From NCBI GenBank assembly GCA_949152475.1, contig OX424558.1:33986651-34050650 (forward strand): a DNA stretch of 64,000 nt, given 5' to 3'. Below are positions 1 through 64,000 of the stretch, in pieces (position 1 is the first letter of the stretch; each line of letters starts with the position of its first letter). The DNA is from Terebella lapidaria (lineage: Eukaryota; Annelida; Polychaeta; Terebellida; Terebellidae). The translations under genes were made by a program, and so were the position numbers. The notes under the pieces are model-generated. The model had not been told where the DNA came from. It searched no databases and saw nothing but the letters and a program-made list of their open reading frames with translations.

Positions 1-1
1 A

Positions 2-622
2 CAGGAGATCTTCTCTGTGCCTAAGACTGTTTCTCTCCCGTGGAATCAGTTGTCGGATTTCCAGGCTGCTTTACGTTTGGGCGTGGCCGTGGATTCATCG
101 ATGGATTGGATGGTCCATGCTCTCACGCTGGCTATGACGTCGTGTTATGAGCAGGTCATGGACAATGAGAACCTCGATCGCTCTGAACTCGCAGATGTGC
201 TCCATGGCTCTGTTGGACTCTTACAGTCGTTGGGAAAGGCTGTGGCGGATAAGGTTTCCCTAGATTGCACGGCCTGGTGGACATCGGAGCTTTGGCGGAG
301 GGATTCCGTGATCCAGTGTCTGGACTTGAAGGTCCCTGACCAGTTACTGGCTAAGCTCCGTGGTCATCCAGTTCTCCCGGAGTCTGGGCCCGCCTCTCCT
401 TTTCTCTTCCCTGTGGATGCTCACCTCGAGGTGGATGCCCTTAAGTCTCGTCAAGAGGAGCGGGACCGGGCCAAGGCCTCGACTGACGCTTCCCTTATGC
501 AGTCTAAGGCTATGGAGAGATGGTCCTGCATGCTTTTACAGCAGCAGCAGCGTAAGCGCCCACAGCAGCAGCAGCAGTCAGCTTCCTCTGGTGCTGGGTC
601 CTCAGTGGTAGGGTGCGGTTAA
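2..622 (+). pseudogene. DIRS copy A Gag, C-terminal fragment
   Basis: The translation aligns along its length with the Gag of copies B and C in this window. Shared blocks include a Trp-rich stretch (SELWRRD) and a VPDQL motif near 330-345. It ends at TAA 620-622, after glutamine-rich CAG repeats at about 540-580. The same frame stays open after that stop and encodes an RG-rich tail (about 640-715) like the Gag tail of copy C, so the TAA looks like a nonsense mutation rather than the native end. Gag is the nucleic-acid-binding coat-like protein of retroelements. The N-terminal zinc-cluster part lies outside the window. Confidence 0.75.
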
Positions 623-647
623 GGCAAGGCCCTGGACCGGCCCTTTC

Positions 648-2868
648 GTGGGGCCCCTGCCGGCGGTCAGCGAGGGGGGCAGCGTGGACGTGGAGGTCGC
701 GGTCGCGGACGTCCAGCTAGCCCAGCAAAGCCAGCAGGGGCTAAGAAGTCAGGTAATACCCTCATCTTCTCTCGTGGGACCCCCACGTCTGGTCGAGTCT
801 CCAAGTTCACTCGCTCCAGTAAATATCTTGGATATAAACGAGCCTGTCGGCGCGCGACTAGGAGGTTTTTGGCCTCGTTGGCGAGCCAGTCCTTGGATCG
901 TCTCCACCTTGCGTCGGGGGTTCGGTCTACGGTTCGAACAGTTTCCTCCGTTGACGCTCACTCCAAGGGTTTTTTCGTTGCCTCACGACCTGGAAAGGCG
1001 TCAGGCGCTGATAGACGAGATTTCGGCCATGATTCAAAAGCGAGCGGTAGAACCAGTTTCGGGCAGCTCTCCGGGGTTTTACAGTATCCTGTTTGTGGTT
1101 CCGAAGGCTTCGGGCGGTTGAAGGCCGGTGATAGATCTTTCCGCTCTCAACCGTTATCTGCTTATTCCCACCTTCACCATGGAGACGGCGGAGGTGGTAA
1201 GGTCGGCTATGCCCTTGGGGGCTTGGGTCGTGACAATCGACCTCAAGGATGCTTATTTTCACGTGCCTATGAGGAGGTCCGTCAGAAAATACCTCAGGTT
1301 CTTTTATCAGGGCCAGGTGTGGCAGTTTCGGGCGTTGCCTTTCGGTCTGTCCACCGCCCCTTGGATCTTTACGATGTGCGTTCGGGAGCTACAGGTGTTG
1401 GCCCATCGGAACGGCATTGTGATCTACGAGTATCTCGACAATTGGTTGATCAGGCATCAGTGCCCTCAAACTTTGCTTCGTCAGGCCCAGTGGGTTGTGG
1501 ATTTGTGTCAGTCCATGGGCTTCAAAATCAATCAAAAAAAGTCCGATTTATCTCCTCGTCAAGACTTCGTTTTCTTGGGGTATCGATTTCGAACTACCTC
1601 CGGTTATGTTATCCCGACGGAGGAACATCGGTCAAAGTTATCAGAGCAGTCCCGCGGTTTCGTAAGCAGGGTTCCTCAGCCAGCCTCGCGTTGGCAGTCT
1701 CTGATCGGTACATTAGCGGCGACCGAGAAGATGGTGCCTCTAGGTCGCTTGCATATGCGGTCCCTCCAGTTGCAGCTTCATGCCAACTGGTCGCAGGCAA
1801 CGGGGGACATGGCCCAGTTGGTTCACGTGTCGGACCAGGTCGTTCGAGACCTGCGATGGTGGTTGGACCCGGCCAATTTGTTTCGGGGCGCTCCATTCCG
1901 TCCGCCTCCTCCCTCCAGGCATCTCTACGGATGCCAGTATGGAGGGATGGGGAGCTCACTGGGACGATCAAGAGATTTCGGGTCGGTGGTCTCGGTCACA
2001 ACAGGACGACCATATCAATGTGCTGGAGATGACGGCCGTGTTTCTCGGGCTTCAGCATTGGGAGCACCAGTTCTCAGACCAGGTGGTTTTGCTCGCCACG
2101 GACAATTCAACGGTCGTGGCTTATGTCAACAAGCAGGGCGGGACCAAGTCCATGTCCCTGTGTTTGTTGACGGTGGAGATGCTGACCTGGTGCTTCCACC
2201 ACCGGATCACGCTCAGGGCCTGGCACATTCCCGGTTATATGAATGTGTGGGCCGATCGTTTGTCTCGTCGGGGCCAGATTCAGGCCACGGAGTGGTCGTT
2301 GTCTCCGGTAGTCTTCCGGGCGATCTGTCACCTGTGGGACAGACCTGCAGTGGATCTGTTCGCCACGAGGTGGAATACCAAGCTTCCGACGTTTGTGTCC
2401 CCGATCCCAGACGATCAAGCATGGGCGGTCGACGCGATGTCCCTGGATTGGGACGGGATGGTTCTTTATGCTTTTCCTCCTGCCATTCTCTTGGACAAGG
2501 TTCTAGCCAAGTTCAAGGCTCATCGCAGCAGGATGATTCTCATTGCCCCACAACTTCCACAGAAGTCGTGGTTCCCGGACCTTCTGGAGTTGTTGGTGGA
2601 CAGCCCAGTTCCACTGCCAGATCGGTCGGATCTGTTAAAACAGCTGCGGTCAGATCACTTCCATCAAGCCCCGGGCACGCTCAAGCTACACGCGTGGCTC
2701 TTGTCGAGCGATGTTACCGAAAGAAGGGCTTTTCAAGAGAGGTGTCAGCTAGGATCGCCCGAACTAATCGACGATCTTCTTTGGCAGTCTACCAATCCAA
2801 GTGGACGAGATTTTGTGCTTGGTGCCGTGGCCGGAAGGTTAGTCCTTTCAAGGTCACTGCTCCTGTGA
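648..2868 (+). pseudogene. DIRS copy A reverse transcriptase-RNase H, inactivated
   Basis: The RT blocks are clear: the FVVPKASGG region, a V-I-D-L motif just after the stop, [13 protein letters not shown] carrying the first catalytic Asp, [12 protein letters not shown], and the Y-L-D-D box mutated to Y-L-D-N. RNase H follows from about 1930 ([35 protein letters not shown]), then the C-terminal region that DIRS literature assigns to a DAM-like methyltransferase domain ([16 protein letters not shown]). Lesions: in-frame TGA at 1119-1121, loss of a catalytic Asp, and a 2-bp deletion near 1925. It cannot give an active polymerase as it stands. Confidence 0.9.
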
Positions 2869-3758
2869 TTTCCGAGTTTCTCCTTGAGAAGTTCAAGGAG
2901 GGGAAAGCCCCCTCTACGCTCGCAGGCTATAGGACTGCGATTGCAAAAACTATCAAACCCAAAACGGGGGTTGATTTCGGTCAGGATGCAAGTTTGTCCG
3001 CTGTGTTGAATAGTTTTGTGGTGGAGAGACCCAATTTGAGGAATCCCGTCCCGACCTGGGATCTATCGCTCGTTCTAAATTGTCTTCTCTCTGATCCGTT
3101 TGAACCCTTGGAGAGAGCGTCGCTTAAGTTTCTTACGTTCAAGACCGTGTTCCTCCTGGCCTTAGCTTCGGGGAAGAGGAGAAGTGAGCTTCATGCTCTT
3201 GACTTTTCCAAAGTTCTTTGGAAGGAAGATGGCTCCGCGGTTACTCTCGGGGTTATCCCGTCGTTTCTGGCTAAGACTCAGCTAGCTCATACCCCGTCTA
3301 TGTCCTTTTCTATCCCGTCCCTTACCTCTTCGTTGGGGCCGGGCCTGGAGGAAGATGCCAAACTGTGTCCCGTTAGAGCCTTGCGCATCTACGTTGATCG
3401 CACAAGGGAGCTCCATGTCGGGAAACGTTTGCTTTTCGTTGCCTTTAAGAAGAATTTTTCTAAAGATATCAGACCGGCAACGATTTCGTCCTGGGTTAAG
3501 AAATGCGTCTTGTTCTGCTATGAAAAATCCAAAACTAAGACTTCGGGCTCCTTCCGCGTGAAGGCTCATGATGTGCGAGCGCTCGCGTCGTCTTTCGCGT
3601 TCATGAATAATGTTGCATTGTCCGATGTCATGCAGGCCTGCACTTGGGCCTCTAACAATACGTTTGTTTCCTTCTACTGCAGGGAACTGACCTGGCAGGA
3701 CGACTCCGGCTACCGCCTTGGACCCGTGGTGGCCGCGCAGCATAAGGTCCATCTGTAA
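2679..3758 (+). CDS. DIRS copy A tyrosine recombinase region
   Basis: The YR domain occupies the 3' end of a frame that is open from 1128 to 3758. It starts around the motif [17 protein letters not shown]. Visible catalytic features are the first Arg in SGKRRSEL, the H-x-x-R in KAHDVRAL and the tyrosine in VSFYCREL near the C-terminus. A DIRS YR inserts a circular DNA copy into the genome without a DDE integrase. Unlike the RT of the same copy, the YR has no visible lesion and keeps its key residues. No dedicated start codon is obvious; expression is likely by fusion or frameshift, as inferred for copy C. Confidence 0.8.
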   Translation, partial: AQATRVALVERCYRKKGFSREVSARIARTNRRSSLAVYQSKWTRFCAWCRGRKVSPFKVTAPVISEFLLEKFKEGKAPSTLAGYRTAIAKTIKPKTGVDFGQDASLSAVLNSFVVERPNLRNPVPTWDLSLVLNCLLSDPFEPLERASLKFLTFKTVFLLALASGKRRSELHALDFSKVLWKEDGSAVTLGVIPSFLAKTQLAHTPSMSFSIPSLTSSLGPGLEEDAKLCPVRALRIYVDRTRELHVGKRLLFVAFKKNFSKDIRPATISSWVKKCVLFCYEKSKTKTSGSFRVKAHDVRALASSFAFMNNVALSDVMQACTWASNNTFVSFYCRELTWQDDSGYRLGPVVAAQHKVHL

Positions 3759-4142
3759 ATGATGTACATAAGGGACTGCACGTGTATATACGCACATCTC
3801 TCGTGGACTGGTCGTCTCGGAGATTCTGGTTGTCCCTCTTATTTGGGTGAAAGAAATTTTGAGTTGTCCCGCCGACAGCAAGACAACTGCGGGGGAATCA
3901 CCTCTACGACTTCACTCTGTTACCCAGGTACTATTCTTTCTTGTTCATGTTCGTTACTCGCCCATATTATTAAACTAATTGTTAATTACTCGTCGGGGGT
4001 ATTAAACCCTCAACGAATTACTACAGGGCGAAATTAAACTCAATTTAATAGTAACTTCATGCTCAACTGAATTTGTGCGTTCTATGCCTCAATGATGTTC
4101 ATTGACGTGGGAGAGGGGTTAGCCCACCTCCTGTGGTTATTC

Positions 4143-4551
4143 TGATATAACCCAAAGTGTTTATTATAGAGGTCAAAGTGTGGACATAAATAGGAAGTTT
4201 TAAGTTATTAAAACCAGTATTTATTACACACTTACCTCTATAATAAACACGGTCATGTTCCCTCCCGCCTCCCCAGCCTAACCTTTTGGGGGACAAAGTA
4301 ATGGCGGTTCCGGTGGAACAGCTTCGTCAAGAAAGATTTCTCAGTGACCACTGACACAGTCAAGTTTCGTCAAGAAACTTTTATGAATGACTGTTGACTG
4401 AGGGGCATAGAACGACCAGTTTAAGAGAGTTTGCCATTAATGGCACGATTTTCCCTCTTATTTGAAAGCCAAGTAAGATTACCCAAAGTGTTTATTATAG
4501 AGGTAAGTGTGTAATAAATACTGGTTTTAATAACTTAAAACTTCCTATTTC
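4143..4551 (+). repeat. DIRS copy A internal complementary region and right inverted terminal repeat
   Basis: Bases about 4143-4245 hold the complement of the element's left end joined to the complement of its right end (junction CATAAAT|AGGAAG). Bases about 4470-4551 hold the right terminal repeat, with the shared core TTTATTATAGAGGT and the end AACTTCCT. A DIRS internal complementary region acts as template for completing the termini during circle formation. The intervening sequence (4246-4470) is diverged from copies B and C. Confidence 0.8.
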
Positions 4552-5497
4552 TCAACATATATCTAGGCAATTTGGCGGACGACTTAATATGGCGGTTTTT
4601 CCCATACCGCCAAATCCGCCAAATAAATTGTCCGCCAAAATTAGTCGTTTTACAGTATGTACCATAATTATTTGGTCATCAAATTGTGAGAAAAAATGTC
4701 CTGCAAACCAGGTTGATCAGAAAAAAATAAGCCCCCGAATCATTACATTAGTTAGACTTCCATTACTGAAAAAAATCATGAGAATGCCCACACAAAATTA
4801 CAAAACAATTTGTGACAAATTTATCGGTGGTTTGATCAAAATGGTATCCTTTGGCCTCCAAATTCTTGTGTGTCCACCTGGCGAATAAAATCGTAACTGT
4901 CATTGCGCAATGGATGATTTGGACTCTGCTTTCGAAGGAATAGTATTTGCTGAAAATCAGTATGTTTCATTATGAAACTTGTACATAGAATTCATATTAG
5001 CAGTATATATCATTTTCCTACTTATAAATCATCATTTGAAGGGTGGTAATATTATGGGGAACATGGGCGATATTGGAGGTATAGATATATTTTTGTAATA
5101 TTCATTGGGTAGGCCAGAAAGTATCCCAATAGTATGCTAGGCCAGAAAATAATGGATTTAGCATGTTGTACTGAGCTTCCTTCACATATGAAATATGTAT
5201 ATATTAGTTCAGTACAAACAAATCGTACGGAGGATATAACATCAAAAACACTAAAATCTGCAAGTTTTGTTGTACATATGCCACACGGCAGTGCATGGCT
5301 GACAGAAACGTCAAACATGATGTAAATTTCTGTGACGACATTGTTTTGATAGATGTCTCGACAGGCGGCTCATTTCACTGGAACCAAAGATGCTGGAAGT
5401 GCTCCATTGCCCAAGGCATCATCAAAACAATGACGTCATCGGTTGCTACTCATTCATTCTTCCCAGTTGGAGGGTGTGGCCCACTAGTTCAGTTTTT
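4552..5497. other. Gap between DIRS copy A and the next repeat
   Basis: AT-rich DNA with no supported gene. At 4568-4641 there is a compound inverted repeat: TGGCGGAC pairs with GTCCGCCA, and an inner TGGCGG pairs with CCGCCA. This looks like a short foldback element or remnant. A weak candidate first exon for LTO1 lies at 5295-5354 (separate entry). Confidence 0.5.
5295..5354 (+). CDS. Weak candidate first coding exon of LTO1
   Basis: The LTO1 exons found at 8257-9149 lack a start. LTO1 proteins usually begin with a short acidic segment of the type D-I-F-D-x-I-V-L-x-(D/E)-E before the glycine repeat. The 20 codons from ATG 5295 encode CDDIVLID at their end, which resembles that segment. Against it: the following bases GTCTCG make a poor splice donor, and direct joining to the 8257 acceptor would be out of phase. 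A phase-0 join would need the alternative acceptor after CAACAG at 8266. Kept only as a lead. Confidence 0.22.
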
Positions 5498-6075
5498 AGG
5501 TTACCGGACCTATGGTCCGATAACCTATTGCCGTCACGTTGCGTCCGTCGTCCGTCGTTCGTCCACAGCTGTATCTTTAAAGTTTACAGGCGGATTTTTC
5601 TGAAATTTTGCACAAAAATGCCTAAAAATATTTCAAGAGGGTTTTTTTTTTAGTTTTTTGATTTTCACATTTTTCTCAAAATGGCCAATTTTGGACTTTG
5701 GCGGCCATTTTCTCAAAAACTGTCTGATCAGTTTTGAGATTTTTGTTTCAAAAGATTCCCCTTATGTACCTTTATGATGTGTATAAGTTTTGTTGCCCTT
5801 GAATCGCCGGTCTCCGTGTGGCGGCCATTTTGAATTTTTGACGGGTCGGCGAAAAAAAATTTTTTTGCCCCAAATCGCGTTACTATCCATTTCGGGCCAT
5901 TTCTAGGCAAAAAAAAAATTTTTCACCCTTTGAAAAAAATTTTGGACTTAAAAAATTTTCGGCACTTTTTTCCTTCATAATGGGAGCTGCCTGGACTGTA
6001 CTCATAGAACGCTTAAAGATAGAGCTTAGATATTGGCACTTTCAAATGGGAAGTCATATATGGCGACTTGTGTGG

Positions 6076-6691
6076 TGACCTTGAATTTGACCTTGGATGA
6101 CCTTGAAAGGTCAAAATAGCCATTTTTGGGTCGAGAAATGCTCGAATACTGTCTGATCAGTTTTGAGATTATTGTTTCAAAATATTCCCCTTATGTACCT
6201 TTATGATGTTTATAAGTTTTGTTGCCCTTGAATCGCCGGTCTCCGTGTGGCGGCCATTTTGAATTTTCGACGGGTTGGCAAAAAAAATTTTGTTTGCCCC
6301 AAATCGCATTACTATTCATTTTGGGTCATTTCTAGACAAAAAAAAAATTTTCACCCTTTGAAAAAAATTTTGGACTTCAAAAATTTTTGCCACTTTTTTC
6401 CTTCATAATGGGAGCTGCCAGGACTGTACTCATAGTACGCTTGAAGATAGAGCTTAGATATTGGCGCTTTCAAATAGGAAGTCATATATAGCGAGTTGGG
6501 AGGTGACCTTGAATTTGACCTTTGATGACCTTGAAAGGTCAAAACAGCCCTTTTTGGGTGAAAAAATGCCCAAATTTGCCTCTACAGATGAAATGCATGT
6601 AGATAGAGCTTCAGTTTGCATTATGAACATATAGGAAGTCATATTATGGAACAACTAATGATGACCTTGATTTTGACCTTGGATGACCTTG
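6076..6691. promoter_or_regulatory. Array of TGACCTTG (CAAGGTCA) nuclear-receptor-type half-sites
   Basis: TGACCTTG occurs at 6076, 6088 and 6098, again at 6504 and 6526 (with TGACCTTT at 6516), and at 6662, 6674 and 6684. Spacing within each triplet is 12 then 10 bp. A further copy is at 7671 and degenerate ones are near 6813-6832. CAAGGTCA is the extended half-site bound by monomeric receptors of the NR5A (SF-1/FTZ-F1) and ERR type. The sites are intrinsic to the repeat, so binding here is possible but unproven; LTO1 begins about 1.5 kb downstream. Confidence 0.5.
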
Positions 6692-6829
6692 AGTGCCAAA
6701 TGTCTGACTTGAAATCTTGAAAGTGGCCTCTGAAGCATAAACTTTTGCACATACAGGTTAGGATTGTGTATAAGCCTGTAAAAAAGTAATGTATAAATGG
6801 CACATTTTTTGGTGACGTTGAACTTGACC

Positions 6830-7531
6830 TTAACCCCTTCACTGCGTATAGCCCGAGAAGGTCTCGGGCAGTATTGTCAATTCCAGTGTGCGTATAGCCC
6901 GAGAAGGTCTCTGTGATAAGTCAGTGTTGAGTGTCAAGAACGTTATGATAATTCACAGAAATGTTACAATCATGCATGCGCACTGTAAGATAATGCAACG
7001 AGCAATATTTGGTCAGTCATTTCACAGTTATATAGTCTTTAGATTGGCTTCAACAGAAGAAATGAGAATCGGCAGGTATTATTTCTGCATGGCAATTTTG
7101 ATGTGTATGCAGACTTGGCAATAGATGCGATTTACAGTATTAATATGCTGTTCATTTGGACAAGTATGATGGCAAACTTCTATTCAGCAACTGTGAACTT
7201 TTAAGGTTAACTCTTACATAATATATCTGATCAGTTCGATGGGAATAGATACATAACTTTGTGTCTGATGTGAAAAATTTAGCATTGTTTTAAATGTATG
7301 CTTTTTGTTGAAATGTCATCGTTGTCATGGTAATGTGCTACGTAGCAACCAAATTTCATTGAATTTTGCAGTGGTATTGATGAGAATGCCGTTTAGTATC
7401 AAATACTTATTAGTTTTACAATAATATTCCAATTAGTTTGTTGAAATATTCATAATATCTGAGAATATGTCATATGTTGCTTTTTTCTTCTGCACAGGCG
7501 ATTTCACTGAGCCCCGCATTGAAGGGGTTAA
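6830..7531. mobile_element. Non-autonomous piggyBac-like element, 702 bp with TTAA duplications
   Basis: TTAA flanks both ends (6830-6833 and 7528-7531). Immediately inside are 13-bp inverted repeats with one mismatch, CCCCTTCACTGCG at 6834-6846 and CGCATTGAAGGGG at 7515-7527. TTAA targets with CCC-starting termini are the piggyBac signature. No transposase is encoded. Removing it rejoins the TGACCTT array of the host repeat, so it inserted later. Near its left end the sequence GCGTATAGCCCGAGAAGGTC occurs twice (about 6844 and 6890). Confidence 0.75.
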
Positions 7532-8256
7532 AGACCTTGAAGGGCGAATCTCAAAATCTGAAATTGACCTCTACACACGAAATACTTGTTGATAAAACTT
7601 ATATGTTTGTATTATGAACATACAAAGTCATATGCAGCATACCTGATAGTGACATTGAGATTCACAAAGATGACCTTGACTGGTAAATCTCAAAATCATA
7701 TGTCACCTACAATGCTTGAAACCAAAATTGTCCGGTAACCTATCTTAGCCCTTGGGCTAATTTTTTTTCGATTTTACATTCGATATTAGTTTTAAAAACA
7801 TAATTTCTTCGATTATGAAGTCATGTGAATGAATACTTCATGTACGTGAAACTAATATGTTATCAAATTGCTAGATGGGGTACCCACCTTGCTATGGCCC
7901 TGAGAGGGGCTTGGCACACCCGTTTTGTGGCTGGCAATGCCTGTTATCAAATTGCGTTTGAATTTGATAGGAAGTCCTCCTTTTTTCCAGATTGTCAAAT
8001 TATGAAAGCTGTATTATTCAAGGCAAAGCTGTTCGAGTAAAAATTAATGCTTTTTCACAGTGTTAGTATTCTTATACATGTATATACATTGTATTGTCTT
8101 TTTGCCACCATTTAGGTTTTCTTCTCGACAATATTTATTTTTGTACTCTGTTAGAATATTTCTGGACTTAACCATTGAACTAAAAGAACTGTACTGTTTA
8201 ATGTTCTTCAAAGCTATAGCATCAAACATGTTTTTGCACATGTTGCTCACTTGTAG

Positions 8257-9149
8257 GTGCCAACAGGAGGGTTATGATGTTGGCTTCAAACAAGGAGAGA
8301 TTCAGGGCTATCTGGATGGCTACAGTGCTGGTCAAAAGCAGGCGGGAAAGCTCGCATCAGAGGTAAAATATCATTTGGATGGTAATGATGATATCTTGAT
8401 TGCAGACCTTATGCTATAGCTTATAATGTCACGCTTTTAGTACGGTAAATTACATGTTTTTTTTCTACCTGCAGCTTGGATTTTACGAAGGATTTGCTTC
8501 ATCATGGCTCAAACTTCTTGATGAGAAAGATGAGAAAAACAGGTAGCTCACTCATTTGATGTTGAATTTTTATGTAATACTCATACTGGAATCAAATGTA
8601 TTGCTTTGCATTTAGTGATCAAGATTGCCAGTCACCATTTTAATGCCTCACTAACTGATATATAACCCAGTATATAAAGCTAAAAATGGAATTAAATACT
8701 ACAAATGTAGTACATTTCACATGACTTGATATCACTTGTAATATCACATTCTTCCCACCACAGACGTAAGATGAAGGCCCTGACATCACTGATGGAAGTC
8801 ATTGCGTCTGTGCCACTTTCTGATGCCACAGATCCAAAGTTACACGACAAAGTCGATGTAGTGCGTTCAAAGTTCAAGCAGGTTTGGTTGCCTATGATAA
8901 TCATTGTTCATCACCCGTTGTGTAATTGGTGATTTTTTTTCAAATTGGTATTTTATTTGATCAAAAGTTAAATTATTCAATTTGGTTATTAAATATGCAC
9001 CAAATTTTCACATATTACGTACTCCATCCATCAGTATGCTAAAATCTTGTACCAAGTATTTATTCATGATTTTTTTCCATTTCCAGGTTTGCTCGGTCCT
9101 CAATGTGAAAACCAGTTACACTGAGAAAAAGGATGCCATGTCATTTTGA
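8257..9149 (+). CDS. LTO1: LTO1 (ORAOV1) homolog, 3' exons
   Basis: Exons: 8257-8362, 8475-8542, 8764-8881, 9087-9149 (stop TGA 9147-9149); all join in phase. The first exon shown encodes the deca-GX3 repeat (EGYDVGFKQGEIQGYLDGY and onward), the hallmark of the Yae1/Lto1 family. It continues with LGFYEGFASSWLKLL, then RRKMKALTSLME and a helix ending FKQVCSVLNV. The protein ends DAMSF, like the conserved short C-terminal tail of LTO1. In yeast and human, Lto1 with Yae1 is an adaptor that brings the ABC protein Rli1/ABCE1 to the cytosolic iron-sulfur targeting complex. The start exon is not securely identified. A poly(A) signal AATAAA lies at 9166-9171. The gene converges on TIGAR. Confidence 0.85.
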
Positions 9150-12100
9150 TGATTTCACCGTCAGCAATAAAATCTGTGGCTATCTGAGGTCATAGGGACT
9201 CGGTAAAAGCTGCTCCTACCGTAGGCGGGAACAAGAGGACATTCATTGTCAGAGCCTCCCGATATATTGCAGCATTGTTGAATGGCAACGACACAAAGAC
9301 GGAGAAAATGTTCAGTTTTTGATTATTTTATTTAACAAGTTTGTTGAATACAAGCATACAATTATTATAAAAGTAATGTTCCTCATAACTATTTATTGTT
9401 GAAATGCCACCAATCATTGGACAAATATAAGATGGTTGCTGGACATAGGATGACTAACAGAAATTTAAATATTGTGTATCTCTGGAATATAAATAATTTC
9501 ATTGTGGAGACTATTTTGTCTCAAGATTGTTAGTATCGACGGGTACCCAATACCGGTAATGTTCATTCACAACGGGATCACCAAAGAATATCAAGTTAAA
9601 TTTATGGTTCGTAAGTCCAACTTGAATTATTAAATGAATGATCTGTATTTTCACATGAAGAGCCTTCATGATAATGGGAGTTTCTTTGTTGAGAATAAAT
9701 GTGAACATTTATCAATGGAACTTTGTTGTGATCTGTGTGAATATCAATACATGTATGTACTAAAATATAGTCATAAGGAACATCAAAACCAAAAGTGTTA
9801 TATACACAACTCAAATATGAAACAATTGGTGACAAAGAAGCTTTACAAATTAATAACAATGACATAAGTATGTTTACACATTGTAATATTGCAACATATT
9901 AATAAGGATCACATACAAAATCATAAAACATATATGTACCTAAATAAATACCTTTTACGAGTAGATATATTGTGGACCCTAATACTGGGACACTCCAAAA
10001 GCCCAAAATTATTATCAAGTGAGAATAGCTGTCGACACATAACAATCTACGGTAATAAGACCACAAGAGAAAGCAAATTTGAACCAACGGTTCTGCAGGT
10101 TAATATATCTGATCCACTGTGCACACAAAAAAAAACATGAGATCTGATCAAGATAAAACTATACATATACATGCCAGAACAGTTTTACAACTTGTGAACA
10201 TATGATGACGAAAAAAAAAACATGTGATAATGATTCAATGTGTTGAATTTTGTGGAAATTTTCTAGCAAAATAATCAAAATGACGTATTCATCGATAATG
10301 CTATATTTCTTGACACGGATATCTCCCTGCCTTCGCATATCCCACACAACTTTTTTGTTCTGCAAAAATTTTCCTATACATGTACACGCAATTTCATTAG
10401 TATATTCAAACCTATTAACCTTAGTACAATATCGTTCTCTCATTGATCAAACAGCAGAGATATCGAATATATATATATCACTTTACCACAAATCATACAA
10501 ATCAAGCAGTCTGGCTTCACATACATCATATCTATCCACCTGGCAATATCCATCAGTACACTGTACTGATATATAAGTACTTAGCACATCAAAATTCCAT
10601 CAAAATTCTCCATTCATCCATGTTTTTCTTCTGCAACAAACATCAAAATTTCACATGTACATGTACATCTAAATCGCACACTCACTGAGAAACAGAGTGC
10701 CAACCGCTACAGTAGACTACAAAATTGGCAACAATTTCGCAGGACAAAATGGCACTCCATTTTTTCAGTGTATGACTGCAGTATAGACTCAGTTTTGCCA
10801 AACATTTGCACAAAGTTTTCCCAAACAATGAATGTTTATTTTCCCAATAGTTTGGTCTGGTTCTGTGAACTGACCACAGGGAAATCTAACCTGCTCGAGA
10901 GCGTTAACTCCAGAGCCTAACCTATAACACTCAGTCAAGTATGAAAACTCCAGCCCAACAAATTTTTTAGAAACTAGAGAATATAGTATAAGATTTTCAC
11001 CAGCAAAATATCACTGCCACCAACATGGAAACATGTACACTGTTGCAGATTACCTAAAACATACAGTTCAAACAATCAATAAAAGTCAACATTCTAACCA
11101 AAAAAACGATCTGAGTTGTTCAACAGAAGTTTTTCTGAACGATTTTATGGTACACACATCCCCCTTCCCATCATTTCTAACTGATCATGACATATACCGA
11201 ATATGCCAGAAATACTGGTAATTCACGCATAGGAGCACAAGCGACCACTGCCACAAATTATGTAGAAAACATCAGAGCAACTATAGGATCTTGTTACAAT
11301 ATGGGCAGATATTGGGGCCACCAATCAGTGCAATACTATCTGGCCCAAAAGAATATTTTCCAACCAATCACAGCCCATGTCTGAGATTGCCCACAAGATC
11401 CTACATGTGGCCCGAAACATCAACGGACATCACGACACAAGCTATACGAGCCCATGTCTGAGATTGCCCACAAGACCCTACATGTGACCCGAAACATCAA
11501 CGGACATCACGACACAAGCTATACGAGGCCAGCTTGTCAATAATAATAATAATACCGTCTTGCACCAATCACAATAAGCATGTAACCATAGGTATTTCTT
11601 TACAAGAATTCATACTTTCACATACAGCTTCATGCTTATGTACAGTTTTTTTTTTTGCAAAACTACACAATTAATACAATAAAAGTGTGACATTTACACT
11701 ACAAATGGGTACAAGCATCACACAAATACAAACTTTCCATTCTGATACAACTCTCATTAATTGCCCATCATATTTCTGCCAAATGTTCCCCTGTTATTTC
11801 AAAAACAAGTGTAAACCTCCCACATCCACTCGGAAAATGCACACTCAAGGAACAAATTATTAGGAAGTACAATATTTACCCATAAACTCGCTGATCTATT
11901 CGGAAGCAAGGGAAGTCAACGCCTGAAAAATAACTTTTTTACCTTTTCAATTTTCCATCCCGAACATACTAACAATCACACATGATTTCTTTCCACTTGA
12001 AACATACAAGATCAGTTTTCGAAATAAATGCTGCTTCAACAGACAAGTTTGACCGGTCTTGTAATATCTACCTCTGCTAACAAACAATACACACACATAT

Positions 12101-12163
12101 CTAAGCACACTCCACCAAAACCATACCCAAGCTCGATCACTTTGAGACTTGTTACTCGTGACA
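9150..12163. other. LTO1-TIGAR intergenic region and probable 3' UTRs
   Basis: AT-rich DNA between two convergent genes. No ORF with a recognisable domain was found. It holds a 77-bp tandem duplication (11373-11526), a short AAT microsatellite near 11537, and scattered TACATGTA words typical of this genome's noncoding DNA. Much of the right part may be 3' UTR of TIGAR. Confidence 0.5.
11373..11526. repeat. 77-bp tandem duplication (two copies)
   Basis: The unit starting GCCCATGTCTGAG and ending AAGCTATACGA is present at 11373-11449 and again at 11450-11526, with only a few substitutions (for example ATCC/ACCC and GGCC/GACC). There is no spacer. This looks like a recent local duplication. Confidence 0.85.
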
Positions 12164-14570
12164 TCAAACCTCGTCTCGCTTCAACGCTTCCATTTCCTGG
12201 CCTAACAAGTGATCCTTGTCGTGAATGTACAAACATGTAATTGACGGACGTTCCACGTTCGGATCCAAAGTACACGTAAATTTCGAAAGTCCAGTATTGG
12301 GAGAAACCTGAAGTGCGTACTTCTTCCCCCCTGGAATTTTACAACCTAACTCGTCAACGAATATCGTAAGCAGCTGCTGAATCCACCCCCCATGACTAAC
12401 GACTAAAACATCAGCAACTACCAACGGTAAGCTATCACCGTCGTCAAAACTACTGTTTCGCCCGGAACTAATACTAGATATCGATGACAATCGGTGTTCG
12501 AAAATCGGCGAAAGAGAGACATTTGGACATCCATGCTGGCCGGACTGGGCTGGTGGTGCCGTGATTGAGCTTTGAATTTCACTGTCAAAGGCCATACAAA
12601 TCATGGGGTCGGTCGGGCTGTCATCAAGCGAGCTACTGCTGCTTTCCTGGCTTGGAGAGATGTCGCTCGTGACCTCTGTCGAATAAATCGGCGTACACGA
12701 GACAGGGCTCCTCTCTGGGATGTGCTCCAAGCTGCTTCCAATCGTCTCACATCCAGAGGTTGAAGACGTTGATCCAGAACTGGAATGGCCACTGTCCTTT
12801 GGCGCAACGGGACTTAGCTTCGTTTCGCATTGTGATGACGACGAAGAAAGCGCTAGACTGCGGTCGATGTGGAGGGAAAGATTTTTCTCATCAGTTTTGT
12901 TGTTTTCTGTTGATGGGAACACATCGGAACTGATGCTGTTTGACTGCCGCCGTCGTTTGTTCACGTTGGATGATATCTCCGATTCAAGCTCCGTCAGTTT
13001 CTGGCAAAGATCTCGGAAAAAGTCTCGAGCTCTTGCCTTTAGCTGGAAATTGTACAATGAAGAAACTATTACCTAATACAGACTGCTATAATTATTATTT
13101 CTCACCAAGACATAAATACTCTTGGAAAACAAATGTTTGCATATATACCTGTTTGACTGTTTCTCCGCCAGGGGGAAATTCCTCATTCTGTCGCGCAGAC
13201 TTTCGATGTTTTCTTGCTGCAGCTTGGAACTCTAATGACGAACATCCTTCGAAGGTTCCAAATTTCTGACAAAAAGACAAAAAGCATAACTTCATTCCAT
13301 ACTTTTCCTATTATTGAACATCAAGATTTATGACGATCATTGAACGGAAGAACAGAATGAATATTAAGCCTTATAATAAACTTATAATATTATAATTTTA
13401 AGACTATTACCCTTTCTCTGATCCTGGCGTCTTTCACCACTGAACAGTTACTGACTGAGTTCTTCTCTAGTATCAGTTCACAGGTCTGAAGAAAAAAAAA
13501 AACATTTTCATTCAGATTTTTCCCCGTATATATCACACATACTAAAATGAACTTCTTTTGATGAACACAATTTCAGTCATTCGAAATGGTGATTGAAAAC
13601 CATCAGATATTGACAGTCAATGTTATGATAAGTTATCAGTGCTTTTTTCTGTAATTGCTAATATTCTAGCATGCCCCGATGCTGACCCGATGTGCTCGCT
13701 GAAGGTCACTGCTGTAGGCGTGCGTGAAGACCTCCTGCTGAAGCCGGATTCCCGTCAGTTGTGCCTGTTGCTCTCCACGTTCTGACAGGGGTGTGTCCTG
13801 GTGGCCTAGCAATCAATAAACACTCCATTATTCAGGTCTAAGTACGTGTACATGTACTTGACATCAGTGAAAAATTAAATGCATAAAATCATCATTTGGG
13901 ATGATATCATCTCAAATTTCATGTACTAGTATCACATATGTGCATTTCATTTTCAAACCTTGGATCACTCGGTCCTTGTTTGCTTGTGTTTCTCCACTGA
14001 AATATCAAGAACATGAGGTGCAACAACATAAGATCGGGATTCTTCAGTTTACATCGTTTTACCATATATTTTCCTGCCATTTTGCCGTTCTCGGGCATTG
14101 CATACTAGATCTCACCGGTGTCTGGCATGACGAGATTCATACGAGAGCGGGCCAAATGGCAGAAAAATAATGATGTATTTGCTGAAGAATCTCAAGTTAA
14201 CATCACTCTGTTAGCATGGTTAGTCTGTACGTTTGATTATACTGGTTTGAACTTATTGAACACCACCTTTTAGTGCAATACCATGCGGTACGCTCGTTTC
14301 AATTTCTGAACCAAGGGTATCATGTGGCCAAACAGGCGGTAAATCTAGACTAAATATTGGCCAACACTGGGGCTAATGTGCAGTGTACACATCTATTTAT
14401 CGATGACAAATTGACTGAGCGATAATAGAGGAACAAATATATTTATACAAAATTACAACATATTTTCACCATACAAAATTTGTCTGAAGCGGTCATATAA
14501 TCACAAGGTGGGTGCTAATTACATATAGTGATACTTACTGGCGGACGAGGGTCAGGGTAAACACGCCCAT
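12164..14570 (-). CDS. TIGAR: TIGAR fructose-2,6-bisphosphatase-like phosphatase with inserted Ser-rich linker
   Basis: Six exons on the minus strand: 14539-14570, 13959-13996, 13687-13805, 13411-13485, 13149-13265, 12164-13042. All junctions are in phase, giving 419 aa. It is a histidine phosphatase: L-V-R-H-G-E-T at residues 8-14 with catalytic His11, whose codon is split between exons 1 and 2. The acid is Glu123 of PPGGE, and the second His is about residue 344 in VVSHGGW. YSSDLQRA and IREKFGTFEG-type segments match TIGAR. Human TIGAR (270 aa) lowers fructose-2,6-bisphosphate and supports NADPH supply. Here the last exon carries roughly 200 residues of Ser-rich low-complexity sequence (about 137-335) between the core halves; human has a much shorter linker. 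Confidence 0.9.
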
Positions 14571-15089
14571 CGCAAGGACCACATGAACTTTTTTCCCCGG
14601 CTGACCTCACAAACTGCAGCTCCACCACGCGGTCATGTTCGCAGTCACGTACGATAGGTGGCAGCACCTTGATATTTTGAGTATTTGCGGACCGTGATTT
14701 GAGATTTTTGCTCGAATTTGGTCAAGACTCACGCACCAGGAATCATGTAAATTGTTTTGCGTATCAGTAACAACAGATATTTACAACGATCAGTATCAAC
14801 TTTCACTCTCAGACCCTGATCACATGTATAGTTGTCATTCTTTCGTCCAGAGAAAGTGAACTAGTGGGAACCATTTTAAAACAAAGTTATTCTTATTGGT
14901 GGTGATGGTGAAGCTGAAATCATGGGAATATTGTGGCGATTTTGCCCAAAGATTGCAATAGGAGTTTCAGCCGCTACCTATACCGTTCGAAGTTCGTGCG
15001 TCTCCTTGGAGACGCATTGTTCTTCTCTCACTCCACTATACTGTATTAATGGCCATAACGTTACACCCATCGCTCTCGTGTGCAGCCTG
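14571..15089. other. TIGAR upstream region
   Basis: Presumed 5' UTR and promoter side of TIGAR (minus strand). No clear TATA box or known motif was recognised. The next gene, EFCAB6, starts about 9.8 kb away in the opposite direction, so the block between them is gene-free and full of repeats. Confidence 0.4.
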
Positions 15090-16400
15090 TCTTGTTTTCT
15101 TTGAGTTGTCTCAGAGCTGTCAAGACGAGAGGACGACGGTGGGCACAGCCATGTGCTCCTCGTCCCCTTTGTCTGGCTAGAGGGTCCGCGAGGACCCCAG
15201 GGACAATTCCAATCATGGGCGTAAATCCTGGGGGGGGATGGAGGGGATGCATCCCCCCCTACAAAAAGAGTGGAAGGGATGAAGTATGTATTATCCCCCC
15301 CCCCCCCTTCAATCGGTACAAAAAAAATTGTGCCCCTAATTAAAAAAAATCGTAGTAGAGCTTCATTCATCTCCAACAGATATAGCTTGTAGAAAATTGG
15401 TCATTGCTATGTACATGTAGTATCACTGCAAAATAAATAATGTACAATCCCCGAAAACTTCTTCCTGTGCACATGGACATAAATCACAGCGCCCAAAAAG
15501 AAGACTTCCCCCACACATTGAATCCAGAACACATAAGACCTACGGGCTACAGAAATCTATACAGTATACTATAGCTTTTCTGCTTTGCGCCGATTGAAGA
15601 CGTGGCTTCGCTCATCCATGACGCAGAAGCGACTCAACTCCGTATGCGTTTCCCATGTCCACAAAGATGAGTTAGACAATGTGCATATCAAGGAACTGGC
15701 AGAAAACTTTGCATCTCGTTCAGCACAAAGAAAATCAATATTCGGTGAATTCTGAGTTGACTACATGTACTTGAACATACATGGGAATAAAATAGTTTTA
15801 GTGAAGATTTGCAATTTTTGTTACTGGTAAATTGGTTGACCTTTACCAGCAAGTTTGTAGCCTGTCATGTCTTTGAGGTCATATAAGTTGGTGATTTCTA
15901 TGCTCATATAACAATAATAATACATGAACAGGTGAACTTTGCTGATGATATTGTGTATCACAAAGTAACACAAACAAATTTGAAAAAATTGTGGGGGAAA
16001 ATTCCCCTGAATATAATGAAAATCAATGCCATATATGCTCTTAGAATGCTTCTAGAAGAGCTAAAAATGAAAAAAAATCCGGGGGGCTTACGGCGCCCCC
16101 CGACCCCCAGAACGTTTGTGGCTCGCTTCGCTCGCCCATACCCCCCTACTAAATATATAAATCTACGCCACTGATTCCAATCGGGGCCCAGGATGAAGGC
16201 TGCTTTGGTCCGGGGCTCACACCCCCATGAATTGGTAGTCTCTCGCTCTGGGACGGTGTATACTTGCTCTGGTAGACTGTCGGGCTATCCGAGGTCCTAT
16301 CCCCATGGTGGACCGTCAGCGAGGCTGGCCAGCAACACCCTATGGCACGGGTTCCCGAAGCTGTCCTCATGGCTTTCGGGCTCGTCACACCAGGCTACAT
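15090..16400. repeat. Dispersed repeat, first copy (split by a hAT element)
   Basis: The outer parts (15090-15213 and 16174-16400) match, in inverted orientation, the block at 20850-21310. Shared words include GAGTTGTCTCAG, GAGAGGACGACGG, CAGCCATG, GGCCCAGGA and GAGGC(T/C)GGCCAGCAAC. The first copy is interrupted by the hAT-like insertion at 15214-16173. No coding domain is evident. Confidence 0.65.
15214..16173. mobile_element. hAT-like non-autonomous DNA transposon, 960 bp
   Basis: It is flanked by a perfect 8-bp target duplication, ATTCCAAT (15206-15213 and 16174-16181). The ends are imperfect inverted repeats, CATGGGCGTAAAT on the left and the complement of CAGTGGCGTAGAT on the right. 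An 8-bp duplication with CA(G/T)NGGCGTA termini fits the hAT superfamily. Long C and G runs lie near both ends. No transposase ORF was seen. Confidence 0.8.
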
Positions 16401-16741
16401 TACTATGATGATGTATTTGTCGAGGCCGGATTTGTTCAGCAGACTAGAGCCTGGTCGTAGGTAAGTAATTACAATGCCCGACGTGACCGTGCTCAGATGC
16501 GGGGCGCTTGCGCCCTAGGTAGTGAGCATCAAATGTTACAATATACATGTATACCTTGATCTGCTCGAAGTCGTCAGCAAAATGCAGTAAACACAGGTCT
16601 TCTTTTGTGTGGTATCACACCACACAAAGTAAGACTCTCTTGGAAATATGTCATGGGTTTTCTTGAGGAATCACCTCAAGGTACGGCATGAATGTCAATG
16701 TAAGGTTTGGCAACCCAATGATAAAGAGGTATACCCCATTA

Positions 16742-18576
16742 GGGGCCGGTCATTATTAACTGGGTGGGGGGGGGGGGGCTGGGTGGTTTTCCCGAGAAAT
16801 GAGTTTTCGAAGTTTGACCGCCCCCCCCCCCCCCACCCACCGATATCGAAAACCTATCTAAAACCCTTCGCACCCCCCCCCCCCCCCCCTCCGCCAAGAT
16901 CCAAAATAAAGTATGACCCCCCAAACCCCCCCCCCCCCAATCCCCATGTATGAATATAAGGCTATGCTTCACCAGTATCATAATATATTTGATACTTGAA
17001 TGCTTTTTACGCTATATTTACATTTCTATTGAAACAATTGTGACTTTTGTCACAAATTTATGATACTATAAGGCCAGTGAATATTATGATTTGTGCTCTT
17101 CGTGTACTTAGTATCCACCGTTCCTTCGCTTCAAGTGTGAATGCCATTACAACAATTGTTACTTGCACTCAATTATGACAGGTGTTTGAGAGCAAAACCA
17201 CACCCCTCCCCCCCACCCCCACCACCACCCCCCACCCCCAACATCTATATCCAAGATCACTTTCCTCCGAATACTAGCATTTTCTTTTTCACTACACAGC
17301 CCATCGTTTCGGAACCCACTTGAGACCTAGGTCGAAGATCATTCAGTTGATTTCTTGACTCCGAAATTTTTGATGGAATGGAAAAAATGTATGAAAACCC
17401 TCACTGACTAACTGGACACCCTAGCGAACTCTCAAAAAATGCAGGGCTCTTCCACATATCATTGATGAGCAGGGAAGAATTGGTGAATCAGGCCATTCAG
17501 AACTTTTTTTTTTAGTCTTGAATCGGGTATGTGTTGGCTCTATGATCTATGATGGGCTCCTTATGTTCTACCACCATCCAAATCATGTGAGTCAGATTCA
17601 CTACCCGGGTCATCCAGGGCGATCCAGGACTATTTTGCCATTCTGTGTGGAAAGGTCCATGTCTTTTACATGGTGGTTTGTGACAGTCCTGAGGTCTTCG
17701 GGGAATACCCTCAGTGGGGTCATGTGCTGACAAAATTTTGAGTGGAGAATCGGTCTGTGATTCTGACATGCTAGTTCGGGTTCATCGGAAGGGATGATAT
17801 GTTGCTCAGGGTGGTATGGACTAATTGATCTGTGGTTTGTTTGTGACAGGACCCCGCTGATCTGGGTCGTCCTTGCTGGCACCGTGTTCAGCTGTAGTGC
17901 TGCTCCGTTAGGTCCAAGGTTGATTCTTGGTGACAATGTTTCAATCTGAGTGAGGAGCGTTGATCAATGCACATCAGGGCTCAGAATTGCCACTTGTGGG
18001 TAGCCATAGGCTCATATCATTTTACGATTTGCTCCCAGGCAATAGAGCTCACGAGCCAATTGGCTGATGAAAATCTGTAAATTAATATTGAAAAATGCTT
18101 CTAGGAGCCAATTGGCTCTAAAAATTGTTGAATAGGAGCAAAACAGGAGCCTTTAGCTCCTGGATAAAATTATAAATTTTGAGCCCTGATGCACACGGAT
18201 TGCGGCATCTCTTGATGTTGGTGTTCCCGGATGGTCCTCTGCAAGATCCGGTTTCAGTGAGATTATGGTTTTACTGAAAATGTTATCAAATTCCATCGCA
18301 TACTTCAATCAGTCCATGTACTGATATTGAGTGGATTGTTTCCACCTAATTATTTAACTATTTTACCATTCAGATTTTCTCAAAATAACTCAATTTCAAA
18401 CTCCGACCCCCAGTCCCATCGAAAATTGAAGTATGACCCCCCCCCCCTCCACCCCCCCCCCCCCACTCCCACCCCCACCCCAATAATGTTTAAAACGAAA
18501 GTGTGACCAACCCCCTCCCACACCCCCCACAGTTTTATCCCCCACCTCCCCCACCTGATAAATAATGACCGGCCCC
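16742..18576. mobile_element. 1.8-kb DNA transposon with poly-G/poly-C subterminal blocks
   Basis: The ends are inverted: GGGGCCGGTCATTATT on the left (16742 onward) and its complement AATAATGACCGGCCCC ending at 18576. Each is flanked by TTA. Subterminal blocks (16763-16940 and 18420-18560) are runs of 8-14 C or G separated by short A/T-rich spacers with a recurring (A)GTATGACC word. There is no transposase. A 214-bp hAT-like element (17975-18188) is nested inside. The superfamily is uncertain; a TTA or TA duplication would fit several. Confidence 0.65.
17975..18188. mobile_element. hAT-like MITE, 214 bp, nested
   Basis: The terminal inverted repeats are CAGGGCTCA at the left and TGAGCCCTG at the right. 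It is flanked by an 8-bp duplication with one mismatch (ATGCACAT at 17967-17974, ATGCACAC at 18189-18196). Inside, GAGCCAATTGGCT occurs twice. It inserted into the larger element at 16742-18576. Confidence 0.75.
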
Positions 18577-19489
18577 TTACTGGAGTGTCGCAGATCGTCT
18601 TATCAGTATACCCGCACCTTAGGACATTCCCAAAACCTATGCACTATTGAATATATAATATTTTCACAAAAGTCACATGAATTTGAATCAACCATATTGA
18701 AACTGAAACGTTTGTAATTGAAGTATAATATTTGATGCAATAGTTGATACTGACAGCTTTGACGTGTATTATTCATTGTGACATATTTGAAGACCCGTAG
18801 AGGGGTATTTAAGCCCAGCCAATTACATCTATTTTCAATATGTCCTCATCTCCCTTCTGCGATAACATGGATAAGCAGGCACTTTACCCACTGACTCTGA
18901 TCATATTTCCTTCTACCAGTACAGATTAATATCTACTGCACAAAATGCACCCAAGAATTATATTTTCCCAAACTATGTAAAGTTCGGATATTAGGATTTA
19001 GGATTTTAAATTTTGATTACACCTCCAGGCAGCACTAGTTTTTGATTTCATGAAAGCCGATAGACCATGCTATATACTGTATAAATATAAGTGGCAGGCA
19101 CTGCCTCCCTGGGATGATTTCTCGCTGGTCGGACACATGTTGCTGGCCGGCAGCATGAGTTGTGTATGATTTTGTACATACAGAGTCAGAAGCCTGCGGA
19201 AGCCTGTCTACACAGAAGTCAGGTCACACAGTGCACACGCATTTATTCGCCACCATTACTTATAATGGTAAAATAAAATCTATCAGATCTTACATGGTCG
19301 TCCAAAAACAGAGGCCATCACTGACTCACAACTCAAGTACGTCCTGCTTACCATCCTGTCTTGTGTATAAACACCTCAAAGGGATCGTTAGGACTCAGGT
19401 TGACCCGGGCAGCTCAGCCAATACATGTAGCAGGAGGCTGTGCCAGGAGAAAATCTGTAATGATTCTGGTGTCAGTTTATTCACTATAG

Positions 19490-19760
19490 ACGGCTCCTGG
19501 ACTGAAGTCGGCTCCACGGTGTTGGCTAGAGTCGATCCTCGGTCTTGGTTGTGGTTGACTCCTTGGTTTTTGGTTGAGCTCGGCTCCTCGGTTTTGGTTG
19601 AGGTCGGCACCTCCGCTCCTCCGCTTCGGCTGAAGTTGGTTCCTCAGTCTCGGTTGGGGTCGGCTCCTCCACTTCAATTGAATTCAGTCCCTTGGTCTCG
19701 AAGCTCTTTGGCTTCAGCAGAGTTTGGCTCCTCGGCTGGGGATGGCTCCTCAGTTATCAG
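19490..19760. repeat. Degenerate minisatellite (GGTTGAGGTCGGCTCCTC-type units)
   Basis: Imperfect units of roughly 25-35 bp containing GTCGGCTCCTCGG and TTTTGGTTGAG repeat across the block. Both strands carry open frames of biased composition (Thr/Ser/Glu-rich on the minus strand), but these follow from the repeat and do not look like a gene. Confidence 0.6.
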
Positions 19761-20805
19761 CCGTCTCAGTTGGTAGCGTGGTCAGGTCTCCAATCTTCGC
19801 TCATCTGCCAGCAGTAGGGGTCTCCGATCAGCGGTTGATGTGGTCGACCTCGGCTTGTCTTCCTTTTGGTGGTTGTGGTTGATAGCCTGGTTTCTTTAGC
19901 TATCTCAGACGGTCTTAGCTTTGTTTCACCGACTATGTCCCATTCTTTTCTTTAAAATTACTCTACGTTCTGTTTCGGTTCTCTTCCATTTGATTGGACT
20001 GACTCAAGAAACAATTCTCGCCTGAACTTTGAAGTTTATTGGCATATTTACAGTCAGTTGAAATGTTGTGAATACATCAGAGATGACCACGCATGACGAT
20101 CCAGCTCCTCATTAAACTTACGTGACGTTTGGACTCGGCTTAGGTACCAGTGATATGAACCCTCTTGCGTCCAAGGCTCGAAAGGTAGTTATTTAATGTC
20201 AGGAATCGGGAGTGGGTCACGTGACCTTACCAACCAATCAAAACTGTGATTTTCACAACAACAAAAAACTTTACGATGGGAAACCAATCAGTAGCTACTA
20301 AGTCACAATATGCATTGTTGTAAATAGATCATTACTCTTACACAGCTTGCACACAGACTGCACATTGAATGCGTAAATGTTTTTTTTTAACACAGATCAT
20401 GAGGTATCCAGACCAGACATCATGACCGGACAGAGCATACACAACGTGAGATCCATGATGATAATATATGGACTGACTGACTCCACCATGGGTTCAGAAA
20501 ACGTTGATCCTGTGAAACTGTTATTAACAACTAGTGACCCAAATCACTGCTTGGATTCAAGCCCATCAACTGAATGACGTGACTTGTTTTGGAATGAACA
20601 TAACGGGGGGGATTTAGTTGACTGAACCAAAGGCAAATTCCAATGTGAAGGAGAGAGGGGAAAATCAAAGTAAGCCTGTACATGTGTAACGTTTGACGCC
20701 CACAGCGCACAGAGCGCACGCAGCGGGCGTCGTAATTACTAGAACTACTACCAGGTAACAGTCCGTCCGGGCGAGTCCGGCCATCATACATCACATCATA
20801 ACACA

Positions 20806-20833
20806 TCAACAACAACAACATCATCATCATCAT
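20806..20833. repeat. Microsatellite (CAA/CAT)n
   Basis: A run of AACAACAACA followed by TCATCATCATCAT. Simple repeat only. Confidence 0.85.
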
Positions 20834-20849
20834 ACAACATATACATTAG

Positions 20850-21310
20850 TTATGGTAATGTAGCCGTATGCGGAGGCTGAGATGCCATGGGAGCAGCACC
20901 ACAGAACTCACGCACATGGGCATGTTGCTGGCCGGCCTCGCCAACAGCACTGCCGCAGGGATAAAACGATGGACAGCCCGAGCCTGTGTCGCACCATCCC
21001 AGGGCGAGAGACCGGTGATCACAGGGAAGAGCCCCAATTCATCACGTTCCCCTCCTGGGCCCCCTATGGGAATCGTCCCCAGGGCGCTCGCTGGCCTTAG
21101 CCGGTGAGTAGGGACGTAGAGCTCATGGCTGAGCCCTCCGTCGTCCTCTCGCCTTGCCAGCACTGAGACAACTCCACTGAACAAGACGGCTTCAGAGTAT
21201 TTATACCCCCTAAAGCACGAGACACGAGGGATGACGTAAGACCATTGTTACAGTACAATGGAGCGAGAGGATTTGAGGGCGTTGCTATGCATCGCATGTG
21301 CTTGGAACGT
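20850..21310 (-). repeat. Dispersed repeat, second copy (inverted relative to 15090-16400)
   Basis: The minus strand of this block aligns with 15090-15213 plus 16174-16400. In this copy a TATAAATA sequence lies on the minus strand near 21199-21206, followed by GTCTTGTTCAGTGGAGTTGTC. That could mark a promoter inside the repeat, as in a solo LTR or another retroelement end. Termini and target duplication were not resolved. Confidence 0.55.
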
Positions 21311-21885
21311 GAAGCGACCAAACAAGAGTAGTGTTTACATAATATACATTATGTGGCATTGTGAGGCCCAAGTTACTATACATATGTATATCTGATCTGA
21401 CCATTAGGCCTCAGAAACTATAGAGGCTGTGGCTCGACCCGATGTGGCTACATGAATCGGTACGGTGTACAACCATACAAATATACGCATATTTCTATGG
21501 TACAACCGAATATAACCACATATTCTGGCCCAGAACCCATTCGACACTCACATTCGCGTCTGTCCCTGTGCTGTTTTGGAAGAAGAAAGAAACTACAAAC
21601 TCGCAGTCAGCAAATACCCAAGACTGTCAACTCGCCTGGCGACACGCGCGGCCCTAGCAACGCTAGGAAATCATGGCGGGCAAAATGTCCGACACTGACA
21701 GCTTGAAGTGCTCAGCGTAAACAAATAAATCGCCTTACCGTCTATCTTCAAGGATCTGGTTAAGTGGTTCGGTAAGCAAAGAATGAAAGTGATCGTACAG
21801 AAAACGACAAGTCAAATGATAACATTTCAGTAAGCAGCTCAGCCCAGGTCAGTCTCAAACACAGACTGTGACACAGAGAGACTCC

Positions 21886-21923
21886 AGCCTGAGCGACGCG
21901 GAGCGCTCCGCGTCGCTCAGGCT
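21886..21923. repeat. Perfect 38-bp GC-rich palindrome without spacer
   Basis: Two 19-base arms (AGCCTGAGCGACGCGGAGC and its exact complement) meet at 21904/21905. The direct word AGAGAGACT lies on both sides. The arms are CpG-rich while the surroundings are mixed. It may be a foldback element or a cruciform-forming site. Confidence 0.9.
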
Positions 21924-22035
21924 GAGAGAGACTCTAGTTACATCGCAACCCTGGGTCAATGCCACGGTCAGTCACCCAGTTTCGTTGGAACTAAGACAGA
22001 CTCAAGAGTGACCCTCACTCAGTAGTCTTACTATC

Positions 22036-23536
22036 GTCAGGGGGGGACTGGACAACTCGGCTCAGGGACAACTCGGCCAGGACAGCTCGGCCCAGGCTGG
22101 ACAACTCGGCCAGGACAAGTCGGCCCAGCTCGTCCCGCTGATTGGACAACTCGGCTCGCTGATTGTACGGCTGATCGGACACGGCTCAGGGGTCGCAGTG
22201 GGGGGCGGGCATAAGTGTTCAGTGGACTAGGCAATACGACTGAATTGCGTATTATTTCAAGGCAGATAGACTACTGGAAATTACTGAATGACTTTGCTAG
22301 GCAATACGACTGAATTGCAATCATGACTGCATCTGACAGATTATTTCAAAGCACTACTAGTATATACTTGAAATTACTGAATGACTTTTGACTTCTATGC
22401 TTACTTGAAATTTAGTATTATGCTCCTATTTGTGCTGCTATGCTTTACAAGCCGAACGCAGGATATCTGACAGATTATTTCGAAGCACCTATATACTTGA
22501 AATTACTGAATGACTTTTGACTTCTATGCTTACTTGAAATTTAGTACTATGCTCCTATTTGTGCTGCTATGCTTTACAAGCCGAACGTTTTTACTCAAAC
22601 ATAATGAATACACGACAATCAAGTCAATGCTTCATATGACATAATTTATTGAAGGCATTTATGTTATTTTTTTATAACCACACTAGACATTTATACACAA
22701 TCTTTATGTTTGTTTTTTTAAAACTTTTTGACAACGTATGCTGTTATCTGATTATGAAATTGATAGGTCGGTCCTTGTATTTATATGCACCGTTTTCTTT
22801 ACACAAACACGTCAGTATATTTGGGTTAGGAGGTGGCGAGTTGATTCCCATTGTGTTCAATAGAGTTCGTAAATTTGCTCATCCTATACAACATCTACTT
22901 GTCAATCGGTGTCAACCGGCAATGGAGACAATAGTCAGATTGCAGACTACTTGATTACTACCACTGCGCCCAAGTGTGTAAGCTCCACTGTTCACAGACT
23001 TCGCTGTGTAAGGTGAAATATGCGCAACATATATAATGTTTCTTTTACAATATCGTATTATTATTATAAACTATTTGGTCGGGGTTCGTTTCTATTGCAA
23101 AATGATTGTTACGTTTGTTATTGTCATTATAAAAATCTGACTGTATTGGTGGTAATAGATTGATACTTCAATTCCGTCCATATTTATAAGTTTATTGAAA
23201 TTTCCGCCTGTCTACGGGCATGTTGTTTGAATCATGGATGACCAATAAAAACACTCGATGACAAAATTATCTTTCATATAGAGTGGATATATATCTTATT
23301 TGTTATTTGTAAGTATATATCTTTTGAAAATATACCACTGTGCAATCGTTCGGGCGATCACTAACGGTCGTCACTCAGTAGGCCTAATTGAAGCGTAACA
23401 TCGCGGTCCGAGCTTATGTTAGCGGCGGGCCGACTTGTCTCATCAGCCCGGGCCGAGTTGTCCAATGCAATTGGCCGAGCTGTCTTTTCCGGGCCGACTT
23501 GTCCAGGTCCGAGTTGTCTTTGGGCCGAGCTGTCAT
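22036..23536. mobile_element. Element of about 1.5 kb with inverted arrays of GGACAACTCGGCC
   Basis: The left end carries about six copies of (G)GACA(A/G)CTCGGCC between 22050 and 22160. The right end carries about six copies of the complement, GGCCGA(G/C)(T/C)TGTC(C), between 23425 and 23535. This arrangement of multiple subterminal repeats in opposite orientation suggests transposase-binding arrays of a non-autonomous DNA transposon. The interior has a 134-bp tandem duplication. Exact termini and target duplication are unresolved. Confidence 0.55.
22332..22588. repeat. 134-bp tandem duplication
   Basis: The unit beginning TCTGACAGATTATTTC at 22332 recurs at 22466 and both run through GCTTTACAAGCCGAACG, with few differences. 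The duplicated block lies inside the larger element with inverted arrays. Confidence 0.85.
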
Positions 23537-23543
23537 GCAGTCT

Positions 23544-23983
23544 CGTCAGGGTACCTAATCATCGACCCTGTCCCTAATGATCGACCCCTGCAAACACTGC
23601 CAAACAGCTGTGCAAAACAGATATATGACAAAAACAACATTGAAAGTACTTCTAATACACATTTCAGCACATTTCACATTTTAGTTTATTCAAGTTTTGC
23701 CCAGCCGTTTGCAGGGGTCGACGAGTAGGGAGAGGGTCGATGATTAGGTACTCTGACGCTAGGCCTATCGTCAGGGTACCTTATCATCGACCCTGTCCTT
23801 AATCATCGACCCCTGCAAACACTGCCAAACAGCTGTGCAAAACGGACATCTAACAAAAACCACATTTAAAGTACTTCTAATACACATTTCAGCACATTTC
23901 ACATTTTAGTTTATTCAAGTTTTGCCCAGTCGTTTGCATGGGTCGAGGATTAGGGAGAGGGTCGATGATTAGGTACTCTGACG
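23544..23983. mobile_element. Two tandem 215-bp palindromic MITEs
   Basis: Copy 1 is 23544-23758 and copy 2 is 23769-23983, separated by CTAGGCCTAT. Each has inverted repeats of nearly 50 bp that start CGTCAG(A/G)GTACC and run through ATCGACCCCTGCAAAC. The two copies differ at only a handful of positions. There is no coding content. Such near-palindromic units can fold into long hairpins. Confidence 0.85.
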
Positions 23984-24420
23984 CTATATTAGTCTCTTGA
24001 CCTGTAGACACAGTTGACAGTGTGACTCTCCTCATTGACTCAGCGAAACTCAGAGTCAATGCACTGTCACTGCGACTGTCACTGACTTGTACTGTACAAT
24101 TGTCATGATTGACAATGGGTTGCATACACCTCCACTCACTCTACCTTATTTCAGCTTCTAGAGAAACCAAAAACCTACAGGTTTTGAAACGAATGAAATA
24201 GAAAAGTGGGGGAAATGGAAGCAATAAATGGCAGATATTTATGGAAACTTACAATAATACATAATATGCAAATATTCTTCTGCCTGTTGAATCTTGTGGG
24301 ATTTTTTATTGTTTATTTCCTGATAATTTCCTGTACCAGGTAGTCAAAACTCCCACTTTTTACTTCAGCAGGCCATGAACACACAGTGAATACAGCTGCA
24401 AAGAATATCTGAATATAAAA
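23984..24420. other. EFCAB6 upstream region
   Basis: The first coding ATG is at 24421. The upstream 430 bp is AT-rich with no recognised TATA box, initiator or other motif. The transcription start could not be placed. Confidence 0.35.
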
Positions 24421-27400
24421 ATGGCGACGGCAGCCCCCGCTCTTCAGCTGCCAACTTCAGGAGTTCACTTCACGGGGCGTCCAGCACTGCGGCCGCCAAG
24501 CCAAAACCGTCCTCTTTCCAAATCTTGGGGTAACTTCCCCAATAACGGCACCTCATCGGATATCAGCTTGGGTAAGAAAAAGATGCCCAAATCATATGTA
24601 TGTGATTTTAAATGATAGTTTCTTTGGTAGATGTCCCTACATGCATATGTATATACATTTCAAATGAAAAATCGAACAGTGTTGAATATAAAATGATCAA
24701 AATCATCATATACATATATTCATTCTAAACTGACGAATACCATTTTGATAAATAATTATTTGTATTTTCACAGCATCCTCAGCAAGCACAGAGTTGACGG
24801 CAAATCCTCGGCTTTCCGCGATTGAAATCGAAGCAAAACTGCGAGAGAAAGTGAAGAATAAACACGATGATCTGCAAAAGGTACTTGATGTCAAGAAACA
24901 GATCCATGGTGAAAATTACAAGAAATTGACTCAAAGCTTTCAGTTTACACACTGCTTTTGACTGTATGACTTTGACTATAATTTCAGGGATTCCAGAATT
25001 ATGATGTTGACCAGTCACTGACCATTACGAGAGGGGAATTCCGCAGAGTTCTTGAAGCATTCTGCTTCCCAGTCACAACGGAGCAGTTCGATGTTCTTAT
25101 GAAGAAGGTGAATACATATATATTGATAATTTTTTGCAAAAAAAAATTATGATTTTCCAATTCATCTTGCGATGATAAAACCTTGGATTTCTATATTTAG
25201 GTGTGAACTAAGTTTTTTTCTGAATAAGTGTTTTATAATAAAGATTCAAATTGATCAAACTGAAACAAAGAATGTGATCAATTAGGTACATCAAATTTTC
25301 ACAATTCGCCCAGGGTAAAATATTCGACAACGCAAAGTATCAATGAAATCTTTCATAAACGGTACAAGAACATTAACGCACTCAAATAAACTCAATGTGT
25401 TGTACGACTGTGCCTCTTCACACCATATGTCCAAAAATACAACATGGATAACATACAATATATGCCGATAAAGGCGAAATTGATTGTTTCAACGATCGAT
25501 TGTTAGGCCAAGTGTTTTAGTGGCTACTTGACGTTTGCCTAGCACAAACGCAAACACTTAGCCCCTTGAAGTCAAGTACACTTCTTATAACCCCTTACGA
25601 TGATATATGGTCTTGTAAGCTGGCCCGCTTTTGTCGCTAGATGTCTTTTATTTACCTTGGATACAAAATGGCTGCAACGGAAGTCCATAAAATTATCGTT
25701 TGATAACTCTGTGTGATATACCGGTACCTGACAAAAGCTTCAATATTTCACTAAGTGGAAGGATATTGACATAAAAGAATGGATTGTCTGAAGTCACCTG
25801 TCAGGGATATTAGCATATGTCCCCCAGCTGGTCCATATACAACATATATATTGAATTCCGCTAATAATCAGAGAGTAAAGGTTTGTGTTGTCATTTCTAA
25901 ACTAAAGTTATAATTCATGTTTTAAATACTGGTATTGAAGTATATATTGTACTTTTTGAAAGCATAATATGTGCATATATTCCACATGGCTATTGAGAAG
26001 GTGCATATTGCAGTTGATATAAAACACGACAAATGATTTTGTTACATGTTCACATGACTACGAAATTTAACAAGCAAATTTCTACCCGTATTGTGTATTT
26101 CCCAGGTGGATGTCAACCCGAATGGCACCGTCAAATACTGTGATTTCTTGGACAAGTTTCAAGGCAGAGAGAAGATTGTGAAACCCGAACCAAAGAAAAC
26201 GGGCCAAACACGGTCAGTGCAAATTACATAATACTATAAAATTAGTTTCCTTACTTGCAATATTCGTGTCAATAATCTCAATATGTTGATTCCACTGAAT
26301 CTGTTTGTAGCATGCTGTATCATTATATTTACTCAGTATAAGTTCATGTAAATAGAAGATGTAATTATATGTGTGTGTGTCTTTTTTTGCCACAGATATG
26401 TAGATACTCTACCAGTGCAGGAGGGGAATACCGACATGTTGGAGAAGCTGTTGAAAGAAAAGGTGAAAAGAAATAGTTTACTATATATTATTATTTCAAA
26501 ATAAGTGTTGAACAATATGTACAATTATATATCGTTTTCAGAATTATACAGAATTCTTTTCTTGAATTCCCAATAATTGATATTGTGTTATTTTACAAAT
26601 AGTTGGTGATTGTGAAAAGTAGGAATTAGAATTCAAGTCTGTTTATTAAATTGGTTTCGTAATCCGTAGATCAACAAAAACCTGAAGAATGTCATCAAGG
26701 CGTTACGACTGTATGACTACAACCGAGACTGTCAGATCCAGCGTCACGAACTGCGTAAAGTCTTGGAGAATTACTGCTTTCGCATGACTGACGCACAATT
26801 CAACAAGTGTGTAAACAGTAATTGCACACATTATACAAAGCTTGTACAAAGCTCATTAGAGAGGTATAAGTTTTTAGCGCCAAATCACTGAGGAATATCA
26901 TCTGTTGTGAACCATCCATGTGACATTCGGCGCAAAAATTCTGGATACACCATGGTATAGTCATATTAAATAACGTTATGACGTCATATTACGGTACCTC
27001 TAAAACTGTGCTACCAGCTGGCGATTAGGGTTTTTTTTGCTCATGCCCTATTGTTGTCATTTATTTACAAACAGCATTTTTTTTGTAAATTTTTAACAAA
27101 TTTTCTCGAACATGGATCATGTCAAAAACAAATTCTCACCTTTTAACGAATACATAATTAATCACCAATGGTTACTATCACTGATACCCAGGCTGTACCA
27201 GCGGTACGACTTCCAGCACAGGGGCCTTCTCGACTATCGACAGTTCCTATATCAGCTCGGGATTTCAGTGGACCGACAACATCAGCCGCCTTCTGCCGGA
27301 CTCAAAGGATGTAAGTCCCACCCAAATAACATACAGAGAATGAATGCATTGTTTTTTAATGAAATTCATATGTTTTGATAGATACAATGTATCAGTATTT

Positions 27401-30400
27401 GAATTTCTTGATCAATTTTCGGTGGATTGTAACCCTCATCAAATCAGCAGGTTTGTATTCAATAGTATGTTTTCGTCTTGTTTAGCTATACAATGGCAGG
27501 AACAAGGCTCCCCCAGCAAACCCGGACCAATTTTACGGAAAGTGGCAGACCCGAGACTGGCTGGCATGACCATTGACCAAATCGAAGTGGAATTCCGCAA
27601 AAAGGCAAAAATATTGCTGATATTGTAATGATAAAAATTGTCTCTGCCGTTGGCCAGTTATTGTAAAAAAAAACTGTTGCTTACAACAATCAAAGAAACT
27701 TGTATTTCTAATTCTACCACATGTATGTACAAATTTACACTTTTCTCTCATTTTATTAAATTAATTACCAATCTATTTTATTCAATGTCAATTGCTATAT
27801 GAATATATAAATGTTTGAATATGATGTCATTCACAGATGAGGGAGAATTATGCCAACCTCAAGCGAATGTTCCTGGTCTTTGACAAGCATCTTGATGGTT
27901 TCATCTCGCTAGAAGATCTGAAATCTGTTCTCAACCAGTTCACAATTCCCATGAGCGACCAGATCTTTTATCAAGTAATGGACAGGTTTGTAGGATTTAC
28001 TCTGTCGTCAGACACAGAATGGCACTCCCATTAAAGTGATATTGGCAGTAAGTTATGGATTTTTCCATATCTTTCTGATCGAACGAAGAAAACATAACAG
28101 TTATTTATCTGCACTTGTATGCCCAAACAGACGCCACTTTCTAATAGATTTCGTTGCGAGTTTCTGCCGGAGATATTTTGAGTTTGTTTACATTACCTCC
28201 ATTCTCGGTGCTCTGTATACCGTGACGCAGTGCGATTCCAGCTTACTCGTGTATGTTCGAGCCAATCGAGCGTGAACTAGGTTATTAAGTCAGAGGTAAC
28301 TTTGAGTGGCGCACAAAACAAAAAAAAGCGGCTGCTAGTACTGTCATAATGCTTGATTTATCCATTTGATCAAGCAAAGTTTGTTTTGTAACCTATTATT
28401 CTGAGACCACAGGCATATATGTAATTGATTTGGAAAAAATAGTTTTCCTGCCAACATCACTTTAAAGCATATATGTTACTAGCATTTCACAACAAGCTAT
28501 CCTAAACAATTATTTTCAATTTTTGCAGATTTGGGATAAAAGCCTCAGGGAAAGTCTCGTGGGAGTTTTTTCTGGAGAAGTTTCAGGATCCACAGAGTCA
28601 TGGAAATGGTCAGACGATTCCGATCAAGTCAACTCACAAGTGAGACATTAATTTCTTTGACATTATAACATTGGGTTCACTACAATACTGTGCTTCATTT
28701 ACCCTCAAAAGTCCCCAAAATTTATACAAATTTTCCCCAGGTATTTCCCAATCCGCGGAGCTGATGAAAAGATGGACATCAAAGATGTTGTTCGATTACT
28801 CCACGAGCACGTTGTCAGCGGATACTCCTCATTCAAACAAGCGTTCCTCGAGATCGACAAGGTAATTATGGCTACGGTTGTATACCAAATATACATACTG
28901 CAACAGATACTGCAACAGATTCAAACAGATCGGATTTGGATTTGATAAATATATGGATGTTATGCATCATGGAAGTTTTGTGAATTCTGCTCAAGCCTCA
29001 GAAATTTGATTATGAAAAGGAATGTTCAGAAGAAGTGGATAAATATTATAACCATTGTATACGATCTTGTTCTCAATTTTACTTTCACTTGTCAGAATTG
29101 AATTTCAATAATTATTATGAAATGTCTCAATTTCCCTGCCTTCGTAGAACCGAGATGGGAAGATTTCTCGTAAGGAGCTGAGGAAGATCCTGAACAACTT
29201 CAAGTTCCGGATCTCAGAGGACCAGTTCCGGGAGCTGATGATCCTTCTGGATCCACAGCACACGAACTTCATCGCCTACCACAAGTTTCTGGATCTTTTC
29301 GAGGAGAAAGAAAGCAAGGTTTGTGCAACTTCATCATATATTTGGGTAGACTTGAAAGGTTTCAAAATCCATTCCTTCACAAAAAACTGGCGATCAAAAC
29401 GATGTTTGGAATGTTGCAGGAAGCACACAAGTGGCTGATTTCTTGTCACAGATACAATGATATACAGAAACCTGCTATACTAGCCTGGGAAACAGTGAGT
29501 TTAATGTTTTTCCAATTTCTATGATCTAACCTTGTTGAAATACTGTCATGACTCAATCCGTGATATAAATATTTCGTATTTTTTCTTACATCTCTCATTG
29601 CACCTATACAACATCTTTCCAAATTCTTACAATGTTTTGACGATTGTATCGGAGGAAACCGTCATATTTCCCCCTCAGATTGAAGACCTGCTTGTAGAAA
29701 AGATTGAAGAACATTGGAAACCCATAGCTGAAAGTCTAGCCAAGAAAGATCCTACAGGCTCCGGCAGAGTTCACCCGAAGGCCCTACGCAAGATCATCGA
29801 GAAATACTGCATGCCTCTGTCAGATGACCACTACAACAAGTGAGTAGACAGTTATCAGTATGCAATATATCATGCTGATATCACAGGTAAAATAATGCAA
29901 TAAAAAACATATTTCTGAATTTAGTGCAAGAACTTCTCAGATCCATTCAAAACTTGAAAGAACATCACGTAAATCAAAATATGATCTGCAGAAATAATTT
30001 GAAACATGATATATTTACGAAAATTTTTCAAAAAAAAAAAATTTCCTTGCAGCCTCATCACACGGCTGGCCGAGGATAAAGACGAAAAAGGCAAGATCGA
30101 TTATGCAGAGTTTTTTGGTCGACTTGGGGTCTCGATGAGACCCGGTGATGTGGAAGGCGTGAGCACAAAGATCACCAAAGGCAGTGAGGAAACTGAGAGC
30201 CGCAGAAACGCTGATCTACAGGATAGGTACTCAAAATTCAAATTTTTTCAAAAGCTTTTGCTTGTACATGTACATGTAAAATTTTAACTGGAATTTTCTT
30301 GTATAGGGGTAGTCCGGAATATAAAATCAAAAATTTACATTTTCTAGCAATGTTTTTCTGACAGCTGCTGACAATATGTGATAAGGTATTATTCGTGTTA

Positions 30401-33400
30401 TCAATAAAACCAGCATGACTACATACACTTGATGTTGCAATCCTCAATGTGAATCTGTACTTCATCATTATGATCCTAGCCATTATTGTGCATGGATATT
30501 TTCATATATGTTTCATCAGTACCCAAATGCATGGTTCAATTTAGCACCTCCAAGTACATGTGTATGCACAACTAGGATTTAAATTACTTTATGTCGCACA
30601 CTGAATTTGTTTGTTCATTCTGGACAGAGTCCATCCATCTTTACAGACGATTGAAAAAATTTTCAAAAACCAAAAATATTGTGATAAATATATCTCTATT
30701 TATTGCCATACCACTACCTCTATAATAAACTCTTTGGGTAATCTTACCTTGGCATTCAAAGAAGAGGAGAGAGAAATGAATGTCACAAGAATTTTCTTAA
30801 AATTCCTGACATCCATCTCGAACTCGAAATTGAAGGAAATTACTCTCACACATCTCAGATTCCCCGCGGTGTAGATGTGACGTCACACCGGTCATATGAT
30901 TGACCTTAGCCGCCATTAATTTGCTCCTCCATTGTTGGATGTGCAGCAAGTCTTGCTTTCGGCATTCAAAGTCGAATTTCTTCACGTCTACGATCGTCTT
31001 TAGGCTGTTCTTTGCACAGCTTTTTCTTCAGTAGATCGTTCTTTCGTTGTTAGACTAGCTTAGAGTTAGTGATTTGCGATTTTTTGGGAGGAAATGGTAA
31101 AGCCTCCCCAGGCCCCTTTCCTTCCCCCATTATCGCCCGTTTGTACTTCGATGTTTGATATGTTTCAGATATGAAGTGCATCGTTTGCAAACACTACCTT
31201 CCTAAGTGGGAGGTTCACACACTGTTTATTGCCGTCCTTCAGCCACCTGTGATTTATGCGCGGATTGGTCCGTCGACGAGTGGAAACTTTGTCTTCAAGG
31301 CTTACGGGAGATTCAGGCCCGCAGGTTTGCTGGTTGCCCTACTCCCCCTTCCCCGTCAGATTCTGATAGCGCCAGGCCGCGTCCCAAGGCGTCTGAGGAA
31401 CGCAAGCGGCGTTTAGATTTGCAGTTATCCAATGCTGTTTGTGCTGTAAGTTTTGATTTATCATTGTCATTTTCTTTCAGCCAGGTACGGGTCCCGGGAG
31501 CCGCGCGTTCGGCTCTCGGCACCCTAACTTCCCCACAACCTACGGGTTTGTGTGGCTCACTTTTGGCTCCCTCTCTACTGGCCCCTCGTTCTCATGCTTC
31601 TCTGGCTGAACGACCTGGGTTTCAGTGTCCGAGTGTGGTTTCGGGGTCTGCCGGTTCCGTCGGGCTCACGACGGTTCCCTGCGCCCGGGATCCCTCTGGA
31701 CAGAGAGTGTTGTTTCCCCCTCCGGGTCGGGCGCCTGCCCCCGGAGCTGGGTTTCAACCCCATAGCCAGGGCGGATTTCGGTCCGGGCCCGTGTCGCCAG
31801 TGATACGGCAGCCGGCACCCGATTTCCCGTCGGTTACTGGACCCCAGGCCGTGGCTACCGGAGCCGTGGCCAGTAGGGGCCGGGAGCCAAGGGCCATGAG
31901 CCGTCCAAACCCATGGGTTCCTGGAGTTTCCATGTCTCCACGGTTTCCAGAGTTTCCTTTTTCTGATTCGCCTTGTGTGTTTCAGATCGCCGAGGATATC
32001 AAGGACGATTCCCCTCTTACGGCCCTGCCCTCCGGTTTCGTCGCCTCCAGCCAGGGTATGTTGTCCTTCGCCCAGTTGGCGGACCAAGGGTCTTCCCGTG
32101 CGTCGGAGCCGTCCGGTGTTCCTGTCCAGGGGAGCTCTTCCACGACGTCAGAGCAGCGCCTTAGGGGCGAGCTTCAGTCTTTTCGGGAAGAGATGTTAGG
32201 CCAGTGGCAGCAGTTTCTGGCGAGGTTCACGCCTCCACAGCCGCCACCGCCCCCGTCTTCCCCTCTGCCTAGGGAAGAGCCGTCTTCAGATGAGGAACCT
32301 TCCCTACAGGTCTCTCAGTCGGCTGACCAGCCGTTACCTGGCCCGTCAGGCCTCACGCTTCCGCGAAAGCGTAAGGCGGACCCGGACCAGGAGGCGGACC
32401 AGCCCGAGTCCGACGACCCTCTCTCTTGGGGGGAGAAGTTGGATTTTGTGAAGAGGGTCCTCCCGGGTTTGTGGCCCGAAGAGCATGCTCCGGCCCCAGT
32501 CAAGAAGGTGGCTCGTTCGATGATTTCTTCTGAGATGGAGCACCCCCGGCCGTCGAAGGACGCCTTACGGTTCCCTCTGTCGCAGGGAGTTCGCGGCTCC
32601 ATGCAGGAGCGCATGGACGAGACCATCAGGTCCAACAAGTCGGCGATTGGCGCGTATCCTGCTCGCCCGTCTGTCAACGACTACTATACGTCGTCGGAGT
32701 TGGACGACAAGCCTACAGCTTTGAGGAGGCATCACCCCCATTACGCCTTTTTCAAGGAGCCTAAGGCCGTGGAGATCCCATGGGCGGCCTTGGCGGAGCT
32801 GCAGCACACGTTTCGAGTGGGGCTGGCCACGGATTCGGCCATGGACTGGCTGTCGATGGCTACGAGACGGGCCATTCTTCAGTGCCGTGACCAGGTCCTG
32901 GACAACCCTGACGTCGACCGGGATGATTTGGCAGAAGCCTTATTGAGCTGCGCTTCATTGGTCACCTCCATTGGCAAAGGTGTGGGTGACAAGGTGGCCC
33001 TGGACTCCCACTCACTCTGGGTGTCCGAGTTGTGGCGGCGTGACGCCTTCCTCTCATCCCTCAAGTTCGAGGTTCCGGACCAGCTCATGACAGACATGAG
33101 AGTTCTCCACCCCGTTATCCCCTCTTCCGGAGCCCCTACTTCACTTCTACTCACTTCTACTTTAAGAAGCCCCAGTCTGCAGTTCAGCAGTCTCAGCCTC
33201 AGCAACAGCCGACTCGTGGCCGTGGTAGAGCTAGAGGCAGGGCCTCAGGGTTGCCCTTTCGCGGGGCCCCTGCCGGCAGCACCCGAGGAGACCGTGGTCG
33301 TGGCCGAGGCCGAGGACGCGGAGAGGCTCCCAAGCCCGCAGGGGAAAAGAAACCGGGTACGTATAGCTTCGGATTCCGGGCCGGATCCTTTGCTCGAGTG

Positions 33401-36400
33401 TCGAGAAGAGCTGCATGGTCAGCTCGTTTCGGTCGATATTCCTTCCTCAGACGAGCCCGTAGGAGCTCGTTTAATTCTGTTTTGGAAAGAGTGGGAGCGG
33501 CTCGGGCTTGCCCCTGGGTCGTCTCGACGCTCCGTCGAGGATTCGGCCTGAAATTCGAGAAATTGCCACCGTTATCGCCCGTCCCAAGGGGTTTCACTCT
33601 TCCAAACGATCCAGAACGCCGCCGTGTTCTCCACGAGGAGATAACGGCGATGATCGAGAAACAAGCGATAGAACCTGCTCCCGGGGACACTCCCGGGTTC
33701 TACAGCGTGTTGTTTGTGGTTCCCAAAGCGTCGGGGGGTTGGAGACCAGTGATAGATCTTTCTCCGTTGAACAAGTTCTTAATCGTGCCGACGTTTTCCA
33801 TGGAAACGCCGGAGCAAGTTCGTTCAGTCATGCCTCGCGATTCGTGGGTGGTAACGATCGATCTCAAAGATGCCTATTTCCATATTCCAATGAAACCTGC
33901 AGTTCGCAAATACCTGAGATTTCTCTATCTCGGCCGCGTATGGCAGTTTCGGGCGCTCCCGTTCGGATTATCGACAGCGCCGTGGATTTTCACCATGGTG
34001 GCTCGGGAAGTCCAGATTCTCGCCCACAAGCGGGGGATTTTTATCCACCAGTATCTCGACGATTGGCTAATCCGGCACCATTGTCGCGAAACGCTGATCG
34101 TCCAAGCACAGTTTGTGGTAAATCTATGCTCACGGATGGGGTTCAAAATCAACCAAAAAAAGTCCGACTTGTCACCGCGTCGAGACTTCGTCTTCTTGGG
34201 GTATCGTTATCAGACTACCTCAGAGACTGTTTTGCCGACGCTGGATCGTCAGTCAAAATTATCCGTGCTGTCAGAAGGGTTCCTTCGTCGCATTCCACAG
34301 ACGGCCAGACGCTGGCAGCCCCTTCTCGGGATGCTAGCGTCCACGGAAAAGTTAGTTCCGTTGGGCCGCCTGCACATGCGGCCTATTCAGCGGCATCTAC
34401 ACTCTCAATGGTCCCAGGTCACGGGAGACAGATCCCAGCTCGTGCAGGTCTCTCCGGAAGTCGTTTCCCATCTGCAATGGTGGCTGGATCCCGTCAATCT
34501 GCTCCGAGGGTCGTCATTCCGCCGGCCGCTTCCATCCAGGCACGTATTTACGGATGCCAGTATGGACGGCTGGGGCGCTCACTGGGACGACAGCGAGGTC
34601 TCGGGCACCTGGTCTTCGTCTCAGCAGGAATGGCACATAAACCTGTTGGAACTGGAGGCCGTGTTCTTGGCTCTCAGGCATTGGGAAACACATTTCCTCA
34701 ATCAGGCTGTGTTGGTGGCCACCGACAACTCCACCGTTGTCGCTTACATCAACAAGCAGGGCGGTACGAAGTCCCAGTCGCTGTGCCAGGCCGCTATCGA
34801 CCTCCTGCTCTGGTGTCACGACCGGGGTATTTCGCTTTTCGCGAGGCATATCCCTGGTCATATGAATGTTTGGGCGGACCGCCTCTCCCGGAGGGGCCAG
34901 GTCCAGGCCATGGAGTGGAGTCTTGCCCCCAGGGTATTCCAATCTCTCTGCGGCCTATGGGGCACGCCGATGGTCGATTTGTTTGCGACCCGGTGGAACC
35001 ACAAACTTCCTTCGTTTGTGTCTCCCATTCCCGATCCCACGGCCATGTCAGTGGATGCGATGTCGACGTCCTGGGAGGGCATGTACGCGTATGCTTACCC
35101 CCCAGCGGTGTTGTTGGACAAGGTGATCGCCAAGTTTCGGACTCACCAGTGTCGCCTCCTGCTGATTGCTCCGTGTCTGCCGCAGAGGTCGTGGTTCCCG
35201 GACCTTCTGGAGTTGATAGTAGACTTCCCTCGTCAGCTTCCGGATCGGTGGGACCTCCTCAAACAACCTCGCTCCAGCATGTTTCATCAGGCTCCCGCAA
35301 GTCTGAAACTTCATGCCTGGATATTGTCGAGCGATGTTTCCGAAAGAAGGGATTTTCAAGGGAGGTGTCCGCTAGGATCGCCCGATCAAATCGAAAATCT
35401 TCTTTGGCAGTCTACCAATCGAAGTGGACTTCCTTCTGTGCTTGGTGTCGTCGCCGGAAGGTTAGTCCTTTCAGAGTCGATGCTCCCCTAATTTCCGAAT
35501 TTCTTCTCGAAAAGTTCAATGAAGGGCGAGCTCCATCCACGATCGCGGGTTACCGTACGGCTATCGCGAAGACTCTAAAACCCAAACTTGGGATCGATTT
35601 TGGTCATGATCAAGGTTTGACTGCGTTGATTAATAGTTTCGAGATCGAAAGACCGAAAGCTAGGAACCCGGTTCCTGAGTGGGATCTATCGCTTGTTCTC
35701 AACGTCTTAAGAAAAGATCCGTTCGAACCCCTTGAGCGGGCCTCACTAAAGTTTCTGACGTTTAAGACGGTCTTCCTTTTGGCTCTGGCTTCCGGGAAGC
35801 GACGGAGTGAGCTCCACGCCCTGTCCTTTTCCAAAGTTAAGTGGAAGTCGGATGGCTCCTCGGTTCTCCTCGGAGTCATTCCCTCCTTTCTGGCCAAAAC
35901 TCAATTAGCAGGTACGCCATTATTGAGCTTTTCCATTCCCGCCCTGACTCCTTCTCTGGGGCCGGGCCTGGAGGAAGACGCGAAGCTTTGTCCCGTGCGA
36001 GCCCTCCGCATCTACGTTAATCGTACGCGTGAGCTGCATCTCGGCAAGCGTTTGCTTTTCGTGTCCTATCTTAAGGATTTTCCAAATGATATCCGTCCTG
36101 CTACGATCTCATCTTGGATCAAGAAGTGTGTTAGATTTTGCTATGAAAAGTCACAGGCGAAAAAATCCACAGGTTTCAGAGTCAAAGCGCATGATGTGAG
36201 GGCTCTCGCGGCTTCACTTGCCTTTACAAATAAAGTGTCTCTGAATGATGTCATGTCTGCCTGTACCTGGAAATCTCATAACACATTCACTTCTTTCTAT
36301 CTCAGGGAGTTAGCTTGGGAGGATGACTCCGGCCTCCAGCTTGGACGACTGGTGGCGGCGGAGCGTGTAGTCCAGCTGTAGATACCTGTAAATAGATCAA

Positions 36401-39400
36401 CACGCCTCTGTACAGATGCACCTGAGGTCGACTCCCAGGGGAGTTGCTCCTCTTCTTTGGCGAGGGAAATTTTTGTTCTTCTGCAAGAGGAAAGTCACCT
36501 CTGCAGAGCCCCTGCTCGTCTCCATGCATCTGAAGGTAATTCAGGCGTGTATTATGGTATAGTTGTAAATATCCTGTAAATATGTATTTTCGACTTAAAA
36601 TTATAATTTAAAAGTAAAACACAATATTTACTACTTCAATGGATATTTCCTACTCTCACACATCGGTGATGAAATTCCCGGGAGAGGGTTAAACCCACCT
36701 CCTTTGGTTATTCTGATATAACCCAAAGAGTTTATTATAGAGGTAGTGGTATGGCAATAAATAGGAAGTTTTAACTTGTTTAAAACCAGTATTTATTACA
36801 TACCTACCTCTATAATAAACACGATTATTCTCCCTCCCGCCTCCCCTGCCTTAACCAGGTGGGCAAATTAATGGCGGCTAAGGTCAATCATATGACCGGT
36901 GTGACGTCACATCTACACCGCGGGGAATCTGAGATGTGTGAGAGTAATTTCCTTCAATTTCGAGTTCGAGATGGATGTCAGGAATTTTAAGAAAATTCTT
37001 GTGACATTCATTTCTCTCTCCTCTTCTTTGAATGCCAAGGTAAGATTACCCAAAGAGTTTATTATAGAGGTAGGTATGTAATAAATACTGGTTTTAAACA
37101 AGTTAAAACTTCCTTTTGTCTATTTAGGGGCTATGGTATAGAAATCATTGTGACAAATTGAAAAAATAAATTTCATTTATACCCCCTGTAGACAACACCA
37201 GGCTGATGATTCTACGGCCAACAGGGCGTCAACCATGAGTGTAGACGAGATTATTGTAAGACTGCGGGACAAGATGGCGCAGTACTCGACCCAGATACGC
37301 AAGTCCTTCAAGCAGTACAGTCTCAGTGGCAAGGGCAAAGTGTCCAAAAAGGACTTCAGGAAGGTCAGGGACGTGGCAGCTAGGGTTCATTCGTATGGTG
37401 TCTTGACTGAATTTCAATATTCCCTGTAATTTATGGCAATAGAAATTTTATGACCAAAACTATAACCATAATAGGGTGTATGTATTATATTTTCTGAACC
37501 CTTGAGACAGTAACCTCAGCCAGTTGTTGTGCTGACAAAACTGCAAGAGATACCCCGGTATATTCATCTAAATATATTCATGGTGAATTGAAGGTTAAAG
37601 TGTTGATTCAATTAGAAACAAACACTCAGTTACTGTTTGTCTCCTACCTGCAGGTTCTAGAAACTATAGGTTTCTATCTAAGCGATGAACAATTCAAGGA
37701 ACTGTGCGCAAAACTCTCCTTCCACCAAAGCTACATGACTTACATGGACTTCGTCATGAACTTTGAGGATCCAAGAATTGACGGACCGTCAGAGGCACTG
37801 CTAAAGATTAACAACCATCGAGTGAACAGAATTAGAGGGGATGAGTATAGTATGACTGCTGAACAGGTCGAGAAAGCGCTACTTCATAAACTTCGGGAAA
37901 ACTTTGAGGTACATTTAAGGTGATGGACCGTATCAGGGAATTCTTTTTGAAAGTGAATATGAGGAAAGACTGGGGGAAACCAAGAGTTAAACAGACGAAG
38001 CTAAACTTAGAATATTAAGATTGAAGTTTTAAAGAGCTTCCATTTCATCGTAGGACTTGCGAGGAGCTTTCTACAAGTTTGACGATGATCACAACGGCCT
38101 TGTAACGAAGAAGAACTTCCGACGAATGCTGGACTCTTTCATGTTTATTCTGAGTGATGAAGAATTTGAACGTTTCTGTCAAATAATCGGCGTGACCAAC
38201 AAGTCCAAGATCAGCTACCGAGACTTCCTCAAAGCCTTTGAGTTGAGAGATACGGCCGAGGGTCACAAATGGCTTAACTCCACGCACAAGTTCGTAGATT
38301 TCTTTGAACGCTATGAATATATTACTCAGATGCTCATTGTGCACAGTAGATTTTATTTTATAGATGTTGTTTAACCCATATATGTTTTTATAACCACTTC
38401 TAAAGAGTGATTTGAATGGCAATGGTTGTCGGGTTTTGCACATTGCTGTGCATGGTATCAACACCATCAACAACAAGTTATTTCAGACTTGACTTTGAAG
38501 AAAGATAGCCTTACACATCCTTTGCACATTTCTCAGGTATAACCCAGTACCACCAACAAAGCTGCTAACTGCAGAAGAGGTCCATGCTTTGCTGGCTGTG
38601 AAAGCTCACCAACAGTATAAAGATCTGGCCAAGGTATGTGATCAGTTTCTCTCTAGTATTAGCTTATATTCTACAAATATACACATGTTTGCCATCATTC
38701 CTGATTTTTTTCCTCAGTTAAGCAGCAGTGAATTATAATAAACATTGTCATTGAAGTATTTCTCCTTTTCAATCATTTCGCAGGCATTCCGAGTGATGGA
38801 CTCGTCGAGTAATGGAGTCATCTCCAAAAACGAGCTGCGGGAAACTCTCTACAGGTTCATGATGCCCATGACGAAACAGGAGTTCAAGAGGCTGTGGGCA
38901 AGGTGGGTGAATCTTTCTGTGAAATGAATATATGTGTCTGGAGAAATGAGAGGGCAATGGAATCCATGAAGATCAGAAATAAAATCAGTCAAAGGGGCAA
39001 ATGGAGACAAGAAAAATTGAGTGTGAAATTCCTGCAGTTGAACCAATTAGTGATCTGGAAATCGGTGATACAACTCTCATCTTTTTAAAAATATCATACA
39101 ACCTGATATTTGCATGCACCAGGTATGATCCGAACGGCAATGGAAAAATAAGCCACCAAGACTTCCTCACACATCTGTCGGGGGAGCAGTTTGCACCAGG
39201 TGACGACAAGGGAACGTCCGAGAAAATTGCGGAGACAAGTCGAGTAAACCTGGAGATTCATCATCAGAACCAGCTGGACAAACAGCAGAAGATCATGGAG
39301 AGTCAAGCTGACCGCTCAGCAGTCTTTAGTGTAAAGGAACTGCTTCAGCAACTCAGGTGAATTGCTGTGCTAAATTTGGTGTATGATAGTTTTGTATTGC

Positions 39401-42400
39401 TGTAGTTGACTGTGTTATGAACTGAATTTGTAAGTCACACATTTAAGAGTATTTTTATTGCACAAAAAAGTGAGATGAAAAAATTTGGTAATCAATTTTG
39501 ATCATGTTTTGAGAACACATATATATGCATTGCACTTGATTTAAATATGTAATGTATTCACCCGAATACACAAAACTATAATGCATTTATATCACGTTTA
39601 TGAATTGACCTGACTAGATGCAACTCATCGAATACTCATGAATATATTTATAAATCATATATGTGACCCTGAAATATTGCTTTCCACAACCCCCCAGAGA
39701 CCAGATCCGAGATAAGTACAAGGATTTCCACACAGCGTTTAAAGCATACGACAAGCGTCAGCGCGGCTTCCTCACCTCCGCAAACATACAGAAAGTCCTT
39801 GTCGACTTCAACTACTTCTTGGATGATGATCAGTACTACGACTTGTTGGAGAAGTAAGAAACTCGCAAAACAGCTCGCCCGCTCAACGTGATGTAAATTT
39901 CTGAAAAATAATATGAAAAGTCTACCGGTAATTGAATAAACATAAGATTGATAGAAATTGTTCTTGTGGGTTTTTTGTCTCATTGCCATCACTCATGCAC
40001 CTCTATAGTGAACACCTTCCTGATCATCCAATATTGTTTGTTATAGAGGTTAGTATGAAACTAACTCCCTGGTTCTTGCAGACTGGAGCTGGTCAAACCG
40101 AAGGCCCGACTGACGTACCCCGACTTTCTCCGAGTGTTTGAGGAGGGACGCAAGGATCATTACAGCGCTGCGCCCGCTGACGCCCACTACCCGCAAGTCC
40201 AGAATGCACATCTCAGCAACGACCAGGCCCAGGCCAAGCTCAGGGAAACCATAGCCAAGGAATTAGATGTCTTGGATAGTGTAAGTGATCTTGAGTTTAA
40301 GTTCAATATCATTTACCGGTACTGTCTGGCATTTTGAATGAATGAATATGACTCCAGTTGGTATAGTACCTAGTAATGTTATGAGGCAGTTCTCTGTGAA
40401 CACAGATCTATACTTTCTTGTCTCAAATAGGACATGTAAATGCCTAGGCCAAGTTTTCACAAATAATTGCATTCAAATTTACGGAAAAAATTTTTAGTTG
40501 AATAATTCGTCCTCCACGCTTACAGGCTTTCCAAGCGCTGGACCCCAAGTACACGGGGAGGATCGCAGTTCCAGAGTTCCGCAGAATCCTGGATAACTTC
40601 TGCTTCAAGATGACGGATGAACAGTTCAAGCATCTGACTGGCAGCCTCGCCATCAGCCAGGACAACACGGTCGACTACACTGCATTCGTTACAGGCTTCA
40701 AGGATAATGATATGCTGGTCAGTTCTTGATCTAAACTCAACAACTGAATTCTGCGTGCACCTCAAAAATGTTATTTGAGATACACGAGCATTGTTTTTTC
40801 ATGCATCGCACACATGAACAGCAGCTGCACATGTAAATTTGTAACTTTGATCTTTCCATGTAAAATACTGTTGCAATTCACTTTGAGTCATTCCTTTCAT
40901 TTATATTTATTGCCATACTTCTACCTCTATAATACTTTGGAGTGTTTATAATAGGGGTAGGTATGTAATAAATACTTGCTTCAAACAGGTTAAAACTTCC
41001 TATTTATGTCCATACTACTACCTCTATAATAAACACTTTGCAAAAATAATGTAATAAATACTTGCTTCAAACAGGTTAAAACTTCCTTTTTATTCTCAGG
41101 AGCCAATAAACTGGGTAGACTCCATCAAGCAGTACACACAGAACAACGAGCCCCTTCTACAAACGCAAGAGGACGTTGACAGTCACATTCGCGAGGTGGT
41201 TTCCGCACGATTCAATGCCATCGCTCGTGCCATTTCTGACATCGATTACGCTAAGATTGGGGTCGTCTCCAAGGACGATTTCAAAGGGATTGTCTGCAAA
41301 TATTTAGCCCGACTGACCGAGGATCAGGTAAGGATCAGTGCATTGCTGTTCTGTTGTGGCAACCTTTCACCAATTGAAATTTAATTCCTGAAATTTCGAA
41401 AATGCAAGTAAAAGATTCTACATATGAGAAAGTTTTGTGCAACAAATTTGTCAACAATAGAGACATGTTACTCATGATATGAAGATCACTTCATCTATGC
41501 ATGTTGATGAAAAGTTATTTATGGTAGCCATATATATACTAAAGCTACATGCACAGCATTTTTACTTTATTTCCAGTTCGATGAGCTCTGGGATCGACTG
41601 AAAGTGAACGAGTTCGATAACTTGGACTACCATGATTTTTTCCGACGCTACTCTGGAGATTTGCCGCGGCCTGCCACATCGTCAGGGTTACCCGCCCGGC
41701 GACCTAGCACCAGCAACTCTGAAACAGGACGGGTGAGGGCTTCGAGATCCTAACCTTAGTTGTCTCTTTGTAGTCTCGTGTATGAGTATGAAAGAAAATA
41801 AAAGTCAGGGATTTACGATGAATTATATTAGATGGGAATTCGGTAAAAATATCACTTGCGAGTCAATTGAAGACAATTAAACTTTGCATTAATCTTTTTA
41901 CAGCTACAATGTACAGGTATATTCACAAAACCATGAACCAAGCTTATTCCTGAATAAATAGTTGTAATAACTTAATCATACATAATAATCTTTTATCATA
42001 CATGTAGAATCTGTACAGTTCTTGGAGCAACTCCAGCAACCAGCCCGCTCGGCCGTTCACGCCGATGGTCAATGCCGAGGACACGGAGAGACGCCTGAAG
42101 GATGTCATCTACAAGCACTGGAAGGACATCCAGCGACAGTGTCGAGCAGGCGACCCACACAACTCCGGGCAGATCTCACAGCGAGACTTCAAGTGTGAGT
42201 CCGGGCCTGTAGCTCGCTGATCGAGACTGATTTCTCTAGTGTGCGAAAATTTTAGCTCAACAGCCTGAAATTCATACGTGGAACTAAAATGCATTCCTAA
42301 CAATTCAGGAATCATAACCTTGTTACTGTTACTCGTGTCAGAAACCTACTTGTTTCTATTCGTGTTGAATGAAATTAAGTACCTTAAGAAATCAGTTGCA

Positions 42401-43235
42401 AATGCGATATTATTTTTTTCGCTTTGACAGTTATCATGGGCCGATACGGTTCCAATATCTCCGATGACGACATGAGAAAACTGCTGCTGAAGTATGACCT
42501 GCGAAACAACCAGCAGTTCTGCTACGCCGAGTTCCTGCGACATTTCGTCTTACACATGCGACCCAACGAGCCGGAGATCGGGCCGCTCCTCTCCCGCCGG
42601 AAGGTACAACCAGCAAAGGTGAGCAGTCAAGAATGGTACACAGTTCAGGAAGTTCACATAGAGGCTGTACATTGACCAGTACATATATAATGTTGAATAT
42701 ATAATGTATTGCCATACACAACCTCTATAATAAACACTAGTCAAAAGGAGGGGCAGAAATTGTTGTTATTGCCATTATTGCCCCACTTTTACCTCTATAA
42801 TAACACTAGTTAGGAAGGACGGGGATTTTTATTCCATCAGTGTATTCATCGCCCTTATTTACACTTTTTTGTAAAACAATTTCAATATAGGATGTGCAGG
42901 AAATTAGGACAATATTGGAAAGGATTCAATGAATGAACCACTCTTCTTTTCAGTTGTCCCCACCGCCAAATAAAACCAACAAGCAGAGTTCAGTAGGAGA
43001 GAGACTGCACCAGTGTGTGACTAGCAACTGGAAGGAAATGCGAAGGGATTTCAGGGCATGCGACGCTCAGAACATCGGAGTTGTGAATTCCGACGATTTC
43101 CGGCAAACTCTCCGGAACTTCAACTTGAATCTTACCGAGGAAGAATTCTCAGCACTGACTGGAAACTACGGACAAAGCAATGAAGGGTTAATTAGCTATA
43201 ATGATTTCATAAAAACTTTCTTGAAAAACACTTAA
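24421..43235 (+). CDS. EFCAB6: EFCAB6 (DJ-1-binding protein) homolog, 29 exons, 1529 aa
   Basis: Exons: 24421-24571, 24774-24880, 24988-25107, 26106-26212, 26396-26462, 26670-26806, 27192-27310, 27486-27604, 27837-27985, 28529-28639, 28741-28861, 29148-29318, 29420-29494, 29679-29839, 30053-30226, 37192-37363, 37654-37908, 38054-38289, 38537-38633, 38784-38902, 39123-39356, 39698-39853, 40082-40280, 40526-40717, 41100-41327, 41577-41732, 42008-42194, 42431-42618, 42954-43235. Phases agree throughout. The protein is a chain of repeated EF-hand units, mostly lacking ligands. Good calcium loops are visible at about residues 435-446 (DKNRDGKISRKE), 782-793, 889-900 (DSSSNGVISKNE) and 925-936 (DPNGNGKISHQD). 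Length and the C-terminal module fit EFCAB6 (human 1501 aa), which binds DJ-1/PARK7 and is reported in sperm axonemal microtubules. Intron 8 appears to use a GC donor. Intron 15 holds a 6.4-kb DIRS element. Poly(A) signal at 43823-43828. Confidence 0.92.
30698..30924 (+). repeat. DIRS copy B left inverted terminal repeat
   Basis: From about 30717 it is the complement of the right repeat (36863 to about 37070); the outermost 20-odd bases differ, as is usual for DIRS. It contains a perfect CRE-type octamer, TGACGTCA, at 30878-30885, which could serve as a promoter element. A copy is also present in the right repeat. Confidence 0.85.
31171..33551 (+). pseudogene. DIRS copy B Gag, frameshifted
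   Basis: The start [13 protein letters not shown] at 31171 goes out of frame after about 14 codons, because about 22 bp present in copy C are missing. The rest of Gag is readable from 31206 to about 33150. There a net 124-bp deletion, with the word CACTTCTACT duplicated at the junction, moves the frame again. Downstream the frame reads the RT leader and then stops at 33549-33551. The central Gag block (about 32500-33120) is intact and matches copy A. Confidence 0.85.
33251..35491 (+). CDS. DIRS copy B reverse transcriptase-RNase H (fused to Gag tail by a 1-nt deletion)
   Basis: The first 85 or so codons are the RG-rich Gag tail. One missing G near 33510, compared with copy C, joins that frame to the RT frame. 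RT motifs: [43 protein letters not shown] and an intact [10 protein letters not shown]. RNase H motifs: [34 protein letters not shown] and [11 protein letters not shown]. After about 34950 comes the DIRS C-terminal region often called the DAM-like methyltransferase domain ([24 protein letters not shown]). The catalytic residues look intact; only the Gag-Pol junction is altered. Confidence 0.85.
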   Translation: MPFRGAPAGSTRGDRGRGRGRGRGEAPKPAGEKKPGTYSFGFRAGSFARVSRRAAWSARFGRYSFLRRARRSSFNSVLERVGAARACPWVVSTLRRGFGLKFEKLPPLSPVPRGFTLPNDPERRRVLHEEITAMIEKQAIEPAPGDTPGFYSVLFVVPKASGGWRPVIDLSPLNKFLIVPTFSMETPEQVRSVMPRDSWVVTIDLKDAYFHIPMKPAVRKYLRFLYLGRVWQFRALPFGLSTAPWIFTMVAREVQILAHKRGIFIHQYLDDWLIRHHCRETLIVQAQFVVNLCSRMGFKINQKKSDLSPRRDFVFLGYRYQTTSETVLPTLDRQSKLSVLSEGFLRRIPQTARRWQPLLGMLASTEKLVPLGRLHMRPIQRHLHSQWSQVTGDRSQLVQVSPEVVSHLQWWLDPVNLLRGSSFRRPLPSRHVFTDASMDGWGAHWDDSEVSGTWSSSQQEWHINLLELEAVFLALRHWETHFLNQAVLVATDNSTVVAYINKQGGTKSQSLCQAAIDLLLWCHDRGISLFARHIPGHMNVWADRLSRRGQVQAMEWSLAPRVFQSLCGLWGTPMVDLFATRWNHKLPSFVSPIPDPTAMSVDAMSTSWEGMYAYAYPPAVLLDKVIAKFRTHQCRLLLIAPCLPQRSWFPDLLELIVDFPRQLPDRWDLLKQPRSSMFHQAPASLKLHAWILSSDVSERRDFQGRCPLGSPDQIENLLWQSTNRSGLPSVLGVVAGRLVLSESMLP
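33508..36381 (+). CDS. DIRS copy B tyrosine recombinase frame
   Basis: The frame is open for 957 codons. The YR proper begins near 35302 ([19 protein letters not shown]) and ends at the TAG at 36379-36381. Catalytic features are SGKRRSEL (Arg), KAHDVRAL (His-x-x-Arg) and SFYLREL (Tyr). The first 600 or so codons overlap the RT-RNase H frame and have Ser/Arg/Gly-rich composition typical of an out-of-phase reading. In copy C this frame is continuous with Gag; here the deletions separate them. Confidence 0.85.
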   Translation: MPLGRLDAPSRIRPEIREIATVIARPKGFHSSKRSRTPPCSPRGDNGDDRETSDRTCSRGHSRVLQRVVCGSQSVGGLETSDRSFSVEQVLNRADVFHGNAGASSFSHASRFVGGNDRSQRCLFPYSNETCSSQIPEISLSRPRMAVSGAPVRIIDSAVDFHHGGSGSPDSRPQAGDFYPPVSRRLANPAPLSRNADRPSTVCGKSMLTDGVQNQPKKVRLVTASRLRLLGVSLSDYLRDCFADAGSSVKIIRAVRRVPSSHSTDGQTLAAPSRDASVHGKVSSVGPPAHAAYSAASTLSMVPGHGRQIPARAGLSGSRFPSAMVAGSRQSAPRVVIPPAASIQARIYGCQYGRLGRSLGRQRGLGHLVFVSAGMAHKPVGTGGRVLGSQALGNTFPQSGCVGGHRQLHRCRLHQQAGRYEVPVAVPGRYRPPALVSRPGYFAFREAYPWSYECLGGPPLPEGPGPGHGVESCPQGIPISLRPMGHADGRFVCDPVEPQTSFVCVSHSRSHGHVSGCDVDVLGGHVRVCLPPSGVVGQGDRQVSDSPVSPPADCSVSAAEVVVPGPSGVDSRLPSSASGSVGPPQTTSLQHVSSGSRKSETSCLDIVERCFRKKGFSREVSARIARSNRKSSLAVYQSKWTSFCAWCRRRKVSPFRVDAPLISEFLLEKFNEGRAPSTIAGYRTAIAKTLKPKLGIDFGHDQGLTALINSFEIERPKARNPVPEWDLSLVLNVLRKDPFEPLERASLKFLTFKTVFLLALASGKRRSELHALSFSKVKWKSDGSSVLLGVIPSFLAKTQLAGTPLLSFSIPALTPSLGPGLEEDAKLCPVRALRIYVNRTRELHLGKRLLFVSYLKDFPNDIRPATISSWIKKCVRFCYEKSQAKKSTGFRVKAHDVRALAASLAFTNKVSLNDVMSACTWKSHNTFTSFYLRELAWEDDSGLQLGRLVAAERVVQL
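36721..36820 (+). repeat. DIRS copy B internal complementary region
   Basis: Bases 36721-36762 are the complement of the left end (30698 onward). The following bases to about 36820 are the complement of the right end (up to 37114). The junction GCAATAAAT|AGGAAG equals the complement of right end joined to left end. This is the sequence expected to template the circle junction of DIRS elements, and it lets both termini be placed. Confidence 0.9.
36863..37114 (+). repeat. DIRS copy B right inverted terminal repeat
   Basis: Complement of the left repeat apart from the outer end, which runs GTTTTAAACAAGTTAAAACTT and then CCT. It ends 77 bp before EFCAB6 exon 16. The flanking host bases are TTTGTCTATTTAG, a pyrimidine-rich stretch. 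Confidence 0.85.
39981..40075 (+). repeat. Degenerate DIRS-terminus unit in EFCAB6 intron 22
   Basis: The left-end-like CATTGCCATCACTCATGCAC and ACCTCTATAGTGAAC are followed after about 20 bp by GTTTGTTATAGAGGTTAG, like the DIRS right end. The two cores form a hairpin. The unit has the sense orientation and ends a few bases before the acceptor of exon 23 (40082). It is too diverged to place its ends exactly. Confidence 0.55.
40905..41087 (+). repeat. Two tandem terminal-only DIRS micro-units in EFCAB6 intron 24
   Basis: Unit 1 (40905-41001, 97 bp) and unit 2 (41002-41087, 86 bp) each begin like a DIRS left end (ATTTATTGCC; ATTTATGTCC) and end like a right end (CAGGTTAAAACTTCCT), with almost nothing between. 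They abut with no spacer, and the joint CTTCCT|ATTTAT equals the circle junction read from the internal complementary region of copies B and C. Unit 2 ends 12 bp before the acceptor of exon 25 (41100). There is no coding content. Confidence 0.8.
42705..42830 (+). repeat. Two DIRS left-end remnants in EFCAB6 intron 28
   Basis: TATTGCCATACACAACCTC with CTATAATAAACACTAG (from about 42707), and a similar second copy (from about 42768) with TACCTCTATAATAACACTAG, match the left-end core of the DIRS elements. No right ends are visible. Both are in sense with EFCAB6. Confidence 0.6.
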
Positions 43236-45125
43236 CTAGGTCGATTCCAAGAACCGAGATGAAGTGAAATCTGTAGAAAAAGCTTAGCCGAGTACGTGAA
43301 TGGTCAGAATTATATTGATTCTACATATTATCTCAATGCATGTTATTTATTGACAGTATTATTAATGATATTATGGAATTTTATATTTCAATGTTTTTTT
43401 ATGTAGGTCAATATATTCTATGGAGTTTTTTTTTTTTTCTGTGCCAAAATGACATTCGACTCATGACCAATAATATTATATATCATTTGTGCATTATTAT
43501 TTCTATATGATGTGCCAAATTTTGAATACTCAGTTCCTGGGTATGGTTTTATATTTCATTTCTGGGATACATTGTATGTTATTCTGCTTGTATTTGACTG
43601 TGATATTTATTATATTTATTGATATCACCGAGTTTTCAAAGGCGTGGATGTTATGAAATTGATTGTGCCAAACCATGATATATTTGTTTCTTCTCATGAC
43701 AAACTTCTCATGTAAAATGTACTATTGTGACACTATTTCCATATAACAAAATTCTAAATATCTCAACACTGTGATATAAAAAAATATCTATTTATCATTG
43801 CAGAACGAAGGTTTGTATATGCAATAAAATACTGTATTATATGGGAAAAAATAATTCTTGGAATAAGTGCATATCTTGTATATATGCTGTTTATTTGCCA
43901 AACCATTGTTTCAATTCCAAAGTATCAATGCTTGCATTACATCTCTATTGTATCAGTAACACTCACCTACCCTTGTAGGGTCTCGTCATAATTGTGTACT
44001 TCATTGGTTTGCCAATAAATGTGTCGCAAAAAAAAATATACGCATAAAAGTCCATATACACATACATGTATACACAAAATGGTTCAGACAAACCATTTCC
44101 CAAATTCTCATGTCAAATACATCTGAAGCATTTACGTAGATATTAATAATTAATTTTTGATTGATTGGCATTGTGCCAAATTCGTTCTTCATCCATATAC
44201 ATATGCTAAACACAAACAAAGGAGACTCGAGGATAGTGTTTTGCTACAACAAATAATACATATGGCATCCAGTCGATAAGCAAGAAAACGTGTATACCAA
44301 TGTTGAATCTACATATACAAATACAAAATAAACAGTAACATTACTACAGACCAGTTTTCAACATCAGTCTACACATTTCATACTCCTATTTTGATCAAGT
44401 ACAAATGTACATGACTTGTACATACCGGTATGTAGGCATTCATTCACAATAAATCCGTACATTATTAGTGTCCTTAGAAATACATGATAGCAGCAACCCA
44501 AAACATCTCAATAGTTCCTGATGGTAATCCACACATTGCTTAACTTATCATAAAGTACTCCTTACCGGGTAAGATTCTTGATAACTGTTAGAAAAGCTAG
44601 ATTACAAATTCGGAGTTCACAGAAATGTCTGGATTCAATTCCTGCCAATGTTCATGACGTATAAATTTCAAAATTATACCAATCACAAAAACTTATGGAC
44701 AATCCAATTTTAACATCCAAATGTGCACAAATATTCTCAACTTTCTGTGTGTGGTGTAAACCAAACTATCAGCAATAATTTGGATGCATTGCTAGAAATG
44801 AACTGACAAGACTCAGTGCAACATAATCTATACATGTATACCGGTGGTTTCAACAACTTATATACAAGTACAGGCAAAGTATAATGGAATGCTATGGAGA
44901 AAAACTTTCTTAGCAGCTATAGTGTATGACTAGTGCAAATATACATGCCTTCAAAACACAAAACAATCATCGCATGTACAATCAGGTTCATGTTAACTTC
45001 ATGTCCCGTTCATCACCAACAACTGATATGCAATCTCAAGATTGCATGAGTTACTACCTGGTATGTGTGCCTTTTCCAAATCTCAATTTCAAGATTGTGC
45101 GTTGGTTCGCGTTTTACATCTCTGG
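43236..45125. terminator. Convergent 3' regions of EFCAB6 and HLCS
   Basis: EFCAB6 (+) stops at 43235 and HLCS (-) at 45126, so this 1.9 kb should contain both 3' UTRs. AATAAA at 43823-43828 is a likely EFCAB6 poly(A) signal. Several TTTATT words (AATAAA on the minus strand), such as near 43884, could serve HLCS. No other gene is seen. Confidence 0.5.
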
Positions 45126-48100
45126 TTATCTCGGTTTAGGGACGATAAGGTTCCGCATCATGTCGAAGCTGTTTCCGTCGTCATGAACACTGAGAGTGCT
45201 GCCATCTGGTGTAGACACCGAGAGGTAGCCATATTCGTCAAGTCCAACAATTGTGACATCAAGATTCTCGTTCTCTATATGCACAGGAGCATTACTGAAA
45301 GGAAACATATTGGGAAGATCATTACAAGTTTTGTAATGAGTTAAGTTTTATTACAAATACAACATATTGGTATATATGTCTACAAACTGAATCAGGTTAC
45401 ATGTATATCAACTTTATAATCCATCTGACAATGATACTGTGTTTGAATGTTCACCTGTGCAGCCATTTGGCGTAATAAAGCTCCAGAAATGCCTCACGAC
45501 CCCTGCTTTGGAACAAACCAATGAGCTTCTCGATGTGGCTGACTGTCCTAGCCAGTAACTCTTCAACAGTGAAAGGCTGGAGATTTGCCCCACAGCTTGC
45601 GTTGTGTTGTCTTATGAGATCGTTAATGCAGATTGTGGGGTCCGTGTTGGTCACATTGAAGCCGCAACCTGCAAAGGAGAGGAACAATGGAAACTCATAA
45701 AATGCAGAAATTTTATCAATTTACAGATCATTTATTTCATACTTAAGAGTCATTATAAAAGTTTGAACACTGAAAACACAGTTGTCTTTTCTACCTGTCG
45801 AAAAATCTGTTGAAACTGATTTTCACATAGAAAGAAAGTTATCAGTCTAGATAATTGATTTTTATTTGCTTGGTAACATTACACAATGTATTTGAACTCT
45901 TTTACCGATGTTTGCATGAATAACATCAGCCATCACTGAAGACTTGACAAGGACACCTCCCAGTTTCATGGTGCTGCTGAAGTAGATATCATTTGGCCAC
46001 TTCAAACGTAGGTTTATGTCCTGAAAATACACACAAAAAGGAAGTTTTAACTTGTTTAAAACCAGTATTTATTACATACCTACCTCTATAATAAACTCTT
46101 TGGGTAATCTTACCTTGGCATTCAAAGAAGAGGAGAGAGAAATGAATGTCACAAGAATTTTCTCAAAATTCCTGACATCCATCTCGAACTCGAAATTGAA
46201 GGAAATTACTCTCACACATCTCAGATTCCCCGCGGTGTAGATGTGACGTCACACCGGTCATATGATTGACCTTAACCGCCATTAATTTGCCCACCTGGTT
46301 AAGGCAGGGGAGGCGGGAGGGAGAATAATCGTGTTTATTATAGAGGTAGGTATGTAATAAATACTGGTTTTAAACAAGTTAAAACTTCCTATTTATTGCC
46401 ATACCACTACCTCTATAATAAACTCTTTGGGTTATATCAGAATAACCAAAGGAGGTGGGTTTAACCCTCTCCCGGGAATTTCATCACCGATGTGTGAGAG
46501 TAGGAAATATCCATTGAAAGTAGTAAATATTGTGTTTTACTTTTAAATTATAATTTTAAGTCGAAAATACATATTTACAGGATATTTACAACTATACCAT
46601 AATACACGCCTGAATTACCTTCAGATGCATGGAGACGAGCAGGGGCTCTGCAGAGGTGACTTTCCTCTTGCAGAAGAACAAAAATTTCCCTCGCCAAAGA
46701 AGAGGAGCAACTCCCCTGGGAGTCGACCTCAGGTGCATCTGTACAGAGGCGTGCTGATCTATTTACAGGTATCTACAGCTGGACTACACGCTCCGCCGCC
46801 ACCAGTCGTCCAAGCTGGAGGCCGGAGTCATCCTCCCAAGCTAACTCCCTGAGATAGAAAGAAGTGAATGTGTTATGAGATTTCCAGGTACAGGCAGACA
46901 TGACATCATTCAGAGACACTTTATTTGTAAAGGCAAGTGAAGCCGCGAGAGCCCTCACATCATGCGCTTTGACTCTGAAACCTGTGGATTTTTTCGCCTG
47001 TGACTTTTCATAGCAAAATCTAACACACTTCTTGATCCAAGATGAGATCGTAGCAGGACGGATATCATTTGGAAAATCCTTAAGATAGGACACGAAAAGC
47101 AAACGCTTGCCGAGATGCAGCTCACGCGTACGATTAACGTAGATGCGGAGGGCTCGCACGGGACAAAGCTTCGCGTCTTCCTCCAGGCCCGGCCCCAGAG
47201 AAGGAGTCAGGGCGGGAATGGAAAAGCTCAATAATGGCGTACCTGCTAATTGAGTTTTGGCCAGAAAGGAGGGAATGACTCCGAGGAGAACCGAGGAGCC
47301 ATCCGACTTCCACTTAACTTTGGAAAAGGACAGAGCGTGAAGCTCACTCCGTCGCTTCCCGGAAGCCAGAGCCAAAAGGAAGACCGTCTTAAACGTCAGC
47401 AACTTTAGTGAGGCCCGCTCAAGGGGTTCGAACGGATCTTTTCTTAAGACGTTGAGAACAAGCGATAGATCCCACTCAGGAACCGGGTTCCTAGCTTTCG
47501 GTCTTTCGATCTCGAAACTATTAATCAACGCAGTCAAACCTTGATCATGACCAAAATCGATCCCAAGTTTGGGTTTTAGAGTCTTCGCGATAGCCGTACG
47601 GTAACCCGCGATCGTGGATGGAGCTCGCCCTTCATTGAACTTTTCGAGAAGAAATTCGGAAATTAGGGGAGCATCGACTCTGAAAGGACTAACCTTCCGG
47701 CGACGACACCAAGCACAGAAGGAAGTCCACTTCGATTGGTAGACTGCCAAAGAAGATTTTCGATTTGATCGGGCGATCCTAGCGGACACCTCCCTTGAAA
47801 ATCCCTTCTTTCGGAAACATCGCTCGACAATATCCAGGCATGAAGCTTCAGACTTGCGGGAGCCTGATGAAACATGCTGGAGCGAGGTTGTTTGAGGAGG
47901 TCCCACCGATCCGGAAGCTGACGAGGGAAGTCTACTATCAACTCCAGAAGGTCCGGGAACCACGACCTCTGCGGTAGACACGGAGCAATCAGCAGGAGGC
48001 GACACTGGTGAGTCCGAAACTTGGCGATCACCTTGTCCAACAACACCGCTGGGGGGTAAGCATACGCGTACATGCCCTCCCAGGACGTCGACATCGCATC

Positions 48101-51100
48101 CACTGACATGGCCGTGGGATCGGGAATGGGAGACACAAACGAAGGAAGTTTGTGGTTCCACCGGGTCGCAAACAAATCGACCATCGGCGTGCCCCATAGG
48201 CCGCAGAGAGATTGGAATACCCTGGGGGCAAGACTCCACTCCATGGCCTGGACCTGGCCCCTCCGGGAGAGGCGGTCCGCCCAAACATTCATATGACCAG
48301 GGATATGCCTCGCGAAAAGCGAAATACCCCGGTCGTGACACCAGAGCAGGAGGTCGATAGCGGCCTGGCACAGCGACTGGGACTTCGTACCGCCCTGCTT
48401 GTTGATGTAAGCGACAACGGTGGAGTTGTCGGTGGCCACCAACACAGCCTGATTGAGGAAATGTGTTTCCCAATGCCTGAGAGCCAAGAACACGGCCTCC
48501 AGTTCCAACAGGTTTATGTGCCATTCCTGCTGAGACGAAGACCAGGTGCCCGAGACCTCGCTGTCGTCCCAGTGAGCGCCCCAGCCGTCCATACTGGCAT
48601 CCGTAAATACGTGCCTGGATGGAAGCGGCCGGCGGAATGACGACCCTCGGAGCAGATTGACGGGATCCAGCCACCATTGCAGATGGGAAACGACTTCCGG
48701 AGAGACCTGCACGAGCTGGGATCTGTCTCCCGTGACCTGGGACCATTGAGAGTGTAGATGCCGCTGAATAGGCCGCATGTGCAGGCGGCCCAACGGAACT
48801 AACTTTTCCGTGGACGCCAGCATCCCGAGAAGGGACTGCCAGCGTCTGGCCGTCTGTGGAATGCGACGAAGGAAGCCTTCTGACAGCACGGATAATTTTG
48901 ACTGACGATCCAGCGTCGGCAACACAGTCTCTGAGGTAGTCTGATAACGATACCCCAAGAAGACGAAGTCTCGACGCGGTGACAAGTCGGACTTTTTTTG
49001 GTTGATTTTGAACCCCATCCGTGAGCATAGATTTACCACAAACTGTGCTTGGACGATCAGCGTTTCGCGACAATGGTGCCGGATTAGCCAATCGTCGAGA
49101 TATTGGTGGATAAAAATCCCCCGCTTGTGGGCGAGAATCTGGACTTCCCGAGCCACCATGGTGAAAATCCACGGCGCTGTCGATAATCCGAACGGGAGCG
49201 CCCGAAACTGCCATACGCGGCCGAGATAGAGAAATCTCAGGTATTTGCGAACTGCAGGTTTCATTGGAATATGGAAATAGGCATCTTTGAGATCGATCGT
49301 TACCACCCACGAATCGCGAGGCATGACTGAACGAACTTGCTCCGGCGTTTCCATGGAAAACGTCGGCACTATTAAGAACTTGTTCAACGGAGAAAGATCT
49401 ATCACTGGTCTCCAACCCCCCGACGCTTTGGGAACCACAAACAACACGCTGTAGAACCCGGGAGTGTCCCCGGGAGCAGGTTCTATCGCTTGTTTCTCGA
49501 TCATCGCCGTTATCTCCTCGTGGAGAACACGGCGGCGTTCTGGATCGTTTGGAAGAGTGAAACCCCTTGGGACGGGCGATAACGGTGGCAATTTCTCGAA
49601 TTTCAGGCCGAATCCTCGACGGAGCGTCGAGACGACCCAGGGGCAAGCCCCGAGCCGCTCCCACTCTTTCCAAAACAGAATTAAACGAGCTCCTACGGGC
49701 TCGTCTGAGGAAGGAATATCGACCGAAACGAGCTGACCATGCAGCTCTTCTCGACACTCGAGCAAAGGATCCGGCCCGGAATCCGAAGCTATACGTACCC
49801 GGTTTCTTTTCCCCTGCGGGCTTGGGAGCCTCTCCGCGTCCTCGGCCTCGGCCACGACCACGGTCTCCTCGGGTGCTGCCGGCAGAGGCCCCGCGAAAGG
49901 GCAACCCTGAGGCCCTGCCTCTCGCTCTACCACGGCCACGAGTCGGCTGTTGCTGAGGCTGAGACTGCTGAACTGCAGACTGGGGCTTCTTAAAGGCCGA
50001 AACCATCTGTTGCGTGAGGCGTTCCAGAGACTTCGACTGGCTCAGGAGGGCATTGGAAGTAGAGGACTTCGCGGCCTTCTCGTCGGCCTCCTTCTTCACC
50101 TCCCGCAACTCCGCAGAACGGTCAGGGAGTAGAAGTGAAGTAGGGGCTCCGGAAGAGGGGATAACGGGGTGGAGAACTCTCATGTCTGTCATGAGCTGGT
50201 CCGGAACCTCGAACTTGAGGGATGAGAGGAAGGCGTCACGCCGCCACAACTCGGACACCCAGAGTGAGTGGGAGTCCAGGGCCACCTTGTCACCCACACC
50301 TTTGCCAATGGAGGTGACCAATGAAGCGCAGCTCAATAAGGCTTCTGCCAAATCATCCCGGTCAACGTCAGGGTTGTCCAGGACCTGGTCACGGCACTGA
50401 AGAATGGCCCGTCTCGTAGCCATCGACAGCCAGTCCATGGCCGAATCCGTGGCCAGCCCCACTCGAAACGTGTGCTGCAGCTCCGCCAAGGCCGCCCATG
50501 GGATCTCCACGGCCTTAGGCTCCTTGAAAAAGGCGTAATGGGGGTGATGCCTCCTCAAAGCTGTAGGCTTGTCGTCCAACTCCGACGACGTATAGTAGTC
50601 GTTGACAGACGGGCGAGCAGGATACGCGCCAATCGCCGACTTGTTGGACCTGATGGTCTCGTCCATGCGCTCCTGCATGGAGCCGCGAACTCCCTGTGAC
50701 AGAGGGAACCGTAAGGCGTCCTTCGACGGCCGGGGGTGCTCTATCTCAGAAGAGATCATCGAACGAGCCACCTTCTTGACTGGGGCCGGAGCATGCTCTT
50801 CGGGCCACAAACCCGGGAGGACCCTCTTCACAAAATCCAACTTCTCCCCCCAAGAGAGAGGGTCGTCGGACTCGGGCTGGTCCGCCTCCTGGTCCGGGTC
50901 CGCCTTACGCTTTCGCGGAAGCGTGAGGCCTGACGGGCCAGGTAACGGCTGGTCAGCCGACTGAGAGACCTGTAGGGAAGGTTCCTCATCTGAAGACGGC
51001 TCTTCCCTAAGCAGAGGGGAAGACGGGGGCGGTGGCGGCTGTGGAGGCGTGAACCTCGCCAGAAACTGCTGCCACTGGCCTAACATCTCTTCCCGAAAAG

Positions 51101-54100
51101 ACTGAAGCTCGCCCCTAAGGCGCTGCTCTGACGTCGTGGAAGAGCTCCCCTGGACAGGAACACCGGACGGCTCCGACGCACGGGAAGACCCTTGGTCCGC
51201 CAACTGGGCGAAGGACAACATACCCTGGCTAGAGGCGACGAAACCGGAGGGCAGGGCCGTAAGAGGGGAATCGTCCTTGATATCCTCGGCGATCTGAAAC
51301 ACACAGGGCGAATCAGAAAAAGGAAACTCTGGAAACCGTGGAGACATGGAAACTCCAGGAACCCATGGGTTTGGACGGCTCATGGCCCTTGGCTCCCGGC
51401 CCCTACTGGCCACGGCTCCGGTAGCCACGGCCTGGGGTCCAGTAACCGACGGGAAATCGGGTGCCGGCGGCCGTATCACTGGCGACACGGGCCCGGACCG
51501 AAATCCGCCCTGGCTATGGGGTTGAAACCCAGCTCCGGGGGCAGGTGCCCGACCCGGAGGGGGAAACAACACTCTCTGTCCAGAGGGATCCCGGGCGCAG
51601 GGAACCGTCGTGAGCCCGACGGAACCGGCAGACCCCGAAACCACACTCGGACACTGAAACCCAGGTCGTTCAGCCAGAGAAGCATGAGAACGAGGGGCCA
51701 GTAGAGAGGGAGCCAAAAGTGAGCCACACAAACCCGTAGGTTGTGGGGAAGTTAGGGTGCCGAGAGCCGAACGCGCGGCTCCCGGGACCCGTACCTGGCT
51801 GAAAGAAAATGACAATGATAAATCAAAACTTACAGCACAAACAGCATTGGTTAACTGCAAATCTAAACGCCGCTTGCGTTCCTCAGACGCCTTGGGACGC
51901 GGCCTGGCGCTATCAGAATCTGACGGGGAAGGGGGAGTAGGGCAACCAGCAAACCTGCGGGCCTGAATCTCCCGTAAGCCTTGAAGACAGAGTTTCCACT
52001 CGTCGATGGACCAATCCGCGCATAACTCACAGGTGGCTGAAGGACGGCAATAAACAGTGTCCCTACACTGCCAGCAGGCGTTATGAGCCTCCCACTTAGG
52101 AAGGTAGTGTTTGCAAACGATGCACTTCATATCTGAAACATATCAAACATCGAAGTACAAACGGGCGATAATGGGGGAAGGAAAGGGGCCTGGGGAGGCT
52201 TTACCATTTCCTCCCAAAAAAATCGCAAATCACTAACTCTAAGCTAGTCTAACAACGAAAGAACGATCTACTGAAGAAAAAGCTGTGCAAAGAACAGCCT
52301 AAAGACGATCGTAGACGTGAAGAAATTCGACTTTGAATGCCGAAAGCAAGACTTGCTGCACATCCAACAATGGAGGAGCAAATTAATGGCGGTTAAGGTC
52401 AATCATATGACCGGTGTGACGTCACATCTACACCGCGGGGAATCTGAGATGTGTGAGAGTAATTTCCTTCAATTTCGAGTTCGAGATGGATGTCAGGAAT
52501 TTTGAGAAAATTCTTGTGACATTCATTTCTCTCTCCTCTTCTTTGAATGCCAAGGTAAGATTACCCAAAGAGTTTATTATAGAGGTAGTGGTATGGCAAT
52601 AAATGACGCAATTCAGAAATATCGCCATAATGCGACAGAACTTATGTGACACCTTTCATACCACACTGCCGCTTTCAAAGTCTGTCAGGACAATAATACA
52701 TGTATGCAAAATATTTCCGAATTATACCATACCGTTCCATACTTTGGAGTGACATTTAGAAAATCTACACAACACCATCAAGTAACTCTACCAGAATTCA
52801 TTTTATCACCTGACCTGGTATCCCTGCTGTTCAGTGACAGCTCTGACCACAGCGAGGGATGCTATGTGTTGGATAAATGCGACTCTCTGTCCCAACGGAG
52901 AATGTATTGGCACTCTAATGTGTAATGAGAACATCGCACATCCAACCGGACTGATCCACGCGTTACCGCCGCGACCTGGGAAATGTGAAATATGCATGAT
53001 GTAATACTTTGAACTGAAGAACATTTTCCATATATAGGAAGATTTCCAAAAGATTTTTATATGTATGAGCTAGTTAATTTTCTAACCTTGGCCAGCAGTT
53101 TGTCTGGAAGCTATGGCAATCAATCCTACATTCGTTGGAACAGAGAACATCATTCTGCAACAGAATTATAATTTTCTCACTCCTGTTTCATCCATAATAC
53201 TGATTCCCGAAGTACAAATAACTGAGAGGAAAGGAGACATTTACTGATGAACCCTAACATACCCTTGAAACAAGTTCATCGTAGTGTTGACAACTTCAGC
53301 GTACATAACAACTTGGCCCAAAATTTTTGTGGATAGATGTTGCTGGTAGACCTTGGAATTGAAGGTCTTCGGCGTGACACTGTAATCCGTGCATACGGGA
53401 ACTGTTTCCTTGGTGACAGTTGCCATGGATACATCACTCTCAGAGCAGAAGACAAGTGATAAATCGCTTGATTGAAGGACTTTGTTCTTCAGTCGGGACT
53501 TGATCGAGTTCAGCAAAGCAGATTCCAGACTCTGGAAACATCAAGGGAAATATCATGTCGGTCGACAGAGAAAATGCCATGTTGAACAAAATATTACCTA
53601 ATCTAAATTTATGATAGTTTATAGCAGTAATACTGGTGTGATAGAAATATACTTACTAGTAACACATTGAATTTTACACAACACTGTACAATGTTAGCAT
53701 GGGTTGTAAATTTTATCCTCACAGATTTAGATTCTACATTCAAATGTCAAAAAATATCAAAGCACCACAAATTTATGCAAAAACTCTTACGAGTTTTTTC
53801 CAAATTTACTGCTTTCAACCAGCAGCAATTTTTTTCTTGATTGAATCTACCTTGTTGGCAGGCAGCAGGTAACAGGGAGTGAGGTCAGGAACAGAACCTG
53901 CACTGCAGTCCAGCCCGATCTGTGTTATAATCTCTGTCAGAATCTCAAACCGGGCACGATTGTGTTGCTTCAGTGTGGCGAATATCTCAGGGTCAGAGCC
54001 AAGCTCCCCAGGGTCCCGATCGAGACTGACCTACCATAAACATGAGGATGTCAAATGTTCCCATAATAATATGTCTGTTCAGTAATGTTATTTGGAGAAA

Positions 54101-56624
54101 ACATACATACTAGTATAAAAATTATATATTTTCATTGAAATAAAAGTTCTTTTTGTTCCAAATCTGGAATGTTCACCCCATCACACATGGATGAGGTAAT
54201 AAATTTGATCTGTTCAACATCATTATTTTTCAACAAGTACAATACAAAGATACAAAGATTTGCTTGAGAAAAATATTTCAGTATATATGGCTGGATATAA
54301 ACTTGTGCAAATATGTAATCATTTACCTGTGAAAGGATGGCCACACCACCGCTCAGCTCATGACTGGTTTCTACAATCACCGGTTTGTCTGTGTTACTGT
54401 CAGTGGCTAGGCACGCCACGTTTACATCAGGCACCATTGGGTCGGTGTTCTTGTATGTGTGTTGTCCACAAATCACAGATATTCCCTTCAAATGTTTGTA
54501 ATTCACTGCTAGAGTGCCACTGATTTTGCTTATAGGGGCACACTCAACAAACTGGTAATCAAAGGTGCTTGTGAGACTGAGGATGGTTCCACCCTGGTTG
54601 AAAAAGTTTAAGAACGATTTTCCAACATCCTCACTGAGTTTCCCACCTGAAATCACGAGGAGAACTGTGTTTTCTTGCCAGGGGGTCGTGCGCACTTGAT
54701 CGTGGTTCAACTGGTACACTGTGTATCGCTCCGGGTTCAGGCACTGTCCAAGAATTCCACTCACTGTTTCAAACTGTTTGGTTGCATTTGAATCACCGCA
54801 GTAGACAAGGACATTCGGTGGTTTGCTCTTGTTCGCATCTCTGCGCCGTACGGGCGTCTGCATGTCCGGCCCGATCATGTCCATGTCGGCAGGAGCCTCA
54901 CCCGCGGTCGTATCTCCCAACACACTCGACCCTTCCGTGCCTGAATCGATATCCCGCGTGGCTTCATTCATCTCTTTCAGTTTGAGAATTTGCTCGTGTT
55001 GCGGCGTTAAACCCGACTTGAATTTCTTGTTGCCTTCATCCTCGTCGCAGCCCTCCGGAAGAGGCAGTGATGCCAGTGATTCATTCGACTCGTTGTCGGA
55101 AAGAGCCTCAGCCCCGGCTTGGACCTCCTCCTCCAGAACACTGTGCAGGCTGTCCAAGATGTTACTCCATGACTTCTGACGTTCTACCGTTGAGAATGAC
55201 GGTGACAAGGTATTGGACGTAGACTCCCGCTGCTCAACATCTTGCTTGCTGTTTGTACGGAGCAGGCTAATTGGCCGACCATGCAGACAGACAGCTGGGG
55301 ATGGCAACAGACAAAAAGTTTTTATGTGAAAACAAGTTTCAAAGCATATTAGTAGTTTGCTTTCCATATGAATAAATTACTTTACTATCTATACTATTTA
55401 CTATCTAACATTGGCAAATGCCAAGCAGTATGTTTAGTGCAATTAAATATTCCAATGTCAATTTGCTCCATTCAGACTAATAGCCCAGCAGCCATTTGCA
55501 TTCTGTACAGAGAACAACCATTTTGACTTGATTCAGGAAGACAATTGCAAGGACAACCATCAAAACAAATCAGCCATACATGTGATGCAGTGCAGTTCAA
55601 GCATGTCGTCTAGCAGTAGTCTGCCCTCCTTGAGACCCAGTCCAAGCTGCGCCATGTTTTCCAGTGTACACTCAGCCACGATATTGAAGGGCGTACCAGA
55701 CTTCCACGCTAGAGGCTGGGCCAAGTCCATCACCTGGGGGTATCAAGTCTACGGCTCTCATCTTAAACAGGCATGTATGGCTATATGCAGAACATTCTTA
55801 CTTTAAATACAACATGTTTCACATTCAAGTTTATATTCAAGCAGTGCATGTAGCACTATTACCTAAAAGATATGAGAAATGGTTATCACATATATACGGT
55901 ATTTTGTTATGTTCTTATTTAATATTTGAAGCTTGAGAACTTTGCAAACGGCAATCAACTGGCCGTACCTTGACACGTTTGGCCGGCGGGATGGACATGG
56001 AGTGTTCTAGGAAGCCTTGGGGATCCTCAGGAGGGCTGACTTCTAACAGGATGTGACAGTTCCCACCACACACAGATGACTGCACATAGTCCTGTGTGCC
56101 TAGGTATGAGGTCCAGTCTGCCAGGTTCACATGCAACTGTAAAGGCAAAGCAAGACAAATTTAGTGTTGTTGCATGGTAGTGTGTATTGAAATTCATTTT
56201 TTTTTCATGATTTAAGAGTAACTTAGACCTGTAAGCAACTTAGCGATGCACGTATATGATGTATGCATGCATCATTCTAATTGATATTGAATGGACTGAG
56301 AATAAATATTTTATATTGCATTATGATATCAGTATCACCCACCTGGGGTTCCACACATAGCACCTCGATGTCACTGTCTGCCCAGAGCTGTGTGCTACAC
56401 TCTGGCGGAACCAGCTCCTGCTTCGGCGAACACTCCACCGACTCCCTAGCCGACCTCGCTGTGACAACGGTGGTGTCCAACGTGGCACTAACCCGTGAAT
56501 TCCGGAAAATCACGCTAGATTTCTTGACGTTGTTGGTGATGATGCGGACGAACTGCATCTTGACGGACTTTTCAATGTAGCGTTGGTAAAGTGCCAGTAG
56601 CAGATTTGTTAGGTAGAAGATCAT
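45126..56624 (-). CDS. HLCS: HLCS, biotin-protein ligase (holocarboxylase synthetase), 11 exons, 915 aa
   Basis: Minus-strand coding exons: 56343-56624, 55969-56136, 55580-55733, 54327-55294, 53851-54030, 53263-53531, 53087-53154, 52815-52975, 45906-46020, 45455-45668, 45126-45294. All phases agree. The enzyme makes biotinyl-AMP and attaches biotin to carboxylases. The ligase core is clear: [24 protein letters not shown] (biotinyl-AMP loop, about 691-704), [20 protein letters not shown] with Lys757, and the C-terminal cap domain. Upstream lies the amidotransferase-like region of animal HLCS (PPNVLVYCG near 350). The start ATG at 56624 was chosen because the frame is closed just upstream in the same exon, whose 5' end is 56692. 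The N-terminus ([16 protein letters not shown]) is hydrophobic. A 6.6-kb DIRS element in intron 8 separates residues 750 and 751 within the catalytic domain. Confidence 0.93.
46039..46290 (-). repeat. DIRS copy C right inverted terminal repeat
   Basis: Matches the right repeat of copy B, including the TGACGTCA octamer at 46244-46251. The end sequence lies next to host bases ACACACAAAA (plus strand), just inside the 3' splice region of HLCS intron 8. Confidence 0.85.
46328..46436 (-). repeat. DIRS copy C internal complementary region
   Basis: Read on the plus strand it shows the right-end sequence followed directly by the left-end sequence (AACTTCCT|ATTTATTGCC). It is the same as in copy B. 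Confidence 0.9.
46773..52130 (-). CDS. DIRS copy C Gag-tyrosine recombinase single open frame, 1785 aa
   Basis: One frame with no stop runs from ATG 52130 to 46773. Residues 1-40 hold a cysteine cluster (C3, C6, C19, C22, C28, C34, C37) that could bind zinc. A long Pro/Ser-rich Gag part follows, then the central Gag block shared with copy A, then an RG-rich tail (about residues 730-770). The next roughly 650 codons overlap the RT-RNase H gene out of phase. The C-terminus is the YR ([42 protein letters not shown]). The shared frame would allow a Gag-YR fusion, while RT would need a +1 shift. Whether the middle part is ever translated is unknown. Confidence 0.8.
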   Translation of the reverse strand: MKCIVCKHYLPKWEAHNACWQCRDTVYCRPSATCELCADWSIDEWKLCLQGLREIQARRFAGCPTPPSPSDSDSARPRPKASEERKRRLDLQLTNAVCAVSFDLSLSFSFSQVRVPGAARSALGTLTSPQPTGLCGSLLAPSLLAPRSHASLAERPGFQCPSVVSGSAGSVGLTTVPCARDPSGQRVLFPPPGRAPAPGAGFQPHSQGGFRSGPVSPVIRPPAPDFPSVTGPQAVATGAVASRGREPRAMSRPNPWVPGVSMSPRFPEFPFSDSPCVFQIAEDIKDDSPLTALPSGFVASSQGMLSFAQLADQGSSRASEPSGVPVQGSSSTTSEQRLRGELQSFREEMLGQWQQFLARFTPPQPPPPPSSPLLREEPSSDEEPSLQVSQSADQPLPGPSGLTLPRKRKADPDQEADQPESDDPLSWGEKLDFVKRVLPGLWPEEHAPAPVKKVARSMISSEIEHPRPSKDALRFPLSQGVRGSMQERMDETIRSNKSAIGAYPARPSVNDYYTSSELDDKPTALRRHHPHYAFFKEPKAVEIPWAALAELQHTFRVGLATDSAMDWLSMATRRAILQCRDQVLDNPDVDRDDLAEALLSCASLVTSIGKGVGDKVALDSHSLWVSELWRRDAFLSSLKFEVPDQLMTDMRVLHPVIPSSGAPTSLLLPDRSAELREVKKEADEKAAKSSTSNALLSQSKSLERLTQQMVSAFKKPQSAVQQSQPQQQPTRGRGRARGRASGLPFRGASAGSTRGDRGRGRGRGRGEAPKPAGEKKPGTYSFGFRAGSFARVSRRAAWSARFGRYSFLRRARRSSFNSVLERVGAARGLPLGRLDAPSRIRPEIREIATVIARPKGFHSSKRSRTPPCSPRGDNGDDRETSDRTCSRGHSRVLQRVVCGSQSVGGLETSDRSFSVEQVLNSADVFHGNAGASSFSHASRFVGGNDRSQRCLFPYSNETCSSQIPEISLSRPRMAVSGAPVRIIDSAVDFHHGGSGSPDSRPQAGDFYPPISRRLANPAPLSRNADRPSTVCGKSMLTDGVQNQPKKVRLVTASRLRLLGVSLSDYLRDCVADAGSSVKIIRAVRRLPSSHSTDGQTLAVPSRDAGVHGKVSSVGPPAHAAYSAASTLSMVPGHGRQIPARAGLSGSRFPSAMVAGSRQSAPRVVIPPAASIQARIYGCQYGRLGRSLGRQRGLGHLVFVSAGMAHKPVGTGGRVLGSQALGNTFPQSGCVGGHRQLHRCRLHQQAGRYEVPVAVPGRYRPPALVSRPGYFAFREAYPWSYECLGGPPLPEGPGPGHGVESCPQGIPISLRPMGHADGRFVCDPVEPQTSFVCVSHSRSHGHVSGCDVDVLGGHVRVCLPPSGVVGQGDRQVSDSPVSPPADCSVSTAEVVVPGPSGVDSRLPSSASGSVGPPQTTSLQHVSSGSRKSEASCLDIVERCFRKKGFSREVSARIARSNRKSSLAVYQSKWTSFCAWCRRRKVSPFRVDAPLISEFLLEKFNEGRAPSTIAGYRTAIAKTLKPKLGIDFGHDQGLTALINSFEIERPKARNPVPEWDLSLVLNVLRKDPFEPLERASLKLLTFKTVFLLALASGKRRSELHALSFSKVKWKSDGSSVLLGVIPSFLAKTQLAGTPLLSFSIPALTPSLGPGLEEDAKLCPVRALRIYVNRTRELHLGKRLLFVSYLKDFPNDIRPATISSWIKKCVRFCYEKSQAKKSTGFRVKAHDVRALAASLAFTNKVSLNDVMSACTWKSHNTFTSFYLRELAWEDDSGLQLGRLVAAERVVQL
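47663..49939 (-). CDS. DIRS copy C reverse transcriptase-RNase H (758 aa), intact
   Basis: The frame is +1 relative to Gag-YR and lies wholly inside it. The first ATG is at 49939 ([12 protein letters not shown]); the leader of about 95 codons overlaps the RG-rich Gag tail. RT motifs: [46 protein letters not shown]. RNase [46 protein letters not shown]. The C-terminal region ([26 protein letters not shown]) corresponds to the putative DAM-like methyltransferase domain of DIRS elements. All catalytic acids are present. Confidence 0.88.
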   Translation of the reverse strand: MAVVEREAGPQGCPFAGPLPAAPEETVVVAEAEDAERLPSPQGKRNRVRIASDSGPDPLLECREELHGQLVSVDIPSSDEPVGARLILFWKEWERLGACPWVVSTLRRGFGLKFEKLPPLSPVPRGFTLPNDPERRRVLHEEITAMIEKQAIEPAPGDTPGFYSVLFVVPKASGGWRPVIDLSPLNKFLIVPTFSMETPEQVRSVMPRDSWVVTIDLKDAYFHIPMKPAVRKYLRFLYLGRVWQFRALPFGLSTAPWIFTMVAREVQILAHKRGIFIHQYLDDWLIRHHCRETLIVQAQFVVNLCSRMGFKINQKKSDLSPRRDFVFLGYRYQTTSETVLPTLDRQSKLSVLSEGFLRRIPQTARRWQSLLGMLASTEKLVPLGRLHMRPIQRHLHSQWSQVTGDRSQLVQVSPEVVSHLQWWLDPVNLLRGSSFRRPLPSRHVFTDASMDGWGAHWDDSEVSGTWSSSQQEWHINLLELEAVFLALRHWETHFLNQAVLVATDNSTVVAYINKQGGTKSQSLCQAAIDLLLWCHDRGISLFARHIPGHMNVWADRLSRRGQVQAMEWSLAPRVFQSLCGLWGTPMVDLFATRWNHKLPSFVSPIPDPTAMSVDAMSTSWEGMYAYAYPPAVLLDKVIAKFRTHQCRLLLIAPCLPQRSWFPDLLELIVDFPRQLPDRWDLLKQPRSSMFHQAPASLKLHAWILSSDVSERRDFQGRCPLGSPDQIENLLWQSTNRSGLPSVLGVVAGRLVLSESMLP
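52378..52604 (-). repeat. DIRS copy C left inverted terminal repeat
   Basis: Complement of 46039-46290 apart from the outer end. It ends GCAATAAAT on the plus strand next to host bases GACGCAATTC. It also carries a TGACGTCA octamer, near 52419-52426. Confidence 0.85.
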
Positions 56625-57713
56625 GTTGCCTTCTCGTGGAATTTGCTGAATGACACCTTGAGGTCTTGGGTTGTGTTCTCCATACGTTCACCCTGTGAAA
56701 TCCCAAACATACAATAGTAGGGTATGATCCAGCATATGGAGCATTTCCATACAACAGGAATATTGTATTTCATAGTTCTTGGCTAAAAAAATGAGTGTCT
56801 GAAGTATAGGAATATGTTCTTAAATTTCAATTTAAAACGTCACCCCCAATAAATGACATATATGAGATGAAAGAGTGAGTGAAGCGATAGTGATATCAGC
56901 CAGAAAACAGGTTGCAAGGCAACACATTTCAGATGAGAAACCAGGGCAATACTTGACATTACTGGTAATTTTTTGTGTGAAGGGGTTGGTGAAGCTTTCG
57001 TACGATTATTGATCATTGACAGTAGGTGTAGCAGTAGGTCTGCCAGCTTGATACTTTGCATTTTCTGTTGCAAAAAGAAACCTTGAAATCATATCAGGTA
57101 ACATAGTCTCGAAAATGAGAAGATGGAAGCCCTTGGAATATCGCTTGTGTAGCCAAAAAAAGCAAACAATCTCAGATCTCGATAATAGAAACAGTGTAGG
57201 AACATGTCCCTAGAGTCCTATAGTCGAATAGAACAGAAACTGATTTGATACAATTTATGTTCACATATAAAATCTGATTTACACGATATCAATATCATAA
57301 ATCTCATGAGTCTTCATAAACATTCAACACAATCAACAGAGAATGAGATTTTGAATGAGCTCTGAAAGGGCATGGTGGCAGAAACTTTTCTCTCGTATAT
57401 AAAAGTACAGAAGTTGATTCACAGAATAATCACATCTCATGTATATATGAGATGCCTTGAGTTTTTGGAGACGTGTCAAATGTAGGGCTACACTGAGCAA
57501 TTTTGATCATTATGTTATCATGGTTGTAGCTCAGTTCTTAGTTAGTTGTTGTCGAATTAGGTTGCAGCATTCCTTAATTGATTGTTGGCAATCTGTTCGA
57601 GTGGTCGACACAGTGTAGTTTTGCTCGGAAATGAAAGGACTTTCTTACAAAAAATTGAGGTATGTGGTTTGCAGATGCTAGAGCTACCATATTTGGTGCC
57701 CGAAGGGTAAAAT
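56625..57713. other. HLCS 5' UTR and upstream region
   Basis: Bases 56625-56692 belong to the first coding exon's 5' UTR; the AG at 56693-56694 (minus strand) suggests an intron and a further untranslated exon upstream, which was not located. The remainder is AT-rich with no recognised gene. Confidence 0.4.
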
Positions 57714-58107
57714 CATGGCCCAGACGAGTCCACGGGTACCCGAAGTCAGGGTATATTACCCGGGTCGGAATTTTGTTACCCGTACCCGAGAATGAATAAA
57801 CATAAAGTTTTTGTTTTGAATATTTGCGATAAACACCAGTAAAATTACGAGAATGACGGGGAAATCATCAGGTATTTTCATGAGGTCATGTGATCTCTTT
57901 CAAACTTGAGAATAAACACTGACGAAACAAATAATATGTGTCAAAGATCGATGACTGGCGTTTACATGATGTTACAAATTGCTCCAGTATCAGAGTATCG
58001 TTTAAATTTTGATATATATTTGGACGGGTTAAATTGGGGCGGGGCGGGTCAGACCACACGGTGACACGGGTACCAGAGTCGAAAATTTTCGACTCGTCCG
58101 TGCCCTA
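57714..58107. mobile_element. hAT-like MITE, 394 bp
   Basis: It is flanked by a perfect 8-bp duplication, GGTAAAAT (57706-57713 and 58108-58115). The termini are imperfect inverted repeats: CATGGCCCAGACGAGTC at the left and the complement of TAGGGCACGGACGAGTC at the right. Inside are several GGGTACCCG-like words. There is no ORF. It lies upstream of HLCS. Confidence 0.75.
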
Positions 58108-58507
58108 GGTAAAATGTACCAAATGAAGTCATGTCTACGACTGTAGGGCTAAGTAGTCCGGCTAAGCGCAATCGACAGTCACACAGACACACAGTGACAG
58201 TCACAATAAGTTAACAATTCCCTGTAATATCGCTCACTGTCACTATATTCAAGCGGTCGGTAAGCCTTTCGCGACTGAAAAAACAACCCAATTCAAGAAT
58301 ATTGCTAATTGAACATTTCAATAATTTATTTGTGCGTCAGTTTCTACCAAAACAATTAAATCAAAGCTTAAACCGACGAGAAATTGCAAGCATGGGTGAT
58401 TCCGCCGTGAAATTGTTTATGGGACATTACAACATTCGGAATTTACGAGGACCGCGTTTCGCACTGACTAGACGGTTTGGTCGTTCAGGACTGTGCAGAT
58501 ATCCTCG

Positions 58508-58532
58508 GCCCATATATATATATATATATATG
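58508..58532. repeat. (TA)n microsatellite
   Basis: A simple alternating AT tract. It makes a small ORF ending in alternating Ile and Tyr, which is not a gene. Confidence 0.85.
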
Positions 58533-58561
58533 AGTTATGGGCAACATTAAGTTGAATGTAT

Positions 58562-58842
58562 TGGTCCTAATAGTGGCACACACCCTAATAATAGAGCGCC
58601 CCCTCTTTTCCCCAAAACTGTTCAATTTTTGTAACTTTGCAATTCACTTTATGTCTTTCTAATAAGATCTGGGAGTGTGCCAATACACACATTTATGTTA
58701 TTTGAATCATAATAAAGGGGATTAAAGGTTTTAGGTGTATGATTCAGTTATTTTCTTAAGATTGACCTCAAGTTTGACATCAATTTTGCGTGCGCTGCAG
58801 CAATAGGTCTTTCTTTGGCTTGCCGTGCTACTATTAGGACCA
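58562..58842. mobile_element. Small DNA transposon (MITE), 281 bp
   Basis: Inverted ends TGGTCCTAATAGTGGCAC (58562 onward) and the complement of CTGGTCCTAATAGTAGCAC (ending 58842). GTA is present next to both ends (58558-58560 and 58843-58845), which may be a 3-bp target duplication. No coding content; superfamily undetermined. Confidence 0.65.
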
Positions 58843-60108
58843 GTACGATAATTGGCGGCAGTGACGACCTTTGCATAAATTCAAAATATGATTCATAAAA
58901 AAAGGAGTTGACATGAAATAGATGTAAACTTGTGATTATTAGCCTATGAGAGAACAGTAGAGCTACGTGACTGAACGATACCGTGAGATTGCTCTAATAG
59001 AATATACATATGACCAGAAATACATAACGAGAGATTATGTATTTTTGATATGACTGAAATGTGAATTTAAATATGATTGGTTCAGAACTGTGTACATGCT
59101 TAAGGACAAGATAATTTGAAAAAAAAAAAATTTGTCAGGAAAGTCGTGAATATTAAGCCATCACAAAAGATTTTCTGTGTATACAGCCCACCAATTGGCA
59201 GCTACGTACAGTGAGCGTAAAGATTCCTCCCGATGATGATCGTACTTGAATGTATGTCATTTAAATGCAGAGTAATGTGCAAGTGTATAAAATAAGTTTC
59301 ATATATATAGGAGCTGGGCCCAATCATGTGTAATTCTGCACGCAACACACCATTATTTATCCAATTCAGCAGAGATTGACCGGGGAGTGCAAGGCTATAA
59401 ACATAGACCTATTATCACCAGTGTCCCTGAATATAACAAGTTCCTGATATTTCATGAATTCGCTGTATTGCAGAGGGCAGACTCAAAGTTTTGTCGACAA
59501 TTTTGTGTGGTAAAATAGAGAGAAAGAGAAAGGAGTGCAGATTGCATTGCTTGTGGTTCATGTGTTGTCGATCTGGTGTTAGATTAATCGAGAAGGTCCA
59601 GAACAATGGTGCTGCAATATGATGAGAATCGGATATTCTGTATAAGCAATCTGCCTCTCAATCTGTTTAAACCCGACACCACTTCTGATGAGGCATCTTT
59701 TGCATGGCTTGATTCAGCGTTTGAATGTTTCATGAAATCCGAGAAAAAGGTCTGGGGTTTTTTTTTTTCCTTTACCTTTAACATTTACTCAGATGTCACG
59801 ATCGGACATCTACACATTTTTATTTAGCAGATGAGTTAGTGAGTCAATAAGTAACTGGTGATTGGATTAGTTTGGTCGAGTTACAGTTTGATATATTCGT
59901 GCTCAAGTGACATGCTCACTACTGACATAACAATCAATTGTATCATGTATTATCAAATATTAAAAATAATAAACATTTACGTTATTGCAATTTGGATGAT
60001 TACACGATAAAAGTCTGCTTGCTTTCGTAGAAATAATTACATGTAATATTAATGAAAGTGCCTGTGGGGTGAAATAGCGCATAATGTATTATTGTATTAT
60101 AATTTTAG
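58843..60108. other. Gene-free region downstream of the sugar transferase gene
   Basis: AT-rich DNA. A short ORF near 59606-59827 has no recognisable domain. The part next to 60109 is likely the 3' UTR of the minus-strand sugar transferase gene. Confidence 0.4.
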
Positions 60109-61689
60109 TTATTTTCTAAAAGTTAGGTACAGTTCGTGTCCGATGTATTTTTCGTGTTCAATGTCAGCCAGTCCATATTGTAAAGGTATCAGCCTTAGAA
60201 CTGAAGACTTTTCCTTGCCAAACCAGCTGCGGATTTCATCTGCTCGTGGGCCTCTCGAAACATTAGCAGGTTTCAAGTAAATATCCGCCTCCAGTGCTGA
60301 ATCAGTGACATATCTCCCTCCAGTCGTGTCATAGATTGCCGACTGGGAGTTTTGGACACGATCTGGTGCAAGGTCGTTCTCTAAAAACGAGCTTTCGCGA
60401 AACTCGATGTGGGAACTGTACAAAGCTGTTCGATTCGGGAAAATAATTCGCAATGCATAGAAGCCATCCCCAATGGTTTCCAATGTATCTCTGTCTAAGA
60501 CTCTTGGCATTATCATCGTGCGATTGAGAATCTTTGCTATTGTAAGTAAATTCAGGAGTGCTTCGGGACCTTTCCACCTGAAGATGCCTGGGTGATATTT
60601 TATATATTTCCTGGTCGCATCAGTGTAATAACCAGAATTTTCACCGCCATATTCCCACAACAAACACTCTTTGAATCTAGTGATCTTATCATCAATGCTG
60701 TACAACCAATTGTTGTGTATGATAACGGCTTTGTCGTATTTATCTTTTGTGGGACAAGAGTTCATCTCGAAGAATATACCTGGTGCGCCACATGGAAAAC
60801 TGCAGCTATCGAGAACAATCGCTGATATGTGGCCAGTTTTGTTCATCTGTTTGATTCCTTTATTCAACATCGTTTGATCATCCAACCCGTCTTCAATCTG
60901 ACCTCTAAGCATTTCAGAGTAGAGAGATATTGTAGCATTATTGGGTCTTACATAAATGAAGCCACCATTGGCACTAAAGTAATTGGATTGAACTGCAATA
61001 TCACAGGACCTGCCAGGACACAATTCTTCAAGGTATGTCAGCGGATTCTTTAGAAATACAATATCGACGTCGACTTCGAGAACAATATAACCGCGAGTGA
61101 GCATATCTAGTGTCAGTCTAGTCTTCTCGTGCATGATGTTCAAATACTGCTCCGACATGAAACTCAAGACGCCTGAAACGTTGTCTCTTTTGAATGGAAA
61201 ACAGATTCCCAGACGTGATTCACTTTGCTCTCGGAGAAACGTGCACGACTCTTCGTCGGTCGCCAGAAAGAGAACGTTGCTGAGTCCGTGCTTGACAATG
61301 GAGGAAAGGTAGAAGTTCATGAACATGTCACGAAATCCGAAATTAATCAGAGTAAATATGATAACATTGTCATCTGATGCGCTCAGTGCGTAGGCCTCGG
61401 ATAGAGATGTAGGGTTTAATCTCTGGGACGGGTCTTCTAAGTCCGTGTGATGATTAATCATCTCTTCCTCGCTGCGTGCGTCAGCGCGATCAGGTGTCGC
61501 TTCATTTTCATTCTTGTTTCCAAGGTCACGATGTTGCTTTCTAGCATATTTTTCGCAACATTTGTCCATTGTTAACGGGTTTTCCATGAAATCCCGACGT
61601 CGGTCGGTATTTTGTCCTGGGAATAGTACAATTATCATTATGAATGCAGCAAAAAAATTACCACATATCCACAAAATTCTTCTTGCCAT
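60109..61689 (-). CDS. Intronless type II membrane nucleotide-diphospho-sugar transferase, 526 aa
   Basis: A single uninterrupted frame. Residues 5-25 form one hydrophobic segment (ILWICGNFFAAFIMIIVLF) after a short basic N-terminus, typical of a Golgi type II anchor. A stem of about 75 hydrophilic residues follows. The lumenal domain starts near residue 108 (VIIFTLINFGFRDMFMNFY) and contains a DxD-type motif, VLEVDVDIVFLKNP, the metal- and nucleotide-sugar-binding site of this fold. There are several N-x-S/T sites. The pattern fits the nucleotide-diphospho-sugar transferase family (Pfam PF03407 type, related to GT77), which is expanded in several invertebrates. Donor and acceptor sugars cannot be told. 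The ATG is the first in frame before the anchor. The lack of introns contrasts with its neighbours and may point to a retrocopy or a naturally intronless family. Confidence 0.8.
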   Translation of the reverse strand: MARRILWICGNFFAAFIMIIVLFPGQNTDRRRDFMENPLTMDKCCEKYARKQHRDLGNKNENEATPDRADARSEEEMINHHTDLEDPSQRLNPTSLSEAYALSASDDNVIIFTLINFGFRDMFMNFYLSSIVKHGLSNVLFLATDEESCTFLREQSESRLGICFPFKRDNVSGVLSFMSEQYLNIMHEKTRLTLDMLTRGYIVLEVDVDIVFLKNPLTYLEELCPGRSCDIAVQSNYFSANGGFIYVRPNNATISLYSEMLRGQIEDGLDDQTMLNKGIKQMNKTGHISAIVLDSCSFPCGAPGIFFEMNSCPTKDKYDKAVIIHNNWLYSIDDKITRFKECLLWEYGGENSGYYTDATRKYIKYHPGIFRWKGPEALLNLLTIAKILNRTMIMPRVLDRDTLETIGDGFYALRIIFPNRTALYSSHIEFRESSFLENDLAPDRVQNSQSAIYDTTGGRYVTDSALEADIYLKPANVSRGPRADEIRSWFGKEKSSVLRLIPLQYGLADIEHEKYIGHELYLTFRK

Positions 61690-62489
61690 TCTCAGCTCAC
61701 TTCATGGCGCCACGGATAATAGGTAAACAGCAGTATGTGTTTGAGTTACAGGAGCTTTCAGAGATTCAATAGATTCTCAGGTAGCATTGAATACTAGTAC
61801 ATGTGTTCTTTATAGATTGCTCAGCATGAATCAATACACCTTACAAGCAGTCACATAATGAGCGTCAGGTGTCGCGATGTTGACAAATATTGGAACAGCA
61901 TTTCAGACACCCAGATACAGTTTGAGTTTGAGAGAAAAGTTAGAAACAGCTTTCGATCTGAGTTATCACTATCCATGTTACATGTACTTTTTGAGTATAA
62001 TATAATTGTAGTAGAATTCTACATGACTTTTGTTCTAATTCCCACAAGACTCTAAACAGCTTGTCAAGATCCGTTTCGATTAGACCACACGCATAAATAG
62101 ATTTGTATTGGCACATGACCAGATTCATTGTCCCCATGTGCACGGGTAATGATGTGATAGTTGATCAAGCCCGTGACAAATCGTGCATGCAAGGTCACTG
62201 GTACCCAACATTCATCAAGAGGGAAATGTGTCATGGTTACAACTCTGCTCTGTCATCTTCTGTCCATCTGGTTCAAATTAGTCAGTATTAATCCCTACAC
62301 CTCTAAGTCCCGAGAAAATGTATCCTGGTTGTACTGTAGACGGAACAGTGGCTGGTGACAAACCGTGCTCCAATCAGTCACTTTTTGTCACCACACCACA
62401 GCTATCGATCGTGGGTGACTGAACCGGTTCCATCTGAGTCATCAGTAATTTGTTAAGCACCCTGCTGGTTGCGATGACGTAACGCAAGT
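61690..62489. other. Upstream region of the sugar transferase gene
   Basis: Presumed promoter side of the minus-strand gene. No core promoter motif was recognised and no further coding exon is supported. Confidence 0.35.
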
Positions 62490-62793
62490 CAATTAGTCGG
62501 ACCACGTGGGGACGTGTGCCACCAACCGACCGTGACATTTCTCGAACCCTTCCGTGTAGCCTACATCCTTTCCAAGGGTTTATTACCCGGTAAGTAGTAT
62601 TACTATATAGTACTATAGTACTATACTATTTTTGATGTTTCTTTTCTTTATACAATATTGATTGTATCATAATCAATTAGTCGGTCCACGTGGGGACGTG
62701 TGCCACCAACCGACCGTGACTGTCAAACTCCGTTCATTTCTTGAACCCTTCCGTGTAGCCTACATCCTTTCCAAGGGTTTATTACCTGGTAAG
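62490..62793. repeat. Duplicated unit of about 110 bp with an E-box, two copies
   Basis: CAATTAGTCGG(A/T)CCACGTGGGG through CAAGGGTTTATTACC(C/T)GGTAA occurs at about 62490-62593 and again at about 62674-62793. The second copy has about 16 extra bases (TGTCAAACTCCGTTC) in the middle. CACGTG lies at 62503-62508 and 62687-62692. Between them is an unrelated AT-rich spacer of 80 bp. Confidence 0.8.
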
Positions 62794-62836
62794 GGGAGAG
62801 GGGTTGAATAAGCCATTTCAAGTTATTTTCAAATAT

Positions 62837-62882
<46 letters not shown>
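62837..62882. repeat. (TAA)n microsatellite
   Basis: About 15 TAA units. A shorter run of the same type lies near 63707-63731. Confidence 0.9.
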
Positions 62883-62883
<1 letters not shown>

Positions 62884-64000
62884 TTCTCTCGAAGCCTAAA
62901 AGTGTCTTGCAATATGTTGCCACCCTTGAAACTGAAATATAACACTTCATGGTTATTGCGCCGAGCTGTCAGTGCAGCAGGCCTCACACCTTTCTGGGAA
63001 CGACCCTTGCCCTTTTGTCGAACTCCTCCTAGAAGTTATAGTTACGGGGCCTTTGACGGCACCATACATCTATCTGTTGATCCGAGGTTTGAATGGCAGG
63101 CGCGCCAGGTGTTTGCAATTAACGGTACCCAGGTTATTTGAAAGGATAGCGAGTCCCGTCGGAGAGGGCCTGGGTGTGACAAAGAGCACGGGGTAAAAAC
63201 CCCGAGGCCCGTGTCCAATATTGCTGCCAGCTGATGCATGTAATTAGTGGGCATTGAACGCAGCCCGACGGGTGATCTACCGCCAGTGTCATTGTGGCAC
63301 GGGCGACATGGCGTTTTAGGGGTGTTCTATGGTTACTGTTTGATACACAAGGGGACTCCATTAACAGCACGTGCCGCCAGTGCAGGTAACGGTTGTTAAA
63401 GTGTGGGGACGGCAGGTGGAGGGTGTCTTTGTGGGTCCGTCGGCTGCAAACTGGGCACTGACAAAGGAAACCCCAGTTCTTGGAGGGGTTTTAGCGGGAA
63501 CACCAGATGGTCCTTCCATGCAGCACCGAGTGACATCTTGGCCCATAGTCATCGGGAGACTCCAACAGTGTACAAATTGTGTTTGTCATTTGTAGAAGTA
63601 CTTTTTGTTGGATTTATTTCATCAAACCCTATTTTATGATCACATGTTCCCCCATAGTCTCATGGTCCATTGTGTCTCAAGAATACCTAGGCTATAGGCC
63701 CTGTTAAATAATAATAATAATAATAATATAATAACTTTAAAATTTCAATTTCGTGTGTATAGCTGCTGAGGTCTATAACGAATGTATCATAATATCTAGA
63801 TAATCGTTTATTTTACTAGTCCAGCTGAAATAATAATCAGTTATGATAAAATACAATATTTTATACAATCACGTTTACAGAGAAAATAATATACCCGTAA
63901 GCTCCACATGTGTACATGTTTTGAAAAAAATGTAGGCCTAGGCCTATGCCTACACAAAATTACAGTTACAAAATATATAGATTTAGCTGTCATGGGGTAA
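62883..64000. other. Unannotated right edge of the window
   Basis: Moderate GC content between 62890 and 63640, then AT-rich. Short overlapping ORFs on both strands (for example 62902-63141) have no domain I recognise. It could be a decayed repeat or part of a gene that continues outside the window. Confidence 0.3.

What the first reader, a model, noticed from the sequence alone, without database searches (positions are those of the whole stretch)
40905..41087. Two terminal-only DIRS micro-units joined exactly like a DIRS circle junction
Each unit is under 100 bp and consists of the DIRS left end fused almost directly to the right end. The units follow each other without spacer, and the joint (CTTCCT|ATTTAT) is the junction predicted by the internal complementary regions of copies B and C. 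This suggests that the YR can mobilise units with nothing but termini, and that the tandem came from a dimeric circle or from insertion of a second unit at an existing terminus. MITE-like derivatives of DIRS elements are not something I know as an established class.
Basis: partly seen in the sequence, partly recalled or inferred. Interest (0 to 1): 0.75.

Follow-up and report, generated by a model that had tools for sequence, protein, structure and literature searches.

The report
Tiny terminal-only DIRS retrotransposon units
Two 86-97 base scraps of a DIRS retrotransposon, each little more than its two ends, sit end to end in an intron, joined as the element's circular form would be, and similar end-only scraps with mostly different middles occur elsewhere in the same animal genome.

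Summary
Units 40905-41001 and 41002-41087 are each a DIRS left end fused almost directly to a right end, and their joint is the circle junction predicted by the internal complementary regions (ICRs) of copies A, B and C. Such units are not confined to this locus: 31 hairpin loci (24 with recognisable outer DIRS ends) plus L032, L033, L039, L041, L043 and L044 were found; a rough extrapolation gives about 500 (150-2600). In the size ranges searched, small units outnumber larger ones. Against a classical MITE: all 31 loops differ, though one pair (L038, L059) is nearly alike; with the exact cores searched, the micro-unit tandem occurs only here and in this locus's second copy. The circle-type joint is not special to micro-units: at least 5 other loci carry it, one between ICRs spaced like whole elements. 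The second copy of the locus lacks B and C and shows their empty sites, without duplication or loss, at a T run. Best reading: terminal-only derivatives arise repeatedly, probably by collapse of the paired inverted ends around retrotransposition, and enter by the YR circle pathway; the pair arose when a second short circle recombined at the first unit's end. Collapse after insertion is not excluded.

The parts
40905..41001 (+). Micro-unit 1: lTer (36 nt) joined to rTer (61 nt); the inverted arms can form a hairpin
41002..41087 (+). Micro-unit 2: lTer (39 nt), 8 nt filler, outer rTer (39 nt); inner right arm missing
   Evidence: lTer 39/39 identical to the ICR-encoded lTer of L004-L007
40994..41007 (+). 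Joint AACTTCCT|ATTTAT, the circle junction predicted by the ICRs
41088..41090 (+). NTT (TTT) at the right boundary; 12 nt from 41088 to the end of the host intron at 41099
39982..40074 (+). Third, diverged micro-unit (lTer + rTer) in another intron of the same gene
42704..42807 (+). Two lTer-like pieces about 71 bp apart, without a recognisable rTer; orientation ambiguous because the arm is palindromic
30698..37114 (+). DIRS copy B (RT by Pfam; ITRs and ICR), absent from the second copy of the locus
46039..52604 (-). DIRS copy C, 98.3-99.5% identical to B, absent from the second copy of the locus
36718..36822 (-). ICR of B, encoding the circle junction
46331..46435 (+). ICR of C, encoding the circle junction
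4147..4250 (-). ICR of copy A (A runs off the left window edge)
40718..41099 (+). Host intron holding the tandem (EF-hand gene)
   Evidence: intron borders read by eye; EF-hand family of the last exon

Best explanation
The two units are terminal-only, non-autonomous derivatives of a DIRS1-like retrotransposon. Shown: clean ends at NTT, loss of everything between the inverted repeats, an exact circle-type joint, and a genome-wide class of similar units whose middles mostly differ from locus to locus. Inferred: a DIRS nucleic-acid intermediate folds its inverted terminal repeats together, the loop is lost and the ends are rejoined with a short variable middle; the shortened molecule keeps both outer ends, is circularised (a full-length element's ICR could act as splint in trans) and is inserted by a helper's tyrosine recombinase at a T run. 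At this site a second such circle then recombined with the existing end, or a mixed dimer went in, giving the tandem. Most units are thus made anew rather than copied from one founder.
For: The joint equals the junction in the A, B and C ICRs, which occurs at 734 exact genome places. The same joint followed by a true left end, not an ICR, occurs at 5 loci, control 0; at one (C2:16540621) two ICR-type matches on the same strand lie 6613 bp apart with the joint between them, about one element length (C is 6569 bp long). Empty sites of B and C show insertion with no duplication or loss at TTT. 31 hairpin loci, control 1; 24 of 31 with outer DIRS ends at p<=0.01. Loops: 31 of 31 distinct; mean similarity equals shuffled, 97 of 200 shuffles reach it; AC follows AAAC in 23 of 31 and GT precedes GTTT in 17 of 31. 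Exact-core left..right pairs by gap: 40-70, 7 units; 70-100, 3; 101-130, 0 DIRS-like; 150-180, 2; 200-230, none but the L040 pair; excess of the small class p 0.003 by units, 0.006 by loci (ranges chosen as I went). The two left arms differ at 3 of 30 sites where other DIRS families also vary, so unit 2 is not simply a recent copy of unit 1.
Against: Post-insertion collapse would give the same varied joints. L038 and L059 share a nearly identical middle, and L049, L051, L057 and L065 share ACTTGT next to the stem, which point to some common descent. The two right arms are identical over 39 nt, which fits duplication or conversion too. The exact-core micro-unit tandem is unique to this locus and its copy. 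The size test rests on 12 units; gaps 10-40, 131-149 and 181-199 were not searched, and the reversed control of the 40-70 search gave 4 hits. At L040 a unit plus both flanks is tandemly duplicated and one copy has since lost its inner right arm, so middles can also change after insertion. Seven of 31 hairpin loci have no significant outer ends. A 200 kb random sample gave no clear unit and one weak right-end match.
Confidence: 0.45

Rival explanations
1. A tandem of two full-length DIRS elements inserted here and each collapsed later, in the chromosome, to its two ends.
For: A tandem with whole-element spacing and the same joint is indicated at C2:16540621. Units of the young families have different internal joints. 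L040 shows loss of an inner arm after insertion.
Against: Needs two separate near-complete deletions that both spare both ends. Random deletions should leave intermediate sizes at least as often, but gaps 101-130, 150-180 and 200-230 hold 2 units against 10 at 40-100.
Confidence: 0.28
2. One micro-unit was tandemly duplicated in place by slippage or unequal crossing-over between the TTTAT repeats at its borders.
For: TTTAT lies at both borders and at the joint. Right arms are identical over 39 nt. Duplication of a unit with its flanks did happen at L040.
Against: Slippage at TTTAT would give CTTCCTTTTTAT; the joint has the A of the circle junction. Left arms differ at 3 of 30 sites, each a variant seen in other DIRS families. 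No flank is repeated here.
Confidence: 0.13
3. An old MITE family in the strict sense: a founder micro-unit was multiplied in trans and the loops have since decayed beyond recognition.
For: L038 and L059 have nearly the same middle at unrelated places; four loci share ACTTGT at the stem; several units here share the right-end variant ending AACAGGTTAAAACTTCCT.
Against: 31 of 31 loops differ and mean loop similarity equals shuffled, while right outer ends of those measured still match at 0.69-1.00. Units of young families have clearly different joints.
Confidence: 0.11
4. The pair is a piece of an inverted ICR flanked by two unrelated end fragments.
For: An ICR read backwards has the same rTer|lTer order.
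Against: The outer ends of both units are precise; the base before GTGTTT in unit 1 is A as in the right terminus of A, not C as in the ICRs (one base only).
Confidence: 0.03

Closest known systems
DIRS1-like retrotransposons (PMC3266345; passages and section 10 read)
   Same: Ends in NTT, inverted terminal repeats with a right extension, 3-bp circle junction read in the ICRs, no target-site duplication
   Different: The units lack all coding sequence and the ICRs; the nine delimited single units are 79-137 bp
Non-autonomous Crypton families (PMC3212892; passages read)
   Same: Non-coding derivatives of tyrosine-recombinase elements
   Different: The example read there shares 438 and 260 bp of ends with its parent and has no terminal repeats; here middles differ and the ends form a hairpin
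Solo AB repeats of Ngaro elements in Cafeteria (PMC8547959; passages read)
   Same: Coding part lost, repeats left
   Different: Ngaro repeats are split direct repeats, likened there to solo LTRs; DIRS ends are inverted
Expected deletion of DIRS interiors by recombination of repeats (PMC8498967; passages read)
   Same: Predicts an excess of DIRS ends over interiors; the authors say it had not been investigated to their knowledge
   Different: By the geometry of copy B, recombination of left end with ICR would leave about 330 bp (my inference); these units keep left-end sequence past the shared repeat and are far shorter
MITEs of DNA transposons (recalled)
   Same: Short, inverted ends, dispersed, thought to depend on a helper
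   Different: No target-site duplication, and little sign of a founder sequence here

Membership tests
DIRS1-like retrotransposon (copies B and C) | ITRs, right extension and ICRs encoding the circle junction | tested here: met
DIRS1-like retrotransposon (copies B and C) | RT and RNase H domains | tested here: met
   copy B only: RVT_1 E 2.1e-21; RT_RNaseH E 2.9e-5, 24.6 bits against a cut-off of 24.8
DIRS1-like retrotransposon (copies B and C) | Tyrosine recombinase | tested here: inconclusive
   No Pfam hit for the B ORF and no PDB hit for its C-terminal part; HDVR and a later Tyr read by eye in the ORF, motif recalled
DIRS1-like retrotransposon (copies B and C) | Insertion without target-site duplication | tested here: met
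   empty sites in L009 and L010
Terminal-only DIRS derivative (units 1 and 2) | Both DIRS termini, NTT borders, no interior | tested here: met
MITE family in the strict sense | Many copies derived from one founder (shared interior) | tested here: inconclusive
   31 of 31 loops distinct and no mean similarity, but L038 and L059 nearly share a middle and old loops may have decayed
MITE family in the strict sense | Mobilised in trans by a helper | not testable with these tools
   needs a transposition assay or insertion polymorphism
MITE family in the strict sense | Target-site duplication | tested here: not met
   ATTTAT / TTTTAT at the two outer borders of the pair is imperfect and T-rich; the larger elements B and C make none

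The most novel reading that the evidence does not exclude
DIRS elements continually spawn one-off mini-elements: pairing of the two inverted ends collapses a DIRS intermediate to a hairpin of constant stem with a random loop, and the YR inserts it. These mini-elements are mostly not copied from a founder but made afresh, so they form a class by mechanism and not by descent.
Probability: 0.25. Interest if true: 0.75.

Novelty: new variant of a known kind. Interest (0 to 1): 0.57.

Why it matters
A class of end-only DIRS units would show what a tyrosine recombinase retrotransposon needs in cis to insert, and would challenge the idea that each element needs its own internal complementary region to form a circle. 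It would also mean that DIRS footprints are undercounted by searches for coding sequence. In the held open-access library the phrases non-autonomous DIRS, nonautonomous DIRS, DIRS-like MITE, mini-DIRS and solo DIRS occur in no paper, and broader term searches listed none with such a title; most listed papers were not opened, and subscription journals and Repbase are not held, so this is not proof of absence.

Tried and rejected
Chance similarity: rejected. Ectopic recombination between left end and ICR: the product would carry ICR-side sequence after AAAC, not CTTTG, and be about 330 bp (inference). Strict founder MITE: kept only as a rival. Searches of IMG/VR and of prokaryote genomes found nothing related (close matches only). 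A host-protein search did not name the organism (2 hits); DIRS RT relatives are abundant (4816 proteins, 120 listed) but come without context. Introner plus tyrosine recombinase: no paper. A random sample of 20 stretches of 10 kb (drawn over C1-C7; none happened to fall on C5; 100 further planned stretches were not obtained) gave no clear unit.

Limits: pattern searches need exact cores, so counts are lower bounds; the copy-number extrapolation assumes that the arm bases decay independently and equally. The gap 10-40 search did not complete. Reversed-pattern controls: 4 for gap 40-70, 0 for the other gap ranges, 0 for. Rows dropped before counting: C59:440328, the same locus as C5:19963301; the two rows of the second copy of the window locus; C1:78315994, without DIRS sequence; the L040 pair, whose two units made the match. 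The two units were not looked at beyond the printed sequence.

Full report
What is there. The window holds three DIRS1-like elements: A (runs off the left edge, to 4546), B (30698-37114, +) and C (46039-52604, -). B and C are 98.3-99.5% identical; A is 70-74% identical to B in the two aligned parts. B carries an RT domain. The finding lies in an intron (40718-41099, borders read by eye) of an EF-hand gene on the + strand (EF-hand). Unit 1 (40905-41001, 97 bp) and unit 2 (41002-41087, 86 bp) both start like a DIRS left end and finish like a right end, without spacer between them.

The joint. Most DIRS1-like elements described in PMC3266345 begin and end with NTT, and the ICRs spell the junction of the circular form (section 10 read). 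The ICRs of A, B and C spell AACTTCCT|ATTTAT; the joint at 40994-41007 is the same. The A after CTTCCT matters: both borders of the pair have TTTAT, and slippage between these would give a T. The left arms differ at 3 of 30 sites; unit 2's left arm is identical over 39 nt to the ICR-encoded left end of another subfamily (L004-L007), unit 1's first 30 nt to a unit on contig C15 (L040). The right arms are identical over 39 nt.

The genome. The assembly (761.6 Mb, 438 contigs, organism not named) first answered. The locus exists twice on C4, 112 kb apart: the 231 bp query matches both places fully; 8767 bp differ at 3 sites, and the stretch matching window 52601-59338 is 97-98% alike. This may be an unmerged second haplotype or a duplication. 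The second copy has the unit pair but neither B nor C, so it shows their empty sites: B went in at ATATATCTCT|TTTGTC and C at GCGTC|TTTTGTG, with no base lost or duplicated.

Is the joint special? The junction occurs at 734 exact places, presumably mostly ICRs (only the first 100 rows were shown). Followed by true left-end sequence instead of ICR sequence it occurs at 5 loci, control 0. At one of them ICR-type matches on the same strand lie 6613 bp apart with the joint between them, as expected of two whole elements head to tail (the interiors were not read). So circle-type joints are a general, if rare, DIRS outcome here, and do not by themselves show mobility of micro-units. With exact cores, a joint followed by a micro-unit occurs only at this locus and its second copy.

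Are there more micro-units? Yes. Exact-core searches gave, besides this locus and its copy, L032, L033, L038, L039 and L040 (gap 40-70, 9 rows, reversed control 4) and L041, L043, L044 (gap 70-100, 4 rows of which two are one locus, control 0). The control of 4 warns that such matches can be chance, but each of the five other loci carries left-end or right-end sequence well beyond the searched core. A search for the hairpin stem itself found 13 loci with 13-nt arms (control 0) and 31 with 10-nt arms (control 1), the 13 among them; 24 of the 31 have recognisable outer DIRS ends (p<=0.01 against 300 shuffles), 7 do not. The fall from 31 to 13 extrapolates to about 500 units, range 150-2600 (rough). 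In the window a third unit at about 39982-40074 is found by a profile built without it (E 1.7e-8).

What kind of class? The nine delimited single units are 79-137 bp (the 245 given there for L040 covers two units). Between gap 40 and 100 there are 10 units, against 2 in the three searched ranges above (p 0.003 by units, 0.006 by loci; ranges chosen as I went). In the hairpin set AC follows AAAC in 23 and GT precedes GTTT in 17 of 31, and the loops have no common sequence on average; all 31 are distinct. Exceptions that point to some shared descent: L038 and L059 have nearly the same middle although their outer parts do not align well, and four loci share ACTTGT at the stem. L041 and L043 are near-perfect palindromes with longer stems. 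What mainly recurs is thus the architecture and not one sequence. I take this to mean repeated formation through pairing of the inverted ends; that step is inference. Loss of an inner arm after insertion also happens, as the duplicated unit at L040 shows, and unit 2 may have lost its inner right arm in that way.

Verdict. The structure is real and the joint is what was claimed. That units with nothing but ends are mobile is plausible but unproved: the size class and clean ends favour it; the lack of shared interiors and the existence of larger tandems with the same joint leave collapse after insertion open.

Noticed in passing
window 30698-37114, 40905-41087, 46039-52604, 39982-40074; L032, L039, L041, L043, L044: Where I could read host exons, 9 of 9 DIRS-derived insertions lie in introns in the sense direction, several just before a 3' splice site (12 nt for the tandem, 18 for C, 17 for L032, 77 for B, about 55-60 for L039, L041, L043). 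Pfam supports the exons of C (biotin ligase), L039 (EGF) and the EF-hand gene; those of L032 and L043 had no Pfam hit there, and L041 and L044 rest on reading frames and splice signals only. L033, L038, L040 and the hairpin loci were not determined; 42704-42807 was left out as ambiguous. T-run targeting may explain it: 31 of 215 A/TTT sites in 12 introns lie within 20 nt of the 3' splice site.
   Followed up: partly
G000:C4:34134380-34154379 (L009, L010): A second copy of the window locus 112 kb downstream, nearly identical over 8.8 kb, lacks both full-length DIRS elements; contig C59 likewise repeats a C5 locus. The assembly may hold unmerged haplotypes.
   Followed up: partly
L040 (C15:23743277 region): A micro-unit with both its flanks is tandemly duplicated (period about 167 bp by eye), and the two copies now differ in the inner right arm.
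   Followed up: partly
window 37036-37047: The inner ITR reads CCAAGGTAAGAT, a good match to a 5' splice site (recalled consensus), near the downstream end of the element; because the ends are inverted repeats the same holds in either orientation.
   Followed up: no
window 42704-42845: A related left-end piece is repeated in tandem at about 71 bp without a recognisable right end, so not every tandem nearby has the circle-type joint.
   Followed up: no
window 23543-23986: A 219 bp repeat in two copies 225 bp apart, with internal inverted repeats, of unknown nature (D7 and I22-I24).
   Followed up: no
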